From an uncultured Bacteroidales bacterium (GTDB taxonomy: Bacteria > Bacteroidota > Bacteroidia > Bacteroidales > UBA11471), in NCBI GenBank assembly GCA_947593515.1, contig CANQDQ010000001.1, positions 186,001 through 250,000 on the forward strand: a stretch of DNA of 64,000 nucleotides, given 5' to 3'. The notes under the pieces were generated by a model. That model saw nothing but the letters and a program-made list of their open reading frames with translations, made no database searches and had not been told where the DNA came from. This document shows, piece by piece, positions 1-64,000 of this stretch (its first letter is position 1; the number at the start of each line of letters is the position of its first letter). A program made the position numbers and the translations under genes.

Positions 1-903
1 TACCAAGAGGGCATCTGCTACCCGATATTGTTGGGCAACCCCGATTACATAAAGAACCTTGCCGACCAAATGGGTCTGAGCCTCGAAGGCATCGAAATCG
101 TTGCACTGCGCAGCACCGAAGAAGCCGGTCGCCGCAGACACTACGCCCAAATACTCTCGCAGAAACGCCAGCGCGAAGGCATCACGCCCGACGAGGCATA
201 TGAAAAAATGTACGACCGCAATTATTTCGGCATGATGATGGTGGAATGCGGCGACGCCGACGCTTTCATCACCGGCACCTACACGAAATACACCGAAACG
301 ATACAGATTGCCAAAGACGTAATAGGCATTCGGCAGGGGCACAACCACTTCGGCGCCATGCACATCATCACCACGCCGAAAGGCACCTACTTCCTCGCCG
401 ACACGCTGATTAACCGCCACCCGAACACCGAAACGCTTATCGACGTTGCCAAACTGGCGCGAGAAACGCTGCAATTCTTCGCCCAAGAGCCGAAAATCGC
501 CATGCTCTCCTACTCCAACTTCGGCGCCGACCGCGTGGGCAGCCCCGCGCTCGTACACGAAGCCGTCGCCGCCATGCAGCGCGAATATCCCGACTTGGCT
601 ATCGACGGCGAGATGCAGGTGCACTTCGCGCTCAACAAAGAGCTGCGCGACCGCACTTTCCCGTTCAGCCGGCTGGCGGGGAAAGACGTGAACACACTTA
701 TCTTCCCCAACCTCAGCTCTGCCAACTCGGCATACAAGCTGCTGCTCGAAATGGGCGTGGGCAACTCCATCGGTCCGATACAGATGGGTCTGAACAAACC
801 TATCCACTTCACCGATATAGAAAGCTCGCCGCGCGACATCGTAAACCTGACGACCGTCGCTGTGGTCGATGCTATCGTGCAAGCGAAAATCGACAAGAAA
901 TAA
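1..903 (+). CDS. maeB: NADP-dependent malic enzyme, C-terminal phosphotransacetylase domain (5' partial)
   Basis: The reading frame is open from base 1, so the gene begins before the window and only its last 300 residues are present. The sequence begins YQEGICYPILLGNP, a typical entry into the PTA/PTB domain that follows the malic-enzyme domains in large MaeB proteins; the segment GHNHFGAMHII and the C-terminal NLSSANSAYKLL stretch also fit that domain. Full MaeB enzymes (about 760 residues) decarboxylate malate to pyruvate with NADP, and the PTA-like domain is thought to be regulatory. A stand-alone phosphotransacetylase cannot be excluded without the N-terminus. It ends at a hairpin shared with the convergent pyrC. 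Confidence 0.85.
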   Translation, partial: YQEGICYPILLGNPDYIKNLADQMGLSLEGIEIVALRSTEEAGRRRHYAQILSQKRQREGITPDEAYEKMYDRNYFGMMMVECGDADAFITGTYTKYTETIQIAKDVIGIRQGHNHFGAMHIITTPKGTYFLADTLINRHPNTETLIDVAKLARETLQFFAQEPKIAMLSYSNFGADRVGSPALVHEAVAAMQREYPDLAIDGEMQVHFALNKELRDRTFPFSRLAGKDVNTLIFPNLSSANSAYKLLLEMGVGNSIGPIQMGLNKPIHFTDIESSPRDIVNLTTVAVVDAIVQAKIDKK

Positions 904-921
904 TTCGCCCTCTTTACCGAA

Positions 922-957
922 AAAGCGCGTGCCTCCTACATCGGGGACACGCGCTTT
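922..957. terminator. Bidirectional terminator between maeB and pyrC
   Basis: A perfect 10-bp inverted repeat (AAAGCGCGTG ... CACGCGCTTT) lies between the convergent stop codons. The arms themselves begin or end in A/T runs, so it can act in both directions. Confidence 0.7.
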
Positions 958-979
958 CTATATATTACGGTATTTTATT

Positions 980-2332
980 TCAGCGTACCGGAGCGAAACG
1001 CAGCTCCTTGCCGCGACAGGAGTTCACCACCTTTCCGTCGCGGTAGGCAATGACGCCATTGACGAAAGTCATGTCTATCGTTACGGGGAAAGTGTGCCCC
1101 ATAAAGGGCGACCAGCAGCATTTCGTCAAGATGTTTTCTTCGGTAACGGTGTAAGTTTTCTCGGGATCGACCAGTACCATGTCGGCGTAGTAGCCGGCGC
1201 GAATGAATCCGCGCCGCTCTATGCGGAAAAGTTTTGCGGGGGCGTGGCACATACGTTCCACGACGGTTTCGAGGGGCACTTCGCCCTCCAACGATTTTTC
1301 GAGCATCACCTGCAAGGAGTGCTGTATCAACGGACCGCCGGAGGCGGCTTCGAGGCAGGAGCCCTGTTTTTCGTCGAGCAGGTGAGGCGCATGGTCGGTG
1401 GCTACGACGTCGAGCCGCCCCGTGCACACGGCATTCATCAGCGCCTGCCGGTCTTCGGCGGTCTTTATGGCGGGATTCCATTTGATAAGGTTACCCAGAC
1501 GCTCGTAATCGCCATCGTCGAAAAAGAGGTGATGCACACACACTTCGCCGGTGATGCGCTTGTCTTCTACGGCGCCGTCGTCGAGCAAGCCGAGCTCCTG
1601 CGCCGTAGAGAGGTGCAGCAGGTGAAGGCGGGCATCGTAACGGGTCGCCAGCTCGACGGCACGCGACGAGGAGGCATAGCAGGCTTCGGCGCTGCGTATC
1701 AGGGGGTGATAGGTTACGGGCAACTCTTTCCCGAAACGTTCGATATACATTTCGCGGTTGGCGCGGATTATCTCCTCGCTTTCGCAGTGTACGGCAATGA
1801 GAGCGGGCGACTCGGCGAAGATGCGCGACAGGGCGTTTTCGTCGTCGACCAGCATATTGCCGGTGGAGGAACCCATAAAGAGTTTCACGCCGCACACGCG
1901 CGTGTAATCGGCTTTTTTCAGCACGTCGGTATTATCGGCGGTCGCACCTATATAAAAAGAATAGTTGGCAAGAGAGGTCTGCGCTGCGCGGGAGAATTTC
2001 CATTCCAGCGCATCGAGCGTGGTCGTGGGCGGCTTCGTGTTGGGCATATCCATGAAAGAGGTAACGCCGCCCGCCACGGCTGCCATCGACTCGGTGTTGA
2101 TGTCGGCCTTGTGGGTAAGTCCGGGTTCGCGGAAATGCACCTGATCGTCGATGACGCCGGGCAAAAGCCATTTGCCTGCGGCATCGACGACTTCATCGAC
2201 GTGGCTCTCTATATCGATGTAGCTGTCGTCGGTGTAAATCGTGGAAATGGTGTCGCCCACCACCAATACGGAGGCAGCGGTGCGCGCGCCCTCGTTTATC
2301 AAAAGCGCATTTTTTATAAGGAGCGTTTTCAT
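980..2332 (-). CDS. pyrC: Dihydroorotase
   Basis: A 450-residue cyclic amidohydrolase for the third step of pyrimidine synthesis (carbamoyl-aspartate to dihydroorotate), cytoplasmic. Visible landmarks are DDQVHFREPG near residue 62, GVKLFMGSSTGNML with the lysine expected to be carboxylated, HCESEE, LHLLHLST and ATDHAPH. In the first metal motif the usual HxH reads Q64-V-H66; as far as I recall, relatives in Porphyromonas and Bacteroides carry the same QVH, so this is likely a lineage trait rather than a defect. It starts 3 bp after the glycosyltransferase upstream, so the two are co-transcribed. Confidence 0.95.
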   Translation of the reverse strand: MKTLLIKNALLINEGARTAASVLVVGDTISTIYTDDSYIDIESHVDEVVDAAGKWLLPGVIDDQVHFREPGLTHKADINTESMAAVAGGVTSFMDMPNTKPPTTTLDALEWKFSRAAQTSLANYSFYIGATADNTDVLKKADYTRVCGVKLFMGSSTGNMLVDDENALSRIFAESPALIAVHCESEEIIRANREMYIERFGKELPVTYHPLIRSAEACYASSSRAVELATRYDARLHLLHLSTAQELGLLDDGAVEDKRITGEVCVHHLFFDDGDYERLGNLIKWNPAIKTAEDRQALMNAVCTGRLDVVATDHAPHLLDEKQGSCLEAASGGPLIQHSLQVMLEKSLEGEVPLETVVERMCHAPAKLFRIERRGFIRAGYYADMVLVDPEKTYTVTEENILTKCCWSPFMGHTFPVTIDMTFVNGVIAYRDGKVVNSCRGKELRFAPVR

Positions 2333-2335
2333 CGC

Positions 2336-3094
2336 CTATTTTTTCTTTTGGGGGTATTTGCGGAACCAGCTCGACACCCGCAGCCGCAGCACGCCGAAGA
2401 AGGCTTCGCCGAATATGCCGCCGCTCATCTTGCTTACGCCCAATTCGCGATTGACGAAAATGATGGGCACCTCCACGATTTTGAAGCCGCATTTGACGGC
2501 GGTGAATTTCATCTCTATCTGGAAGGCATAGCCTTTGAAGTGTATGCGGTCGAGGTCGATGGTTTCGAGCACTTCGCGGCGGTAGCATTTGAATCCGGCA
2601 GTGGTGTCGGCTATCTTCATGCCGGTAATGAAGCGCACGTATTTCGAAGCGAAATACGACATGATGACGCGCCCCATAGGCCAATTGACCACGTTCACGC
2701 CCGATATGTAGCGCGAACCGACCGCCACGTCGGCGCCCTGCACGGTGCAGGCTTCGTAGAGGCGCGGCAGGTCTTTGGGGTTGTGCGAGAAATCGGCGTC
2801 CATCTCGAAAACATAGTCGTAGCCATGCGCTATCGCCCATTTGAATCCGGTTATGTATGCCGTACCCAAGCCGAGTTTTCCCTGCCGTTCGAGCAGGTGC
2901 AGGCGTTCGGCAAACTCGTCGGCCTGCAACCGCTTCACGATGCCGGCAGTGCCGTCGGGAGAACCGTCGTCGATAATCAGCACGTCGAATGCGTGCGGCA
3001 GGTCGAATACCGCCCGAATGATGTTCTCGACATTCTCTTTTTCGTTGTAGGTGGGAATGATGACCACCGCGTCCGATTTCAAAACTTCTTCCAT
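2336..3094 (-). CDS. Polyprenol-phosphate mannosyltransferase (GT2, Dpm1-like)
   Basis: A 252-residue GT2 enzyme. It opens with VVIIPTYNEKENVENII, followed by IIDDGSPDGT, EMDADFSHNP (metal-binding DXD region) and VGSRYISGVNVVNWP, the pattern of dolichol/polyprenol monophosphomannose synthases, which move a sugar from a nucleotide donor to a lipid carrier at the inner membrane. No C-terminal membrane domain is present. An upstream ATG at 3133 would add 13 residues, but it lies upstream of the promoter -7 element (3115-3122), so the ATG at 3094 is chosen. It heads the operon with pyrC. Confidence 0.85.
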   Translation of the reverse strand: MEEVLKSDAVVIIPTYNEKENVENIIRAVFDLPHAFDVLIIDDGSPDGTAGIVKRLQADEFAERLHLLERQGKLGLGTAYITGFKWAIAHGYDYVFEMDADFSHNPKDLPRLYEACTVQGADVAVGSRYISGVNVVNWPMGRVIMSYFASKYVRFITGMKIADTTAGFKCYRREVLETIDLDRIHFKGYAFQIEMKFTAVKCGFKIVEVPIIFVNRELGVSKMSGGIFGEAFFGVLRLRVSSWFRKYPQKKK

Positions 3095-3114
3095 GTCTCT
3101 TTCGATTACGGGTA

Positions 3115-3146
3115 CAAAGTTAAAATAATTCATTAAATTGCCGCAA
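3115..3146 (-). promoter_or_regulatory. Promoter of the GT2-pyrC operon
   Basis: On the minus strand TTG (3146-3144), 21 bp, then TAACTTTG (3122-3115), the Bacteroidetes -33/-7 pattern. The position fixes the downstream ATG at 3094 as the start. Confidence 0.7.
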
Positions 3147-3263
3147 TACTTGACGGTAAATTATTGCAAAACATTTATTCCTATAACGGCACGACCGATA
3201 AAAAGGTCGGTTCTCCGCCTCTTTATTTTGCTTTCGCTGCCGGCAGGGCGACGGTTTCGTATC

Positions 3264-3298
3264 GAAAAAAACAACGGTGTTTGTCGAAAGCGACCGTT
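3264..3298 (-). terminator. Terminator after the GT2 gene at 3308-4336
   Basis: On the minus strand a short stem AACGGT...ACCGTT (3298-3273) is followed by GTTTTTTT, directly after the stop codon of the glycosyltransferase. The stem is only 6 bp. Confidence 0.45.
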
Positions 3299-3307
3299 TT
3301 TCCAGCC

Positions 3308-4336
3308 TTATACGAGGCGGAGGTGCAGACGGCGGGCGGCGATGAAGCGCCACAGGCGGCTCTCGCGGCGGCGACGCCACGCAAGGAGTTTGGGCAGCGT
3401 GTCGGTGGCACGGCTCAACCGGCAGCAGAATGCGCCGTAATCCGCTTTGGGCAGCGGATAAAGATTTTCTTTCGCGAGGGTATCGAGCGCGTTTTTCACC
3501 TGCTCCTCGTCGTAGGGTTTCACGATGAGTATGCGCAGGGTATCGACCGTGAGGTCGTAGAGTTTGCGGTCGAGCCCCGTTTCGAGCTGCGGGTCGCAAA
3601 TGGCTTCGCGCATACGCTTCAAGCCGGTTATCACCGTGAGGCGGTCGTGCATGAGGCGTTTTTGGTGGTCGGGGTCGGGAATGTTGCTCAATCCCGATTT
3701 ATTCTGGAAATAGTAATAGTAAAGCTGTACGGGCAGGAAAGTTACCGTGTCGGCGCGGCTGAACACGCGGGTAACGAAATCCTCGTCTTCCAACACGCAT
3801 TTTTCGAGCAGCCGCACATTCGACGCCAAAAGGAAAGAGCGGTTGAACAGGTATGCCCACAGCACGCCTGCCAGCGGATAGCGCGCCATGTAATCGGCAC
3901 CCGACATATCGCGACAATAGGGCTGCACCGCCGGATAGTAGGGCGACTCCGCACCCTGCGCATCGACCTTGATGCAGTCGAGCCCGATAATCTGGTGGCG
4001 GTAGAGCGGCAGCAGCTCCTGCACGAAGCGGGCGAACGCGGCGGAATGTATGCGGTCGTCGGCATCGACAAACATGATATAACGTCCGTGTGCATAGTTT
4101 ATGCCCAGATTCCGCGCCCCGCCAGGTCCGGCTTTGCGGCGGTGATAGACGTGCAGGTTGGGTATCTTCGCTTCCAACGCCTGCAACTCCGCCAGCGAAT
4201 TGTCGGTCGAATTGTCATCGACCGCGATGATTTCGTATTTGTCGTCCGGCAGTCCCGACTGCACAATCGAGTCGATGCAGCGACCGATGTACGCCACCGC
4301 ATTATATACCGGTATGATGATACTTACTTCGAGCAT
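3308..4336 (-). CDS. Glycosyltransferase family 2
   Basis: A 342-residue protein whose N-terminal GT-A domain is clear: VSIIIPVYNAVAYIGRCIDSI, IIAVDDNSTDNS, then GGARNLGINYAHGRYIMFVDADD, where DAD is the metal/nucleotide-sugar site. A CVLEDEDF motif follows near residue 180. Such enzymes extend surface polysaccharide or LPS glycans in the cytoplasm; donor and acceptor cannot be read from the sequence. It is a single-gene unit with its own promoter (4357-4386) and terminator. Confidence 0.9.
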   Translation of the reverse strand: MLEVSIIIPVYNAVAYIGRCIDSIVQSGLPDDKYEIIAVDDNSTDNSLAELQALEAKIPNLHVYHRRKAGPGGARNLGINYAHGRYIMFVDADDRIHSAAFARFVQELLPLYRHQIIGLDCIKVDAQGAESPYYPAVQPYCRDMSGADYMARYPLAGVLWAYLFNRSFLLASNVRLLEKCVLEDEDFVTRVFSRADTVTFLPVQLYYYYFQNKSGLSNIPDPDHQKRLMHDRLTVITGLKRMREAICDPQLETGLDRKLYDLTVDTLRILIVKPYDEEQVKNALDTLAKENLYPLPKADYGAFCCRLSRATDTLPKLLAWRRRRESRLWRFIAARRLHLRLV

Positions 4337-4356
4337 GATATTTTCGATTACCGACG

Positions 4357-4386
4357 CAAAGATACGATTTTAAAAACAATCTGCAA
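4357..4386 (-). promoter_or_regulatory. Promoter of the GT2 gene at 3308-4336
   Basis: Minus strand: TTG (4386-4384), 19 bp, TATCTTTG (4364-4357). The start codon is about 20 bp downstream, giving a very short leader. Confidence 0.7.
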
Positions 4387-4513
4387 TAATCGCGGCTCGA
4401 AGTATTCTCAAAACTGTTTGACGGTTTCAAACCATTTCGTCCGAATAATGTTAATTAAATGAAAAACGATATTTTTTCTATTTCCGAAAATAGTATATAT
4501 AACAAATTTGCTA

Positions 4514-4521
4514 TATATTTG
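4514..4521 (+). promoter_or_regulatory. -7 element of the hicAB operon
   Basis: TATATTTG matches TAnnTTTG and lies 25 bp before the hicA ATG; no clear TTG is found at -33, as might be expected for a promoter controlled by the HicB repressor. Confidence 0.5.
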
Positions 4522-4546
4522 TACCGTCAATAAACACATTGGCGGC

Positions 4547-4729
4547 ATGAAATGGAATGAACTACGAAAAATTGCCGAAGCCAACGGGTGGTATTTGTGG
4601 CGGCACGGTGCCAATCACGACATCTATCGCCACCCCGACAAAGCATACCCCATACAAATAGGTCGTCATGGCACGGAGGAAATAAAAAACGGAACATTCA
4701 ACAAATTGAAAAAACAAATAGGATTCTGA
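4547..4729 (+). CDS. hicA: HicA family mRNA interferase toxin
   Basis: A 60-residue protein. MKWNELRKIAEANGWYLWRH begins the double-stranded-RNA-binding-like fold, and GANHDIYRHPDK carries the catalytic-type histidine of the HicA family, which cleaves mRNA in the absence of its antitoxin. A longer frame begins at 4508, but that start would lie inside the promoter, so the ATG at 4547 is chosen. It is followed after 26 bp by hicB. The HicA-first order is the common one. The pair lies inside a glycosyltransferase cluster. Confidence 0.9.
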   Translation: MKWNELRKIAEANGWYLWRHGANHDIYRHPDKAYPIQIGRHGTEEIKNGTFNKLKKQIGF

Positions 4730-4755
4730 TTCCAACGCAATAAAAACACACCGAC

Positions 4756-5157
4756 ATGAAAACAATCGCTTTAATAGAAAAAGGGAAAGACGGAACTTTC
4801 GGCGTCTATACGCCGAACATCGAAACGACCCTCATCGGCGAGGGCGCCACGGTTGCAGAGGCAAAAGCCGATTTCAAAAATTCGGTCGAAGAGGTGTTGG
4901 CGGCTTATCGGGAATCGGGAGAACCGCTGCCGGAAGAATTACAGGACATCGAATTTGAATACAAATACGATGTAGCGTCGATATTCGACTATTTCGACTT
5001 CATCAACATTACAAAATTTGCCAAACGGGCAGGCATCAACGCTGCATTGATGCGACAATACAAATCGTGCGGCACCTACATTTCAGAAGCCCAAGCCTCC
5101 AAGATAGAAAAGGCTTTGCACGCTATTGGCAAAGAATTGTCTGCCGTTTCTTTGTAA
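4756..5157 (+). CDS. hicB: HicB family antitoxin with C-terminal DNA-binding domain
   Basis: A 133-residue partner of HicA. The N-terminus (MKTIALIEKGKDGTFGVYTP, then a VAEAKADFKNSVEEVL helix) is the degraded RNase H-like HicB fold that binds the toxin. From about residue 85 the segment NITKFAKRAGINAALMRQY followed by QASKIEKALHAIGKEL looks like an XRE-type helix-turn-helix, so HicB should repress the operon by binding near 4514. It ends 6 bp from the convergent glycosyltransferase, with no room for a terminator. Confidence 0.9.
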   Translation: MKTIALIEKGKDGTFGVYTPNIETTLIGEGATVAEAKADFKNSVEEVLAAYRESGEPLPEELQDIEFEYKYDVASIFDYFDFINITKFAKRAGINAALMRQYKSCGTYISEAQASKIEKALHAIGKELSAVSL

Positions 5158-5163
5158 GAGATT

Positions 5164-6114
5164 TCAATCGAGCAGGCGGAATAAAATTTCGGCGATGCGT
5201 GCCGTGCCCCGCACGCCGCGACTTATCAGTTTATACCCGCAAAAGCAAATCAGGCGCATCGCCGGACGATGCCCCACCCGCGCACGGACTTCGCCATAAA
5301 GCCGCTCGCCCTCCACGCTGCCCTCGCGCGTATAATTGCCCGCCAGCATGATGCGTTTGTATTCGAGGCAGTCCGAAAGAAGGCGGGTATCTTTTCGTCC
5401 CGAATTTTTCACCTCGTGCTCCGCCGCGTTTATGGAGGACTCCCAAAGCTCCGCCTTGTCGGAGTAGTTGCGCCCCGTTATCGAGTCGGCATGGGCATGC
5501 ACCAGCACCAAAGGGTGCGGCGTCGAAAGTTTTACCATGCGCGAAGTCGTCAGCAGCAGGCGCACACCCAGCTCCCAATCGTTCCACCCGAGCAACTGCG
5601 GATTCCACCTGCCGGCAGCCTCTACCGTCGCTTTCCGCACGATATACCGCTGCGTCGAGAGATAGGAATGAAAAATGTTGCCGGACAGCATATTTTTTCG
5701 CGGAGCGTATTTTATGCAGCTTGCGCCGTTCTCGTCCGAAACGATTTCCACGTCGGTATAAACGATGTCGGCTTGCGGATTATCCGCAATCGCCGCTGCG
5801 TAACGTTCGACCAGCGACGGCGCCATTTCGTCGTCGGAATCGAAAAACATGACCCACTCCGACGCCGCCTCATCAAGTCCTCTGTTGCGGGCGGCGGCGG
5901 CCCCCCGCACCGATTCGGCGCACACCGTTACCTTGAAATCGGGCGCCTCATGCTCCTCCTTGAAATGTTGCAGCAGCTCCAGCGATGCGTCGGTCGAACC
6001 GTTATCGACAAGCACCACGTGCAGCGGTCGGTAAGTCTGCGCCAACACCGACAGCAGCGTGCGCATCAACACCTCCGCCCGATTATACACCGGTATGATA
6101 ATCGTTATTTCCAT
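5164..6114 (-). CDS. Glycosyltransferase family 2
   Basis: A 316-residue GT2 enzyme: MEITIIIPVYNRAEVLMRTL, VVLVDNGSTDAS, then GAAAARNRGLDEAASEWVMF and FDSDDE, with the DSD acting as the metal-binding motif. GWNDWELGVRLLL in the middle fits the acceptor-side ED motif. An upstream start at 6141 would overlap the promoter -7 element (6141-6148), so the ATG at 6114 is used. It is divergent from the next GT2 gene and belongs to the same surface-glycan region. Confidence 0.9.
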   Translation of the reverse strand: MEITIIIPVYNRAEVLMRTLLSVLAQTYRPLHVVLVDNGSTDASLELLQHFKEEHEAPDFKVTVCAESVRGAAAARNRGLDEAASEWVMFFDSDDEMAPSLVERYAAAIADNPQADIVYTDVEIVSDENGASCIKYAPRKNMLSGNIFHSYLSTQRYIVRKATVEAAGRWNPQLLGWNDWELGVRLLLTTSRMVKLSTPHPLVLVHAHADSITGRNYSDKAELWESSINAAEHEVKNSGRKDTRLLSDCLEYKRIMLAGNYTREGSVEGERLYGEVRARVGHRPAMRLICFCGYKLISRGVRGTARIAEILFRLLD

Positions 6115-6140
6115 TCCGAAATCGGTAGATAGATTTTGCA

Positions 6141-6171
6141 CAAAAATAGTGTTTTACCTACGAAAAAGCAA
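6141..6171 (-). promoter_or_regulatory. Promoter of the GT2 gene at 5164-6114
   Basis: Minus strand TTG (6171-6169), 20 bp, TATTTTTG (6148-6141); transcription would start just upstream of the chosen ATG. Confidence 0.65.
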
Positions 6172-6202
6172 CGGAACGAAATGCTTTCTTGCCGAAAAAA
6201 CA

Positions 6203-6210
6203 TATATTTG
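6203..6210 (+). promoter_or_regulatory. -7 element for the GT2/GT4 pair
   Basis: TATATTTG lies 20 bp upstream of the ATG at 6231. No TTG at the expected -33 distance is seen. Confidence 0.5.
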
Positions 6211-6230
6211 CAAAACCATACCGTCCGCCC

Positions 6231-7076
6231 ATGAAACTCGATGTACTGATATGCACCTGCAACGACAGGATAACCCGCGTGCCCGGCGTGCTGCTCGCTC
6301 CGCGCGCCGACGTGTCGTACATCGTTTCGATGCAATACACCGATGAATCGTTTTTGCGGCAGGTGCCGGAAGTTCTGCGAAATCGCCCCGATATAACACT
6401 GCTTTTCCTGCCCGGAAAGGGGCTGAGCCGCAACCGCAACAACGCCATTGCTGCTGCTACGGGCGACGTTGCCCTCATAGCCGACGACGACGTGCGCTAC
6501 AAGCCGGAATATTTCGACCGCGTGCTGTCGGTATTCCAAGAGAATCCGAGCGTCGATATCGCCCAATTCATGCTGAACGTCGAAGGGAAAAATCCCATAA
6601 AACCTTACGCTTCCTACTCCCACCCCTACGAGGCGCGCCCCAAAGGCAGCTATATCAACTCCCCCGAGTTGGCATTCCGACCGGCGCGCGTCCGCAGCCG
6701 AATCCGATTCAACGAACATTTCGGGCTCGGCACCGAACAGCTCGGCAGCGGAGAAGAAGAGGTGTGGGTGCACGATGCTTGGCGCGCCGGACTTTCCGTG
6801 CAATTTTTTCCTTACCGCATCGCCGACATTCCTGCTGCCGAAACTACGGGTGCCCGTATATATACCGACAAAAGCGTCATGCGGGCAAAGGGCGCCGTCT
6901 GCTACCATATCTACGGCGCAAGCACGTGGTTGCGTATGGTAAAATTCGCGTGGATAAGTGCGGCGCAAGGCAAAGCCAATTTCTTCGTACTGCTGTATCA
7001 TACATGGAGCGGCATCGTCTATTATCTCAAACACAAAATCGGACATGAAAATTCTGCTGTTGGGCGAAGCGAGTAA
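6231..7076 (+). CDS. Glycosyltransferase family 2 (GT2-like, with C-terminal domain)
   Basis: A 281-residue protein. KLDVLICTCNDRI replaces the usual IPTYN opening; GKGLSRNRNNAIAAATGDVA followed by LIADDDVRY supplies the DDD metal motif; FGLGTEQLGSGEEEVWVHDA matches the conserved acceptor/ED region. The start at 6231 is preferred because an in-frame earlier start (6189) would precede the promoter. It overlaps the following glycosyltransferase by 32 bp, so translation is coupled. Confidence 0.85.
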   Translation: MKLDVLICTCNDRITRVPGVLLAPRADVSYIVSMQYTDESFLRQVPEVLRNRPDITLLFLPGKGLSRNRNNAIAAATGDVALIADDDVRYKPEYFDRVLSVFQENPSVDIAQFMLNVEGKNPIKPYASYSHPYEARPKGSYINSPELAFRPARVRSRIRFNEHFGLGTEQLGSGEEEVWVHDAWRAGLSVQFFPYRIADIPAAETTGARIYTDKSVMRAKGAVCYHIYGASTWLRMVKFAWISAAQGKANFFVLLYHTWSGIVYYLKHKIGHENSAVGRSE

Positions 7077-8139
7077 CCTGCACTGGACACTGGGCGAAGG
7101 GCTGCGGGCATTAGGACACGACGTCGTGGTGGTATCGGGCGGAAGCGGATTCATGAACAACCGGCGCAATATTTCGCTGGTGCGCGGCGACGGACTTCGC
7201 GGCGCCATACGCTACGTATTCGACGTGGCTCGACTTCTCCCCTCGTTTCGCGGATATGACATCGTACAGATACACAATCCCGAATTTTTACATTTACGCC
7301 CCGGTAAGAACCGTGTCATATACAACTACCTGCGGCGGCACAATCGAAAAATATTCCTTGATGCTCTCGGCACGGACTATTATTATGTAAAAGCCTGCCA
7401 AGAAGGGCTATACCGTTATTCCGACTTCTTCGTCGGCAATCAATTGCGCGACTATCCCCATTGCGGGCAAATCGTCGAGGCATGGAACGACCATCCATTG
7501 AAAGACCAATGCCAATATGTTGCCGAGACCTGCAACGGCATCATCGCCTGCCTGTACGAATATTACATCGCCTACGAAAAAGAATTCAAAGAAAAACTCG
7601 CTTACATTCCCATACCCATACAGGTCGATCGCTACACGGTGCGCCCGATGAACGACACCCGCGAAAAAGTGCGCTTCTTTCTCGGCATACAACTCCACCG
7701 CAGCCGCCTGAAAGGAACAGACGTATATAAGGAAGTGTTGCAGGAGCTGCATGCGCGCTATCCGAAAGAATGCGAAATAAAAGAGGTGGTATCGGTACCG
7801 CTGGACGAATACCTGCGCCTCATGCGCTCGTCCGACGTCATTCTCGACCAGCTCTACTCCTACACGCCGGCTACCAACGCCCTGCAAGCCATGGCACAAG
7901 GTCTGGCTGCCGTAAGCGGAGGCGAGCCCGAATTTTACGACTTCATCGGCGAGAAAACGCTGCGTCCCATTATCAATGCCCGGCCCGATGCCGAAAGCGT
8001 ATATCGCACGCTGGAAGAGGTGATACTGAAACGGGAAGAGCTGCCGCAACGATGCGCCGACAGCCGCACTTTCGTGGAGAAACATCATAACTACACCGAC
8101 GTGGCGCAGCAATATCTCGATTTCTGGGAGAAACACTAA
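7045..8139 (+). CDS. GT4-like glycosyltransferase
   Basis: A 364-residue protein with a GT-B outline: MKILLLGEASNLHWTLGEGL at the N-terminus, DIVQIHNPEFLHLRP (a position where GT4 enzymes have DVVHxH), and a C-terminal half with YSYTPATNALQAMAQGL and GGEPEFYDFIG, the E-x7-E-type donor region. Conservation to well-known GT4 families is weak, so the sugar is unknown. The start inside the upstream gene gives a 32-bp overlap. Its stop codon overlaps the stop of the convergent flippase gene by 3 bp, leaving no terminator between them. Confidence 0.75.
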   Translation: MKILLLGEASNLHWTLGEGLRALGHDVVVVSGGSGFMNNRRNISLVRGDGLRGAIRYVFDVARLLPSFRGYDIVQIHNPEFLHLRPGKNRVIYNYLRRHNRKIFLDALGTDYYYVKACQEGLYRYSDFFVGNQLRDYPHCGQIVEAWNDHPLKDQCQYVAETCNGIIACLYEYYIAYEKEFKEKLAYIPIPIQVDRYTVRPMNDTREKVRFFLGIQLHRSRLKGTDVYKEVLQELHARYPKECEIKEVVSVPLDEYLRLMRSSDVILDQLYSYTPATNALQAMAQGLAAVSGGEPEFYDFIGEKTLRPIINARPDAESVYRTLEEVILKREELPQRCADSRTFVEKHHNYTDVAQQYLDFWEKH

Positions 8140-9587
8140 CCGAGCAGCCGTTTTTTCAGCGACCACAACGCCCAAAGCGATACCGCGACGGCACACGCCA
8201 CCGCGCCATACAGGGCATACGGCAGCGACGACCTGTACAGCCACGATACGACGGAACAGCCCGCTACCGTACCCGCCAGCACGAAATACCACGTGCGCCC
8301 GTAACGCAAACCGTACCGGCGACGGCAAACCGCCCACATCAGTACGCTGTACAGGAAGAAGTCGAGCAAATAAGCGACACCCGCCCCCTCCAAGCCGCCC
8401 CAATAATATCCGCCGGCAGTAAGCAGCAGTCCGGTAACGCCCGAAACGGTTTCCGTAATCAAAAAAACGATGCCGTCGCCTTTCGCCAGCAAAATGAAAC
8501 CCATCGCCCACGAAACGGCTTTGAACAGCACGCCCACCATCGCCCACGAGAAATAGGCATCGACGCACAAGAAATCAACCGTATAGAGAATGCGTATCAC
8601 CCACTCCTGCAACAATAGAAAGAAAGAAACGATGGGAGCCAGCATCAGCAGCGCCATTTCAGACTGTCGGGCTACCTGCTCGCTCAACGCCCGCGCATCG
8701 TTGCCGAGAGCTGCCAAGCGCGGGTAATACTCCGTAGCCATAGCCGCCAGCACCAGCCCCACATAACGGGTAACGATGGTGTAGCCCGACTGGTAATATC
8801 CCAATTCGGTTTCACCGCCGACGCGGTTGATAAAATTCACCAACAGGTAATTGAACAGCGTCGTCAGAAATCCGCTTATCGTCATATAGACCCCGAGCAC
8901 GACCATCGCTTTTCCGCGATGCCATGTCTCCTGCATCGTTACGGGAACTTTTCCCGACACGGCTTTCCGCCGGTAAAGCGCCGTAAAAAAGAGCGTCGCC
9001 GACGACGACAAAATAATCGAGGGCACGATGCCGTCGAAACGGAAGAAATAGTAGAGCGGCAGCGACAGCAGCAAGGCGACGGCGTTGCCTGCCAGACAGG
9101 CGAACGAAAATTTGCGCAGCCTGCCGATGCCCTGCAAAACCGATTGGTCGCTTGCCGTCAGAGCGTTCAACAACAAAGCGCACGAGAGCCAGACGTACCC
9201 CCACAAATGCGCCTCATCGCCGAAAGTGAAACGGCTCAACAACGGAGCAAACGACAGCATGATTACCGCCCCGAAAAGACCGGCAATCCAATTCCAACGC
9301 CGCACGACGGCAATCGTCGTTTTCAGCCCCCGTTCATCGCCCGCCGCGTGCGCCTGCGAAATATCGCGCACGGCACTCTGCCGCAACCCCGACGACGTCA
9401 ATGCGCCGAGCATCTCTATCGCGGCATTGTAAAGCCCGATGATGCCCACCCCTGCCGCACCGAGCCACAAGGCGATGCACTTGTTGCGCACGACGGAGCA
9501 GAGTATGGAAAATACCTGCACGCCGCCCAACAGTCCGGTCGCCTTTACGATGCGGCGATACATCGATGTCGATTCGTTTTGCGTCAT
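8136..9587 (-). CDS. Polysaccharide flippase (Wzx/MOP family)
   Basis: A 483-residue integral membrane protein with about a dozen hydrophobic segments starting at VKATGLLGGVQVFSILCSVV and continuing IALWLGAAGVGIIGLYNAAI, the classical MATE/MOP flippase entry. It should move lipid-linked glycan units across the inner membrane. The first ATG is at 9587, 2 bp beyond the stop codon of the upstream gene; a TTG at 9593 is not needed. With the GNAT-like gene it forms a two-gene unit serving the surrounding glycosyltransferases. Confidence 0.85.
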   Translation of the reverse strand: MTQNESTSMYRRIVKATGLLGGVQVFSILCSVVRNKCIALWLGAAGVGIIGLYNAAIEMLGALTSSGLRQSAVRDISQAHAAGDERGLKTTIAVVRRWNWIAGLFGAVIMLSFAPLLSRFTFGDEAHLWGYVWLSCALLLNALTASDQSVLQGIGRLRKFSFACLAGNAVALLLSLPLYYFFRFDGIVPSIILSSSATLFFTALYRRKAVSGKVPVTMQETWHRGKAMVVLGVYMTISGFLTTLFNYLLVNFINRVGGETELGYYQSGYTIVTRYVGLVLAAMATEYYPRLAALGNDARALSEQVARQSEMALLMLAPIVSFFLLLQEWVIRILYTVDFLCVDAYFSWAMVGVLFKAVSWAMGFILLAKGDGIVFLITETVSGVTGLLLTAGGYYWGGLEGAGVAYLLDFFLYSVLMWAVCRRRYGLRYGRTWYFVLAGTVAGCSVVSWLYRSSLPYALYGAVACAVAVSLWALWSLKKRLLG

Positions 9588-9589
9588 TT

Positions 9590-10588
9590 TCAAATCGTCA
9601 ATTTGTATGTTTCATACACGACGCCGCGACCGCCGAATCCCTCCTTGTTGGCAATAAGACCTTCGTTCAAAAAGCGTCCGCCGTCTTCATTGGACGTTCC
9701 GAAATCGAAGTATCGAAAGCGGGAATCCTGTGCGTAATGTTCAATAAGAGAAAGATATAAAAAATCGAGCACTTTATTTTTCTTTCCCTCCGGCGTGGCA
9801 TGACCATATTGCACATGAACAACAGGCGCAGCCTCGTAAACGACAGCACCTGCCACCGCCTGCATCGTGCCGTCTGCATCATCGTGTATGGCAAGGAAAC
9901 AGCGGATATTGTCGGGAAAGCAGCTTTGCAACAACTGCATCTCGTCCAACGTATGAACAGGTGCAACCCCATAGCGCGTCCGTAAATTTTCAACCATAAT
10001 CGGCCAAAAGTCCGAAAGCAGAGCATCGCAGCAGAGGCGATAACCTGAGTTTTTCGCCTTCCGGCAATAATAAAAATTATTGGCTGCCACAGCCTGTATG
10101 CGGTTTTCTTCCAAAAGTACCGTACTCGAAATAAGGCAGGTAGTCATCTGCGCACCGCATCGCCAAAGGGCATAGCCGTCTTCCTGCGCGGGATAACGGT
10201 GATATATCGTGGGTATTCTCTTATAATACAATGCGGCGAAACCTTCGCCTTTCAGGTAATCGAGCAGCGCGCCGAAAAGCTGCATGACCTCCGCCATACG
10301 GCTATGCAGCGAAAGCAGGAAACCACCGTAAGTCAATCCCTGATGCGAATAATAAACCCGCTGTTCCGCTCCTGTCTTTTCCGCAACCGGCTCCGTCGTT
10401 TCATTGCCGGGCAGTAGCGCGACCAACCGCTCTTTTTCGTCGAAAAACAGCAGCGAATGGTCGCGGAAACGGTCGGCATGGTAATCCATATATTCGCGAA
10501 AGAAAAGAAACGTGGCGTTTTTGGAGTCGGCAACAAAACCGTTCCACAATTCTTTGTCGGCAGGGACATATCGGCGTATCCGTATCAT
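9590..10588 (-). CDS. GNAT/FemAB-like acyltransferase
   Basis: A 332-residue protein with a two-GNAT-fold appearance: the N-terminal half contains LLFFDEKERLVALLPGNE and LTYGGFLL, and the C-terminal half contains AVAGAVVYEAAPVVHVQYGH and LSLIEHYAQDSRFRYFDFG followed by NEGLIANKEGFGGR. This layout is seen in FemAB-like and capsule-locus acetyltransferases of Bacteroidales. A role in acylating a surface sugar is inferred from its position next to a flippase; the substrate is unknown. Confidence 0.65.
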   Translation of the reverse strand: MIRIRRYVPADKELWNGFVADSKNATFLFFREYMDYHADRFRDHSLLFFDEKERLVALLPGNETTEPVAEKTGAEQRVYYSHQGLTYGGFLLSLHSRMAEVMQLFGALLDYLKGEGFAALYYKRIPTIYHRYPAQEDGYALWRCGAQMTTCLISSTVLLEENRIQAVAANNFYYCRKAKNSGYRLCCDALLSDFWPIMVENLRTRYGVAPVHTLDEMQLLQSCFPDNIRCFLAIHDDADGTMQAVAGAVVYEAAPVVHVQYGHATPEGKKNKVLDFLYLSLIEHYAQDSRFRYFDFGTSNEDGGRFLNEGLIANKEGFGGRGVVYETYKLTI

Positions 10589-10628
10589 AACAGCGTGTTT
10601 TTCAAATTAAACGTTCCCATGCAGCGGA

Positions 10629-11900
10629 TTATTGCTTCAACCAGAGTTCGGGATTCAAAGTCGCTTCACCTTTGCGAAGTTGGAAGTGCAGCACCGTGCG
10701 ATTGTCTTCTTCGGGGTCGGAATAGATAAGACCTATATTCTGACCGGTCTTCACCTTGTCGCCTTTCTTCACGTAAAGCTCGCTCAAATTGGAGTAAATC
10801 GTCAGGTATTCGCCATGCCGCACAATGACCGACGTATTGTAGCCCGGAACAACGAAAACCGCCGTTACCGTACCGTCGAACACGGCACGGGCTTTCACGC
10901 CCGCCGTCGTTTGCAGGTCGATGCCCTGATTGTTGATTTTTACATATTTCAAATCGGGGTGCTGGTGCGTACCGTAGTGCGAAACGATGCGGTAGCGACC
11001 CGACAAGGGGGTCGGCAATTTACCTTTGTTCGCGGCGAAATTCTGTGAAAGATTGATTTCGTCTTGCGACATCTTATACCCCGTCGACGTTTTATCGTTC
11101 TTGTCGGCAGGCTTCTTATCGGCGGCGGCTTTCTCGGCGGCTTTGCGGGCTTCTTCCTTGATGATTTCCTGTATGCGCTGTTCCAATGCTTCGGCTTGCC
11201 GCTGCTGCCGTTTCAACTCCTGCTGCAACTCCTTTTCTTTTTTCTTCAATCCGGCAATCAGCACATTTTGCTCTTTTTTCTGACGGGTAAGCCGGTTCGA
11301 CATACGGGTGCGCTGCGTCAAAACGAATTTGCGTTCGTTCTGCATCTGCTTCAAGGCGCTGCGCTGCCGGTTTATCTCATCGCGCTGGGCGGCTATCTCG
11401 TGCGCCTCCTGCTTGCGCCATGCCGAAAATTCCTGCAAATAGCGAAAACGGCGATACGCCTGCTCCAACGAACGCGCCGAAAAGATGAACATCAAGGCAT
11501 CGAAACGGCTGTCGCGCCGCACCGTCATGGAACGAATGGCATTGGCATAACTTTTTTTCTTCACTTCGAGATTCCGTTCCAACGCCGCCACGTCGCCCGC
11601 CAGCTTTTTTTCCGCTGCCGACAGGTCGGCAATTTCCGCATTCAGCGCGCCGATGCTGTCGTTCACCTGCGCAATTTCCGCCGACAGCGCCTCCAACTTG
11701 TGCAAGGCGCTTATTTGCGATTTCTTGGTTTTGTCTATCTGTTTGCTGGTATTCGCTATTTGCTGTTTGGTCGTCTGCTGCTGCCGTTTGAGCGACTGCA
11801 CCGACTTGGAATCTTTCTGCGCCACACCCGCAAAAGATATTCCGAAAAGCAATGATGCGATGAACAGATGCCTTATTACCGAAGCAAGATTTTTATCCAT
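10629..11900 (-). CDS. Murein hydrolase activator EnvC-like protein (LytM/M23 domain)
   Basis: A 423-residue envelope protein: a signal peptide (LFIASLLFGISFAGVAQ), long coiled coil over roughly residues 30-265 (heptads such as QQQTTKQQIANTSKQIDKTK), then a C-terminal LytM domain. The zinc ligands of active M23 peptidases are degraded: NNQGIDL lacks the first His, and VLHFQL has one His where HxH is expected. This is the hallmark of EnvC-type activators of amidases, so it should regulate septal peptidoglycan cleavage rather than cut it. It starts 25 bp inside the DUF4292 gene. Confidence 0.88.
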   Translation of the reverse strand: MDKNLASVIRHLFIASLLFGISFAGVAQKDSKSVQSLKRQQQTTKQQIANTSKQIDKTKKSQISALHKLEALSAEIAQVNDSIGALNAEIADLSAAEKKLAGDVAALERNLEVKKKSYANAIRSMTVRRDSRFDALMFIFSARSLEQAYRRFRYLQEFSAWRKQEAHEIAAQRDEINRQRSALKQMQNERKFVLTQRTRMSNRLTRQKKEQNVLIAGLKKKEKELQQELKRQQRQAEALEQRIQEIIKEEARKAAEKAAADKKPADKNDKTSTGYKMSQDEINLSQNFAANKGKLPTPLSGRYRIVSHYGTHQHPDLKYVKINNQGIDLQTTAGVKARAVFDGTVTAVFVVPGYNTSVIVRHGEYLTIYSNLSELYVKKGDKVKTGQNIGLIYSDPEEDNRTVLHFQLRKGEATLNPELWLKQ

Positions 11901-12697
11901 GATTCCAAATCCGTTTTTTTATAGCGTGCCGAAATGCCGGTCGAAAGCGATTGCGGCTCATTCCACACGAAAGCCATTCCGTCGAAAGCCAGCATGACTC
12001 TTTCCGATGAAAAACCGTCGAACATACAGACAATGCGTTGGGGCGCAATTGCATCGTCCTGCTGCGCATAATCGGAATACCGGCAGGAAAATTCGCGCGC
12101 GTTTCCGGCTGCCCGTATATCCGCACCGACAAGGCAAGCCCTGCGGTCGCCCTCGAAACGGTATTCGTCCGACGAAAGGGGCGGGTTATATGCGTACAGA
12201 TAATTTTCACCTTTCTCGGCGATGTCGAAAAGCAGGACGTCCTGCGGCACGATTTCCCGCTGCGGGAGGAAAGGCTGCGCAAGCAGCAGCGACTGCACCG
12301 CCGCAAACGAAATGCCCGACGGAATAATATCGGAAACGGCATTCAACGATTCCGCCATATATTTCTTATGGAAACGATCCACGATATATAGCGAATCGAG
12401 CGTAAGCGTTATGCGGCAAACTTCCATGCCGAGCAACGGCACCACCGAAAACTGTACGGCGGAATCGCGCCGCCAGCGTATCTGCACCTTTCCCCGCACC
12501 GTATATTTTCCGAGCGACAGGTATGCCGTCGATTTGACGAAAGCGGTCGTATCGGCATCGTGGCGGGCAAACATCTCGGCAAACAGGGCTTGCGGCGAGC
12601 CTTCCCGCCACACCGCCGGTCCGGACAGATTCCTGCCGCTACGGCAACCGCTCAACAGAGCCAAAACGAGTAAAACGTACAGCGCACACCTTTTCAT
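11876..12697 (-). CDS. DUF4292 lipoprotein
   Basis: A 273-residue lipoprotein with lipobox LLSGC (Cys18). The body (YLSLGKYTVRGKVQIRWRRD, VVPLLGMEVCRITLT, IVDRFHKKYM) matches the Bacteroidetes DUF4292 family, which looks like an LolA/LolB-type beta-sheet fold and is often found between a TPR protein and the EnvC-like protein. Function is not established; an envelope-lipid or outer-membrane role is plausible from the fold alone. It overlaps the TPR gene by 4 bp (ATGA). Confidence 0.85.
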   Translation of the reverse strand: MKRCALYVLLVLALLSGCRSGRNLSGPAVWREGSPQALFAEMFARHDADTTAFVKSTAYLSLGKYTVRGKVQIRWRRDSAVQFSVVPLLGMEVCRITLTLDSLYIVDRFHKKYMAESLNAVSDIIPSGISFAAVQSLLLAQPFLPQREIVPQDVLLFDIAEKGENYLYAYNPPLSSDEYRFEGDRRACLVGADIRAAGNAREFSCRYSDYAQQDDAIAPQRIVCMFDGFSSERVMLAFDGMAFVWNEPQSLSTGISARYKKTDLESWIKILLR

Positions 12698-14397
12698 TCC
12701 GCGATATATTTCTTTTCCGCAATTTTACGTTGGAGCAGTTTAGAGCCTTCGCCCACCGCCGCCGACTTTTTCCACCATTCGACCGCTTCGGCTTCGTTTC
12801 CCGTTACTGCCAGCACGTCGCCGTAATGTTCATAGAGTTCGGCACTCGGCTGCTTCGACAGATCCACAGCTTTTTTCAGATACACGCGCGCCAGCGTATA
12901 ACGCTCCTGCCGGAAATAGACCCAGCCGTAGGTGTCGAGATAGGTGGCATTATCGGGTTCGGCTTTCACCGTCTCGCCGCTCATGCGCTCGGCTTTGACG
13001 AGGTCGCGCCCGTCAAGCGCCAGATAGTAACTGTAATTGTTGAGCGCACCGTAATTCTGCGGATTGTATTTCAATGCCTCTTCGTAGCGGGCGTAGGCTT
13101 CGTCTTTGCTTCCCTGCCGGTAGAGTATGTCGGCAGACAATGCCAAAAATTCGGAGCGCATCAGCGGGTCGGCGATTATTTCCGGCACGGCAAGCCCCGC
13201 CTCCACCGTTTTTTCGGCTTCGACGTTATCTTCTTCCTGCAACAGCGTCGATGCAGCAATCAGATAATAACGCCCCACCGTCGGATTCTCCCGTATGGCT
13301 CGCCGCGCATACTCCACTACGGCGGCATTGTCGTTTTTCTCGAACAAAAGTCCGAACAGGAAATTCCACAATTCTTCGTCGGGAGCGATGTCCAGCGCCA
13401 CGAGCACCTGCTCCTGCGCTTCATCGTACTTATTCCATTTCACCAACAATTCAGAATAAATCTTTCGCAAATCGACTTCGTTGGGATAACGCTCGCACAG
13501 ACGCGACAACAGGTCGTCGAGCATAGCGGTGTCTTGGGCGAGCACCGGCACGACTTCTGCCACGAGCGAAAGTTTATCAGCAATATCTATGTCCGACTGC
13601 AACAGCAGCGTATCGGCTTGCGCCTTGTATGCCGCCTTGTCGTTTCGTTGGCGGTAGTAGTTGAGCAGCGACAGGTGTATCGTTTCATTGTCGGGGTCGA
13701 TAGCCCGCACCCGCATATAGGTGCGCCATGCGTCGTCGTAACGGGCTGCATCGAGATAGAGGTCGCCCAAGAGCGTGATATATGCCGTATTACGGGGGTG
13801 TTCGACAATCAGGCGTTCCATCTCCTCGTAACTGCGCTCCTTTTCCTGCATCAAATGGTAGATGCGGGCTTTCTGCAAAATCGTCGTTTCATTGGCGCCA
13901 TACTGCTGCTCGAAACGGTCGTAAGCATCGAGCGCCTTTTGCGGCTCGCCTTTCAACAGGCAAACGTCGGTCAAGCGGTCGAGCAGCTCCATATCCGAAG
14001 GCTTTTTCTGTAAAAGGGTTGCATACAGTGCTTCCGCCCGCGTATAGTCCTGTACCTGCATGGCACATTGGGCGGCAGCCAAGGCATACCAGCGGTTGTC
14101 GGGGTCATACTTCACCGCCTGCAACAATGCCTTGTAGCCCGAGCGATTATCGCGCCACAAAAAATAGAACGGCGCTATCTCGGAATACGCTGCCGCCTGT
14201 GTGGAGTCGAGTACGAGAGCGTGGCGCAACAGGTCGAAAGCCGCTGCACGCTGCCCCATGTTTTTGAGGCGGACAGCCTCCATGTAGGCATACGCCGCTT
14301 TGGCTGAATCGGTCGGTTGCGAAGCTGCCTCTTTCGTTCTGCCCCACACCGTCGGGGACAAACCGAGAAGCATCAATAAGCAAATATATCGTTTCAT
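12694..14397 (-). CDS. Secreted TPR-repeat protein
   Basis: A 567-residue protein with signal peptide MKRYICLLMLLGLSPTVWG and many tetratricopeptide repeats, e.g. AAAFDLLRHALVLDSTQAAA, ARYDDAWRTYMRVRAIDPDN and KDEAYARYEEALKYNPQNYG. It is presumably a periplasmic scaffold. The ATG at 14397 is chosen because the upstream frame lacks a signal peptide. Gene order dut - TPR - DUF4292 - EnvC-like is, from memory, shared by many Bacteroidales. Confidence 0.85.
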   Translation of the reverse strand: MKRYICLLMLLGLSPTVWGRTKEAASQPTDSAKAAYAYMEAVRLKNMGQRAAAFDLLRHALVLDSTQAAAYSEIAPFYFLWRDNRSGYKALLQAVKYDPDNRWYALAAAQCAMQVQDYTRAEALYATLLQKKPSDMELLDRLTDVCLLKGEPQKALDAYDRFEQQYGANETTILQKARIYHLMQEKERSYEEMERLIVEHPRNTAYITLLGDLYLDAARYDDAWRTYMRVRAIDPDNETIHLSLLNYYRQRNDKAAYKAQADTLLLQSDIDIADKLSLVAEVVPVLAQDTAMLDDLLSRLCERYPNEVDLRKIYSELLVKWNKYDEAQEQVLVALDIAPDEELWNFLFGLLFEKNDNAAVVEYARRAIRENPTVGRYYLIAASTLLQEEDNVEAEKTVEAGLAVPEIIADPLMRSEFLALSADILYRQGSKDEAYARYEEALKYNPQNYGALNNYSYYLALDGRDLVKAERMSGETVKAEPDNATYLDTYGWVYFRQERYTLARVYLKKAVDLSKQPSAELYEHYGDVLAVTGNEAEAVEWWKKSAAVGEGSKLLQRKIAEKKYIAE

Positions 14398-14401
14398 AAA
14401 A

Positions 14402-14839
14402 TCACATTCCGGTATGACCGAATCCGCCCGCACCGCGTTCGCTATCGGCAAGGGTTTCCGTCTCGACCCACGCCACGCGGCTATGGGGCGCCACCACCAT
14501 CTGGCAGATGCGTTCGCCGTCGGTTACGGTAAAATCTTCGGTCGAAAGATTAATCAATATCACGCCTATCTCTCCCCGATAATCGGCATCGATGGTTCCG
14601 GGAGTATTCAGCAGGGTGATGCCTTTCTTCAACGCCAAGCCGCTGCGGGGACGCATCTGGGCTTCATACCCGACGGGCAGTTCGATGAACAGTCCGGTGG
14701 GAATGAGCGCACGCTGCATCGGTTTCAGCGTAACGGGGGCATCGAGATTGGCACGTATATCCATACCCGCCGATTGGGGCGTTTCATAAGCCGGCAGCGG
14801 GTGTTTGGAGCGGTTGATGATTTTTACTTTCGTTTCCAT
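14402..14839 (-). CDS. dut: dUTP diphosphatase (dUTPase)
   Basis: A 145-residue trimeric dUTPase that hydrolyses dUTP to dUMP and pyrophosphate. Motif 1 AGMDIRANL, motif 2 PRSGLALK, motif 3 [10 protein letters not shown] with the catalytic Asp, motif 4 GERICQMVV and motif 5 [10 protein letters not shown] are all present. The ATG at 14839 is chosen; the frame extends upstream without homology. It leads the operon with the TPR, DUF4292 and EnvC-like genes (4 bp gap to the next). Confidence 0.95.
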
Positions 14840-15052
14840 ATACTCTGTTTTATCGCACGAAAATAGCGAAAAGTACCGAATTATACGGTCTGTTTTTTCT
14901 TTTTTTATTTTCGGAACGAAAATAAGCAGCTTCGGCAAAAGGCGGAAAACGGGAGCCGGAGGTCGCTTTCGACGGGGAAAAGCGTGCAAGCGTGTTTTTC
15001 CGTGTGCGATACCGCCCCGATGCACAAAGGGTTTCGGCGTTTCGGAAACAGG

Positions 15053-15148
15053 CAAAAACAAAGAGGAGCTTTTTCGCAAAAGCTCCTCTTTATAGGTTTT
15101 CAATAGGTATTAATTTTTTAAGGTAAAAAAGATTGTTATAGGTTACAG
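15053..15148 (-). ncRNA. Candidate small RNA (about 95 nt)
   Basis: A promoter with TTG (15181-15179), 19 bp and TACCTTTG (15159-15152) on the minus strand would start a transcript near 15148. About 55 nt later comes a 14-bp perfect hairpin followed by TTTGTTTTTG. The intervening sequence is A/U rich, has no ORF and carries ACCTAT three times. No named RNA family is recognised. It could instead be an attenuated leader of dut, but the terminator is far from dut and very strong. Confidence 0.5.
15060..15091 (-). terminator. Strong intrinsic terminator
   Basis: Perfect 14-bp stem (15060-15073 with 15078-15091) with a 4-base loop; on the minus strand it is followed by a T-rich run. It ends the candidate small RNA. 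Confidence 0.8.
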
Positions 15149-15151
15149 TGC

Positions 15152-15181
15152 CAAAGGTAGGGCTTTTTCAGTTACCTCCAA
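15152..15181 (-). promoter_or_regulatory. Promoter of the candidate small RNA
   Basis: Minus strand TTG (15181-15179), 19-bp spacer, TACCTTTG (15159-15152): a full match to the Bacteroidetes consensus with no ORF downstream. Confidence 0.7.
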
Positions 15182-15299
15182 ATCTTTGTATTATGTTTTA
15201 CAACCTATTTTTGAGTGTAACTTTTACCCTTAATGCTCTTAATTTATTTTATTTCAGTCTATTAATTGTATCTTGCTGGAATAAAATATTTTGCATTTT

Positions 15300-15347
15300 C
15301 GTGTGCGAACACGGTGTTTTTTTATTTTTTCTTCGTGTTCGCACACG
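15300..15347. repeat. 14-bp inverted repeat downstream of glgB
   Basis: CGTGTGCGAACACG (15300-15313) and its complement (15334-15347) flank a 20-base loop that is T-rich on the plus strand. It begins 5 bp after the glgB stop codon. It lacks a T-run after the stem on the minus strand, so it is not a textbook terminator; it may stabilise the glgB mRNA 3' end. Confidence 0.6.
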
Positions 15348-15351
15348 GTTT

Positions 15352-17361
15352 TTATTTTTCTTTCTGCAACTGCAACACCATCGCCGTACGGGCAGGCAGG
15401 TACAATTTGAGCCACTCTTTCTTATCTTTTTTGTAAAGCGGGTCGAATTGGGTGAAGTGCACCACCCCGTCGTCGATGCGACCGAAGCCGCCGAACTGCG
15501 CGCCGTCGCTGTCGAGTATGCAGCGGTAGCTGCCGCGCGGAGCAAGAATGCCGAAGCCGTCGAAAGAGCGCGTCGGGTTGAAATTGAAGACGAATATCAA
15601 ATCCTTGCGCATGAACGCCAGCACTTGGTCTTCGCCGCTGTCCCACAATTTGACGACGGGACGTTTTTCAAAGCCTTTCGTGCCGCCGACCAATCCGATG
15701 ATAGCTCGGTCGAATGCGGCGAGATAGCCGTATTTCAAATCGGCACGATCGACGAGGCTCCACTGCCGGCGGGCGTATTTGTACGACCAACCGTTGCCCT
15801 CGCGTGGGAAATCTATCCATTCGGGGTGTCCGAACTCGTTTCCCATGAAATTGAGGTAGCCGCCGTTGATGGTCGCCAGCGTTACGAGGCGTATCATTTT
15901 ATGCAGCGCCATGCCGCGCGCCACCATGCCGTTGGTGTCGTCTTTCATCATGTGCCAGTACATTTCGGAGTCGATAAGGCGGAAAATGATGGTCTTGTCG
16001 CCCACGAGCGCCTGATCGTGGCTCTCGGCGTAGTTGATGGTCTTTTCGTCGGCGCGGCGATTCGTCAGCTCCCAGAAAATGCCCGTCGGGTGCCAATCCT
16101 CGTCTTTCTTTTCTTTGATGATTTTTATCCAGAAATCGGGAATGCCCATCGCCATGCGGTAATCGAATCCGATGCCGCCGTCGTCGATGCGGGCGGCAAG
16201 TCCGGGCATACCGCTCATTTCTTCGGCAATGGTGATGGCGTGCGGATTAACCTCGTGTATCAACCGGTTGGCGAGCGTGAGGTAGGTAATCGCATTCTCG
16301 TCCTGACCGCCGTCGTAGTAGTCGCCGTAGCCGCCGAAAGCCTTGCCCAGACCGTGGTCGTAGTAGAGCATGGAGGTTACGCCGTCGAAGCGGAAGCCGT
16401 CGAAATGGAACTCTTCGAGCCAGTATTTGCAATTGGAGAGAAGGAAGTGTATGACGTCGTTTTTGCCGTAGTCAAAGCAAAGCGAATCCCATGCGGGGTG
16501 CTCCCGCCGATGGTCGGGATAGAAAAACTGGTCGGGCGTGCCGTCGAAGCGACCCAAGCCTTCGATTTCGTTTTTCACGGCGTGCGAATGCACGATGTCC
16601 ATGATGACCGCGATGCCGTTGGCATGAGCTTCATCGATAAGCTCTTTCAGTTCATCGGGCGTACCGAATCGCGACGAGGGGGCGAAGAAGCTCGATACGT
16701 GGTAGCCGAACGAGCCGTAATAGGGGTGCTCCTGCACCGCCATTATCTGTATGGCGTTGTAGCCGGCTTTGATGATGCGCGGCAGCACGGTTTCGCGAAA
16801 CTCCCGATAAGTGCCCACCCGCTCGTCTTCCTGCGCCATGCCGATATGGCATTCGTAGATAAGCAGCGGAGAGGTATTGGGCGTGAATTTCTTTTTCTTG
16901 AAACAGTAGGGATTTTCCGGTGCCCACACCTGTGCCGAAAAAATGTAAGTCGTATCGTCCTGTACCACGCGGGTAGCCCATGCCGGTACGCGCTCGCCCT
17001 GCCCGCCGTTCCAGTGCATGGAGAGCTTGTAGAGGTCGAGGTGGTGCAGGCGGTCTGCTTTGAGTTTCAGTTCCCAGACGCCATTCGGTCGCGACTTGAA
17101 GCGATATTCGGGCAGCTCTTTCCATTCGGAAAAATCGCCTATCAGATAGAGGTCGGTCGCATTGGGCGCCCATTCGCGCACCACCCACTCGCCTTTTTCG
17201 TTACGGTGCAAGCCGAAATAGAGATGCCCGTTGGCAAAATCGGAGAGCGTTCCTTTTCTGCCGCAAAGCTCTTTTTCTTTTTTCAATGCCAAATCGTGCC
17301 GGTGTTCGATGACCGGTGCATACGGTTCGAGCCACGAATCGTTTTTTACCAAGTTGAGCAT
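15352..17361 (-). CDS. glgB: 1,4-alpha-glucan branching enzyme (GH13, eukaryotic-like subfamily)
   Basis: A 669-residue enzyme that makes alpha-1,6 branches in glycogen. An N-terminal CBM48-like domain (VVREWAPNATDLYLIGDF) is followed by the GH13 barrel: MDIVHSHAVKNE, nucleophile region DGFRFDGVTSM, acid/base IAEEMSGMP and NYAESHDQALVGDKT. The length and the YYGSFGYHVSSFFAPSSRFG block match the GH13_8 type shared with plants and Bacteroidetes rather than the E. coli type. It stands 6 kb from the starch locus and may store glucose imported by it. Confidence 0.93.
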   Translation of the reverse strand: MLNLVKNDSWLEPYAPVIEHRHDLALKKEKELCGRKGTLSDFANGHLYFGLHRNEKGEWVVREWAPNATDLYLIGDFSEWKELPEYRFKSRPNGVWELKLKADRLHHLDLYKLSMHWNGGQGERVPAWATRVVQDDTTYIFSAQVWAPENPYCFKKKKFTPNTSPLLIYECHIGMAQEDERVGTYREFRETVLPRIIKAGYNAIQIMAVQEHPYYGSFGYHVSSFFAPSSRFGTPDELKELIDEAHANGIAVIMDIVHSHAVKNEIEGLGRFDGTPDQFFYPDHRREHPAWDSLCFDYGKNDVIHFLLSNCKYWLEEFHFDGFRFDGVTSMLYYDHGLGKAFGGYGDYYDGGQDENAITYLTLANRLIHEVNPHAITIAEEMSGMPGLAARIDDGGIGFDYRMAMGIPDFWIKIIKEKKDEDWHPTGIFWELTNRRADEKTINYAESHDQALVGDKTIIFRLIDSEMYWHMMKDDTNGMVARGMALHKMIRLVTLATINGGYLNFMGNEFGHPEWIDFPREGNGWSYKYARRQWSLVDRADLKYGYLAAFDRAIIGLVGGTKGFEKRPVVKLWDSGEDQVLAFMRKDLIFVFNFNPTRSFDGFGILAPRGSYRCILDSDGAQFGGFGRIDDGVVHFTQFDPLYKKDKKEWLKLYLPARTAMVLQLQKEK

Positions 17362-17389
17362 ACCCGTAATTTTTTAATAAAACAAATCG

Positions 17390-17428
17390 GAAACAAAATC
17401 GGACGGCGCGCTTCGCTTGCCGTCCGAC
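17390..17428 (-). terminator. Terminator after the YhcH/TabA gene
   Basis: 9-bp stem TCGGACGGC/GCCGTCCGA (17399-17407 with 17419-17427); on the minus strand it is followed by TTTTGTTT. It separates the small gene upstream from glgB. Confidence 0.75.
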
Positions 17429-17440
17429 CCGAGTTTTTTA

Positions 17441-17887
17441 TCAGATTTTTACTTTTACGATGACTTTGCGGAAATTGCCTTCGGCGATACCCGGAGCATG
17501 ACCGTCTTCGGGAAAGAAGATGGCGAACTCGCCGGGCTGCACGGCGACGTAGGTCGTCGGTTTGTCGGCAAAGAACGTGATGTCTTTTTCGGGATTGTAG
17601 GGAGCCGTCGGCTCTTTCAGGTCTTTCGTAGCTTTCCAACCCATCGTCTCGACTGCCGTGAGCGGCATCTGTATGTCGATGTATTTGTCATGGGTTTCCA
17701 TACGGGCGGTCTCTTTGGTTTTACCGGTCGGTTCGGCAACGGAGAGATAGAGCTTGTCGCCGTCGAGAATGGTTTTGCCGGCGGGCACTTTGGAGAAATC
17801 GGTGGCTTTGAGGTAATCGAAAGCCTTCTTGAACAAGGGGTGCAGCGACTCGATAGAGGCGGAGTCTTTCAATGCGTTGAGAATCAT
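17441..17887 (-). CDS. YhcH/YjgK/YiaL (TabA) family protein, DUF386
   Basis: A 148-residue cupin-like protein. ETHDKYIDIQMPLTAVE and PGEFAIFFPEDGHAPGI carry the conserved His/Asp/Glu residues of the family, which is linked to sialic-acid or uncommon-sugar metabolism and, for TabA, to biofilm control. The exact substrate is unknown here. A TAAATTTG -7 element (17953-17946) lies about 60 bp upstream of its start. It is monocistronic because of the terminator before glgB. Confidence 0.85.
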   Translation of the reverse strand: MILNALKDSASIESLHPLFKKAFDYLKATDFSKVPAGKTILDGDKLYLSVAEPTGKTKETARMETHDKYIDIQMPLTAVETMGWKATKDLKEPTAPYNPEKDITFFADKPTTYVAVQPGEFAIFFPEDGHAPGIAEGNFRKVIVKVKI

Positions 17888-17994
17888 AATACTTATTTTT
17901 TAGATTAAATCGCGACAAAACGGACGGGCGTTTCCCGTCTTCATGCAAATTTAATAAAATTATCGAGACGTTTATCTTTTTCGGCAAGAAATTT

Positions 17995-19389
17995 TCACCA
18001 TACGGGCAAATTTGTCTTTTCGGGACGGTAGCCGCTGCGTATGCGCCACTCTTGCGGATAGAGGTTGTTGAGGCGGTTTCCGAGATGATTTCCCCAACCC
18101 AGCGGCAGCCCGTCGGCAAGAATCAGGCGCAGTCCGCGCCGGTCGGAGGGCACGAAAAGGCTCTCCCGCCGCAGGTAGGCAATGGCTTCGTCGGAAGTAA
18201 GAGAAAGCGTGTCGAACGCCGAGCGGTCGAGGCAGGTCGATAACGCCAGCGCATGTTCGGGCTGCCACTCCCGACCTTTGCGCTCGGCAAGCGGTATGCC
18301 CCGATGCAGCACACGGAAACGGTCGCACAAGAAAGGCGACTCGGCGGCATAGGCGGCAGGCAGCGCGACGACCCGCCGGTCGGACACCTCGAATGCGAAG
18401 GCTTCGGGCGAGGTCAGCCACGAGCGCATTTCGGCAAGGAGGGGCGCCGATTTCTCTTTCCCGTTTTTCCGACAGACGCGCGACAGCCACACATCGCGTT
18501 CGCATTCATCGGGCGAACCCGCCTTGCGCAGCACGGCGACGAAAAGCCCTTCGCCCCGTGCGCCGTGCGGCATGAAACGACACGCAGGCACATCGCCGAT
18601 CAAAGCGGGGAATATGCCCCACGCCGCAGGCGTTTCCACCGTCAGCGGCTCCGCCCCGAAACGGCTTCGGAGCCACGACACCGTATCTTCGTTCTCCTCC
18701 CGATTATAGGTGCAGGTGCTGTAAAAGAGCAGTCCGCCCGGACGCAGCGCGTCCCACACGTCGGCAAGAATGGTGCGCTGTCGCTCGGCACATACGCCCA
18801 CCTGTGCAGGCGACCATTCGGCAACAGCCTGTTCGTCTTTACGGAACATACCTTCGCCCGAACAGGGCGCATCGACGAGCATCGCGTCGAAATAGTGGTG
18901 CAACGCACCGAAATCGGCTGCCGTATTGTTCGTTACGACCGTAAAAGGATTGCCCCACTTGACGATATTTTCAGCCAACACGTGAGCACGGGTACGCACG
19001 GTTTCATTACATACGACCAGACTGCCGGCAGGCAGCGCATCGAGCGCCACCGTCGATTTGCCACCCGGCGCGGCGCACAAGTCGAGAAAACGCACCGGTC
19101 GGTCAATGAATCGCCGCAACAGATACGAGAGAAACATCGACGACGCCTCCTGCACGTAATAGGCGCCGGCGTGCAGGCGCGGGTCGAAGGTGAACGCCGG
19201 ACGCTCCGGCAGGTAATACCCCTCGCCGCACCACGCCACCTGTTCATACGAGGGACGGGCATCGGGCAGTTTCGCGCGATTGAGGCGCAGGCTTACCGGC
19301 GGCTCCTTTTGCAGGGCAACTTCAAAAGCGGGAAAGGCATCGCCCAAAAGGCTTTGCATACGCTTCACAAATTCGGCAGGCAGATTCAT
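17995..19389 (-). CDS. rRNA cytosine-C5 methyltransferase (RsmF/RsmB-like, NOL1/NOP2/Sun family)
   Basis: A 464-residue SAM-dependent enzyme. The Rossmann motifs are clear: LDLCAAPGGKST for SAM binding, VDAPCSGEGMFRKD with the PC catalytic cysteine, and YSTCTYNREENED with the TC nucleophile. The GEGMFRKD form and the C-terminal extension (EWRIRSGYRPEKTNLPVW) resemble RsmF/YebU. The ATG at 19389 begins the expected MNLPAEFVKRMQ helix; a longer frame to 19419 would run into the promoter palindrome. It is divergent from another methyltransferase gene. Confidence 0.9.
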   Translation of the reverse strand: MNLPAEFVKRMQSLLGDAFPAFEVALQKEPPVSLRLNRAKLPDARPSYEQVAWCGEGYYLPERPAFTFDPRLHAGAYYVQEASSMFLSYLLRRFIDRPVRFLDLCAAPGGKSTVALDALPAGSLVVCNETVRTRAHVLAENIVKWGNPFTVVTNNTAADFGALHHYFDAMLVDAPCSGEGMFRKDEQAVAEWSPAQVGVCAERQRTILADVWDALRPGGLLFYSTCTYNREENEDTVSWLRSRFGAEPLTVETPAAWGIFPALIGDVPACRFMPHGARGEGLFVAVLRKAGSPDECERDVWLSRVCRKNGKEKSAPLLAEMRSWLTSPEAFAFEVSDRRVVALPAAYAAESPFLCDRFRVLHRGIPLAERKGREWQPEHALALSTCLDRSAFDTLSLTSDEAIAYLRRESLFVPSDRRGLRLILADGLPLGWGNHLGNRLNNLYPQEWRIRSGYRPEKTNLPVW

Positions 19390-19408
19390 ATTTCGTTCGG
19401 GAAACGGA

Positions 19409-19442
19409 TTTGTCGGCAAAAATAATTAATTTTGCCGACAAA
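19409..19442. promoter_or_regulatory. Divergent promoter region with 13-bp perfect palindrome
   Basis: The arms TTTGTCGGCAAAA (19409-19421) and TTTTGCCGACAAA (19430-19442) flank 8 A/T bases. A -7 element faces each way: TAATTTTG on the plus strand (19427-19434) and TATTTTTG on the minus strand (19424-19417). The two methyltransferase genes therefore share overlapping promoters set in a symmetric sequence. Confidence 0.6.
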
Positions 19443-19452
19443 TCGCATTCGT

Positions 19453-20163
19453 ATGCAACCGAGCGCCGCACTTTATCTCATACCCTCCACACTGGGCGAC
19501 ACGCCGCCCGAGCGCGTATTGCCGCCCTACAACCGCGAGATAGTCGCCGGCATACGCCATTTCATCGTGGAAAATGTGCGCACGGCGCGCCGCTTTCTCC
19601 GCCGCTGCGACCCTGCCGCCGACATCGACGCCATGACTTTCTACACCCTCGACCGCCACACGCCCGTCGAAGACATCGCAGGATTTCTGGCGCCGCTCGC
19701 CGAAGGGCTGCCCGTAGGGGTGATTTCCGAAGCCGGCTGCCCCGCCGTTGCCGACCCGGGCGCCGACGTCGCAGCCATCGCGCAGCGCAAAGGTTTTCGG
19801 GTCGTTCCGCTGGTGGGCCCCTCCTCCATTCTGCTGTCGCTCATGGCATCAGGATTCAACGGACAAAGTTTCGCCTTTCACGGCTACCTGCCCATCGACG
19901 CGGCCGAACGGGCAAAGGCATTAAAACATTTCGAGCAGCGCATATACCGCGAAGACGAAACGCAGATTTTTATCGAAACGCCCTATCGCAACAACAAAAT
20001 GGTGGACGACTGCATTCGTTTCTGCAACCCGCAGACACGCCTGTGCATCGCCATGGGCATCACCTGCGACGAAGAAAATATCCGCACCCTGTCGCTCGAC
20101 GAATGGCGCCGCCGCAAACCCGACCTCCCCAAAACGCCCTGCATATTTCTCCTCTATAAATAA
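19453..20163 (+). CDS. SAM-dependent methyltransferase, RsmI/tetrapyrrole-methylase family
   Basis: A 236-residue protein with the tetrapyrrole-methylase fold used by RsmI, which 2'-O-methylates C1402 of 16S rRNA. AALYLIPSTLGD opens the fold (in place of the usual GTLYVVATPIGN), GVISEAGCPAVADPGADV and LVGPSSILLSLMASGF bind SAM, and FIETPYRNNKM is the expected dimer/active-site stretch. The divergence of the first motif suggests a Bacteroidetes paralogue rather than RsmI itself. The ATG at 19453 is used; the frame to 19432 starts inside the palindrome. Confidence 0.8.
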   Translation: MQPSAALYLIPSTLGDTPPERVLPPYNREIVAGIRHFIVENVRTARRFLRRCDPAADIDAMTFYTLDRHTPVEDIAGFLAPLAEGLPVGVISEAGCPAVADPGADVAAIAQRKGFRVVPLVGPSSILLSLMASGFNGQSFAFHGYLPIDAAERAKALKHFEQRIYREDETQIFIETPYRNNKMVDDCIRFCNPQTRLCIAMGITCDEENIRTLSLDEWRRRKPDLPKTPCIFLLYK

Positions 20164-20489
20164 GAAAACTCCACACAAAATTACCGCCTCGCGCAAACAC
20201 CCAATTTGCGCCGAGCATGATGCCTCTGTTTTTTCGACGACGATTCGCGCCATCAGTCGACAATCCTCTTTTGCCGTTTACGCATACTGCCCCTGCGGAT
20301 AAATCTTTTCTGTAAAAATTTTTAGAAAGCATAAATTTCTAAAAACTTTCCGTTGAAATTTTCCGCATTCATTCAAAAAGCCCTTTCTTAGAACCCGCAG
20401 AAAACAGACGCCACCGCCCAAACGCAAGCAGATAAAAGCAGGGGACAAGAAAAGACAACCGACCGACTTTAACGAAAAAAAATTCACCT
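20164..20489. other. 326-bp intergenic stretch before the recombinase gene
   Basis: No gene is supported. It holds a perfect 10-bp inverted repeat (TTTTTAGAAA at 20319-20328 with its complement at 20336-20345), lying inside an A/T-rich module (about 20296-20374, minus-strand sense) that resembles the promoter region of the leucine-rich-repeat gene but has lost its TAnnTTTG. No convincing plus-strand promoter for the recombinase is seen. Confidence 0.5.
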
Positions 20490-21695
20490 ATGACATCTAT
20501 CAAATTAAAATTCAGACCGCACATCGACGGCAGCAAGGAGGGTTCACTCTATTTCCAAATCATTCACGAACGCACCGTCAAACAGGTCAAAACCGACTTT
20601 CGCATTTACGAAAGCGAATGGCAGGAGGAAAATATCGTCAAAACCTCGCCCGTATCGACTGCCCGCAGCAAAACGCTGAAAGAGATTCGCGACAAAACCG
20701 CTTGGGAGCAGCAGATGCTGGAGCAAATCGCCATGCTCTTGGAAAAGGCGAACAAGCCCTACGTCGTCGATGAGATTATCCGGCGCTACAAAGAATCCGT
20801 GCAAGACAACACCTCCGTGTTCAATTATATACAACGGCAGGCGGAACGGCAGCGAAAATTGAATCGCGTGCGCACGGGCGAAACTTATTTACAGACCTTG
20901 CGCAGTTTCATGAAATTCCGCAAATACACCGATTTGTCTTTCGATAGGCTCGACGCCGACGTGGTAGAACAATACGAGAGTTATATGCGCGCCAACTGCC
21001 TGAGCCGCAATACGACCTCTTTTTATATGCGGATTCTGCGCTGCATCTACAACCGAGCGGTCGAAGAGGGACTGGCAGCGCAGAGCGACCCGTTCCGACG
21101 GGTTTACACCGGTGTCGATAAAACAGCCAAACGCGCCGTAACATTGCGGGAAATCAAGCGCATCAAAGAGTTGGACTTGACGGAAATGCCCGCCCTCGAC
21201 TACGCCCGCGACCTGTTTCTGTTTTCATTCTATATGCGAGGAATGTCGTTCATCGACATCGCCTACCTGCGCAAAAAAGATCTCGCAAACGGCTACATCA
21301 CGTATATCCGCAAAAAGACGGGACAGCAGCTCACGATTCGCTGGGAAAAGCCGATGCAGGAAATCGTGGCGAAATATCCGCTGAATCCGACGCTCTACCT
21401 GCTGCCGGTCATCACAAGACAGGACGGAACGGAACGCACCCAGTATCTGAACAAAATTTTATATGTCAATCGGAAACTGAAAGAGATTGCCCGCATGGCA
21501 AAAATTCCGATTCCGCTAAGTATGTATGTCGCGCGCCATTCGTGGGCGAGCATCGCGCAGGCAAAAAACGTGCCGTTGAGTGTCATCAGCGAGGGTATGG
21601 GGCACGACAACGAAGAGACGACACGCATCTATCTTTCCGCCATTCACTCCTACCGAATCGACGATGCCAACAACAAAATTCTAAAAGAATTGTGA
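20490..21695 (+). CDS. Tyrosine recombinase (site-specific integrase/invertase)
   Basis: A 401-residue phage-integrase-family enzyme of the Bacteroidales type. An N-terminal Arm/SAM-like domain (to about residue 110) is followed by a core-binding domain and the catalytic domain: first Arg in FSFYMRGMSFIDIAYLR, the second Arg/His in YVARHSWASIAQAKN (the usual first His of HxxR is Tyr), and the nucleophile Tyr in GHDNEETTRIYLSAI. Enzymes of this size act on mobile elements or on small invertible promoters. It lies directly upstream of paired recombination-like sites and the starch operon, with no other mobile-element genes, which favours a DNA-inversion role. Confidence 0.9.
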   Translation: MTSIKLKFRPHIDGSKEGSLYFQIIHERTVKQVKTDFRIYESEWQEENIVKTSPVSTARSKTLKEIRDKTAWEQQMLEQIAMLLEKANKPYVVDEIIRRYKESVQDNTSVFNYIQRQAERQRKLNRVRTGETYLQTLRSFMKFRKYTDLSFDRLDADVVEQYESYMRANCLSRNTTSFYMRILRCIYNRAVEEGLAAQSDPFRRVYTGVDKTAKRAVTLREIKRIKELDLTEMPALDYARDLFLFSFYMRGMSFIDIAYLRKKDLANGYITYIRKKTGQQLTIRWEKPMQEIVAKYPLNPTLYLLPVITRQDGTERTQYLNKILYVNRKLKEIARMAKIPIPLSMYVARHSWASIAQAKNVPLSVISEGMGHDNEETTRIYLSAIHSYRIDDANNKILKEL

Positions 21696-21725
21696 GATTT
21701 TTTTTGTTTGGGGAATTTGTACTAA

Positions 21726-21738
21726 CTCTTATCAAGAG
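21726..21738. repeat. Candidate recombination site, left (IRL)
   Basis: CTCTTATCAAGAG: 5-bp arms around a 3-bp asymmetric centre. It is the exact reverse complement of the site at 21908-21920. It sits inside a longer imperfect hairpin (21711-21750) that may also end the recombinase transcript. Confidence 0.55.
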
Positions 21739-21885
21739 ATAGTCATTCCCTTATAAATTATTAGGGATTAGGGGGTTGGTTTTTACGAAAAGGAAATATT
21801 CCAAACAGAATTTCGAGCAAACAGAAAAAAATCGCGATTTTTTTAATTTTTTTTGCGCTTATATGCTTGCAATTTATTTTTTTTA

Positions 21886-21893
21886 TATCTTTG
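21886..21893 (+). promoter_or_regulatory. -7 element of the starch operon, on the candidate invertible segment
   Basis: TATCTTTG matches TAnnTTTG and points at the MFS gene. The nearest TTG (21867-21869) is 16 bp away, shorter than the usual 19-21, so this promoter may be weak or activator-assisted. No TAnnTTTG is present on the other strand of the 21739-21907 segment. Confidence 0.6.
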
Positions 21894-21907
21894 TAGCGTT
21901 GTACTAA

Positions 21908-21920
21908 CTCTTGATAAGAG
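21908..21920. repeat. Candidate recombination site, right (IRR)
   Basis: CTCTTGATAAGAG, exact reverse complement of 21726-21738. Transcription from the promoter just upstream would start near 21898, so this site would lie at the very 5' end of the starch mRNA and could fold as a hairpin. Confidence 0.55.
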
Positions 21921-22042
21921 AAAAACAAGAAGATAAAGCCATGAAAAGCAATCCGAAACAGCTCCCATAAACAGGACTGCATCGGGAAACGATAACGGGT
22001 CATCACGACTTTGCTAATACCATAAAACAGAATTGTAAAAAA

Positions 22043-23353
22043 ATGAAAAAACCGAAGCTATCGTTCTGGCAGGTTTGGAATCTCAGTTTCGGATTCCTCG
22101 GAGTCCAAATAGGCTATTCGCTGCAAAACTCCAACACCTCGACCATTTTCGAATCGTTGGGCGCCGACCTGCACCAATTGAGTTACTTTTGGTTGGCAGC
22201 TCCCATTGCCGGATTAGTGGTGCAACCTATCGTAGGGTTGTTTTCCGACGGCACGTGGACGCGTTTCGGGCGCCGCATTCCCTTCATTCTGGGCGGCGCC
22301 ATTATTTCGGCTCTCGCCCTTGCACTGATGCCCAATGCTCCTATTCTGCTGGCATTTGCGCCGTTAGTTATGGGGGCATTTATTTTGCTTTTCATGGACT
22401 TGTCGTTCAACGTAACGATGCAGCCCTTCCGTGCGCTCGTTTCCGATATGCTCGACGACAGCCAGAAAACGCAGGGATATGTGGTGCAAACCCTCCTTAT
22501 CAATTTAGGAGCCGTAGTGGGCGCGGTGCTGCCGCTGATTCTGACTCGCTGCGGCGTTTCCGACACGGCGCCCGCAGGCGGCGTGGCACCCCATATCGCC
22601 TACTCCTATTATATAGGCGGTGCCGTACTGCTGCTCACCGTGCTGGTTACGGCATTCCGCACGAAGGAGTATCCGCCCGAAGAGTTCGCCCGCTATGACG
22701 AGCGTCCCTCCGAAGAACCTGCCGCAGAAAAGAGTTCTTTCCTCGAAACACTGCGCCATACGCCCAAAGTGATGCTGCAATTGGGCGTGGTGCAATTCTT
22801 TTCGTGGGCAGCGCTTTTCCTGATGTGGACCTACTTGAAACCCGCCATTACAGGCGTCGTGCTCTCGCACGAAACCGGTATGCCGCTCACCGACGGACAG
22901 ACGCAGACGTGGGTCGGCGTGCTGAACGGCACCTACCCCATTCCCGCCTGCATCGTATCGCTCTTTCTCGGCATCATTGCCGCACGATGGGGCAACAAGC
23001 TCGTCTATGCCCTCTGCCTGCTCTGCGGCGCTGCCGGCTTCGCCGGTCTTACCTGCATTGCCGACCAATACGCGCTGATGATTCCCATGATAGGCATCGG
23101 CATTGCGTGGGCAGGCATTCTGGCAATGCCCTACTCGATACTCTCGCGGGCGCTCGATGCCCGCCGCACCGGCGTCTATATGGGCATCTTCAACTTCACC
23201 ATCACCATACCGCAGATAGTCGTCGGGCTTACCGGCGGCGTCATCGTCAAGCACCTTTTCGGCGGGCATCCGATGTCGATGCTCATGCTTGCAGCCGTGT
23301 TCATGCTGCTGGCAGCGCTGTCGGTGGCGTTCGTAAAAGAACGCGCGAAGTGA
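22043..23353 (+). CDS. MFS sugar permease (maltose/sucrose-type, SLC45-like)
   Basis: A 436-residue inner-membrane protein with about 12 hydrophobic segments. LSFWQVWNLSFGFLGVQIGY with SLQNSNTSTIFESLGAD, and the loop motif GLFSDGTWTRFGRRIPF, are typical of the maltose/sucrose porters found at the head of Bacteroidetes starch loci. It should import maltose or short maltooligosaccharides released in the periplasm. It is the first gene after the candidate invertible promoter; susC follows after 84 bp. Confidence 0.88.
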   Translation: MKKPKLSFWQVWNLSFGFLGVQIGYSLQNSNTSTIFESLGADLHQLSYFWLAAPIAGLVVQPIVGLFSDGTWTRFGRRIPFILGGAIISALALALMPNAPILLAFAPLVMGAFILLFMDLSFNVTMQPFRALVSDMLDDSQKTQGYVVQTLLINLGAVVGAVLPLILTRCGVSDTAPAGGVAPHIAYSYYIGGAVLLLTVLVTAFRTKEYPPEEFARYDERPSEEPAAEKSSFLETLRHTPKVMLQLGVVQFFSWAALFLMWTYLKPAITGVVLSHETGMPLTDGQTQTWVGVLNGTYPIPACIVSLFLGIIAARWGNKLVYALCLLCGAAGFAGLTCIADQYALMIPMIGIGIAWAGILAMPYSILSRALDARRTGVYMGIFNFTITIPQIVVGLTGGVIVKHLFGGHPMSMLMLAAVFMLLAALSVAFVKERAK

Positions 23354-23437
23354 TGCGGGAGAAAAATTCCGACACAACACCCACCCAAAACCATATCTAA
23401 AAATGAAAACCAAAAAACAACCAACATCTAAACAACC

Positions 23438-26400
23438 ATGAAGAAAATCCTTGCTATTTGTCTGGGGTTATGTGTTCTAACAGCCATCACCCCTCCTGCG
23501 GCGGCACAGAACGGTAAGATTACCGTCCAAGGTGTCGTAGCAGATGCCGCCGGGCAGCCGATTATCGGCGCCACGGTAGTGGAAAAAGGGACGACAAACG
23601 GTGTATCGACCGATTTCGACGGAAAATACACGTTGAACGTCGCCGACGGCAATGCCATGATTTCGGTCAGCTACATCGGCTACAAGACCGTCGAGCTGCC
23701 CGCCTCATCGCCGGCATTGCGCAAACTCACCCTTGAAGAAGACCTTATGTCGCTCGACGAGGTCGTAGTCATCGGTTACGGTTCGGTCAAGAAAAACGAT
23801 ATGACCGGTTCCGTCGTGGCTATCAAGGCGGAGGGTCTCAACCGCGGTGCCGTAAACTCGCCCGACCAACTGCTTATCGGTAAAGTGCCGGGTCTGTTGA
23901 TAACCCCCGCATCGGGTGAGCCCGGTACCGGCGCTACGATACGTATCCGCGGCGCTGCGTCGCTGAATGCCAAGAACGACCCGTTGATCGTCATCGACGG
24001 TATGCCTGTTACGGGCGACGGCGGTGCCGGCATGGGCAACCCCCTTGCATCGGTCAATCCCAACGACATCGAATCTTATACGGTGTTGAAAGACGCTTCG
24101 GCAACAGCCATCTACGGTTCGCGCGCTTCCAACGGTGTGATTATCATCACCACGAAGAAAGGCAGGGGCAACCGTCCGCAGGTAAGCTACGAGTCGAGCT
24201 ACTCGGTAAAGACCAACGCCAACCGCATCGACGTGATGTCGGGTCCGGAATACATCGACTACTTGGAGAATACCTACATACCGACCCTCGCGGCTTCTGA
24301 TGCCGACAAGGTGCGCAGCCTGCTGGGCTACAACGGTGAGATGTACGATACCGACTGGCAGGATTTGGTCTATCGCACGGCTTTCACGACCGACCAAAAC
24401 GTTTCCGTCTACGGAAATACGAAGCACGATAAAATGCCCTATCGCGTGAGTGTCGGTGTCAATTACGATCAGGGTACGGTGCGTGGCGGCGACAACACGC
24501 GCGTGAATGTGGGTGCAAACCTGTCGCCGAAACTTTTTGACGACCACCTGACGGTGAATCTGAATCTCAAAGGGCTTTACAACAAATCGAACTGGACGAA
24601 CAACGCCGTAGGTACGGCTCTCTCCTACGATCCGACCAAGCCCTCCCACATGATTTACAATGCGGACGGCACGGAATCGACGCCGACAAATCCCAACTAC
24701 AAGTGGTTCACCGGTTACATCAACTGGACGGACAACAACGCGGGCGTCAACCCGCTCTCGTCGCTCTACGACTGGGTGAACTACGGACACACGCTGCGCT
24801 CCATCGGAAGCATACAGCTGGACTACCGCATTCACGGTCTGGAAGATTTGCGGGCTAACCTCAATCTCGGCTACGATATTTCCGAGACCCAAAACACCAC
24901 CTACAACGAACTGGGTTCTATCGGCAACTTCCGCAACGGCGACAACGACGTCTATACCGAATCGAAAAACTACAACGCCAATACGCTGTTGGAGTTCTAC
25001 CTCAACTACAATAAGGAGTTCGGAATCCATCACCTCGACGTCATGGCAGGTTACTCGTGGCAGCGCAACTACTACCGCTGGCAGAGCATCGGCTACAACA
25101 ACAACGACCGCTCGCAATACAGCGCCGGCAGCTCGACCGAAGAATCGCGCTGGCGCCACCCGCGCGAATACTACCTGCTGTCGTTCTTCGGACGCGTAAA
25201 CTACACGATTGCCTCGAAGTACCTCTTTACGGTTACTGTCCGCGAAGACGCCACATCGCGCTTCTCCGAAGACAACCGCTGGGGCTTCTTCCCCTCCGCC
25301 GCTTTCGCATGGAATATCGCAGAAGAGGAGTTCCTCCGCGACTCGCACGCCGTATCGGCAATGAAGCTGCGTTTGGGTTGGGGACGCACCGGTCAGCAGG
25401 ATATAGGCGACAACTACTATCCCCACATTCCCATTTACAATTATGCCAACCCGGGCAACGGACAATACCTCCCGGGTGTAGCGGGCACACTGGCTCCCGG
25501 AGCTTTCAACCGCAACATCAAGTGGGAAACCACCGAAACCTACAACGCCGGTATCGACTTCGGCTTCATCAACAGCCGCATCAACGGTACGTTGGACTAT
25601 TACTTCCGCAGAACCTACGACCTGTTGAGCGAGGTCGATGCTCCTACGGGGTCGAACTTCACCAACCGCATCATGTCGAACATCGGAACGATGCACAACC
25701 AAGGTGTCGAACTGTCGTTGAACTTCGTTCCCGTAGAGCGTGAGAACATGCGCTGGGTCATCAACCTCAACGGCACGTGGCAACAGACGGAAATTACCGA
25801 CCTGAACGACAATACGGTGCACGTAGGAGCCCAGCTGTCGGGTACGGGAGGCAACTACTCGTCGGTACACCGCGAGGGATTCGAGCCTTACACTTTCTAC
25901 CTCTACCAGCAGGCATACGACGCTGAGGGCAAACCTATCCAAAACACCTTCATCGACCGCAGCGGCGACGGCAGAATAACCGAAGACGACCTCTACATTA
26001 CGGGCAAGAGCGCCACTCCCGATTTCTTCTACGGCATCGGCACGCAGTTCACCTACAAAAACTGGGACTTCGGTTTCAACGGACACGGCTCGGTAGGCAA
26101 CTACGCCATCAACCAGCTGGCTATCGGCAACTCGACGACCTACATGGGTTCGCTTGCCTATAACAACCTGACCAATTTCAACGAATATCACCTCCGCACG
26201 GGCTTCACCGGTCAGAACACGACCCAGCAGTCTTACTCGGATATGTTCATTGAAAACGCTTCCTTCTTCCGTATGGACGATATAAACGTGGGCTACACGT
26301 TCCGCAACATACGCAAGAGCAAGGTTTCCTTGCGTTTGCAGGCATCGGTACAGAACGCATTCGTCATCACGAAATACTCGGGTCTCGACCCCGAAGGCAT

Positions 26401-26476
26401 GAGCGCCGACGGCGTTTACAACACGCTGATTCCGCGTCCGCGCCTCTACACCCTGCGTTTGAATCTCAACTTCTAA
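23438..26476 (+). CDS. susC: SusC/RagA TonB-dependent outer-membrane transporter
   Basis: A 1012-residue outer-membrane porin. Signal peptide to about residue 24 (PPAAAQ), a carboxypeptidase-D regulatory-like domain (ITVQGVVADAAGQPIIGATV to about 105), the plug (GEPGTGATIRIRGAASLNAK, PLIVIDGMP, SATAIYGSRASNGVIIITTK) and a 22-strand barrel ending in aromatic LRLNLNF. It takes up maltooligosaccharides together with the SusD lid. susD follows 17 bp later, so they are co-expressed. No N-terminal STN domain, so no anti-sigma signalling is expected. Confidence 0.97.
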   Translation: MKKILAICLGLCVLTAITPPAAAQNGKITVQGVVADAAGQPIIGATVVEKGTTNGVSTDFDGKYTLNVADGNAMISVSYIGYKTVELPASSPALRKLTLEEDLMSLDEVVVIGYGSVKKNDMTGSVVAIKAEGLNRGAVNSPDQLLIGKVPGLLITPASGEPGTGATIRIRGAASLNAKNDPLIVIDGMPVTGDGGAGMGNPLASVNPNDIESYTVLKDASATAIYGSRASNGVIIITTKKGRGNRPQVSYESSYSVKTNANRIDVMSGPEYIDYLENTYIPTLAASDADKVRSLLGYNGEMYDTDWQDLVYRTAFTTDQNVSVYGNTKHDKMPYRVSVGVNYDQGTVRGGDNTRVNVGANLSPKLFDDHLTVNLNLKGLYNKSNWTNNAVGTALSYDPTKPSHMIYNADGTESTPTNPNYKWFTGYINWTDNNAGVNPLSSLYDWVNYGHTLRSIGSIQLDYRIHGLEDLRANLNLGYDISETQNTTYNELGSIGNFRNGDNDVYTESKNYNANTLLEFYLNYNKEFGIHHLDVMAGYSWQRNYYRWQSIGYNNNDRSQYSAGSSTEESRWRHPREYYLLSFFGRVNYTIASKYLFTVTVREDATSRFSEDNRWGFFPSAAFAWNIAEEEFLRDSHAVSAMKLRLGWGRTGQQDIGDNYYPHIPIYNYANPGNGQYLPGVAGTLAPGAFNRNIKWETTETYNAGIDFGFINSRINGTLDYYFRRTYDLLSEVDAPTGSNFTNRIMSNIGTMHNQGVELSLNFVPVERENMRWVINLNGTWQQTEITDLNDNTVHVGAQLSGTGGNYSSVHREGFEPYTFYLYQQAYDAEGKPIQNTFIDRSGDGRITEDDLYITGKSATPDFFYGIGTQFTYKNWDFGFNGHGSVGNYAINQLAIGNSTTYMGSLAYNNLTNFNEYHLRTGFTGQNTTQQSYSDMFIENASFFRMDDINVGYTFRNIRKSKVSLRLQASVQNAFVITKYSGLDPEGMSADGVYNTLIPRPRLYTLRLNLNF

Positions 26477-26493
26477 TCTAAAATCTCGAATCC

Positions 26494-28170
26494 ATGAAAA
26501 AAATATTTTTATACGGATTTTCGGCAGTTTTCGCTATGTGTGCCGTTTCGTGCGTGGGCGACTTGGATACCATGCCGCTCGACAAGACGGTATCTTCGAG
26601 CGATAAGGCTTTTGCCGCACCCGAATCGTATCTTCAGTACGTAAATTATGCGTACAGCTATTTTTCTCTGGTGTCGCAATCCGATCCGGGTTCTTCCGAT
26701 ATTGCCGTGAGCGACGCCGGACAGTCGGAGTTCACCCGCCAGTATATGGTGCTGAACGAAATGTCCACCGACGCCTTGAAGTGCGTCTGGGGCGACTCCT
26801 ACGTTCCCGAAATCGGCTATGACCGCTGGAACAGCAGCAACACCGCCGTTGTGGCAGTCTATCTGCGCAGTCTGAAAGCCATAGCCATCTGCAACCAGTT
26901 CCTCGACGAATCCGTTTCGGGCGACGCTGCAGTCAGCGAGCGCGGACACGCTGCGGAAATCGAAAACGTCCACACCTACCGTGCCGAATTGCGGCTGCTG
27001 CGGGCAGTGTATTACAGCTTCCTGCTCGACCTGTTCGGCAATCCGCCGCTGATTCTGCCGGAGCACATCGGTTCGTCCGACTTCCCGAAACAACTCTCCA
27101 CCGACTTCAAAGAGGGACGGCGTATGCTGTTCGAGTGGATAGAAAGCGAACTCAACGCGTCGATCGACGACCCGGCGCTGCCGGAACGTCCCGTTGCCTA
27201 TCCGCGTCTGTCGAAATATGCGGCAAAGGCAGTGCTGGCACGTATGTACCTCAACGCCGAAGTCTATACCGGCACCGCCCGTTGGCAAGATGCCATGAAT
27301 GCTGCCAAAGATGTCATCGAGAAAGGCGGCTACACACTCTGTCCGGTATATCAAAACTTGTTCCTGCAAGACAACTCCACCAACGGCGCCCAGAATGAAT
27401 TTATCATCGCCGCCAGCTACGACGACCGTCAAACTCAGAGCTGGGGCGGTACGACCCACCTCGTCTATTCGGTCGTACACACCGACACGCGTATGGTAAT
27501 TTCCCAAGCGCTGGGCTATGAAACCGACATTTACAAAAACCAATGGAACGGCTACCACGTCTCCGAAGCCTTTATCGAGGAACACTTCGGGCTGACCAAC
27601 GTCGAGACCGGTCCCTACCTCAAACACGACGGCGACAAACGCGCGCTTCTTTACAAGTTTGAAGCCCCCTTCACGAACGAAGTTACCGACATTACTTCGG
27701 GGTGGACGTGCCTGAAATGGCTGCCCATTACGAGCGACGGTACGCCGGTTTTGGTTAATGACGACATCGAACAGTCGTCGGCAGACTTCCCCTTCTACCG
27801 GCTTGCCGAGATGTACCTGATTTACGCCGAGGCAGAAGCTCGCCTGAGCGGCGGTACGCTTGCCAACGGAAGCACGGGCTACGGATACCTGCAAACCCTT
27901 CGCAATCGTGCCGGCGTGTCTATCGGCGCCGCCGAGACCATCGATTTGGAGTGGATTTTGAAAGAGCGCGTGCGCGAACTCATGTGGGAGGGACACCGCC
28001 GCACCGACCTGATTCGTTACGGCTACTTCACCACGTCGTCCTATCCGTGGCCCTACAAAGCCGGCGTACCCGACGGACGCGCCTCGATAGATTCCTATCG
28101 CACGGTCTATCCCATCATCAGCACCGATTTGGTGGCAAACCCCAATCTGGTACAGAATCCGGGTTATTGA
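26494..28170 (+). CDS. susD: SusD/RagB starch-binding lipoprotein
   Basis: A 558-residue surface lipoprotein with lipobox AVSC (Cys20). The helical TPR scaffold is recognised in RAELRLLRAVYYSFLLDLFG with NPPLIL, and the C-terminal domain in FYRLAEMYLIYAEAEARLSG, LQTLRNRAGVS and ILKERVRELMWEGHRRTDLI. It binds glucan and closes over SusC as a lid. Substrate assignment to starch comes from the SusE/SusF and GH13 neighbours. Confidence 0.96.
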   Translation: MKKIFLYGFSAVFAMCAVSCVGDLDTMPLDKTVSSSDKAFAAPESYLQYVNYAYSYFSLVSQSDPGSSDIAVSDAGQSEFTRQYMVLNEMSTDALKCVWGDSYVPEIGYDRWNSSNTAVVAVYLRSLKAIAICNQFLDESVSGDAAVSERGHAAEIENVHTYRAELRLLRAVYYSFLLDLFGNPPLILPEHIGSSDFPKQLSTDFKEGRRMLFEWIESELNASIDDPALPERPVAYPRLSKYAAKAVLARMYLNAEVYTGTARWQDAMNAAKDVIEKGGYTLCPVYQNLFLQDNSTNGAQNEFIIAASYDDRQTQSWGGTTHLVYSVVHTDTRMVISQALGYETDIYKNQWNGYHVSEAFIEEHFGLTNVETGPYLKHDGDKRALLYKFEAPFTNEVTDITSGWTCLKWLPITSDGTPVLVNDDIEQSSADFPFYRLAEMYLIYAEAEARLSGGTLANGSTGYGYLQTLRNRAGVSIGAAETIDLEWILKERVRELMWEGHRRTDLIRYGYFTTSSYPWPYKAGVPDGRASIDSYRTVYPIISTDLVANPNLVQNPGY

Positions 28171-28197
28171 TAAGTCGAACCCTAAAAAACTACTAAA

Positions 28198-29292
28198 ATG
28201 AAACAGATAAAATATTGGATAATGATGTGGGCTGTCGGTCTCTGCCTCACAGGCTGCTCTACCGACGTGGAGCAAGCGCAGCTCGCCGACCCCGCCACCT
28301 ACACGGCTCCGACACTCGACCCCGTTGCCGACATCATGGTGAATGCCAACAACGACAAGGAGACGGTCGTTTTCACCTGCTCGCCCGTGTCTTTCGGACA
28401 ACCGGTCGAGATAAACTACCGTGTGATGCTCACGCGGACAGAAAGCGGTTATGACACCGTTCAACTGGCAACCTCGCAATCGCCGAACATCAGCGTCATG
28501 AAAACCGACATCAACGGCGCAGCCATCAACCTGCTCGGCGTAACGGCAAACGAATCCGCAGAACTCTGCGCATACGTTGTCGCATACGTCGGCAATACGA
28601 CGTTGTGCACCCCGAAGTCGAACTGCGTGGATTTCACCATTCAGACCTATAAAGCGCCTTTGCGCAGCTACTACCTCTGCGGATACTTCAACGGTTGGAC
28701 TCCCGCATCGGCTCCGACTATCTGGGAGACCGGCGGCGGCACGAACATCTACGAAGGTATGTATATGCTCACCTCCGACGAAGAGAACACGCCGGGCGAT
28801 GCAGGCTTCAAAGTGTTGGTACAACAGGCTTGGGGCGGCGACATGGGCTATGAGGCCTTCCCGACACGCGGTAGTGCATTCCGCTCGTCGTCCGACGGCA
28901 ACCTCGTACTCGACCCGGGTATCTGGCAGCTCTCTGTCAATATAGGAACCATGGCTATCGACGCCAAGTCCGTTTCGCAAGTCGATATTATGGGCGACTG
29001 GGACGGCTGGGCTGCACCTGTGGTAATGAACTACGACCCCGCAACGAACGTATGGAAGAGCGCAACGCCCGTAACGGCAGCCGAATTCAAGGTGCGTTTG
29101 AACAACGCGTGGGACATCAATTACGGCACCGGCACCAAACCTGCCGAGAATATGGAAGGCATCGACGAAACGGCGGCTTACGAACTCGAACAGGGTGGCG
29201 GCAACATTACCACCATGCCGGCAGGCGCGCATTACGTCGTGCTCCACGCCGACCGTACACCGTACGTTATCGCATACGAACCTGCACAATAA
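28198..29292 (+). CDS. susE: SusE-like starch-binding lipoprotein
   Basis: A 364-residue lipoprotein (lipobox LTGC, Cys20). The N-terminal SusE Ig-like domain (about 25-150: VVFTCSPVSFGQPVEINYRV) is followed by two carbohydrate-binding modules beginning near SYYLCGYFNGWTPASAPT and VSQVDIMGDWDGWAAPV. In B. thetaiotaomicron SusE holds starch at the cell surface without hydrolysing it; the same role is inferred. Position after susD supports the call. Confidence 0.9.
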   Translation: MKQIKYWIMMWAVGLCLTGCSTDVEQAQLADPATYTAPTLDPVADIMVNANNDKETVVFTCSPVSFGQPVEINYRVMLTRTESGYDTVQLATSQSPNISVMKTDINGAAINLLGVTANESAELCAYVVAYVGNTTLCTPKSNCVDFTIQTYKAPLRSYYLCGYFNGWTPASAPTIWETGGGTNIYEGMYMLTSDEENTPGDAGFKVLVQQAWGGDMGYEAFPTRGSAFRSSSDGNLVLDPGIWQLSVNIGTMAIDAKSVSQVDIMGDWDGWAAPVVMNYDPATNVWKSATPVTAAEFKVRLNNAWDINYGTGTKPAENMEGIDETAAYELEQGGGNITTMPAGAHYVVLHADRTPYVIAYEPAQ

Positions 29293-29306
29293 CCGAGTAA
29301 ACCGAC

Positions 29307-29350
29307 GTCGCGGGCGGGAAGCCCCACAAGGGAACCACCCCGCCCGCGAC
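29307..29350 (+). other. Intercistronic hairpin between susE and susF
   Basis: Perfect 12-bp GC-rich stem GTCGCGGGCGGG (29307-29318) with its complement (29339-29350), located just before the susF start codon. With no T-run it is more likely an mRNA-stability or translation-tuning element than a terminator. Confidence 0.6.
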
Positions 29351-29367
29351 ACTAAAACGAAAACAAC

Positions 29368-31395
29368 ATGAAACTATTCAAATATTTAACGCTGTCGGCA
29401 GTGGCAATGATGACCGTTGCCTGTGAGAACGAGCCCCTCGATCTCTTTTCGACCGACCCGGTGGCTCCCGCGCTCGCCGAACACAACGACATTCTTCTGA
29501 CGGAAGACACGCCCAACGAGGACGTAACTTTCGCATGGAGCGCCGCCCGCAATATGGCAGGCGAGATAGACTATACCCTTTACGCAGCAGCTGCCGACGA
29601 CACGATTTCGCTCGGCTCGACAACGGACACCCACATAACGATGCCCAAAACAGAGCTGCGTACGAATCTGCTGAAACTTACGCTTTCGCCGAACGACAAT
29701 TCGAGTATCGCATTCTTCGTAGAAGCCGCCGACGGCACGACAACGCTCCGGTCGGCATCGCTCACCATTACGTGCTATATCTACGGCAATGCCGTACCTG
29801 CCGTATTGTCGGTATCCGAAGCATACAAGGATTCCTTAGTACTCAAAGTCGATGAAATGGATCAGCAAATCGACCTGCTGACGTGGTCGCCCGCCCGACT
29901 TGGGTTCAAGGAAAACATCGTTTATTCGCTCTCCGCCAAAGTGGAGGAAGGTGAAGAATATTTCTTCGCCGAAGGGCTGACCGCCTGCACTTACGGCAAA
30001 ACGGTAGACGAGTGGAACGAAATATTCGCGGCTGCCGGCTGCACGGAAAATATCGCAACCGATGTGCTATTGACCGTATATGCCGCGACGGAAGGCTCGG
30101 AAACGAAAGGCATTCCGTCTGACGGCGTAACGATAAACGTAACGACCTACCTCGCCACCTATCCCGACCAGATGTATCTGCCGGGCGACTATCAAGGCTG
30201 GTCTCCTGCCACAGCACCCACCATCGCCCAAAGTTCGGCACAGAAAGGCTATTACGAGGGATTTGTCGATATGACCGCGTCAGATGGAGGATTTAAGTTT
30301 TCACCCGTACCTGATTGGCAGGGCGATTTCGGCAGCAACAACGAAATCGTTGCTGAAGACGAGAACGGTAATACGGTGGTAACGGCTACGGTCGGCGACG
30401 GCGACAACATCACGGTACCGACAGGCTTCTATCTGATTCAACTCGACAAGAGACGCAATAACTTGACGATGGTGAAAGTTACCTCGATGAGCCTCATCGG
30501 CGACGCCACTCCGGGCGGCTGGGACAATGATACCCCCATGACCTATGACGCCGAAAGCCACACCTACTCGGCTACCCTCACTCTCACACAAGGCAATAGC
30601 TACAAGTTCCGGTTGAACAACAATTGGAGCTACGCTATCGGCAACAACGGTATGTTCGAGGGCGGCGACAACTATGCTTTCGACAAAGAAACCGGCGAAT
30701 ACAAAGTAATACTCGATGTAAGCCAACACCCCTATTCGGTAAACGTCCTCAGCACGAAATACCCCGAAAATATGTATATTCCGGGAAAACACAATGAATG
30801 GGGATTTACAACTTACCTGCCGGGCAACGGCGAAGGTCGATACGAAGGATTCGTAAATCTGGTAAATTCCGAAGGAGAAACCTGCGAGTGGAAATTCTGC
30901 GAAGGAGACAGTTGGGACTACGCTAATTATGCCTCTGAGGATTTCACATACGATCCCGCAACGGGCAAAGGCAAGGGCTCTTACAAAGAAAGCGATAAAA
31001 ACATTACGGTACCGAACGGCTGCTACTACATTATCGTAGATATGACCAACGGCTCGTTTACGGTAGAACGTGTCGCCAAAGTAGGACTCGTCGGTCCTGC
31101 CACTCCTGCCGGATGGACTCCGGAGAATAGTGTCGAGATGACATTCGACCCCACCACCGGAATGTGGACGACCACGCTCGAACTGAAAGCCGACCAATTC
31201 AAGGTTTGCATCAACAACAATTGGACCATAAACCGCGGAGCGCCTTCGGAAAATGAACCTTATATGCTGACCGACGGCAAAACCGAAACAGTCGTACAAG
31301 AGGGCAAAAACTTCGCAGTAGCAGAAGCCGGCAACTACAAGGTAACAGCTGATCTGCTGCATATTCCCAACACTATCAAGGTGGAGAAACAATAA
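29368..31395 (+). CDS. susF: SusF-like starch-binding lipoprotein with four CBM modules
   Basis: A 675-residue lipoprotein (lipobox TVAC, Cys19). Two SusE/Ig-like N-terminal domains are followed by four starch-binding-like modules starting near residues 266 (QMYLPGDYQGWSPATAP), 370 (MSLIGDATPGGWDNDTPM), 465 (NMYIPGKHNEWGF) and 568 (VGLVGPATPAGWTPENSV). Modules 1 and 3 resemble each other, as do 2 and 4, pointing to duplication of a two-module unit. B. thetaiotaomicron SusF has three modules, so this one is enlarged. Role: surface starch retention. Confidence 0.88.
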   Translation: MKLFKYLTLSAVAMMTVACENEPLDLFSTDPVAPALAEHNDILLTEDTPNEDVTFAWSAARNMAGEIDYTLYAAAADDTISLGSTTDTHITMPKTELRTNLLKLTLSPNDNSSIAFFVEAADGTTTLRSASLTITCYIYGNAVPAVLSVSEAYKDSLVLKVDEMDQQIDLLTWSPARLGFKENIVYSLSAKVEEGEEYFFAEGLTACTYGKTVDEWNEIFAAAGCTENIATDVLLTVYAATEGSETKGIPSDGVTINVTTYLATYPDQMYLPGDYQGWSPATAPTIAQSSAQKGYYEGFVDMTASDGGFKFSPVPDWQGDFGSNNEIVAEDENGNTVVTATVGDGDNITVPTGFYLIQLDKRRNNLTMVKVTSMSLIGDATPGGWDNDTPMTYDAESHTYSATLTLTQGNSYKFRLNNNWSYAIGNNGMFEGGDNYAFDKETGEYKVILDVSQHPYSVNVLSTKYPENMYIPGKHNEWGFTTYLPGNGEGRYEGFVNLVNSEGETCEWKFCEGDSWDYANYASEDFTYDPATGKGKGSYKESDKNITVPNGCYYIIVDMTNGSFTVERVAKVGLVGPATPAGWTPENSVEMTFDPTTGMWTTTLELKADQFKVCINNNWTINRGAPSENEPYMLTDGKTETVVQEGKNFAVAEAGNYKVTADLLHIPNTIKVEKQ

Positions 31396-31413
31396 CCGTT
31401 TCTTCCCGATTTC

Positions 31414-31475
31414 AACTGGCGTGCCCTGACCGGCACGCCGGTTACTAAGGTCGGCGGCAGCAGCCGAATCCGACC
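31414..31475 (+). other. Two intercistronic hairpins between susF and susG
   Basis: First stem AACTGGCGTGCC with GGCACGCCGGTT (31414-31443, one G-T pair), second GGTCGG with CCGACC (31449-31475) with an inner GGC/GCC. Neither has a T-run after it. They may separate processing or stability of the binding-protein and enzyme parts of the mRNA. Confidence 0.55.
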
Positions 31476-31508
31476 ACCCCGATAAACCTTTTACCAATCT
31501 AACAGACC

Positions 31509-33587
31509 GTGAAACAACTCTTTTATCTCGCCTTTGCCCTGCTGCTTGCGGCAGTGGCTCCCGCCTGCGGCGACGACAATCTCGAAGCCGTATCGCCTCC
31601 CCCCGAAGTGCCCGACCAACCGGAACCGGAAAATCCGACTACCCCCGATATTTCCGTCGCCCCTGCGCCCGATGCGTGGGACGGCGTGAAACGGGCTGAC
31701 GTATCGTACCAACTGCTGATTTACTCTTTTGCCGATTCCGACGGCGACGGCACGGGCGACTTTCAAGGCATACGCTCCAAACTCGACTATTTGGACAGTT
31801 TGGGCGTTTCCGCCATCTGGCTCTCGCCGGCACACCCCGCCATGTCGTATCACGGGTACGACGTACTCGACTACGAAGCCCTGAACGAGGATTACGGCAC
31901 CGAAGCCGATTTCAAACAACTGATAGACGATGCCCACGCACACGGCATCAAAATCTATATGGACTGGGTCATCAACCACACGGGCAAAAACCACCCGTGG
32001 TTCCGCTCGGCGCTGACCGACCCCGAAAGCCCGTACAAAGATTATTACATCTTATCCGACAATCCCCGAGCCGATATTGCCGCAGGGCTGATTCCGATGA
32101 TCGCCACCGAAGGGGCGAACGGCTACGACGCCGGACAGTGGTTTTCGGCAGTAACTTCGGACGAAAACGTGCATCGGCTGAAATTCACCCTGTCGTGGTC
32201 GGCAACGCCGACCCTCACCGTCGAAGAGGTCGAAACCGTCGAGAATACGGGAACACGCAACAGCGGCAAATACCTCTACTACGGCGAAGGAAATTGCGAG
32301 GAGTTCTACACGCAAGGCAACAACGTTTACACGCTGTCGCTCGAATTCGAATCGTCGTGGGGCTGCCTCGTGCGCACCGCCACCGGCGACGACTGGGGTA
32401 CGGGCAAAAAATACGGCGCCGCCTCTTCTTCTGCGACCTTGCAATACGGCACTCCTCTGACGCTGAAAGCAAACACGGGGTCGTTCGATCCGGCAGACAT
32501 TCAACTGCCTTATATGCGTTCGACGATGTACCACTCGCATTTCTGGACGGACTGGTTTGCCGATTTGAATTACGGAGCCGCCGACCAATGTGCGGAATCT
32601 CCGGCTTTCAAGACTATCTGCAAAGCGGCAGAAAAGTGGATAGACATGGGTATCGACGGTCTGCGGCTCGACGGCGCCAAACATATCTACCACAATGCCT
32701 CGTCGTCGGAAAATCCGACTTTCTGGAACACTTTCTATACGACACTGAACGACTACTTCCATGCCAAAGGACATACGGAAAACATCTATATGGTGGGCGA
32801 AGTATTCGACGACTATGCGGCAGCGAAGCCTTATTATCGCGGATTGCCGGCGCTATTCGAGTTTGCTTTTTGGTATCGCCTCAAAGATGCGCTGAACAAT
32901 GGGTCGGGAAATTATTTTGCAAAAAATATTTCCGACTACCGCGAAGGCTACGCCGCCATTCGCGCCGACTACATCGCCGCCACGAAACTGACCAATCACG
33001 ACGAATCGCGCGCACGGACAGATCTCGGCGGCTCGCTCGACAAAGCGAAACAGGCTGCCGCCGTGCTGCTGACCGCCAACGGGTCGCCCTACATCTATTA
33101 CGGCGAGGAGTTGGGATATGTGGGCAACAAAGAGGGCGGCGACGAATATGTGCGCAACCCGATGAAGTGGGGCGACGACGCCACGACAAAAGGCATCGCG
33201 CCCGACAAACTCGACGCGGGTATGGCGAATGTGCCCGACGTCATGGAGCAGGTAAGCGACTCGGCGTCGATTCTGAATGTCTATCGCACATTCAGCCGGC
33301 TGCGCAACACCTACCCCGCCTTAGCTTCCGGCAAAATGGAGGTGCACCCCGTTTACAACAGCGAAAACGCCTCCTACAAAAGTATCGCCGCATGGTACAT
33401 GAGTACGGAAGAGCAGCGAATGCTCGTCGTACACAACTTCTCCTCCCTCAACGCCAACGTTCCATTGAGCGAAGATATAGACAAGACGGTCGGCAAGCTC
33501 GGCAAGGTAACTGCCACGACTGCGGCAGACGGGAAAATTTTGCTGCAAATGGGAAGCCGGTCGTCGATAGTTTTTCTGTTGAAATAA
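31509..33587 (+). CDS. susG: SusG-type surface alpha-amylase (GH13) with inserted CBM58-like module
   Basis: A 692-residue lipoprotein (lipobox APAC, Cys20) with a Pro-rich linker (about 29-55). The GH13 barrel shows YQLLIYSFADSDGDGTGDFQ, MDWVINHTGKNHPWF, nucleophile GLRLDGAKH (about 387), acid/base GEVFDD (about 431) and TNHDESR (about 498). An extra beta-rich block at about 216-335 interrupts the B domain exactly where SusG carries CBM58. It should hydrolyse starch at the cell surface to fragments for SusCD. Confidence 0.92.
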   Translation: MKQLFYLAFALLLAAVAPACGDDNLEAVSPPPEVPDQPEPENPTTPDISVAPAPDAWDGVKRADVSYQLLIYSFADSDGDGTGDFQGIRSKLDYLDSLGVSAIWLSPAHPAMSYHGYDVLDYEALNEDYGTEADFKQLIDDAHAHGIKIYMDWVINHTGKNHPWFRSALTDPESPYKDYYILSDNPRADIAAGLIPMIATEGANGYDAGQWFSAVTSDENVHRLKFTLSWSATPTLTVEEVETVENTGTRNSGKYLYYGEGNCEEFYTQGNNVYTLSLEFESSWGCLVRTATGDDWGTGKKYGAASSSATLQYGTPLTLKANTGSFDPADIQLPYMRSTMYHSHFWTDWFADLNYGAADQCAESPAFKTICKAAEKWIDMGIDGLRLDGAKHIYHNASSSENPTFWNTFYTTLNDYFHAKGHTENIYMVGEVFDDYAAAKPYYRGLPALFEFAFWYRLKDALNNGSGNYFAKNISDYREGYAAIRADYIAATKLTNHDESRARTDLGGSLDKAKQAAAVLLTANGSPYIYYGEELGYVGNKEGGDEYVRNPMKWGDDATTKGIAPDKLDAGMANVPDVMEQVSDSASILNVYRTFSRLRNTYPALASGKMEVHPVYNSENASYKSIAAWYMSTEEQRMLVVHNFSSLNANVPLSEDIDKTVGKLGKVTATTAADGKILLQMGSRSSIVFLLK

Positions 33588-33603
33588 CATGAATGCAAAG
33601 AAT

Positions 33604-35700
33604 ATGAAAAAACTTTGGCTTTTACTCCTATTCGCAGGCTTGGCATCGTGCCGGCAGGCGATTTTCACCGACGTTCCCGCCGACGGGAACAGGCAGCCGG
33701 TGTACCCGCTCCGGTGGAACGGGGTGCAACAGCACGTGTTCCTGACCGATTACTATCCACAGTGGACGGGCGCCGATTCCGTTACGACCGACCAAGCAGG
33801 CGTTTCGCTCGCCGCGACGGCTCCCGATTGGAGCGAATTCGACCTGACGGGCGACGGAGCTGCAGCCGCAGGAACACTCTCCGTATGGCGCAACGGCTCC
33901 TGCGTTTCCATCGTAACGCTGTCGGGCGCATACCCTGCCGCAAACCGTCTTTTCTCGACCGGCACGGCAGTTCACACGGTATCGGTCGCCGCGACAGCCG
34001 CTCCGCAGCAAATCGTGGCGTTATGGCAAAACTGCCGCCTGCCCGAAAGCTCCATTACACGCCATGAAAAGGGTTTCAGCGTAGAGATTCCGAAAGACGC
34101 CGATGCCGTCGGACGCTCGTTTCTGCGCATCTATGCCGCAAACGCAACGGGCTGCTTCAACGACCTGCTGATTCCGCTTGCCGGCGGCGAACCCGTTGCC
34201 TCCGCCGAACTCCTCGACCGGCACGACACGCAGGCGCAGGTACTCTATTCCTTGATGATAGACCGCTTTGCCAACGGCAATCCGGCAAACGACCGTCCGC
34301 TCAACCGACCCGACGTCCTGCCCAAAGTCGATTACTACGGCGGCGACATCAAGGGTATTACGGAGAAAATCCGCGACGGATTTTTCAACAACTTGGGTAT
34401 CACGACGATATGGATTTCTCCTATCACGCAGAATCCCTACGATGCGTGGGGGCTTAATCAAGACCCCGTAACCCGCTTCTCGGGTTATCACGGATATTGG
34501 CCGCTCTATGTAACGAGTATCGACACCCGCTTCGGCACCGATGCCGAACTGCGCGAAATGCTCGCCACCGCACACGAACACGGTCTGAATGTGATTCTGG
34601 ACTACGTCGCCAACCACCTGCACATCGAATCGCCCATACTGAAACAACACCCCGACTGGACGACGCCGATGTATCTGCCCGACGGACGCCGCAACTTGGA
34701 GTTGTGGGACGAACAGCGGCTGACGACGTGGTTCGACGTACATATACCGACACTCGACCTCGAACGCATGGACATCTGCGACGTCATGACCGATTCCGCC
34801 CTCTACTGGGTGGGTGAGTACGATTTCGACGGATTCCGCCACGACGCCTGCAAACACATTCCCGAAAACTACTGGCGCATGTTGTGCCACAAAATGAAAA
34901 GCCGCTTCCCCGAACGGCAGTTGTGGCAAATCGGCGAAACATACGGCTCGCCCGAATTGATAGGCTCCTACGTAAAGACCGGCATGATCGACGCGCAGTT
35001 CGACTTCAACTTCTACCACACCGCCATCGACGTGCTGTCGCAAAATGACGACATGGCGAAAATCGCCAACGTCATCGACGAATCGGCAGCGTGGTACGGC
35101 GCCCACCATACGATGGGCAACATCACGGGCAACCACGACAAACCGCGCTTCATATCGATTGCCGGCGGCGCCGTCTCTCCCGCAGAAGACACCAAACTCG
35201 CCGGCTGGAAACGCGACATCGGCGTGGGCGATCCGGTAGGCTACCGGAAACTCTCCCTGCTCGAAGCGCTGATTTGCACGATTCCGGGCGTTCCTTGCTT
35301 CTATCAAGGCGACGAATACGGCGTTCCGGGCGCCAACGACCCCGACAACCGCCGCATGATGGCGTTCGACGGATATTCGCCTGAGGAACAGGAGCAACTC
35401 CATCGTGCCGAAAAACTCATCGCCCTGCGGCGCAGCACGCTGCCGCTGCTCTACGGCGACATGACGACGCTGCAACTCGACCACGACGTCTGGGCTTTTG
35501 CCCGCATCTATCTGGGAGAGTGCGCCGTAACGATTATCAACAATGGCGCCGAACCCCGCACCGTCGAACTGACCCTGCCCGCCTGCGCTGCCGGCACCGA
35601 ACAGCTGCAACCCCATTTCGGCAGCGAAATGCAACGGAATGCCGACGGTACGCTCTCGGTAACAGTCGCCGGCAACGGATTTGAAATATTGACAAAATAA
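33604..35700 (+). CDS. GH13 alpha-amylase-family lipoprotein
   Basis: A 698-residue lipoprotein (lipobox LASC, Cys16). A beta-rich N-terminal region of about 210 residues, probably a carbohydrate-binding or Ig-like domain, precedes the GH13 barrel: LYSLMIDRFANGNPAND, ILDYVANHLH, nucleophile DGFRHDACKH, acid/base IGETYG, and TGNHDKPRF. The pattern resembles cyclomaltodextrinase/amylase-like enzymes active on maltooligosaccharides or pullulan. The ATG at 33604 is chosen for its clean lipoprotein signal; 33589 is possible and leaves 1 bp after susG. Confidence 0.88.
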   Translation: MKKLWLLLLFAGLASCRQAIFTDVPADGNRQPVYPLRWNGVQQHVFLTDYYPQWTGADSVTTDQAGVSLAATAPDWSEFDLTGDGAAAAGTLSVWRNGSCVSIVTLSGAYPAANRLFSTGTAVHTVSVAATAAPQQIVALWQNCRLPESSITRHEKGFSVEIPKDADAVGRSFLRIYAANATGCFNDLLIPLAGGEPVASAELLDRHDTQAQVLYSLMIDRFANGNPANDRPLNRPDVLPKVDYYGGDIKGITEKIRDGFFNNLGITTIWISPITQNPYDAWGLNQDPVTRFSGYHGYWPLYVTSIDTRFGTDAELREMLATAHEHGLNVILDYVANHLHIESPILKQHPDWTTPMYLPDGRRNLELWDEQRLTTWFDVHIPTLDLERMDICDVMTDSALYWVGEYDFDGFRHDACKHIPENYWRMLCHKMKSRFPERQLWQIGETYGSPELIGSYVKTGMIDAQFDFNFYHTAIDVLSQNDDMAKIANVIDESAAWYGAHHTMGNITGNHDKPRFISIAGGAVSPAEDTKLAGWKRDIGVGDPVGYRKLSLLEALICTIPGVPCFYQGDEYGVPGANDPDNRRMMAFDGYSPEEQEQLHRAEKLIALRRSTLPLLYGDMTTLQLDHDVWAFARIYLGECAVTIINNGAEPRTVELTLPACAAGTEQLQPHFGSEMQRNADGTLSVTVAGNGFEILTK

Positions 35701-35735
35701 AACCTTAATCGACTAATCAATAAATAAAACACGAT

Positions 35736-37064
35736 ATGAAAAAGATTCTGATTTCGCTACTCGGCATCGCGATGCTGTGGAGCTGCGGACACTCGACCGC
35801 CCCCCAACCCCACCCCGAATGGACTTACAATACGGTGGTCTATGAAATGAATGTGCGCCAACTGACGCCAGAGAGTTCGTTCCGTGAAGCAGAGGCTTAC
35901 CTGCCCGCGTTGAAAGAGCTCGGCATCGACATCGTTTGGGTGATGCCCATTTATCCTATCGGCGTCAAGGAGCGCAAAGGCACGCTCGGCTCCTACTATG
36001 CCATTTCAGACTACTGCGCCGTGAATCCGGAATTCGGAACGATGGAGGATTTCGATTCATTCCTCGCCACCGCCCACCGGCTCGGACTGAAAGTCGTTCT
36101 CGACTGGGTGGCAAATCACACTTCGCCCGATGCGCTATGGATTACGGAAAAACCGGCTGACTGGTATGTACGCGATGAAAACGGTGCCACCATCATACAA
36201 TACGACTGGACGGACATCGCCAAACTCAACTACGACCAACCCGATATGCGGCAGGCAATGCTCGATGCCATGAAGTTCTGGGTAAACAAGGGCGTCGACG
36301 GATTCCGCTGCGACATGGCGTGCGAAGTGCCTATCGACTTCTGGCGCACGGCTTTCGCGGAACTGCGCAAAATCAATCCCGACCTCTACCTGCTGGCAGA
36401 GGGTGAACGCACCGACCTGCATGAAAAGGCTTTCGACGCTTCTTATGCGTGGAATTTACATCACCTGCTCAACGACATCGCACAAGGCAAGAAGGGGGCA
36501 GCCGACCTGAAAGCCTACATCGAAGACGATGCGGCAACCTATCCGCACGAAGCCTTCCGCCTGATGTTCACCTCGAATCACGATGAAAATTCGTGGGCAG
36601 GCACCGAATTTGCCCGCATGGGCGACGCCGCCCGCGCAATGGCGGTGCTGACATTCGTTCTGCCCAACGGACAGCCCCTCATCTATACGGGACAGGAATT
36701 CGGCTACGACCACTCTTTCGAGTTCTTCGAGAAAGACCCCATGCCGTCGCTCGAGCCCAACGATTACACCGATTTTTATAAACGCCTCTGCACCCTGCAC
36801 CACGACCATTCGGCTTTGGCATCGGGTGAAAAAGGCGGCGAAGCGGTCTTCGTCGAAGGATTGCCCGAATGCGTGTTCGCATTCACCCGCTCGACGAACG
36901 ACGATATGCTCTTCTGCGCTTTCAACCTGTCGGACTCGACGGTATCTTTCACCGTACCCGAAGCGGCTGCGGCTTGCTGTCCCGAATGGAATACGGGCGA
37001 CGAAGTAACCCTGTCGGCATGGGAATACACCATCGACGACCGCGACGGACATCAAAATCTTTGA
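35736..37064 (+). CDS. GH13 alpha-amylase-family lipoprotein (compact)
   Basis: A 442-residue lipoprotein (lipobox LWSC, Cys17) consisting of a minimal GH13 barrel and a short C-terminal beta domain. Motifs: VVYEMNVRQLTPESSF, LDWVANHTSPDALW, nucleophile DGFRCDMACEVP, acid/base LAEGER, and TSNHDENSW. The short loops and the MNVRQ-type opening match small Bacteroidetes amylases that trim maltooligosaccharides. Together with SusG and the gene before it this makes three lipid-anchored GH13 enzymes in the operon. Confidence 0.88.
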   Translation: MKKILISLLGIAMLWSCGHSTAPQPHPEWTYNTVVYEMNVRQLTPESSFREAEAYLPALKELGIDIVWVMPIYPIGVKERKGTLGSYYAISDYCAVNPEFGTMEDFDSFLATAHRLGLKVVLDWVANHTSPDALWITEKPADWYVRDENGATIIQYDWTDIAKLNYDQPDMRQAMLDAMKFWVNKGVDGFRCDMACEVPIDFWRTAFAELRKINPDLYLLAEGERTDLHEKAFDASYAWNLHHLLNDIAQGKKGAADLKAYIEDDAATYPHEAFRLMFTSNHDENSWAGTEFARMGDAARAMAVLTFVLPNGQPLIYTGQEFGYDHSFEFFEKDPMPSLEPNDYTDFYKRLCTLHHDHSALASGEKGGEAVFVEGLPECVFAFTRSTNDDMLFCAFNLSDSTVSFTVPEAAAACCPEWNTGDEVTLSAWEYTIDDRDGHQNL

Positions 37065-37087
37065 CTCTCATAACCCCTGCTGTATAG

Positions 37088-39013
37088 ATGAAACTCCTCC
37101 GATTGATGATTCCGATATTTTGTATGGCGATTGCGAACGGCGAGGGTATCGCGGCGCAAGGGAGCGGGCGGGCGTCCGATGATTTCGCGACCCGTGTCGA
37201 ACATATCGAACCGCCCTCGTGGTGGACGCAAATGAACACGCCCCTGCAAGTGATGTTTCACGGTACCGGAATCGGAGACTGCACGGTAGCCCTGACCGCC
37301 GATGCCGCGACAAAAGGTGTCGCCATCGGCGGCACACACCGCGCCGAAAGTCCGAATTATCTCTTTGTCGATATAGCCATCGCTCCCGATGCCGAAGCGG
37401 GGACTTACCTGTTCCGTTTCACCGACCCGCAGGGAAAAAGTTTCGATATTCCTTACGAAATAGCCGAACGAAATGCAGGGTCGCGCGAACGCAAGAGTTT
37501 TACCACCGCCGATTTGATTTATCTGCTGATGCCCGACCGCTTTGCCGACGGCGACCCCTCTATCGACGCCACCGACGATACGGCAGAAAAGCCGAAACGC
37601 AACAGCTTTTTCGGTCGCCACGGAGGCGACTTGCAAGGCATGATAGACCATTTGGACTACATCGCCGGACTGGGTGCGACAGCCGTATGGGCTACGCCGC
37701 TGTTGTGCGACGACGAGCCGCGCGCCTCCTACCACGGCTATGCCTGCTCCGACTACTACCGCATCGACCCGCGCTTCGGCACCAACGAACTCTACCGCGA
37801 ATACGTGCGGCAAGCTCATGCGCACGGGCTGAAAGTCATCATGGACATCGTAACCAACCACTGCGGCATCGCCCACTGGTGGATGCGCGACCTGCCCTTT
37901 GCCGACTGGATACACCGCTTCGATACCTATACCCAGACGAACAACGTTTTTTCCGCAAACATGGACCCCAACGCGTCGCAGTACGACTTGCGGATTCAGG
38001 AGAGCGGGTGGTTCGACCATTCGATGCCCGACATGAATCTCGACAACCCCTATCTGTTGCAATATTTCAAGCAGTGGGCGGTATGGTGGATTGAATATGC
38101 CAGTCTGGACGGACTGCGTGTCGATACCTACCCTTACAACGAAAAAATACCCATGTCGGAATGGTGCCGCGCCGTGCGGGCGGAATATCCCGAAATAAAC
38201 ATCGTAGGCGAATGCTGGACGGGGTCGATACCGCAGCTCGCCTATTGGCAGGGCGGAAACGCCAATAAAGACGGATTCGATTCGCACCTCCCCTCCATCA
38301 TGGACTTTCCTTTGCAGGGAGCCATCGTAGAGGCGTTGCAAACCGACGTCATGCAATGGAACAACGGCATGGTGAAAGTGTATGACGTATTGTCGCACGA
38401 TTTCGTCTATCACGACCTTTCCCGCATGATGATTTTTCTCGGCAACCACGATACGGAACGGATTGCCGACCTGCTGCACCGCAACCCCGCACGGGTCAAG
38501 ATTGCCTTGACTTTGCTGGCGACCCTGCGCGGGATTCCGCAAATCTTCGCGGGCGACGAGCAAATGTTTGTTTCGGCAAACCGCAAAAGCGGACACGGAG
38601 GGCTGCGGGTCGATTTTCCGGGCGGCTGGAAAGGCGACGCCCGCAACGCTTTCGACCCCGCCGGTCTGCGGGGAGATGCGGCGGAGGTTTATGCCCACGC
38701 CTCACGGCTGTTCAACTGGCGCAAAAACAAACCGGTGATACACTCGGGACGCACGCTGCATTTTCTCTCACGCGACAACACCTACGCATTCTTTCGCTAC
38801 GACGACACCGATGCGGTTTTCGTTTTCGTAAACAATTCGGGCAGTGCGAAATCCGTACCATGGTCGCACTATGCCGAACTGACCGAAACGCTGTATGACG
38901 GCAGAAACGTGCTGACCGGTCGGACGGTTACGATGAGCGATACGGTGAAAGTGCGTGCGCGGACAGCTCTCGTCGTGGAATTCAAACGAACGACAACTCC
39001 GAAAAAAAATTAA
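37088..39013 (+). CDS. Neopullulanase/cyclomaltodextrinase (SusA-like GH13)
   Basis: A 641-residue enzyme with an SPI-type signal (IANGEGIAAQ), hence likely periplasmic. The N-terminal domain (IEPPSWWTQMNTPLQVMFHG) is the cyclomaltodextrinase N-domain; the barrel has LIYLLMPDRFADGDPS, GDLQGMIDHLDYI, MDIVTNHCGIAHWW, nucleophile DGLRVDTYPYN, acid/base IVGECWTG and FLGNHDTER. This is the architecture of SusA, which cuts imported oligosaccharides to maltose and glucose. It ends 21 bp before malQ. Confidence 0.9.
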   Translation: MKLLRLMIPIFCMAIANGEGIAAQGSGRASDDFATRVEHIEPPSWWTQMNTPLQVMFHGTGIGDCTVALTADAATKGVAIGGTHRAESPNYLFVDIAIAPDAEAGTYLFRFTDPQGKSFDIPYEIAERNAGSRERKSFTTADLIYLLMPDRFADGDPSIDATDDTAEKPKRNSFFGRHGGDLQGMIDHLDYIAGLGATAVWATPLLCDDEPRASYHGYACSDYYRIDPRFGTNELYREYVRQAHAHGLKVIMDIVTNHCGIAHWWMRDLPFADWIHRFDTYTQTNNVFSANMDPNASQYDLRIQESGWFDHSMPDMNLDNPYLLQYFKQWAVWWIEYASLDGLRVDTYPYNEKIPMSEWCRAVRAEYPEINIVGECWTGSIPQLAYWQGGNANKDGFDSHLPSIMDFPLQGAIVEALQTDVMQWNNGMVKVYDVLSHDFVYHDLSRMMIFLGNHDTERIADLLHRNPARVKIALTLLATLRGIPQIFAGDEQMFVSANRKSGHGGLRVDFPGGWKGDARNAFDPAGLRGDAAEVYAHASRLFNWRKNKPVIHSGRTLHFLSRDNTYAFFRYDDTDAVFVFVNNSGSAKSVPWSHYAELTETLYDGRNVLTGRTVTMSDTVKVRARTALVVEFKRTTTPKKN

Positions 39014-39016
39014 TCG

Positions 39017-39024
39017 TACATTTG
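39017..39024 (+). promoter_or_regulatory. Possible internal -7 element before malQ
   Basis: TACATTTG matches TAnnTTTG and lies 10 bp before the malQ ATG, but no TTG is seen at -33. It may give weak independent expression of malQ. Confidence 0.35.
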
Positions 39025-39034
39025 CAAAAAAAAG

Positions 39035-41260
39035 ATGAAACATCATATCATTACCGAGACGTCCGGACAGCCCGACCGTGTATTCGGGTCGTCGGCTTTC
39101 ACCGACGTGATTTTCGCACGCCATACTTCCGGACGCCGCAGCGCAGCGGCAAAACCTGCTGCCGGCAAACTCGAAATACGTGTCTGCGCACCTGCCGTAA
39201 CACCGTCGCAGCGGTTGCGCATCGTCGGCAGCTGCCCCGCCTTGGGCAACTGGGACCCCGCTTGCGCGCGCGATTTGGACGATACCGCTTTCCCCGAATG
39301 GAGCATCAGCCTCGATGCCGCGACACTGCCCAAATATTTTGAATACAAATTCATCGTCGTCGCACGCGACACGCAACAGCTACTCGCGTGGGAAGAGGGC
39401 GAAAACCGCCGTTTCAACCACTTCTGCAACTCTGACGAAGCGCTGACCGTAGAGGTCGCACCTTTTGTAAATCCCATACGCTGGCACGGCGCGGGAACCG
39501 CCATTCCGGTATTCTCCCTGCGCTCCAAGCAGAGCTTCGGCACAGGCGAATTTCCGGACTTGAAACTGCTGGTCGATTGGGCTGTCGCCACCGGTCAGAG
39601 CGTTATCCAGATTTTGCCGGTAAACGACACCACCTGCTGCGGCTCGTGGCGCGAATCCTACCCCTACAAAGCCAACTCGATTTACGCTCTGCACCCCCAC
39701 TACCTCGCCCTTCACAAAGTCGGGAAGCCCAAAGACGCGCAAGTGTGCAAACGCTTTGAAGCCCTGCGCCGCGAACTCAATGCCCTGCCGACAGTCGATT
39801 ACGAACGGGTCGATGCCCTGAAACACGAATACCTGCGCATCGTCTATGCCGAGCAAGGCGCGGCGGTACTCGCCTCGAAGCCTTTCCACGACTTTTTCAA
39901 AAAGAATGCCGCATGGCTGAAACCGTATGCCGTTTACAGTGTCCTGCGCGACCGCTTCGCGACGGCGGATTTCTCGAAGTGGGGCGAATACGCCGCTATC
40001 GACGAGGCGCGCATCGACGCTTTCATCGCTGCCAACGAAGAGGCGGTCGGCTACTGGTTCTTCCTGCAATACCACCTCGACCGGCAGCTGCGCGACGTCC
40101 GCGACTATGCCCATGCGCATCGGGTGATTCTCAAAGGCGACATACCTATCGGTATCAGCCGCACGAGCGTCGATGCGTGGCTCACGCCCGAACTTTTCCG
40201 CATGGATTCGTCGGCAGGCGCACCGCCCGACGATTTTGCCGTCAAGGGGCAAAACTGGGGATTCCCGACGTATGACTGGGGACGTATGTCAGCCGACGGC
40301 TATGCGTGGTGGCAGGCGCGCTTCGTCAAGATGAACGACTATTTCGATGCCTACCGCATCGACCACATACTGGGATTTTTCCGCATCTGGGAAATTCCGT
40401 GCAACGCCGTAAATGCCCTGTTGGGACACTTCAATCCCGCCATGCCGCTGACTGTCGGCGAAATTCACGCCTACGGATTTCCGTTCGATGCCGCCCGCCA
40501 CACCGCTCCGGTGGAAACGAGCGACGACGTGCTTTTCGTCGAAGACCCGCAGCAGCCCGGACACTACCACCCGCGCATCGCGGCGCAATTCACGGATTGT
40601 TACAACCGCCTTGCGTGGTACGAAAAAGATGCCTACAACCGGCTGTACGACGATTTCTTCTTCCGCCGGCACGACGCATGGTGGCGCGGCGAAGCGATGC
40701 GCAAACTCGTGCCGTTGGTGTCTGCCACGCGAATGCTGGTCTGCGGCGAGGATTTGGGAATGATTCCCGCCTGTGTGCCCGACGTCATGCGCGAACTGCA
40801 AATTCTCTCGTTGGAAATCGAACGTATGCCGAAAAATACGGGCGTCTCTTTCGGCAACCCCGCCGGCAATCCCTATCTGTCGGTGTGCACCCCTTCGACG
40901 CACGATATGTCGAACCTGCGTCTGTGGTGGAACGAAGAGCCCGAAAGCAGCCGGAAATATTACTACGAAGTCATGGGTCGCAGCGGTGAAGCACCGCAAG
41001 ACTGCACGCCGGAAATATGCGAATGGGTGCTGCGGCGCCAGCTCGCCTCCACTTCGATGCTGACTATCATTCCGTTGCAGGAGTGGCTCGCCATCGACGG
41101 CGGACTGCGGCGCGCCAATCCGGCGGAGGAGCGAATCAACGTCCCCGCCAACGCCGACCAATACTGGAACTACCGAATGCACCTGACTCTCGAAGAATTG
41201 TTAGGCGCCACGAAATTCAACGACCGCCTGCGCGCCCTTATCTCCGAATCCGGACGGTAA
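39035..41260 (+). CDS. malQ: 4-alpha-glucanotransferase (GH77), one CBM20 only
   Basis: A 741-residue cytoplasmic amylomaltase that rearranges maltooligosaccharides. One CBM20-like domain (about 45-130: RLRIVGSCPALGNWDPACAR) precedes the GH77 barrel: IQILPVNDTTCCGSWRESYP, nucleophile YFDAYRIDHILGFFRIWEIP, GEDLGMIPACVP and THDMSNLRLWW. Relatives that I recall (plant DPE2 and Bacteroides MalQ) carry two CBM20 copies; here the protein starts at the linker (GSSAFTDVIFARH) that normally follows the first. The in-frame upstream sequence has a stop at 39011-39013, so no longer start exists. Confidence 0.92.
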   Translation: MKHHIITETSGQPDRVFGSSAFTDVIFARHTSGRRSAAAKPAAGKLEIRVCAPAVTPSQRLRIVGSCPALGNWDPACARDLDDTAFPEWSISLDAATLPKYFEYKFIVVARDTQQLLAWEEGENRRFNHFCNSDEALTVEVAPFVNPIRWHGAGTAIPVFSLRSKQSFGTGEFPDLKLLVDWAVATGQSVIQILPVNDTTCCGSWRESYPYKANSIYALHPHYLALHKVGKPKDAQVCKRFEALRRELNALPTVDYERVDALKHEYLRIVYAEQGAAVLASKPFHDFFKKNAAWLKPYAVYSVLRDRFATADFSKWGEYAAIDEARIDAFIAANEEAVGYWFFLQYHLDRQLRDVRDYAHAHRVILKGDIPIGISRTSVDAWLTPELFRMDSSAGAPPDDFAVKGQNWGFPTYDWGRMSADGYAWWQARFVKMNDYFDAYRIDHILGFFRIWEIPCNAVNALLGHFNPAMPLTVGEIHAYGFPFDAARHTAPVETSDDVLFVEDPQQPGHYHPRIAAQFTDCYNRLAWYEKDAYNRLYDDFFFRRHDAWWRGEAMRKLVPLVSATRMLVCGEDLGMIPACVPDVMRELQILSLEIERMPKNTGVSFGNPAGNPYLSVCTPSTHDMSNLRLWWNEEPESSRKYYYEVMGRSGEAPQDCTPEICEWVLRRQLASTSMLTIIPLQEWLAIDGGLRRANPAEERINVPANADQYWNYRMHLTLEELLGATKFNDRLRALISESGR

Positions 41261-41312
41261 ACAAGCAAAATCGGATAACGACTGTAACGAAAAGGGCGAA
41301 ACCTCACAACGA

Positions 41313-41345
41313 CAACGGGGCGGAAAAGTTTTTTCCGCCCCGTTG
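41313..41345. terminator. Terminator of the starch operon
   Basis: A 15-bp perfect stem (41313-41327 with 41331-41345, 3-base loop) followed on the plus strand by CTTTTGTTGTTTT. It lies between malQ and the convergent leucine-rich-repeat gene. Confidence 0.85.
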
Positions 41346-41370
41346 CTTTTGTTGTTTTATACGATTCGTG

Positions 41371-43896
41371 CTATCGGGCAATAATCATCTTCTTGCCGTT
41401 CACGATGTAGGCGCCGTTCTGTAATGTTTTGAGGTCGGCGGCATCATCGGTTTCGAGTACCGGCACGCCTTGCAAGTTATATACCACAATATGTTCTCCA
41501 TCTGCCTGCGTTTCCGTTACTGCCGACAGGTCATCGGAATCATCGGGTCCATTGGGTTCGTTCGGTATATCAAGCTCTTCTATTGATAGTATTTTGAACT
41601 TTTTCCACCCTTCGGCATTTTTATATTTTTCTACCGATTCGTCCGGCACGTAAAGCGAAACATTGGCACAATTCACTCTACTGAATGCAAAGTCTGACTC
41701 CTCGCCTGTTCCTATACTAATCGGTTCGGGATTATAGGCTACTACTTCTCTCAGGCTCATACAATTCGTAAAAGCGTTTTTGCCGATTGTCTGTACGCTA
41801 CTGCCTATCGTCAGACCCGACATATCCATGCATTCCTCAAAAGCTCCCTCGCCAATATAGGTAACGTTATCGGGTATCGTTATCTCTTTCAAGCTCACGC
41901 AGCCGGAAAAAGCATGGTCGGGTATCCGTTTGACATTCTCTCCAAATTCCACCGTCATCAATGCCAATCGTCTGATAAATCCTCCGCTTATACAGTTCTC
42001 GGCATTGTACTGTATCTCTTTCAAGCTCGTGCATCCGTAAAAAGCATCGTTGCCGATTGTCTGTACGCTCTTCCCTATCGTTACCGACGTCAATTTCGTA
42101 CAACCATAAAATGCTTCCTCGGGAATCTGTTTGACATTATCTCCGATCTCCACCGTCGCCAATGACGAACACCCGCTAAAATCTCCGCTTATACAGTTCT
42201 CGGCATTGAACCATACTTCTTTCACTCCTTTGCAAACGCTAAAAGCTCCGTTGCCGATTGTCTGTAAGCCACTGCCTATTGTTATCGCTGTCATGCCCGT
42301 GCAACGGTAAAATGCATTTTCGCCGATTGTTTGAACGCCATCGGGTATCGTTATCTGACTCAAATTCCTGCAACCGGAAAAAGCATTGTCGGGAATCTGT
42401 TTGACATTCTCGCCGATATGCACCGTCGTCAATGCCGAACACCCGCTAAAATCTCCGCTTATACAGGACTCGGCATTGAACCATATCTCTTTCAAGCCCG
42501 TGCAGCCCGAAAAAGCTCCGTTGCCGATTGTCTGAACGCCCGTGCCTATTGTTGCCGACGTCAAGCCCGTGCAGCCCGAAAAAGCATTCTCGCCGATAGT
42601 CGTAACACTCGCAGGTATCGTTACCGATGTCAAGCCCGCACCGTTAAAAGCTCCGTTGCCGATTGTGGTAACGCCACTGCCCATCGTTACCGACGTCAAA
42701 CCCGCGCAGCCGGAAAAAGCATCTTTGCCGATTGTGGTAACGCTCTCGGGTATCGTTATCTTTGTCAAGCCGGTGCAACCGTTAAAAGTTCCTCCGTCGA
42801 TAATGGTAATGTTTTCCGGCAGCGTTATCTCTTTCAAGTTCGTACATCCTTCAAAAGCACCGTCGCCGATAGAGGTAACGCTCTCGGGTATCGTTATCTT
42901 CGTCAAGCTCGTGCAACCGGCAAAAGCATAGTTGTCGATAGTGGTAACACTCTCGGGCAGCGTTATCTCTTTCAAGTTCGTACAATTGTTAAAAGCATGG
43001 TCGCCGATAGTCTGAACGCTCTTGCCTATCGTTACCGATGTCAAGCTCCCGCAACCGTTAAAAGTCCATTCGTCGATAATGGTAACGTTATCCGGTATCG
43101 TCATCTCTTTCAAGTTCGCACAACCTTCAAAAGCACGGTTGCCGATAGTCTGAACGTTTTGGGGTATCGTTAACGACGACGTCAAGCTCCCGCAACCCCT
43201 AAAAGCCCCATTGCCGATAGAAGTAACACTCTCGGGCAGCGTTATCTCTTTCAAGCTCGCACAACCTTCAAAAGCATAGCTGCCGATAGTCTGTACGCTC
43301 TTGCCCATCGTTACCGACGTCAAGCTCCCGCAATTCAAAAAAGTTCCCTCGTCGATAATGGTAACGTTCTCCGGTATCGTTATCTCTTTCAAGCTCGCAC
43401 AACCTTCAAAAGCATTGTGACCGATAGACCAAACGTTATTGCTTAACGTTATCGACGTCAAGCTCGTGCACCCCCAAAAAGTAAAAGGAGCGATGGAGGT
43501 AACACTCTCGGGTATCGTTATGTTTGGCAACTGCACGCACTCGTAAAAAGCCCCATTGCCGATAGAAGTAACGCTATTGGGTATCGATATCTCTTCGGTC
43601 AAACACCTCCAAAAAGCATAACTGCCGATAGAGGTAACCCCATCGTCTATCTTTACTGATGCAATCCATTTGAAGCGCCATGGATTACAATGACCATTAT
43701 CCTTGACATACCACGCCATTTTCCCTTTACCGGAAATTGTGAGAACTCCTTTTCCTCCTACCCTCTCGTACTTCCAAGTAACATCGCCTCGGAGACCTAA
43801 ATCGCAGTAACCCTCGTCGGTGTTAGCCGGTTGCGCCGTTGCCGTCCCGCTCCACAAGAGAGCGGATACGACTAAAAACAGTAATCTCTTTTTCAT
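41371..43896 (-). CDS. BspA-like leucine-rich repeat surface protein (LRR_5)
   Basis: An 841-residue exported protein. Signal peptide MKKRLLFLVVSALLWSGTATA, a short beta domain (CDLGLRGDVTWKYERVGGKG), then more than 20 LRR_5/BspA repeats of about 23 residues (e.g. SVTSIGDGAFEGCTNLKEIT) from about residue 85 to 755. The C-terminus LKTLQNGAYIVNGKKMIIAR resembles the short sorting tail seen on many secreted Bacteroidales proteins. Such proteins act in adhesion to host or partner cells; the ligand is unknown. Its promoter and first codons are duplicated upstream as a decayed copy. Confidence 0.9.
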   Translation of the reverse strand: MKKRLLFLVVSALLWSGTATAQPANTDEGYCDLGLRGDVTWKYERVGGKGVLTISGKGKMAWYVKDNGHCNPWRFKWIASVKIDDGVTSIGSYAFWRCLTEEISIPNSVTSIGNGAFYECVQLPNITIPESVTSIAPFTFWGCTSLTSITLSNNVWSIGHNAFEGCASLKEITIPENVTIIDEGTFLNCGSLTSVTMGKSVQTIGSYAFEGCASLKEITLPESVTSIGNGAFRGCGSLTSSLTIPQNVQTIGNRAFEGCANLKEMTIPDNVTIIDEWTFNGCGSLTSVTIGKSVQTIGDHAFNNCTNLKEITLPESVTTIDNYAFAGCTSLTKITIPESVTSIGDGAFEGCTNLKEITLPENITIIDGGTFNGCTGLTKITIPESVTTIGKDAFSGCAGLTSVTMGSGVTTIGNGAFNGAGLTSVTIPASVTTIGENAFSGCTGLTSATIGTGVQTIGNGAFSGCTGLKEIWFNAESCISGDFSGCSALTTVHIGENVKQIPDNAFSGCRNLSQITIPDGVQTIGENAFYRCTGMTAITIGSGLQTIGNGAFSVCKGVKEVWFNAENCISGDFSGCSSLATVEIGDNVKQIPEEAFYGCTKLTSVTIGKSVQTIGNDAFYGCTSLKEIQYNAENCISGGFIRRLALMTVEFGENVKRIPDHAFSGCVSLKEITIPDNVTYIGEGAFEECMDMSGLTIGSSVQTIGKNAFTNCMSLREVVAYNPEPISIGTGEESDFAFSRVNCANVSLYVPDESVEKYKNAEGWKKFKILSIEELDIPNEPNGPDDSDDLSAVTETQADGEHIVVYNLQGVPVLETDDAADLKTLQNGAYIVNGKKMIIAR

Positions 43897-43928
43897 AATC
43901 TATTTTGTTGGTTATTCAATTCTTTTCG

Positions 43929-43958
43929 CAAAAATATTTCAAGAAAATAAATTTTCAA
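43929..43958 (-). promoter_or_regulatory. Promoter of the LRR gene
   Basis: Minus strand TTG (43958-43956), 19 bp, TATTTTTG (43936-43929), 33 bp before the ATG. Confidence 0.75.
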
Positions 43959-44074
43959 AACTTTTTACTGAAAAATTTTACGTTCATTCGTTCGGAGGCG
44001 GATTGAGTCTGTATCGTTGCCGCTCCGTCCCGCAAGAGCGCGGATACGACTAAAAACAGTAATCTCTTTTTCAT
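43955..44074 (-). pseudogene. Truncated duplicate of the LRR gene 5' end
   Basis: The first 14 codons encode MKKRLLFLVVSALL, identical to the intact LRR protein, then the frame diverges and stops at 43955 after 39 codons. The surrounding DNA (44015-44168) repeats 43837-43990 at a constant 178-bp offset, with 65 bp identical (43862-43926 with 44040-44104). Its own promoter is intact, so a useless short transcript may still be made or it may serve as a second promoter for the LRR gene. Confidence 0.75.
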
Positions 44075-44106
44075 AATCTATTTTGTTGGTTATTCAATTC
44101 TTTTTG

Positions 44107-44136
44107 CAAAAATATTTTTATAAAATGAATTTTCAA
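44107..44136 (-). promoter_or_regulatory. Duplicated copy of the LRR promoter
   Basis: Minus strand TTG (44136-44134), 19 bp, TATTTTTG (44114-44107), the same spacing as the downstream copy. Confidence 0.65.
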
Positions 44137-44207
44137 AATTTTCCGCTAAAAATTTTTGCTTTCGTTCATGAAAAACTGTCTCGCTTTTCCGGCAGGACGG
44201 CAGGCAG

Positions 44208-44248
44208 ATTCAAGGCGCAGGCGCGCATCGCGGTACTGTAAATAAAGA
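44208..44248 (-). repeat. Fragment repeat of the U32 peptidase 3' coding region
   Basis: 28 bp (44208-44235) are identical to 45021-45048 inside the U32 gene, with weaker similarity to 44248/45061. In the minus sense both read LQYRDARLRLE. The two copies are direct repeats flanking the L,D-transpeptidase gene. Confidence 0.75.
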
Positions 44249-44252
44249 TAAT

Positions 44253-44903
44253 TTATTTATATACCCACATGATCACCGGTTTTCGGGCGTGGTGGAGAAT
44301 GTCTGCCGTTTCACGGTATTTACCGGACGGAACCGTAATGCAGCCTTCGCTGTACGGTCGTACAACTGCCCGTCCCGATATGCGCAGGACTTTCGAGGGT
44401 ATAGGGAAAGGATATATGGCAAATGAGGGCAGGCGCACAGGGTGCAGCAATATTCCCCGAACGACGGCATTGCTGTTCGTCGCGTCCAGTCCGACCAGCG
44501 TAAATGCCGGTCGTCCTCCCAATCTCGATATGGTTCGCTCCCGTCCTATTTTATAATGTCCCAATGAGGTGCACAAAGAGCCTATTTCATTGCTGAATAC
44601 ATTTTTTCCTTCCATATCGCCTTTTCCGCAACCCTGAGCGCATATACTTTTCAATAACGGACGGCTTTCGTTGAAATCCCAAACGAAAAACCGGACACGA
44701 CCGGAGTGCCTGCCGTAATCGACCAATATGGCAACATCGGTATTGTAACCTTTCTTTTTACAATACGCATACAGTTCTGCGGCTTTCGATTCAAGCGTAT
44801 CGGGTGTACACGCACCTCTTATGATGCACAGCACCGCAAAAAGCAGCGCCACCGATACAGCAATCGATACGACCATGAGCGGTCTGCCAAACATTCTCCT
44901 CAT
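44253..44903 (-). CDS. L,D-transpeptidase catalytic-domain protein (YkuD_2-like)
   Basis: A 216-residue protein with one N-terminal membrane anchor (LMVVSIAVSVALLFAVLCII) and an extracytoplasmic domain. The segments SLGHYKIGRE, RGILLHPVRLPSF and YSEGCITVP give the His...SxGC arrangement of cysteine L,D-transpeptidases that cross-link or anchor proteins to peptidoglycan. The Arg usually following the Cys motif is not obvious. The ATG at 44903 is 1 bp after the U32 stop codon. Its base composition looks less GC-rich than the U32 gene, and short direct repeats flank it, which suggests later insertion. Confidence 0.75.
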   Translation of the reverse strand: MRRMFGRPLMVVSIAVSVALLFAVLCIIRGACTPDTLESKAAELYAYCKKKGYNTDVAILVDYGRHSGRVRFFVWDFNESRPLLKSICAQGCGKGDMEGKNVFSNEIGSLCTSLGHYKIGRERTISRLGGRPAFTLVGLDATNSNAVVRGILLHPVRLPSFAIYPFPIPSKVLRISGRAVVRPYSEGCITVPSGKYRETADILHHARKPVIMWVYK

Positions 44904-44904
44904 A

Positions 44905-46800
44905 CTATTCGATATTGAAACTTTTGTCGGAAACCGACGAACCGCAGCGGGAGTGCGCTGCATCGGAGGTTGCGGGGCGGGAATCGGCATAGATGCGCAT
45001 TTCGCAGCGGGCGCAGTCGAATTCAAGGCGCAGGCGCGCATCGCGGTATTGCAGGTAAAGCGGGGCTTTCCACTTTCGGGCGGCGGACTTTTCTTTGAGG
45101 CAGCAGCCCCACTGCCGCCTGAGGCAGAAACGGGTGTACATCAAGGGCACATCGGCGGGCGGCGCACATTCGTAGGCAGGGGCGACAACGGAGACGCCGT
45201 GTTCCCGATAGAAGCGGCGCGCGGCTTCGTTGGCGACATTTCCCGTGTAAGCGAGTTCGGCGGCGGGGAAAGGGGTCGGCTGCTCCTCCCGCCGGCGAGG
45301 CGGACGGCAGGTGAGCCGGCGCGAACGGTCGAGCGCGGCAACGGCATCGCGCCGCAGCACCGCGAGTTGCGAAACGGGAATGAAGCGTTCGCCGACAAGC
45401 GCAAGGGTTACGGTGCGGGCAGCAAAACAGGTGTCGCCCAGACGGGAGAGCATGGCGCGCTGCCCGTCGGACTGCGGCGTGCGTGCCGGCACCTTGTCGG
45501 CGGCAAGGGCGGCAATCGCCATGCAGCCGTCGGCATCGAGAAGTTTCAAGGCGTAGCCCTGCGGGGTTTCGTAAAGCGTGAGGTCGAGCGGTATGCGGCG
45601 CTGCGCGCTCCGGTGCTGCAAGAGCTGCTCGAAACGGCAGTCGCTGTTGCGGTAGAGTAGCGCGCCGGCAGGTATATGCGGCATCTCGGCGGGATAGATG
45701 CGGCAGCCTTCCGCCCGATTGACCCGAAAGCCCTCGAAACGGCGGTCGCCGTCGAAAAAGCAAAGACCATCGCCATTGCCCACCACGCCGGCGCGGTCGA
45801 TAATCCATGCCGCTCCCTGCCGCCGCAGCGCGTGCGCCACCGGCTCGCCGAGCGACTTCGGCGTGTGGGGCGACCCGATAGGCTCGGCATCGACACCGTC
45901 GAGAAAATAGTGCGTAAACCCGCGATTGAAACTTTTGAAGGGGTCGGGCTCGAAAGCATATTCCACCCTGCCCGACGAGGCGGCGCAATACTCCGGTCGG
46001 CGGGCGAAAATCTCGTCGAGCCGGCGGCGATACCACGCCGTAATGTTTTTTACATAAGAGAGTTCTTTGAGGCGTCCCTCGATTTTAAGCGAGGTAACGC
46101 CGGCATCGAGCAGGGTTTCCAGCCGGTCGGAGCGGTTCATGTCTTTGAGCGAAAGCAGGTGTTTTTCGCGCAACAGGGGCGTGCCGTCGGCATCGAGCAA
46201 AGTGTAGGGAAGGCGGCAGTACTGGGCGCACTCGCCCCGATTGGCGCTGCGCCCCGACAGGCAGCGGCTCAGGTAACACTGCCCGCTGTAACTCACGCAG
46301 AGGGCGCCGTGCACGAACACTTCCAAATCGACCGGCACGGCAGCGGCGATTTCGCGGATTTCGGACGCCGAAAGCTCCCGCGCCAGAACGACGCGCGAAA
46401 AACCCGCTTCGTGCAGAAAGCGCACTTTCTCGACGGTGCGGTTGTCGCACTGCGTACTCGCGTGCAGCGCCACCGGCGGAATGTCGAGGCGCAAAATGCC
46501 CATATCCTGCACGATGAGCGCATCGACACCGGCGCGGCACAGGTCGGTAATCAGCCGTTCGGCTCGCCGCAGTTCGTTGTCGTAGAGTATCGTATTGACG
46601 GCGGCATAGACCCGTGCGTGATAGGTGTGGGCGAAATCGGCAAGCCGCGCGATGTCGGCGACGCTGTTGCCCGCAGCCGCCCGCGCACCGAAAGCCGGAC
46701 CGCCGATATATACGGCATCGGCTCCGTGCGCAATCGCCTCCCGCCCTATATCGGCAGTTTTGGCAGGTGCCAAGAGTTCGATGCGGCGGGGTGCGGTCAT
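44905..46800 (-). CDS. U32 family peptidase (RlhA/YegQ/TrhP-like)
   Basis: A 631-residue protein. MTAPRRIELLAPAKTADIGR, DAVYIGGPAFGARAAAGNSV, and VFVHGALCVSYSGQCYLSRC with CLSGRSANRGECAQYCRLPY are diagnostic of the U32 signature; CARCEM near the C-terminus adds cysteines for an Fe-S cluster. Members of this family act in tRNA/rRNA hydroxylation (TrhP, RlhA) rather than proteolysis, so a tRNA-hydroxylation role is likely. The ATG at 46800 is chosen because it overlaps the metA stop (ATGA) and starts the conserved domain; the longer upstream frame is antisense noise. Confidence 0.88.
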   Translation of the reverse strand: MTAPRRIELLAPAKTADIGREAIAHGADAVYIGGPAFGARAAAGNSVADIARLADFAHTYHARVYAAVNTILYDNELRRAERLITDLCRAGVDALIVQDMGILRLDIPPVALHASTQCDNRTVEKVRFLHEAGFSRVVLARELSASEIREIAAAVPVDLEVFVHGALCVSYSGQCYLSRCLSGRSANRGECAQYCRLPYTLLDADGTPLLREKHLLSLKDMNRSDRLETLLDAGVTSLKIEGRLKELSYVKNITAWYRRRLDEIFARRPEYCAASSGRVEYAFEPDPFKSFNRGFTHYFLDGVDAEPIGSPHTPKSLGEPVAHALRRQGAAWIIDRAGVVGNGDGLCFFDGDRRFEGFRVNRAEGCRIYPAEMPHIPAGALLYRNSDCRFEQLLQHRSAQRRIPLDLTLYETPQGYALKLLDADGCMAIAALAADKVPARTPQSDGQRAMLSRLGDTCFAARTVTLALVGERFIPVSQLAVLRRDAVAALDRSRRLTCRPPRRREEQPTPFPAAELAYTGNVANEAARRFYREHGVSVVAPAYECAPPADVPLMYTRFCLRRQWGCCLKEKSAARKWKAPLYLQYRDARLRLEFDCARCEMRIYADSRPATSDAAHSRCGSSVSDKSFNIE

Positions 46801-47720
46801 CGTATGGCGTCGATGTCGTAAGGGGTTTCCTGATAAACGTAGTAATTGAGCCAGTTGGAAAAGAGCAGGTTGGCATGGGAGCGCCAGCGCACCACGACAC
46901 CGGCGGCGGGGTCGTCGTTGCGAAAATAATTCTGCGGCATATCGATGGGCAGCCCCTTGCCCAAGTCGCGATAATATTCGTTGGCGAGGGTGTCGGGGGC
47001 ATACTCGGAGTGTCCCGTCAGGTAGACTTCGCGCCCGTTGCGGGCAATCATCACGGCAACGCCCGACTGCTCGCCCTCCGCCATGAGCGTGATGTCGGGA
47101 CAGCGGCGCACACTGTCGGCATCGACAGCCGTGTGGCGGCTGTGCGGAATGTAAAATTCGTCGTCGAATCCGCGAAAAAGCGGCGCCTTGCGGCACTCCT
47201 CGCGAATCGTGTGGCGAAAGACTCCGAAGAGCTTCCGTTCCAGCGGGTATTTGGGTATGCCGTAGTGGTGGTAAAGTCCGGCTTGCGCCGCCCAGCAGAT
47301 ATACATGGTGGAGGTAACGTGCGTGCGCGACCAGTCGAATATGCGGACTACCTCGTCCCAATACGACACCTCTTCGAACGACATCTGCTCGACCGGCGCA
47401 CCGGTGATAATCATGCCGTCGTAACGGTTGTCGCATATCGCGGTGAAGTCTTTGTAAAAAGCCATCATGTGTTCCACCGGCGTGTTCTTGGAAACGTGCC
47501 CCGAGATTTTCAGAAAGTCGATTTCGATTTGCAGCGGCGTGTTCGAAAGCAGGCGCAGCAGGTCGGTTTCCGTCGTGATTTTCAACGGCATAAGGTTGAG
47601 AATGATGATGCGCAGCGGGCGTATGTCCTGCGACGAGGCGCGCCGCGAATCCATCACGAATATGTTTTCGGATTTCAAAATCCCTACGGCAGGCAGGTCT
47701 GCCGGAATGGTCAATGGCAT
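46797..47720 (-). CDS. metA: Homoserine O-acetyltransferase (MetA family)
   Basis: A 307-residue enzyme starting methionine synthesis by acylating homoserine. Cys142 in YICWAAQAGLYHHYGIPKY is the acyl-enzyme nucleophile; TGHSEY supplies the His237/Glu239 pair. Position 111 is Glu (ITGAPVEQMSFEE); in MetA, Glu111 gives acetyl-CoA and Gly111 succinyl-CoA specificity, so this should be an acetyltransferase despite the usual succinyltransferase naming. The ATG at 47720 follows a good promoter. It overlaps the U32 gene by 4 bp. Confidence 0.93.
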   Translation of the reverse strand: MPLTIPADLPAVGILKSENIFVMDSRRASSQDIRPLRIIILNLMPLKITTETDLLRLLSNTPLQIEIDFLKISGHVSKNTPVEHMMAFYKDFTAICDNRYDGMIITGAPVEQMSFEEVSYWDEVVRIFDWSRTHVTSTMYICWAAQAGLYHHYGIPKYPLERKLFGVFRHTIREECRKAPLFRGFDDEFYIPHSRHTAVDADSVRRCPDITLMAEGEQSGVAVMIARNGREVYLTGHSEYAPDTLANEYYRDLGKGLPIDMPQNYFRNDDPAAGVVVRWRSHANLLFSNWLNYYVYQETPYDIDAIR

Positions 47721-47742
47721 GGCAAACTTTCTTTTATCCGCA

Positions 47743-47772
47743 CAAAGGTAATGGAAAAATACGGAAGGACAA
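47743..47772 (-). promoter_or_regulatory. metA promoter
   Basis: Minus strand TTG (47772-47770), 19 bp, TACCTTTG (47750-47743), 22 bp before the start codon. Confidence 0.75.
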
Positions 47773-47833
47773 ATTTTTCTTTCCGTCCGAAAAACGATTC
47801 GCATAAGAAAATAAACAAAATTTCCGAAAAGCG

Positions 47834-47863
47834 TTGTTTTGTCTGGCAAAATGATTATATTTG
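47834..47863 (+). promoter_or_regulatory. asnA promoter
   Basis: TTG (47834-47836), 19 bp, TATATTTG (47856-47863); divergent from the metA promoter, with about 60 bp between them. Confidence 0.7.
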
Positions 47864-47957
47864 CAACCGAAATAAAACAGATATATCGCAGCAAAACGAA
47901 TTATACTTTTCATTTGCAACGAAATATTTTGAAACGAAAACAAACAGACATTCCGGT

Positions 47958-48992
47958 ATGGCACTGATCATTCCCAAACATTATACGCCCAAGCTCCTGC
48001 CCGAGACGACCGAGCAGGCCATCAAAAAGTTGAAAGACGGATTCCAGCGGGCACTGGCACAGAACCTCAACCTGCGGCGGGTTACGGCGCCGCTGTTCGT
48101 GCTCTCGGGCACGGGCATCAACGACGACCTCAACGGCGTGGAGCGCCCCGTGAAATTTCCCATCAAAAGCATGGGCGACCGGCAAGCCGAAGTGGTGCAC
48201 TCCCTCGCCAAATGGAAACGCATGAAGCTCGGCGCCTACCGCATCGCCCCGGGTTACGGACTGTACACCGACATGAACGCCATACGCCCCGACGAGGAAT
48301 TGGACAACCTGCATTCGCTCTACGTCGATCAGTGGGACTGGGAAAAAACCATCACCGCCGACGACCGCACGCTCGACTATCTGAAAGATACCGTGCGCAA
48401 AATATACCGCGCGCTGAAAGATACGGAAGCCGACCTGTATGCGATACACCCGCATATCACCCCTACCCTGCCCGACGACATCTCCTTCATTCACGCCGAA
48501 GAGCTGTTGCAGATGTATCCGGGACTTCCGCCCAAAGCGCGGGAGTATGAAGCCGCCCGCAAATACGGGGCGCTGTTCATCATAGGCATCGGCGGGAAAC
48601 TCTCCGACGGCGAACCGCACGACGGCCGCGCCCCCGACTACGACGACTGGACGACTCGGAACTCCGACGGGTATCAAGGTCTCAACGGCGACATCATTTT
48701 ATGGAACCCCGTGCTGGAATGCTCGTTTGAAATTTCATCGATGGGTATCCGCGTCGATAAAAACGCCCTGCTGAAACAGTTGGAAATATGCGGCTGCACC
48801 GACCGGCTCGACCTCGATTTTCACAAAATGCTCGTAAACGGGGAGCTGCCGCTCTCTATCGGCGGCGGTATAGGGCAGTCGCGACTCTGTATGTACCTGC
48901 TGCAAAAAGCCCACATCGGCGAAGTGCAGGCAAGCATCTGGCCCGAAGCGCAAATAGCCGAGTGCGCCCGACACGGCATACAACTCCTATAA
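47958..48992 (+). CDS. asnA: Aspartate-ammonia ligase (asparagine synthetase A)
   Basis: A 344-residue class-II aminoacyl-tRNA-synthetase-like enzyme making asparagine from aspartate, ammonia and ATP. LFVLSGTGINDDLNGVERPV, VHSLAKWKRMKLG, GLYTDMNAIRPDEELDNLHS, YVDQWDWEK and SIGGGIGQSRLCMYLL match AsnA throughout its usual length (about 330-345). Divergent from metA, each with its own promoter. Confidence 0.96.
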   Translation: MALIIPKHYTPKLLPETTEQAIKKLKDGFQRALAQNLNLRRVTAPLFVLSGTGINDDLNGVERPVKFPIKSMGDRQAEVVHSLAKWKRMKLGAYRIAPGYGLYTDMNAIRPDEELDNLHSLYVDQWDWEKTITADDRTLDYLKDTVRKIYRALKDTEADLYAIHPHITPTLPDDISFIHAEELLQMYPGLPPKAREYEAARKYGALFIIGIGGKLSDGEPHDGRAPDYDDWTTRNSDGYQGLNGDIILWNPVLECSFEISSMGIRVDKNALLKQLEICGCTDRLDLDFHKMLVNGELPLSIGGGIGQSRLCMYLLQKAHIGEVQASIWPEAQIAECARHGIQLL

Positions 48993-49017
48993 ATTTACCG
49001 CAATTTTCGCAAAACAG

Positions 49018-49050
49018 GCAGCCCGCAAACGGTGTACGTTTGCGGGCTGC
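49018..49050. terminator. Bidirectional terminator between asnA and the alpha/beta hydrolase
   Basis: 14-bp perfect stem GCAGCCCGCAAACG (49018-49031) with its complement (49037-49050); on the minus strand it is followed by CTGTTTTG. It lies between convergent genes. Confidence 0.75.
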
Positions 49051-49072
49051 TGCGTAACCGGCTGCCGCACCG

Positions 49073-50137
49073 CTATTTCAGATACTCGGTGAAGAAAGCG
49101 GTAATCTTGTCGAAAGGAATGATGTCGGTACGGTCGTAGAGGTCGGTGTGGCTTGCGCCCGGAATAATCATCAGCTCCTTGTTGTCGCCCTGTAATTTCT
49201 TGAAAGCATCTTCACTGAAATAGCGGGAATGGGCTTTCTCGCCGTGAATCACCAGCACGGCACTGCGTATCTCGTTGCTGTACGCCAGTATCGGCATATT
49301 GATAAAGGAGAGCGCCGATGTCTTGTTCCAGCCGTTGTTGGAGTTGAGCGAACGCTCGTGGTAGCCGCGCGGCGTTTTATAGTAGGCATAATAATCTTTG
49401 ACAAACTGCGGGGCATCGTCGGGGAGCGGGTCTACCACCCCGCCGGCAAGCGCATACGTGCCGCTCTTAGCATCGGCAGTGCGCTGGGCGTTGAGCTGCT
49501 TGCGAAGTTCGTAGCGTTGGTCGGCGTCCATGGCGTCGAAATAGCCGTTGGCACTTACGCGGCTCATATCGTACATGGTCGAAGCCACCGCCGCTTTGAT
49601 GCGGGTGTCGATGGCGGCTGCATTGAGCGCCATGCCACCCCAGCCGCAAATACCGATGATGCCTATCCGTTCGGCATCGACGTCGTCGCGCGTCGAGAGG
49701 TAATCGACAGCGGCGCAGAAGTCTTCGGTATTGATGTCGGGCGAAGCGACGTAACGCGGGGTGCCGCTGCTCTCGCCCGTATAGGAGGGGTCGAAAGCGA
49801 TAGTCAAAAATCCGCGCTCCGCCATGGTCTGCGCATACAGACCCGACGCCTGTTCTTTCACCGCGCCGAAAGGTCCGCACACGGCGATTGCCGAGAGTTT
49901 TCCGGCGGCATTTTTCGGCACGTAAAGGTCGGCGGCAAGCGTGATGCCGTAACGGTTTTTGAAGGTTACTTTACTGTGATTCACCTTATCGCTCTGCGGA
50001 AACGTTTTGTCCCATTTCTGTGTCAGATTCAGCTTTTCCATATTCGTATTCGATTGATTAGACGATTCTTTCGGCGTGCAAGCCGCGAGCAGCAAACCCG
50101 CAAACACCGCCGGAAGAAGAATTTTTATTCTTTTCAT
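49073..50137 (-). CDS. Alpha/beta hydrolase lipoprotein (YcjY/dienelactone-hydrolase-like)
   Basis: A 354-residue protein with lipobox LAAC (Cys20). AVCGPFGAVKEQASGLYAQT gives the oxyanion-side loop, RIGIIGICGWGGMALNAA is the nucleophile elbow with Cys in place of Ser as in dienelactone hydrolases and YcjY-type proteins, and HTDLYDR supplies the catalytic His. Substrate unknown. It lies 36 bp downstream of the flavodoxin gene on the same strand and is probably co-transcribed with it. Confidence 0.8.
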   Translation of the reverse strand: MKRIKILLPAVFAGLLLAACTPKESSNQSNTNMEKLNLTQKWDKTFPQSDKVNHSKVTFKNRYGITLAADLYVPKNAAGKLSAIAVCGPFGAVKEQASGLYAQTMAERGFLTIAFDPSYTGESSGTPRYVASPDINTEDFCAAVDYLSTRDDVDAERIGIIGICGWGGMALNAAAIDTRIKAAVASTMYDMSRVSANGYFDAMDADQRYELRKQLNAQRTADAKSGTYALAGGVVDPLPDDAPQFVKDYYAYYKTPRGYHERSLNSNNGWNKTSALSFINMPILAYSNEIRSAVLVIHGEKAHSRYFSEDAFKKLQGDNKELMIIPGASHTDLYDRTDIIPFDKITAFFTEYLK

Positions 50138-50173
50138 TTTTTTTCTGTTTTTTACCGTTTTCTATCGGGCGCA

Positions 50174-50716
50174 TCAACGCACCTGCAAGCCCATTTCATA
50201 GGCTTCGCGCATGGCGGGATTGCCCTGTATTTCGCCTTTGTGCCATACGCCCAAGCCGAATACGGTGCCTTTGACAACGGGATTTTCCAAACAGTCGAGG
50301 AAGCCTTGAAAGGTATCGATGGTGCGCAGCATCAAATTCTTTTCGGTTTCGGCAGCCGTTACGATGAAATAAAACTCCTTGCCGTTCATCTCCGTATAGC
50401 GACCGCAGCAGCGGTCGATGAGCGTCTTCATCTGCGCACTCATGGTGTAGAAATAGACCGGCGTCGCCATGACGATGACGTCGGCTGCCACCATTTTTTC
50501 GATGATTTCGGCAGCATCGTCTTTTTGCGGACAGGGCTTTTGCAGATAGCTGCACGTACTGCACCCCGTGCAATAATGCACGGTCTTGTCGCCCAAAAAG
50601 ATTTTTTCGACTTCGTTTCCCGCCTCTGCGGCACCGCGCAAAAATTCATCGCACAAGGTGTCCGAGTTTCCGCCCTTACGCGGACTCGATGAGAGTATCA
50701 ATACTTTTTTGCTCAT
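50174..50716 (-). CDS. NAD(P)H-dependent FMN reductase-like flavodoxin (iron-sulfur flavoprotein type)
   Basis: A 180-residue flavodoxin-fold protein. VLILSSSPRKGGNSDTLCDE binds FMN phosphate, CTGCSTCSYLQKPC is the compact cysteine motif of the iron-sulfur flavoprotein family, and ATPVYFYTMSAQMKTLIDRC is the second flavin loop. It probably reduces quinones or other electrophiles. A -7 element TATCTTTG (50744-50737) without a -33 TTG and two direct repeats further upstream suggest activator control. The hydrolase gene follows in the same direction. Confidence 0.88.
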   Translation of the reverse strand: MSKKVLILSSSPRKGGNSDTLCDEFLRGAAEAGNEVEKIFLGDKTVHYCTGCSTCSYLQKPCPQKDDAAEIIEKMVAADVIVMATPVYFYTMSAQMKTLIDRCCGRYTEMNGKEFYFIVTAAETEKNLMLRTIDTFQGFLDCLENPVVKGTVFGLGVWHKGEIQGNPAMREAYEMGLQVR

Positions 50717-50736
50717 GTCCTCTTTTTTTGAATCCC

Positions 50737-50744
50737 CAAAGATA
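50737..50744 (-). promoter_or_regulatory. -7 element of the flavodoxin gene
   Basis: Minus-strand TATCTTTG, 20 bp before the ATG. No TTG occurs at the -33 position; a direct-repeat operator begins 32 bp upstream. Confidence 0.6.
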
Positions 50745-50770
50745 GTGAAAAATCTCCGTTCCGAAAAGCA

Positions 50771-50809
50771 CCCCGATTACCGAATTGCATACCCGAATTA
50801 CGGATTCTC
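50771..50809. promoter_or_regulatory. Direct-repeat operator, site 1 (AraC-type)
   Basis: ATTACCGAATT (first TTAC at 50777) and ATTACGGATTC (TTAC at 50798) repeat with a 21-bp period. Related pairs occur at 57734-57769 and 59854-59890. Confidence 0.5.
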
Positions 50810-50822
50810 GCTTTCCAAAATC

Positions 50823-51926
50823 TCACGACCGCTTTTTGTAGGCGGCGACGGCAATCAGGTCGAAAACGACGGCAAAGACTCCCAATGCGGCAAAATCGTG
50901 CCACAGGTCGCCGAAGGTCGCCCCTTTCAGGTATATCGACCGCATGATTTCGATGAAATAACGGGGCGGCAAAAAGAGGGTTATCTTCTGTGCCCATGCG
51001 GGCATCGAATCTATCGGCGTCAGCAGTCCGCTCATCAGAATAAAGATTATCACGATGAAAAACATAACGAACATCGCCTGCTGCATCGTGTCGGACTTGT
51101 TGGCTATCGCCACGCCCAGCCCCGACATCGTGAGAACGAACAGCAGGGCTGCCGCGTATATGCCGGCAACCGAACCCGCCGGCGACAGCGCGTAAACGCC
51201 CCTCGCCAGCAGCATGGCTATCGACAGCACCACCAGCCCCACGAGCCAAAACGGTATCAGCTTCGCCAGCGTGAACGTGAATCTGCCTACCGGCGTAACA
51301 TTTATCTGCTCGATAGTACCCGTCTCTTTCTCGCCGACTAAATTGAGTGCGGGCAGGAATCCGCAAATCATAACCAGCAGCATAATCATCAACGCGGGCA
51401 CCATGTAGTTGCGGTATTCGAGCGTCGGGTTGTAGAAGTTGCGCACCACCGTCGGCTCGACCGATGCCGGCAGACCTTTTTCCGCCTGCACCTCCGCCAG
51501 CGTCTGCGCAATGGCGCCCATGAGATAGCGGCTGCCCAGCGAGCCTTTCATGGCATTCACGCCGTTGGCTGAAATGTTCATTTTCTTCAAACGCCCTTCT
51601 AAAAGAGAGCTTTCGCAATCGTCCGGAATTTCAAGAATGGCATCTGTTTCACCGGCTTCGAGGAGGGCAAGCGCCGCCGCATAATCGTCGCACACGGCAA
51701 TCACCGACAGGTATTCCGAAGCATCGATGTTATCGACAAGGCGCCGCGAGAGCGTCGAACGGTTGTCGTCCACCACCGTAACGCCGACATTCCGTACGTC
51801 CATCGTCGTTACCCACGGAATGACCAGCATCACCATAATCGGAAAGAGTACGATGACTTTCGGTACGAACTTGTTTCGCGACAATTGGCGAAACTCTTTT
51901 TGCAAAAGAACGGAAAGGGTGCGCAT
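50823..51926 (-). CDS. ABC-2 transporter permease (YbhR/YbhS-like)
   Basis: A 367-residue membrane protein. LQKEFRQLSRNKFVPKVIVL then a transmembrane segment (VLFPIMVMLVIPWVTTM), a long periplasmic loop (about 40-170), then five membrane segments including LVGEKETGTIEQINVTPVGR, the hallmark cytoplasmic loop of ABC-2 permeases. Likely one half of the channel with the next gene. The ATG at 51926 follows the upstream stop by 2 bp. Last gene of the seven-gene export operon. Confidence 0.88.
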   Translation of the reverse strand: MRTLSVLLQKEFRQLSRNKFVPKVIVLFPIMVMLVIPWVTTMDVRNVGVTVVDDNRSTLSRRLVDNIDASEYLSVIAVCDDYAAALALLEAGETDAILEIPDDCESSLLEGRLKKMNISANGVNAMKGSLGSRYLMGAIAQTLAEVQAEKGLPASVEPTVVRNFYNPTLEYRNYMVPALMIMLLVMICGFLPALNLVGEKETGTIEQINVTPVGRFTFTLAKLIPFWLVGLVVLSIAMLLARGVYALSPAGSVAGIYAAALLFVLTMSGLGVAIANKSDTMQQAMFVMFFIVIIFILMSGLLTPIDSMPAWAQKITLFLPPRYFIEIMRSIYLKGATFGDLWHDFAALGVFAVVFDLIAVAAYKKRS

Positions 51927-51928
51927 CG

Positions 51929-53011
51929 CTATTCGAGTTTGTCGTTGAACTTCTTGACGGAAACGACGATGAACACAACGGTCATCGCCAACAGGATAAG
52001 CACTTCGCGCCACACGGCAGCGAAAGGCAGTCCCTCGATCATCAGTTTCCGTATGGCTTCAATATACCACCGTGCGGGAACGATGTAGGAAATGGCTTGC
52101 AGCACGGCAGGCATATTCTCCACCGGAAAGAGCATACCCGACAGCATCACGATGGGCATCATCAGCAGCATCGCCGAAATGATGAGGGCGACAATCTGCT
52201 TCTCGGCAAGGGTGGAAATAAGCAGCCCGAGCGCCAGCGCAAGCACCAGATAAAGCAGCGAAACGGCAATGATGGCTCCCGCACTGCCCGACAGCGGCAC
52301 GTCCAATGCGTAAGCGGCAAGCAGGAGTATGGTCGCCAGATTGATGCACGAAAGCATGAAATAGGGAACGAGTTTGGCAAGGACGATGCGCATGGGGCGC
52401 ACGGGCGAAACGAGCAGCACCTCCATCGTGCCGTTCTCTTTTTCGCGAACAATGGAAACGGAAGTCATCAAGGCGCAAATCAAAATGAATATCATGCCCA
52501 TGATACCGGGCACGAAATTATAGGCGCTCCGCATCTGCGGATTGTAAAGCAGACGCATTTCGACGGGCGACGCCTGTGCCGAAGCGCCGGTCAAAATGCT
52601 TTGCAGATAAGCGGCGCCCGACATCGCCGTGTTGGTATTCGAAGCATCGAAAATCAACTGCACCGCCGGCTCGGCAGGCGCCGGCATGGCGGCAATGCGG
52701 TCGTAGTCGGCAGCAAACACGGCAACAGCCGACGCTTCGCCCCTGCGCAGCACCCTATCGATTTCGTCGGAGGGTATGTAGCCTTTGAACGTACAATACG
52801 GATTGGAAGCCATGCGCTCCACCGCCTGCCGCACGCTCTCGGTGCGGTGCGGCGCCACGACAGCCACATCGATGTTGTTGATTTCGGTGGAAATGGCGAA
52901 TCCGAACAGCGTCATCAACACGACGGGAATCAGCAGCACGACCAGCATCGTGCGTCTGTCGCGCAAAATATGCAGCGTTTCCTTTTTTATAAATGAACCG
53001 AAATTTCCCAT
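51929..53011 (-). CDS. ABC-2 transporter permease
   Basis: A 360-residue membrane protein paralogous to the gene after it: KKETLHILRDRRTMLVVLLI, a periplasmic loop, VSIVREKENGTMEVLLVSPV as the conserved ABC-2 loop, and VENMPAVLQAISYIVPARWY near the end. In E. coli YbhFSR two such permeases pair with a double ATPase; the same arrangement is inferred. It starts 3 bp after the ATPase gene. Confidence 0.88.
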   Translation of the reverse strand: MGNFGSFIKKETLHILRDRRTMLVVLLIPVVLMTLFGFAISTEINNIDVAVVAPHRTESVRQAVERMASNPYCTFKGYIPSDEIDRVLRRGEASAVAVFAADYDRIAAMPAPAEPAVQLIFDASNTNTAMSGAAYLQSILTGASAQASPVEMRLLYNPQMRSAYNFVPGIMGMIFILICALMTSVSIVREKENGTMEVLLVSPVRPMRIVLAKLVPYFMLSCINLATILLLAAYALDVPLSGSAGAIIAVSLLYLVLALALGLLISTLAEKQIVALIISAMLLMMPIVMLSGMLFPVENMPAVLQAISYIVPARWYIEAIRKLMIEGLPFAAVWREVLILLAMTVVFIVVSVKKFNDKLE

Positions 53012-53014
53012 TTT

Positions 53015-53755
53015 TCAATCTCCCCGTTTTGCCTCGCGCGCCAAGAGGCGGAACACTTCGTCCATCGACTCCGCGCGGAAGCGGCATTTGAGGGCGGCAG
53101 GCGTGTCGAGGGCGCGTATCTGTCCGTCCACCATGACGGAGACGCGCGAACAATACTCCGCCTCGTCCATGTAGTGCGTGGTAACGAATACGGTCGTACC
53201 CGCAGCCGCCGTTTCGTAAATCAACTCCCAAAACTGCCGGCGCGTCAGCGGATCGACACCGCCGGTAGGTTCGTCGAGAAAAACGATTTCGGGGCTGTGC
53301 AGCGTCGCCACCGAAAAAGCGAGTTTTTGTTTGTATCCGAGCGGCAGCGCCCCCACCAGTTGGTTGCGCTCCTTCCGGAAGTCGAGCCGCGCAAACAGTT
53401 CTGCCGTGCGGCGCAGGGTCTGCCGGTGCGACAATCCGTAAATTCCGGCATAGAGGCGGATATTCTCCAAGACCGTCAAGTCGTCGTAAAGCGAAAAGCG
53501 CTGGCTCATATAGCCGATATGCCGTTTGATGCGCTCGCCCTCCCGCAACACGTCGAAGCCTGCCACCGTGCCGCTGCCGGAGGTCGGACAGCTCAATCCG
53601 CACAACATACGCATGGCGGTGGTTTTTCCCGCACCGTTCGCGCCCAAAAAGCCGAATATCTCGCCGCGTCCGACATCGAAAGTGATGCCGTCCACCGCCC
53701 GAAAGCTGCCGAAGCATTTGGTCAAATTCCGTACCGATATAACCGTTTCATTCAT
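53015..53755 (-). CDS. ABC transporter ATP-binding protein
   Basis: A 246-residue ATPase. Walker A GANGAGKTT, Q-loop YMSQRFSLYDDLTV, signature LPLGYKQKLAF (variant of LSGGQ), Walker B VFLDEPTGGVD and switch H in VTTHYMDEAE are complete. It overlaps the preceding ATPase gene by 8 bp. The pair corresponds to the two halves that are fused in E. coli YbhF. Confidence 0.92.
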   Translation of the reverse strand: MNETVISVRNLTKCFGSFRAVDGITFDVGRGEIFGFLGANGAGKTTAMRMLCGLSCPTSGSGTVAGFDVLREGERIKRHIGYMSQRFSLYDDLTVLENIRLYAGIYGLSHRQTLRRTAELFARLDFRKERNQLVGALPLGYKQKLAFSVATLHSPEIVFLDEPTGGVDPLTRRQFWELIYETAAAGTTVFVTTHYMDEAEYCSRVSVMVDGQIRALDTPAALKCRFRAESMDEVFRLLAREAKRGD

Positions 53756-54665
53756 GGTTCATCAGTTTTATGAAAACATCTTCGATGCCGCTCTCCGCCG
53801 GTTGCAGCGCAACATCGGCGAAACCCTCGTCCGCCAGCTGCCGACGGCAGGCAGCGGCGTCGAAATCCGCATCGACCGAAAGGTGATGCGCCGCGCCGAA
53901 AGGGCAGCACCGCCGCACATGGGGCAGCCGGCGCGCCGCCAGCAGCAGGGCGTACATATCGCCGCCCGACAGGGTGTAAATCCGTTCGCCGTAAGCCGAC
54001 ACGATGCCGCGCGGCGAATCGACGGCAAGCAAATGCCCCTCGTTTATCAAGGCGATACGATCGCAGCGGTCGGCTTCGTCCATATAGGGCGTGGAAACCA
54101 AGATTGAAATCTCTTTGGCTTTCAGCTCGGCAAGCATATCCCAAAACTCGCTGCGCGACACGGCATCGACACCGGTCGTCGGTTCGTCCAAAAAGAGGAC
54201 GGAGGGGCGGTGTATTAAGGCGCAGCACAAGGCGAGTTTCTGCTTCATGCCGCCCGAGAGTTTGCCCGCCCGACGGGTGCGGAAAGGCTCTATCTGCCTG
54301 TAAATCGGCGCTATCAGGTCGTAGTTGTCGGCAACCCGCACGCCGAACAGGGCGGCGAAGAAAGCGAGGTTCTCCTCCACCGACAGGTCGGCATAGAGCG
54401 AAAAGCGTCCGGGCATATAGCCGACGCGGCTGCGTATCTGCCGATAGGAGGCGACGCAATCGAGTCCGTCCACCGCCGCCGTACCTTCGTCGGGATTCAT
54501 CAGCGTCGTCAGCAAGCGGAAAAGCGTCGTCTTGCCGGCGCCGTCGGGACCTATCAGTCCGAACAGCTCGCCGCGCTCCACCCGAAACGATACGCGGTCG
54601 AGCGCCGTCATGCTGCCGTAGCGCTTCGTCAATCCGTCGATTTCTATGGCATACCGTGCGTCCAT
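53748..54665 (-). CDS. ABC transporter ATP-binding protein
   Basis: A 305-residue ATPase with Walker A GPDGAGKTT, Q-loop YMPGRFSLYADLSV (the Gln of the Q-loop is Gly here), signature LSGGMKQKLAL, Walker B LFLDEPTTGVD and switch region STPYMDEADR, in which the usual catalytic His is Pro/Tyr context. The missing Q-loop Gln and H-loop His suggest a degenerate partner, with hydrolysis mainly at the second ATPase's site. A C-terminal extension of about 60 residues follows. Confidence 0.9.
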   Translation of the reverse strand: MDARYAIEIDGLTKRYGSMTALDRVSFRVERGELFGLIGPDGAGKTTLFRLLTTLMNPDEGTAAVDGLDCVASYRQIRSRVGYMPGRFSLYADLSVEENLAFFAALFGVRVADNYDLIAPIYRQIEPFRTRRAGKLSGGMKQKLALCCALIHRPSVLFLDEPTTGVDAVSRSEFWDMLAELKAKEISILVSTPYMDEADRCDRIALINEGHLLAVDSPRGIVSAYGERIYTLSGGDMYALLLAARRLPHVRRCCPFGAAHHLSVDADFDAAACRRQLADEGFADVALQPAESGIEDVFIKLMNHE

Positions 54666-54669
54666 CGCA

Positions 54670-55557
54670 TTACAATTTCACTTCGCCGTACAAGCCTATT
54701 TTCAAACGCCCGTCGTTTTCGACGGCAATTTTCACGGCATACACCAGATTCGCCCGCGAGTCGCGTGTCTGTATGGTCTTGGGGGTAAATTCGCTCTCGG
54801 AGGCTATCCACACGATGCGTCCTTCGTAATCGAAACGCTCCCCGCCGCCGAAGTCGGCAATAACCGTTACCGGCTGTCCGAGCCGCAGCGCAGCGAGTTG
54901 GTCGGAGGTGAAATACGCCCGCAGGAATATATGCTCCATATCGGCGACCTTCATCAGCGGACGCCCCACCGACGCCAACTCTCCCGCTTCGGCATATTTC
55001 GCCAGCACGGTACCCGAAACGGGCGAGGCGATGCGGCATTTTGCCAGCCGGTCTTCGACTTGAGCTATCTGCAACTGTATGGCGGAAGAATTTTCGTCGA
55101 TAGCCGCCGTATTGTTGTGCAGGGTCGAAAGCTGCGCTTCCAACTGTCCGTCAAGAATTTTCAGCTGCGCTTCGGTGTCGTCGCGCTGTTTGGTCGTCGC
55201 CGCGCCGTCTTTCAGCAGATTTTCCACGCGGCGGAGTTCGGTTTGCTGTTTGGCAATCTGTTCACGCTGCGAGGCAATCTGTTTCGTTATGTCGGGACGG
55301 CTGCTGCGCACCGACGCCTCCTGCCGCTCCAGCTGCAATTTCTGCAAATAGAGTTGCACGCTGTCGATAGCGCCCACCTGTACGCCGGTCGACACGTTGT
55401 CGCCCTCCTCGATGCCGAACGAGAGTATGCGTCCGGCGGCTTCTGCCGACACGACCACCTCCGTAGCCTCGAAGGTGCCCGCCGCATCGAAATCGTCGCG
55501 GCTGCCGCACCCCGCTGCAACCAGCAGAAGTGCGCTGTAAATCATCATTTTTTTCAT
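54670..55557 (-). CDS. HlyD/YbhG-family periplasmic adaptor lipoprotein
   Basis: A 295-residue adaptor with lipobox AAGC (Cys17). The lipoyl/barrel halves (VVVSAEAAGRILSFGIEEGD and CRIASPVSGTVLAKYAEAGE) flank a coiled-coil hairpin (about 70-165, rich in Q/E/K heptads). It should bridge the inner-membrane ABC complex and the TolC-like channel. It lies 3 bp from the TolC gene and 4 bp from the ATPase gene. Confidence 0.92.
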   Translation of the reverse strand: MKKMMIYSALLLVAAGCGSRDDFDAAGTFEATEVVVSAEAAGRILSFGIEEGDNVSTGVQVGAIDSVQLYLQKLQLERQEASVRSSRPDITKQIASQREQIAKQQTELRRVENLLKDGAATTKQRDDTEAQLKILDGQLEAQLSTLHNNTAAIDENSSAIQLQIAQVEDRLAKCRIASPVSGTVLAKYAEAGELASVGRPLMKVADMEHIFLRAYFTSDQLAALRLGQPVTVIADFGGGERFDYEGRIVWIASESEFTPKTIQTRDSRANLVYAVKIAVENDGRLKIGLYGEVKL

Positions 55558-55560
55558 CGT

Positions 55561-56841
55561 CTATCTGTTTATCGTATGTTTCAGTTCACAAATCGTTTTC
55601 AGCAGTTCTATTTCGTGCGTGGTGCGCGAAATGGCGGCAGTGGTTTCGTCGGTAATTTTTTGCAGCAGTTCGTCGGTGTCGATGACGCCGTTGCGCAATT
55701 TCGACTCCGCCGCCTCGCGCACCGAGCGGCGCAAGGCGACTATCCGACCGTCATCGGCAATGACCCTGCGCAGACGGGCTATCTCGCCCCGCTCGCGCGT
55801 CAATTGCAATTCGTTGTTAAAGAGGAATATATCGCGCTGTATATCCACCGCCTGCCGTGCCGCCTGCAACTTTTCGAGATTGTTTTTCTGCGTATAAAAT
55901 GCGCCGAAGTTCCACGACATACGCACGCCCGCCATGAAATTCCACTGTCCGTCGCGCGACGTCATGCTCTTGAACAGGTCGTAGCCCGGATAACCGAAAG
56001 AGCCTGTGGCAAAGAGTTTGAACTGCGGCATCGCCGCCGACTTTATCGTCCGTTCGCGCGCCGAGAGTCCCGACGAACGGGCGGCAAACATCGCCAGCTC
56101 GGGACGTTCCGAGTCGTGCGCGAGCGGCTCGGCGGCTTCGGGCAGCGGCAGGTCGCCCTCGCCCAACGGTTCGCCGATAAAGAGTTCCAGCATCTGCCGA
56201 TAGCTGGCGCGCGCCATTTCCGTCTGGGTGAGCTGCTGTCCGACCGTGAGCAGCTCGGCTTCGAGGGCATCGGCATCGGACGCCATCGCCACGCCGTTGC
56301 GCACAAGCGAGCGCATCTTCTCCAAATTGCTGCGCAGCAAATCGCAGGTGAGGCGTATGCACGCCTGCCGACCATCGAGCAGGAGAATGCCGAAATAGAG
56401 GTCATCGACCCTGCCCTCGACGGCATAGAGTTCGACATCGGCAGCCCGCCGCTGTTCGTCGGCATCGGCTTTGGCGATGCGATGATCGGCGCGGCTCTTG
56501 CCGCCGTCCCAAATGTTCTGCGACACTTCGATGCCGACATTGTACTGCGTCTTGGCGACGCCCTGCATCGACAGTCCGTACTGCTGCCATATCGCCGTCA
56601 AAGCGTCGGGAAATTTCGCCGTGGCGTTCTGCCACGTCGCCTGTGCCGAGAGCGACACCTGCGGAATCCACGCGCGGGCGGCATTCGACAGGTCGTACCC
56701 CTCCGTGAGGGCTACCACGTCGTACTGCCGTATTTCCGGATAGTGCTCCCGCGCCATGCGGCGGCACTCGTCGAGCGTCGGCTGCGCAAACGCCGCTGCC
56801 GACACGAGCCAGCCTATTCCATAAACCAATATACGTTTCAT
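55561..56841 (-). CDS. TolC-family outer-membrane efflux protein
   Basis: A 426-residue protein with signal peptide ending AAAFAQ. Duplicated OEP domains show TLDECRRMAREHYPEIRQYD, NIWDGGKSRADHRIAKADAD and TQKNNLEKLQAARQAVDIQR; the repeated A/L/E-rich helices form the periplasmic tunnel. It completes a self-contained tripartite exporter. It overlaps the tetR gene by 4 bp (ATGA). Confidence 0.92.
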   Translation of the reverse strand: MKRILVYGIGWLVSAAAFAQPTLDECRRMAREHYPEIRQYDVVALTEGYDLSNAARAWIPQVSLSAQATWQNATAKFPDALTAIWQQYGLSMQGVAKTQYNVGIEVSQNIWDGGKSRADHRIAKADADEQRRAADVELYAVEGRVDDLYFGILLLDGRQACIRLTCDLLRSNLEKMRSLVRNGVAMASDADALEAELLTVGQQLTQTEMARASYRQMLELFIGEPLGEGDLPLPEAAEPLAHDSERPELAMFAARSSGLSARERTIKSAAMPQFKLFATGSFGYPGYDLFKSMTSRDGQWNFMAGVRMSWNFGAFYTQKNNLEKLQAARQAVDIQRDIFLFNNELQLTRERGEIARLRRVIADDGRIVALRRSVREAAESKLRNGVIDTDELLQKITDETTAAISRTTHEIELLKTICELKHTINR

Positions 56842-57611
56842 ATCGTATGTTTTTTGATTCTCCGTAAAATAATTTCCACACTCTCCGCCTTGCGCAGGGC
56901 AAGGAAGCGGGCGCGGTCGGCGGCAAAATCGCCGAACACCGATTCGACAAGCGGATAGGCGATGAATACAAAAATATTCACCGACATAAGGTCGAGCACC
57001 AACATACGCACGTCGATGCGCTCGGTTTCGCCCCGCGCCGCCGACTCGTCGAGCTGCCGCTGCAATTTGGCGAACAGCGGGGCGGCTATCTTCTCGATAT
57101 TGTGCCGGAAGAGATTCAAGCGGTCGGGGCGGACGTAAATTTCGTTGATGAAAAAGCGGGGCAAATCGGGATTGGCGACAACGAAATCGAAATGTCGCTC
57201 CACGCCGTTGCGTATGCGGTCAAGCAGCGGCAGCCGCTCGTCGCCGAAAGCCGCCAGCAGCATCTTGCCCATCGTCTGCATCTTGGAATCGACGATGCAA
57301 TTGAACAGCCGCTCTTTCGTGCGGAAATAGTAGTGCAGCATGGCGTGCGTTACGCCTGCCGCTTCGGCTATCGCCATCGTCCGTGCGCCGTCATAGCCTT
57401 TGAGCAGAAACTCCCGTTCGGCAGCCTCCAAAATCAATTGCTCTTTCGTCGGCTCCCGCTTATCGTCGGGCATCTGCCAGTCGTGCAGCATGGCGTGCGT
57501 TACGCCCGCCGCTTCGGCCATCGCCATCGTCCGCGCACCGGCATAGTCCGGCATCGGGCGGTCGTCTTTCCTTTCGCTTTTGTCGTTCTTTGCATCAATT
57601 GTTTGTTTCAT
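56838..57611 (-). CDS. TetR-family regulator with duplicated helix-turn-helix segment
   Basis: A 257-residue repressor heading the exporter operon. The normal TetR N-domain is EQLILEAAEREFLLKGYDGA, RTMAIAEAAGVTHAMLHYYF, RTKERLF (about 57-100), followed by an all-helical ligand domain. An extra N-terminal 46 residues contain a second copy of the recognition segment (GARTMAMAEAAGVTHAMLH, residues about 25-43) without its first helix. An alternative start at 57473 (MPDDKREP) would give a standard-length TetR; the longer start at 57611 keeps the promoter close. Likely represses its own operon. Confidence 0.88.
   Translation of the reverse strand: MKQTIDAKNDKSERKDDRPMPDYAGARTMAMAEAAGVTHAMLHDWQMPDDKREPTKEQLILEAAEREFLLKGYDGARTMAIAEAAGVTHAMLHYYFRTKERLFNCIVDSKMQTMGKMLLAAFGDERLPLLDRIRNGVERHFDFVVANPDLPRFFINEIYVRPDRLNLFRHNIEKIAAPLFAKLQRQLDESAARGETERIDVRMLVLDLMSVNIFVFIAYPLVESVFGDFAADRARFLALRKAESVEIILRRIKKHTI
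57331..57396 (-). repeat. HTH-coding repeat, copy within the normal TetR domain
   Basis: 66 bp matching 57481-57546 at about 60 positions; the offset is 150 bp, exactly 50 codons. Confidence 0.85.
57481..57546 (-). repeat. HTH-coding repeat, N-terminal extra copy
   Basis: In-frame second copy of the TetR recognition-helix segment. Most differences from 57331-57396 are synonymous at third codon positions. Confidence 0.85.
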
Positions 57612-57630
57612 AGCGTTTTATCGTTATAAA

Positions 57631-57660
57631 CAAATTTATCTAACAATTTTGTTAATGCAA
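57631..57660 (-). promoter_or_regulatory. tetR operon promoter with internal operator
   Basis: Minus strand TTG (57660-57658), 19 bp, TAAATTTG (57638-57631). The spacer contains the perfect palindrome TAACAATTTTGTTA (57641-57654), a likely TetR binding site that would block RNA polymerase. Confidence 0.7.
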
Positions 57661-57733
57661 AAGTAAAAGCAAAAGCATTCATGCGCAATTTTTCAGCGTT
57701 AAAATTCTATAAAAAAATTCCCGGCAAAAATAC

Positions 57734-57769
57734 TCCAATTACCGATTTAGGACTTAATATACTGATTAC
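57734..57769. promoter_or_regulatory. Direct-repeat operator, site 2 (AraC-type)
   Basis: TTACCGATTT (57739) and ATACTGATTA (57759) repeat with a 20-bp period; the following ATTCGCTTTCGG also matches site 3 upstream of araC. Confidence 0.45.
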
Positions 57770-57865
57770 CAGAACAGAAATATTCGCTTTCGGCAAATAA
57801 ATCTTCACGTTATCCCCTCTCCCATCATTATTTCATTTTTATTTCGTCAATTTATTTGCCAAAAT

Positions 57866-57896
57866 TTTGCTTTTTTCATTTTTTCTGCTATCTTTG
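57866..57896 (+). promoter_or_regulatory. Promoter of the DUF2589 operon
   Basis: TTTG (57866-57869), 19 bp, TATCTTTG (57889-57896): a full consensus promoter 59 bp before the first gene. Confidence 0.75.
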
Positions 57897-57955
57897 CTCT
57901 TAATATAAATAAAAGATAACGAAAATAAGAGGATTCTTTATTGTAAATTGAAATT

Positions 57956-58411
57956 ATGGGATTATTCAATAAAAAACAAAAATACGCTTTTTCCGACATT
58001 CTGAAAGGGTTGCAATACGCCATCAACAGTGCACAAGAGATGCTGCAAGCGCAGCAGGTGCAAGGGCTGTTGAAATTTTGGAGTAAGAACGACGGCAACC
58101 CGCTTACCCAGAAAGTAAAAATCGGAGGGCGCGAATTAGACGTCCCGTTAATGGCTTTGGTTTCCCACAGCCATTTGGAAATGGACGACGTGGAGATAAA
58201 ATTCAAAGCACGGGTGGGCGATATCGCCTCGCACGCCCTTGCCGACAAGTTGCAGAACAATGCCTCTTTGTCGCACGCCGACCTGCAAATGGAAATGGAA
58301 GGTATCAAGGCTACGGACGACGACGTGATGGACGTAACCATACGTTTCAAAGCCAAAGATACGCCCGAAGGCGTAGCCCGTCTGACAGACGAATATAACA
58401 AACAAATTTAG
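57956..58411 (+). CDS. DUF2589-like protein (small)
   Basis: A 151-residue soluble protein without a signal peptide. SDILKGLQYAINSAQEMLQA is a helical N-terminus; VPLMALVSHSHLEMDDVEIK with FKARV resembles the core beta-strand pair of DUF2589 (usually VPLLSIVPIPxLxIDxVxIDF). The second gene of the operon is a fuller DUF2589 member, so this looks like a diverged paralogue. Function unknown; a role as a small structural or complex-forming protein is possible. Promoter at 57866-57896. Confidence 0.65.
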   Translation: MGLFNKKQKYAFSDILKGLQYAINSAQEMLQAQQVQGLLKFWSKNDGNPLTQKVKIGGRELDVPLMALVSHSHLEMDDVEIKFKARVGDIASHALADKLQNNASLSHADLQMEMEGIKATDDDVMDVTIRFKAKDTPEGVARLTDEYNKQI

Positions 58412-58433
58412 CAACGTTTAATTAAAGAACATC

Positions 58434-59126
58434 ATGAAAGAATTTACCAAAGGACAAACGTCCGAATCAGCACAAAACCTGCAAGGAAAGGCAAACGAAG
58501 TGATGAATATGGCATTAGCCAACGTAAAAAACGGAGAAACAGGTATGGTGCCTCCGACAACCGGAGGCGGAATAGTCAAAGACGGCATAACCGACGACTT
58601 CAAAGGAATACCTATGCGGGAATTGATTTCCGCTCCGCTGATTGCTGCGGCAGAAGCCCAACAGGAATTGGCATCGACGGCATGGGATTTCTACCAACGG
58701 ATAGCGTTCGACAAAGACAAAAAGACCCGCGTGTTGGAGTTCGAAGTCGATCGTCCTATCGAGCAGAACGGCATCATCACCACGATGAAGCAGAAAGTGG
58801 AAGCGCCTTTCATCGGGCTGGTTCCCATACCTTCGCTGCTCATCGACCATGTCGACGTAGATTTCCAAATGGAAGTTACCACGACGGAAAATACCAAGAG
58901 TACCTTGAAGACCGACGTGGCAGCCAACTTGTCGAGCAACTGGTTCGTGAAAACGGAAATCAGCGGCAAAGTTTCGACCTCGCGCGAAAACACCCGTGCC
59001 ACAAACCAGACGGCGAAATACCAAATACATGTAACCGCCAGCCAACAGCCGCAGACCGAAGGGCTGTCGAAACTGATGGACATCATGGCAAGCTGCGTCG
59101 AACCGATAACCGACAAAGGACAGTAG
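58434..59126 (+). CDS. DUF2589 domain protein
   Basis: A 230-residue protein. IPMRELISAPLIAAAEAQQE then LASTAWDFYQRIAF, and GLVPIPSLLIDHVDVDFQME followed by VTTTENTKSTLK, are the DUF2589 core. No signal peptide or membrane segment. The family is widespread and uncharacterised, frequently encoded as neighbouring paralogues. It starts 22 bp after the first DUF2589 gene, so the two are co-expressed, likely as a heteromeric complex. Confidence 0.85.
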   Translation: MKEFTKGQTSESAQNLQGKANEVMNMALANVKNGETGMVPPTTGGGIVKDGITDDFKGIPMRELISAPLIAAAEAQQELASTAWDFYQRIAFDKDKKTRVLEFEVDRPIEQNGIITTMKQKVEAPFIGLVPIPSLLIDHVDVDFQMEVTTTENTKSTLKTDVAANLSSNWFVKTEISGKVSTSRENTRATNQTAKYQIHVTASQQPQTEGLSKLMDIMASCVEPITDKGQ

Positions 59127-59159
59127 CCAAGCGAATGAAAAAACAGACTGTCTAACCTA

Positions 59160-59212
59160 TAATGAGTGCGTCAGAACGAGTGGTGTAATAACTTGTTCGG
59201 ACACACTCATTA
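59160..59212. repeat. Long imperfect hairpin between DUF2589 and the papain-like gene
   Basis: TAATGAGTG (59160-59168) pairs with 59204-59212, and inner GTC/GAC and GAAC/GTTC segments also pair. It begins about 30 bp after the stop codon and ends 15 bp before the next start; without a T-run it is more likely a processing or attenuation structure than a simple terminator. Confidence 0.55.
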
Positions 59213-59227
59213 TCAAATTGCAGAAAT

Positions 59228-59761
59228 ATGAACAGTGCGGATAGAGAAAATCTGAAAAAATATATTTTAACCCAACCGGATTTGTCTTTCAAAAAGACCG
59301 ACACCGGTGTCGAAGGCGGTCCGTGCGCCAGCTATGTCAGCACTCTCATCACAAACGGGACAAAAAAGAGTATTATAAATGCAGCGTCGATTCTCGGGAG
59401 AAAAATAGATCCGACCAACCGCTCCATACAAAATATCGAGAGCCTGTCCGACTTAATCCGCTATGCGATTATAGGAGATATACTGTGCGTGTATAATGCG
59501 GCAACGAACGATATTACCCATTATGTGGTGTATGCCGGCAACATCGTGGACAATTACGCCTTTCTGACGCTCGGCGTGAACGGCTTTTTCAAAAACACCG
59601 CCTTTCCCTATAAAGGAATCGTCGGCTTCAACCTGACGCCGGATTTATGGAGCGACGGTTTTTTCCTTTACGATACCATACAACGATTTCACAAAATAGC
59701 CCGGATAGAATATGATTTGCTTAATTCGGGTTCTGGCATGTTCTGCCCCTTCTGCGGCTAA
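59228..59761 (+). CDS. Putative papain-like (NlpC/P60/CHAP-fold) cysteine hydrolase
   Basis: A 177-residue protein with no signal peptide and no clear named family. GGPCASYVSTLI places Cys33 at the start of a helix and IIGDILCVYNAATNDITHYV places His98 on a strand, followed by VYAGN, the Cys...GDxxx...HxxxYxG pattern of NlpC/P60 and CHAP-type hydrolases. The end FCPFCG may bind metal. Substrate (peptidoglycan, ubiquitin-like or other) is unknown. It follows the DUF2589 pair in the same direction across a long hairpin and may be the third member of one module. Confidence 0.55.
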   Translation: MNSADRENLKKYILTQPDLSFKKTDTGVEGGPCASYVSTLITNGTKKSIINAASILGRKIDPTNRSIQNIESLSDLIRYAIIGDILCVYNAATNDITHYVVYAGNIVDNYAFLTLGVNGFFKNTAFPYKGIVGFNLTPDLWSDGFFLYDTIQRFHKIARIEYDLLNSGSGMFCPFCG

Positions 59762-59853
59762 CCGGCTATCGGACAAAAATTTGCATGAATTGTTCCGTAT
59801 GATTCCGTAAAAGGGATTCAGGAGGAATATATCGGGAATTGCGACAGAGCATA

Positions 59854-59890
59854 CCCCAATTACTGATTCGGCACCAAATTTACAGATTCT
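59854..59890. promoter_or_regulatory. Direct-repeat operator, site 3 (upstream of araC)
   Basis: TTACTGATTC (59860) and TTACAGATTC (59880) repeat with a 20-bp period, ending 34 bp before the araC -7 element. A similar spacing (32 bp) separates site 1 from the flavodoxin -7. Confidence 0.5.
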
Positions 59891-59924
59891 CAGGCGGGAA
59901 TATACGCTTTCGGGGAAAAAGCAC

Positions 59925-59932
59925 TATTTTTG
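59925..59932 (+). promoter_or_regulatory. -7 element of the araC-family gene
   Basis: TATTTTTG, 20 bp before the ATG at 59953. No TTG at -33, consistent with an activator-dependent promoter. Confidence 0.6.
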
Positions 59933-59952
59933 TCTGCATAAGGAGGATTGTC

Positions 59953-60846
59953 ATGGGTGAAATCGTGAAACTGAATACGGTAAAGGATTATAACGACTTT
60001 CTCGGCGTGGAAACGCTGCACCCACTCGTGAACGTCGTCGATATGTCGCAGCTCGCAGAGATAAGTCACGGCTTGAAAAATTTCGGTTTTTACTGCATCT
60101 ACTTCAAACAGTTGGAATGCGGCACGCTGCTCTACGGGCGCAACCGCTACGACTACGAAGCGGGAACGCTCGTGTTTATCGCGCCCGGACAGGTGGCAGG
60201 CGTCGACGACGACGGCGTATCGCGCCACCCACAGGGTTGGATTCTGATGTTCCACCCCGACCTGCTGCGGGGCACTTCGCTCGCGCGGCAGATTGCCGAC
60301 TACTCTTTCTTCTCCTACGAATCGAACGAGGCACTGCACGTGTCGGAAGAGGAACGGACGATTGTTCGGAATCTGTTGGTGAGTATCCGCGACGAACTGA
60401 AACAGCCGGCTGACCGCCACTCCCGAAAAATCGTCATCGCCAACATCGAAGTGCTGCTGAACCACTGCCTGCGCTTCTACGACCGGCAATTCGACAACCG
60501 CAAAGTACTCAACCGCGACATACTCACCCGCTTCGAAGGGCTGCTGCGCAGCTATTTCACGGAAGAAACCCGGCAACAGGGGCTGCCGTCGGTCGCGTGG
60601 TGCGCCAACCAACTGAACCTCTCGCCCAACTATTTCGGCGACCTGATAAAAAAGGAGACGGGCATATCGGCGCAGGAACATATACAGAACGTCATCATCG
60701 AAAAGGCGAAAGAGATGCTCGTGGCGCACGACAAGTCGGTGAGCGAAGTGGCGTATGCACTCGGATTCAAATACCCGCACCACCTGAGCCGCCTGTTCAA
60801 AAAATACACGGGCGAAAGCCCCAAAGAATACCGCACCCGCCGCTGA
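59953..60846 (+). CDS. AraC-family transcriptional regulator
   Basis: A 297-residue regulator with an N-terminal cupin-like ligand domain (FIAPGQVAGVDDDG, WILMFHPDLL) and a C-terminal double HTH: SVAWCANQLNLSPNYFGDLI and HDKSVSEVAYALGFKYPHHL with SRLFKKYTGESPKEYR. The ATG at 59953 is used because the -7 element sits just upstream of it. Target sites are suggested to be the TTACnGATT direct repeats, one pair lying in its own promoter (autoregulation). Confidence 0.9.
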   Translation: MGEIVKLNTVKDYNDFLGVETLHPLVNVVDMSQLAEISHGLKNFGFYCIYFKQLECGTLLYGRNRYDYEAGTLVFIAPGQVAGVDDDGVSRHPQGWILMFHPDLLRGTSLARQIADYSFFSYESNEALHVSEEERTIVRNLLVSIRDELKQPADRHSRKIVIANIEVLLNHCLRFYDRQFDNRKVLNRDILTRFEGLLRSYFTEETRQQGLPSVAWCANQLNLSPNYFGDLIKKETGISAQEHIQNVIIEKAKEMLVAHDKSVSEVAYALGFKYPHHLSRLFKKYTGESPKEYRTRR

Positions 60847-60939
60847 CACGGAAAGAGCGCGACGTCCCGCATCCGACAAAAAAAATCGTCGACGGATAAA
60901 AATTTACATTTCTTTCTTACTACAATTGCTTATTTTTTC

Positions 60940-60947
60940 TAATTTTG
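60940..60947 (+). promoter_or_regulatory. -7 element of the SUMF1-domain gene
   Basis: TAATTTTG, 36 bp before the ATG at 60984. No TTG is found at the correct -33 distance. Confidence 0.45.
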
Positions 60948-60983
60948 CGAGGTGATATAGATATTTTCTTAAACAGTTGCTTT

Positions 60984-61934
60984 ATGATACGAATGAAAAT
61001 AAATCGCTATTCCCGCATTTTGGCAGCCTCGTTACTGCTGGCGGGTGGAGTCTTGTCTTCTTGCGGAGACGACGATGAAGATATAAAACCGGAAATAACC
61101 GAACCGAATACCGACAAAGGAACCGATATTTTCGCCGATTTGAAATACGACGAACTGGTATATGTCGAAGGGGGCACTTTCCTGATGGGAGCGCAAAGCC
61201 AATATGAACCCTCTTACGATTGGCAAGGCGAACAATCCGCAAATTCTTACAATTACGACCCCGATGCCAGAAAAGACGAAAGTCCCGTACACACCGTTAC
61301 GCTTTCGTCGTACTACATCGGGAAATACGAAGTTACGCAGGAATTGTGGGAATATGTCATGTCGTACAACGGCACGACCGCCGACAGCACGAAACTCGCT
61401 CCCGTCGGACCCTATTTCAATTCCGATTTCGAGTCCGATTTTTCAAAGTACGGCAAAGGAGCGAATTATCCTGTTTATGACGTAAGTTATAACGATGTTG
61501 TCGATCGTTTTCTTCCGCGTCTCAACAAAATAGCCGGCAAGGCTTTCCGCCTGCCCACCGAAGCCGAGTGGGAGTATGCCGCACGGGGAGGAAATAAAAG
61601 CGAAGGCTACAAATACAGCGGCAGCGACAACATCGATGAGGTGGCATGGCATTACACCATCAAGACATACAGCGTGGGCAAGAAAGCGCCCAACGAATTG
61701 GGCTTGTACGATATGAGCGGCAACGTAATGGAATGGTGCAGCGATTGGTATGCCGCTTACGACAGCACCGTCCAAACGAACCCTACGGGAACTGCAAACG
61801 GAGAGGAACGGGTGCTGCGCGGCGGCAGCTGGGACTCCAACGCAAGAGACTGCCGCGTATCGATTCGCTCTTACCACTACCCCGACGACTATCGCACCTA
61901 CTGCGGCTTGCGCCTTGCCTTAGATGCGGAATAA
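60984..61934 (+). CDS. SUMF1/FGE-domain lipoprotein
   Basis: A 316-residue lipoprotein (lipobox LSSC, Cys27). The formylglycine-generating-enzyme fold is clear: YVEGGTFLMGAQSQ, HTVTLSSYYIGKYEVTQELW, FRLPTEAEWEYAARGG, NELGLYDMSGNVMEWCSDWY, RVLRGGSWDSNARDC and GLRLAL. Of the two active-site cysteines of human FGE (Cys336, Cys341), the first is Ser here and only the second remains, so sulfatase activation is unlikely; ligand-binding or surface attachment is more plausible. A start at 60993 is also possible. Confidence 0.85.
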   Translation: MIRMKINRYSRILAASLLLAGGVLSSCGDDDEDIKPEITEPNTDKGTDIFADLKYDELVYVEGGTFLMGAQSQYEPSYDWQGEQSANSYNYDPDARKDESPVHTVTLSSYYIGKYEVTQELWEYVMSYNGTTADSTKLAPVGPYFNSDFESDFSKYGKGANYPVYDVSYNDVVDRFLPRLNKIAGKAFRLPTEAEWEYAARGGNKSEGYKYSGSDNIDEVAWHYTIKTYSVGKKAPNELGLYDMSGNVMEWCSDWYAAYDSTVQTNPTGTANGEERVLRGGSWDSNARDCRVSIRSYHYPDDYRTYCGLRLALDAE

Positions 61935-61955
61935 AAACGCTGTCTAAACACATAT

Positions 61956-61990
61956 AAAAACCTTGCATGGATTGACCGTGCAAGGTTTTT
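61956..61990. terminator. Terminator between the SUMF1 gene and the GH51 operon
   Basis: 12-bp stem AAAAACCTTGCA/TGCAAGGTTTTT (61956-61967 with 61979-61990) followed by TGTTTT on the plus strand; A-rich start of the stem allows use by the convergent gene as well. Confidence 0.8.
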
Positions 61991-62024
61991 TGTTTTCGCA
62001 GCGCAGCAAGCTACGCGCCTGCAA

Positions 62025-63554
62025 CTATTCCACTTCCAGCGCCACGATGGCGTGGGCGGGAAGGGTTACCTCTACGACACCGTCGGCGAGTTTCGCGCCT
62101 TTGAACGGTTCGGGTTTTACACGATTGGGCTTCTCGAAGGTATTGAGGTCGGTGATTTTCTTCGACGTCAGTATCGTGCCCGATACGCGGGCGGGCTTCA
62201 CCTCATCGAGCGATATGCGCACTCGCTGCGCCTTATCGACGTCGATATTCACGAGCGAGAGGTGTATGCGCCCGTCGGCATCGCGCGAGGCGGTGGCATC
62301 GACCACCGGCACCACGCGGTCGTCGCGCACGGTGCGGGTAGGCGTATCGATGTCGAGCGGCAGGAACGTGGCGTCCTGATGCGGACGGTACATCTCAAAA
62401 ACGTAATAGGTGGGCGTCAGCACCATTTTGTCGCCGCGCGTGAGAATCATCGATTGCAACACATTGACGATTTGCGCGATGTTCGCCATGCGTATGCGGT
62501 CGGTGTATTTGTGAAAAACGTTCAGCGAAAGGGCTGCCACGAAAGCGTCGCGCAGGGTGTTCTGCTGGAAAAGCTGCGTACCCGGCTCCGGTTCCCACCA
62601 CGTGCCCCATTCATCGACCATCAGCCCCACGCGCTTCGCCTTGTCGTACTTGTCCATGACGGCAATGTGTTGGCGAATGACGTTTTCGATGTCGAGGCAC
62701 TTGCCTATCGTCCAATAGAAATCTTCGGCATCGAAGTCGGTGGCTGAACCTTTGGGGCCGTGCCAGCCGGTTACGGTATAGTAGTGCAGCGAAATGCCGT
62801 TCATGCGGGTGCCGACCTGCTGCATCAGGGTCTCCGTCCAATGGAGGTCGTAGTCGCCGGCGCCGCTGGCGATTTTGAACAGGCGGTTTCCGTCGTAGTT
62901 GCGGCAATAGGTGGAATAGCGGCGATAGAGGTCGGCATAATATTCGGGACGCATATTGCCCCCGCAGCCCCAACTCTCGTTGCCCACGCCGAGGAAATGC
63001 ACTCTCCAAGCCTTGTCGCGACCGTTTTGGCGGCGCAAATTAGCCATCGGGGTGTCGCCGTCGGAGGTCATGTACTCGACCCACTTCGCCAGTTCCTCGA
63101 CCGTGCCGCTGCCCACGTTGGCGCTGACGTAAGGCTCGCAGCCGAGAATTTCGCAGAGGTTGAGAAATTCGTGCGTACCGAAACTGTTGTCCTCTATCAG
63201 TCCGCCCCAATTGTTGTTGCTCATCTTCGGGCGATTTTCGCGGGGACCGATGCCGTCCACCCAGTGGTATTCGTCGGCAAAGCAACCGCCGGGCCAGCGG
63301 AGGTTGGGAATGTGAAGGCGTTTGAGCGCCTCGAGCACGTCGGTGCGGTAGCCTTGCGTATTCGGAATTTCCGAATCTTCACCGACCCACAAACCGCCAT
63401 AGATGCAGGTGCCCAAATGTTCGGCAAACTGCCCGTAGATGTGGCGGCTGATTTTCTGCGTGCCCTGCGAGGGGTGCACGTCGATGTTCACGGTTTGCGC
63501 GCCCATTGCAGCAGCGCAAACGAGAAATGAAAACAGAAACAGATGTTTTTTCAT
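62025..63554 (-). CDS. Alpha-L-arabinofuranosidase (GH51), secreted
   Basis: A 509-residue enzyme releasing L-arabinofuranose from arabinan or arabinoxylan. Signal peptide [19 protein letters not shown]; barrel motifs [40 protein letters not shown], acid/base [11 protein letters not shown] and nucleophile [18 protein letters not shown]-terminal beta domain ends the protein. It lies 18 bp downstream of another GH51-type gene, forming a tandem pair. Confidence 0.95.
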
Positions 63555-63572
63555 ATAACGGCGTATTAAAGG

Positions 63573-64000
63573 TTATTTGCGTACAAGAGGTATCGTAACG
63601 ACCTGAAAGGAGTGCGGCATCGCGGTGAACGTGCAGCCGTCGGCGGAGAGAGCTATCGTGCCTGTATGCGGAACGACTGCTACCGGATTGTCGAACGTAT
63701 TGACTGCCGACTCGTCATCGCTCTGCATATATACCACCGTGCCTTCGGCAGCCGGCGCCTGCTTGCGGCTCAAGCCGTTAAGGCGCACGACGAGCGGCAT
63801 CTCGCGGTCGGAAGCATTGACCGCTTTCACCACCACGCAACTGCGCTCTTTGTCGAGCACCGCAGAGGCATACAACCCCTCCTGCCCCGTCGGCGGCACA
63901 CCGTTTTCGGTAAGTGCGAGCGTGTGCGTGCCCTTGTTCAGCGAATAGAGCTGCTGCACGTAGTAATTCGGGGTAAGCAGCACCCGCATGTTGTCGAACC
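63573..64000 (-). CDS. Alpha-L-arabinofuranosidase (GH51), C-terminal part (5' end outside window)
   Basis: The last about 142 residues of a protein extending past the window. FDNMRVLLTPNYYVQQLYSL with NKG and LYASAVLDKERSCVVVKAVN match the end of the barrel and the C-terminal domain of GH51 enzymes of the larger Bacteroidetes type. It belongs to the same operon as the GH51 gene that follows. Confidence 0.75.
   Translation of the reverse strand, partial: FDNMRVLLTPNYYVQQLYSLNKGTHTLALTENGVPPTGQEGLYASAVLDKERSCVVVKAVNASDREMPLVVRLNGLSRKQAPAAEGTVVYMQSDDESAVNTFDNPVAVVPHTGTIALSADGCTFTAMPHSFQVVTIPLVRK

Follow-up and report, generated by a model that had tools for sequence, protein, structure and literature searches.

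Our analysis showed that a 169-bp segment lying between a tyrosine recombinase gene and a starch utilization (Sus) operon is very probably a reversible promoter switch, either functional or recently functional, as judged from its sequence and, most decisively, from comparison with homologous loci. The segment is part of the window, i.e. the whole stretch of 64,000 nucleotides from an uncultured Bacteroidales bacterium that was analysed. The elements of the putative switch are as follows.

20490-21695, + strand: tyrosine recombinase of 401 aa with Arm-DNA-bind_5, Phage_int_SAM_5 and Phage_integrase domains (Pfam, alignment and structure match).
21717-21748, + strand: left recombination site, consisting of half-site TTGTACTAACTCTT, spacer ATC and half-site AAGAGATAGTCATTC, with its core at 21726-21738 (sequence and homologues).
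21739-21907, no strand assigned: putative invertible segment of 169 bp (bounded by the inverted cores; same architecture at homologous loci).
21867-21893, + strand: predicted Bacteroidales-type promoter facing the MFS-susC operon, with −7 box TATCTTTG (21886-21893) and a possible weak −33 box TTGC (21867-21870) (sequence and position in the family).
21899-21925, + strand: right recombination site, consisting of half-site TTGTACTAACTCTT, spacer GAT and the weak outer half-site AAGAGAAAAA, with its core at 21908-21920 (sequence and homologues).

Direct reading of the sequence confirmed the inverted 13-bp pair that had been predicted to bound the segment: CTCTTATCAAGAG (21726-21738) and CTCTTGATAAGAG (21908-21920) are exact reverse complements with 169 bp between them, and their central triplets, ATC (21731-21733) in the left core and GAT (21913-21915) in the right core, are reverse complements as predicted. 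Around the cores the repeat is an imperfect one of 18 nt, 17 of which match (21726-21743/21903-21920). Its score is 15, a value reached by none of 350 dinucleotide shuffles of comparable downstream regions, and a score of 13 was attained by one of the 350. With up to one mismatch allowed, the 13-bp core has only two copies in the whole 2.26-Mb assembly, and this core search revealed no second pair of sites elsewhere in the genome. Elsewhere in the genome CTCTWNNNWAGAG occurs as single sites only, two of which adjoin recombinase paralogues on contig C11. These two paralogues (L064, G000:C11:75882-75894; L063, G000:C11:27120-27132) have a single CTCTNNNNNAGAG each, at most 20 bp after the gene; at one of the two loci the contig ends 72 bp beyond the site, and a partner site may be unassembled.

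The original prediction also pointed to the same 9 bases before both sites. These bases (TTGTACTAA) are indeed present, but in the same (direct) orientation, which taken alone is an argument for direct repeats and not an independent sign of inversion. They are shared directly because TTGTACTAACTCTT serves as the outer half-site on the left and as the inner half-site on the right; the inner half-site on the left reads GAATGACTATCTCTT when reverse-complemented. The sharing thus likely reflects the half-site that each recombinase subunit would bind. Three of the four half-sites in the window match ACTA(A/T)CTCTT, and the outer-right one (AAGAGAAAAAC) is weak. The half-site GACTA(A/T)CTCTT is also present in close homologues.

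The recombinase gene ends 30 bp before the left site, as had been noted (ORF: 20490-21695). The likely catalytic residues of its product (R250, K276, R349, H372, and Y381) are intact and were invariant in an alignment of ten recombinases. The solved structures that match it are XerA/XerC-like.

We then compared 80 homologous recombinase loci from Bacteroidales (L090-L169). An inverted pair scoring at least 15 was found within 500 bp 3′ of the recombinase gene in 59 of the 69 scorable loci, and in none of 350 shuffles. Homologues at unrelated loci do carry the sites, together with the same spacing and an internal promoter immediately 3′ of the gene, and this supports the predicted inversion by a tyrosine recombinase. 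Because the repeats were detected from seeds of matching 8-mers, spacers that match were favoured; this bias is removed by an independent search, in which CTCT(T/A)NNN(T/A)AGAG cores were located separately and their spacers compared afterwards. In all 43 loci with two unambiguous cores, the five central bases are reverse complements of each other (43/43), and in none are they direct repeats (0/43). A core-type site occurred in only 1 of 74 loci in the control stretch 5′ of the recombinase gene. There are 26 distinct spacers across the family, matched within every locus. This favours inversion, since strand exchange between inverted sites needs such a pattern and the other explanations considered do not. 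A two-site pattern with rigid flanks, which was over-specified, had no match across 60 relatives.

One of these other explanations is an integrated mobile element, whose integrase would be the recombinase and whose attachment-site remnants would be the two sites. The protein does have the arm-binding and core-binding domains of an integrase, but it is encoded outside the segment, and the spacing of the sites is mostly near 160-190 bp with a promoter inside, so that we regard this explanation as scarcely credible. Excision or attachment sites in the form of direct repeats are contradicted by the absence of direct spacers at the 43 loci.

Another is that the palindromes are operators of a sugar-responsive repressor or activator, possibly acting by looping, with no relation to the adjacent recombinase. 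In favour of this, both sites are pseudopalindromic on their own and can be read together as a direct repeat as well, and in relatives homologous MFS genes have LacI regulators beside them. However, the motif was found in 0 of 29 fetched MFS-homologue loci from other genomes, while recombinase homologues beside quite different genes do carry it. The spacers vary yet always match in inverted orientation, a matching that an operator would not need, and the only LacI protein of the genome adjoins hexuronate genes. The motif tracks the recombinase and not the operon, the window's own locus being the only MFS locus examined that has it. We thus rejected the operators, which appear very improbable, in favour of the promoter switch.

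Evidence that the segments of this family do turn over was found in two pairs of loci. In each pair, L103/L115 and L138/L118, the recombinases are related and the flanks collinear, yet the segments align only when one of them is inverted. For L103/L115 the inner part matches at 102/150 as reverse complement and at 42/80 in the same orientation, and the left flank at 43/48. As these segments are reversed between collinear flanks, the recombinase family inverts DNA in nature. The proposed check of orientation in related genomes was thus positive between homologous loci, but the opposite orientation was not seen at the window locus itself. A contig break lies no more than 260 bp from the gene at nine loci on the 3′ side versus two on the 5′ side, an excess that fits mixed orientations disturbing the assembly. 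Identical to the left core of the window, CTCTTATCAAGAG directly adjoins the start codon of a gene that is probably of restriction type at L066 (G004:C3), the locus of a 51% homologue; no promoter segment lies between core and gene there, and the contig ends about 470 bp further on.

The segment in the window carries a single TAnnTTTG element, facing the operon, and none was found on the other strand of the 169 bp, in agreement with the original prediction. The −7 box and the right core are separated by 14 bp; in other ON-oriented members of the family this distance is 11-15 bp. At most loci of the family, a TAnnTTTG box occupies a fixed position next to one repeat, inside that end of the segment. 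This promoter faces the recombinase (OFF) at 53 loci, many of them mutually related and not independent events, and the target (ON) at six, including the window; at two loci promoters face both ways and at seven none was recognised. Many of the OFF switches stand before restriction-modification or helicase genes. The earlier reading of the window as the ON state, itself predicted from sequence, fits the position and direction of the promoter. An ORF of nine codons (MKSNPKQLP, 21941-21970) in what is presumed to be the leader of the MFS gene could be due to chance.

The operon that the promoter faces comprises the following features.

22043-23353, + strand: MFS sugar transporter, first gene of the operon (Pfam MFS_1/MFS_2).
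23438-26476, + strand: SusC-like TonB-dependent receptor (Pfam).
26494-28170, + strand: SusD (Pfam SusD_RagB).
28198-29292, + strand: SusE (Pfam SusE).
29368-31395, + strand: SusF/SusE-type starch-binding lipoprotein (Pfam SusF_SusE).
31509-33587, + strand: SusG alpha-amylase with CBM58 (Pfam Alpha-amylase, SusG_CBM58, SusG_C).
33589-39013, + strand: three further GH13 enzymes (33589-35700, 35736-37064, and 37088-39013, the last of cyclomaltodextrinase type; Pfam).
39035-41260, + strand: GH77 4-alpha-glucanotransferase with CBM20, last gene of the operon (Pfam).
41313-41345, + strand: strong intrinsic terminator after the operon, 15 pairs (computed).

By Pfam the Sus operon is complete, with SusC, D, E, F, and G homologues and GH13 enzymes all present. 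Its genes are co-directional with intergenic gaps of at most 113 bp, and TAnnTTTG occurs in these gaps only before the last gene, gh77 (39017). Given the common direction, the short gaps and the 3′ terminator, one long operon transcript is plausible. A gene for a BspA-type LRR surface protein adjoins the operon (41371-43896), in a region that is rearranged and a point of contig breaks in relatives.

According to the mechanism we propose, the recombinase would bind four half-sites (consensus GACTAWCTCTT) around the two sites, cut around the 3-nt spacer and invert the segment. In the present orientation, the TAnnTTTG promoter would start transcription at about 21899-21900 and drive the MFS-SusCDEFG-amylase-GH77 operon (ON). 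Once inverted, the promoter would instead direct transcription back at the 3′ end of the recombinase gene, and the operon would be deprived of its main promoter (OFF). For the window copy of the switch, we infer its activity, the start site and the ON/OFF effect. Given a working switch, ON/OFF control would likely extend over the whole 19-kb operon. No terminator was seen between the recombinase stop codon and the operon, and some expression in the OFF state is thus possible through upstream transcription passing the recombinase gene.

The fate of this locus differs in a sister species (G005), which shows about 97% DNA identity across the right flank. In this genome (L074, G005:C7, near 7124-7204, minus strand) only the 3′ end of the recombinase gene survives. 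It is followed by half of the left site, TTGTACTAACTCT, and gh77 resumes immediately afterwards with its final 25 codons. All of the operon up to that point has been deleted, with the breakpoint inside the left site, and about 290 bp are missing from the recombinase gene through a second, internal deletion. Since the joint shares five bases (ACTCT) with both parents, the loss of the operon could be due to aberrant recombinase action or to a microhomology deletion. Members of the genus lack the operon.

A further explanation is that the window holds a degenerate, locked switch, which once inverted the promoter and is now fixed ON in the lineage. In its favour, the sister species retains neither the operon nor most of the recombinase gene, a single orientation is available at the window locus, and the outer-right half-site is weak, with which inversion could be slow or lost. 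On the other hand, the recombinase ORF is intact with all likely catalytic residues kept, both cores are perfect with matched spacers, and the right outer half-sites vary in the closest homologues too. We consider a locked switch unlikely, and a reversible one remains our preferred reading.

Our analysis also strengthened the earlier suggestion of an alternative control in place of a nearby regulator. In relatives, a LacI-family regulator was found directly 5′ of the MFS transporter at at least six homologous MFS loci (four by Pfam, the others by homology). In G014, a histidine kinase and a LytTR response regulator lie between GH77 and the MFS-susC operon (L077:7442-9612), and this pair is a possible alternative starch regulator. 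Such MFS-adjacent LacI or two-component regulators are missing in the window, where the position of the regulator is occupied by the recombinase and the switch. The genome's only LacI protein, which lies between hexuronate genes (identities judged from translation), is about 30% identical to the MFS-linked LacI regulators; none of the MFS-linked type was found in the genome, and its best match to the G014 histidine kinase is weak. In B. thetaiotaomicron, sus is reportedly under the control of SusR and MalR (PMC12632263). We tentatively propose that in this lineage substrate-responsive control of the starch operon, whether by LacI, a two-component system or SusR, has given way entirely to a stochastic DNA switch. 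The population would then hedge between cells that degrade starch and cells that do not, whatever the sugar supply, and a deletion at the switch site like that in the sister species could remove the operon.

For Bacteroidota, starch use is the textbook example of induction by sugar. Phase variation of the starch system in this organism would mean that bet-hedging extends beyond surface display to core nutrition. An OFF state could be selected for because SusC-type receptors are immunogenic and may be targeted by phages. Our comparison of loci defines a compact recombinase-site family, with half-site GACTAWCTCTT and a free 3-nt spacer matched per locus, that may be used for predicting switches in assemblies and for designing orthogonal DNA switches.

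The type of switch is well known, and its starch-operon cargo is unusual. Other targets of the family are restriction-modification enzymes, SNF2/PLD-type helicases, NusG-like (UpxY-type) capsule antiterminators, a flippase, BspA-type LRR proteins, and small lipoproteins. The cargo is called unusual because no protein matching the SusC, SusD or MFS proteins of the window operon was found at the remaining loci of the 80, within the fetched DNA. No report of a phase-variable classic starch sus operon was found in a literature search, whose coverage left out many subscription papers. Invertible promoters of gut Bacteroidales are reportedly treated in Jiang 2019. Metagenomes have revealed inverted regions in the vicinity of SusC/D genes and PULs (PMC10939037); the invertible promoters of gut Bacteroidales at such places resemble the present segment in having the promoter between inverted repeats, with ON and OFF populations. 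As cited in PMC4747536 and PMC12632263, the Tsr0667 SusC/SusD shufflon of B. fragilis has multiple sites and many loci (Nakayama-Imaohji 2009). In this account it is similar to the window in that DNA inversion by a tyrosine recombinase governs SusC/SusD-family genes, but it is a multi-site shufflon, whereas the window has a single local pair before one complete starch operon. Several sites recombining several susC/D genes, as in a shufflon, are not what we found, there being two site copies genome-wide at up to one mismatch. In anatomy, the switch in the window matches that of BF2766/Tsr19 of B. fragilis, which inverts a promoter immediately downstream of its own gene (IVp-I, EPS operon; PMC4747536). 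Both have a tyrosine recombinase and, downstream of its own gene, an invertible promoter controlling an operon; however, Tsr19 acts on exopolysaccharide genes and on a distant second promoter, whereas the switch in the window precedes a starch Sus operon and the genome has no second site pair.
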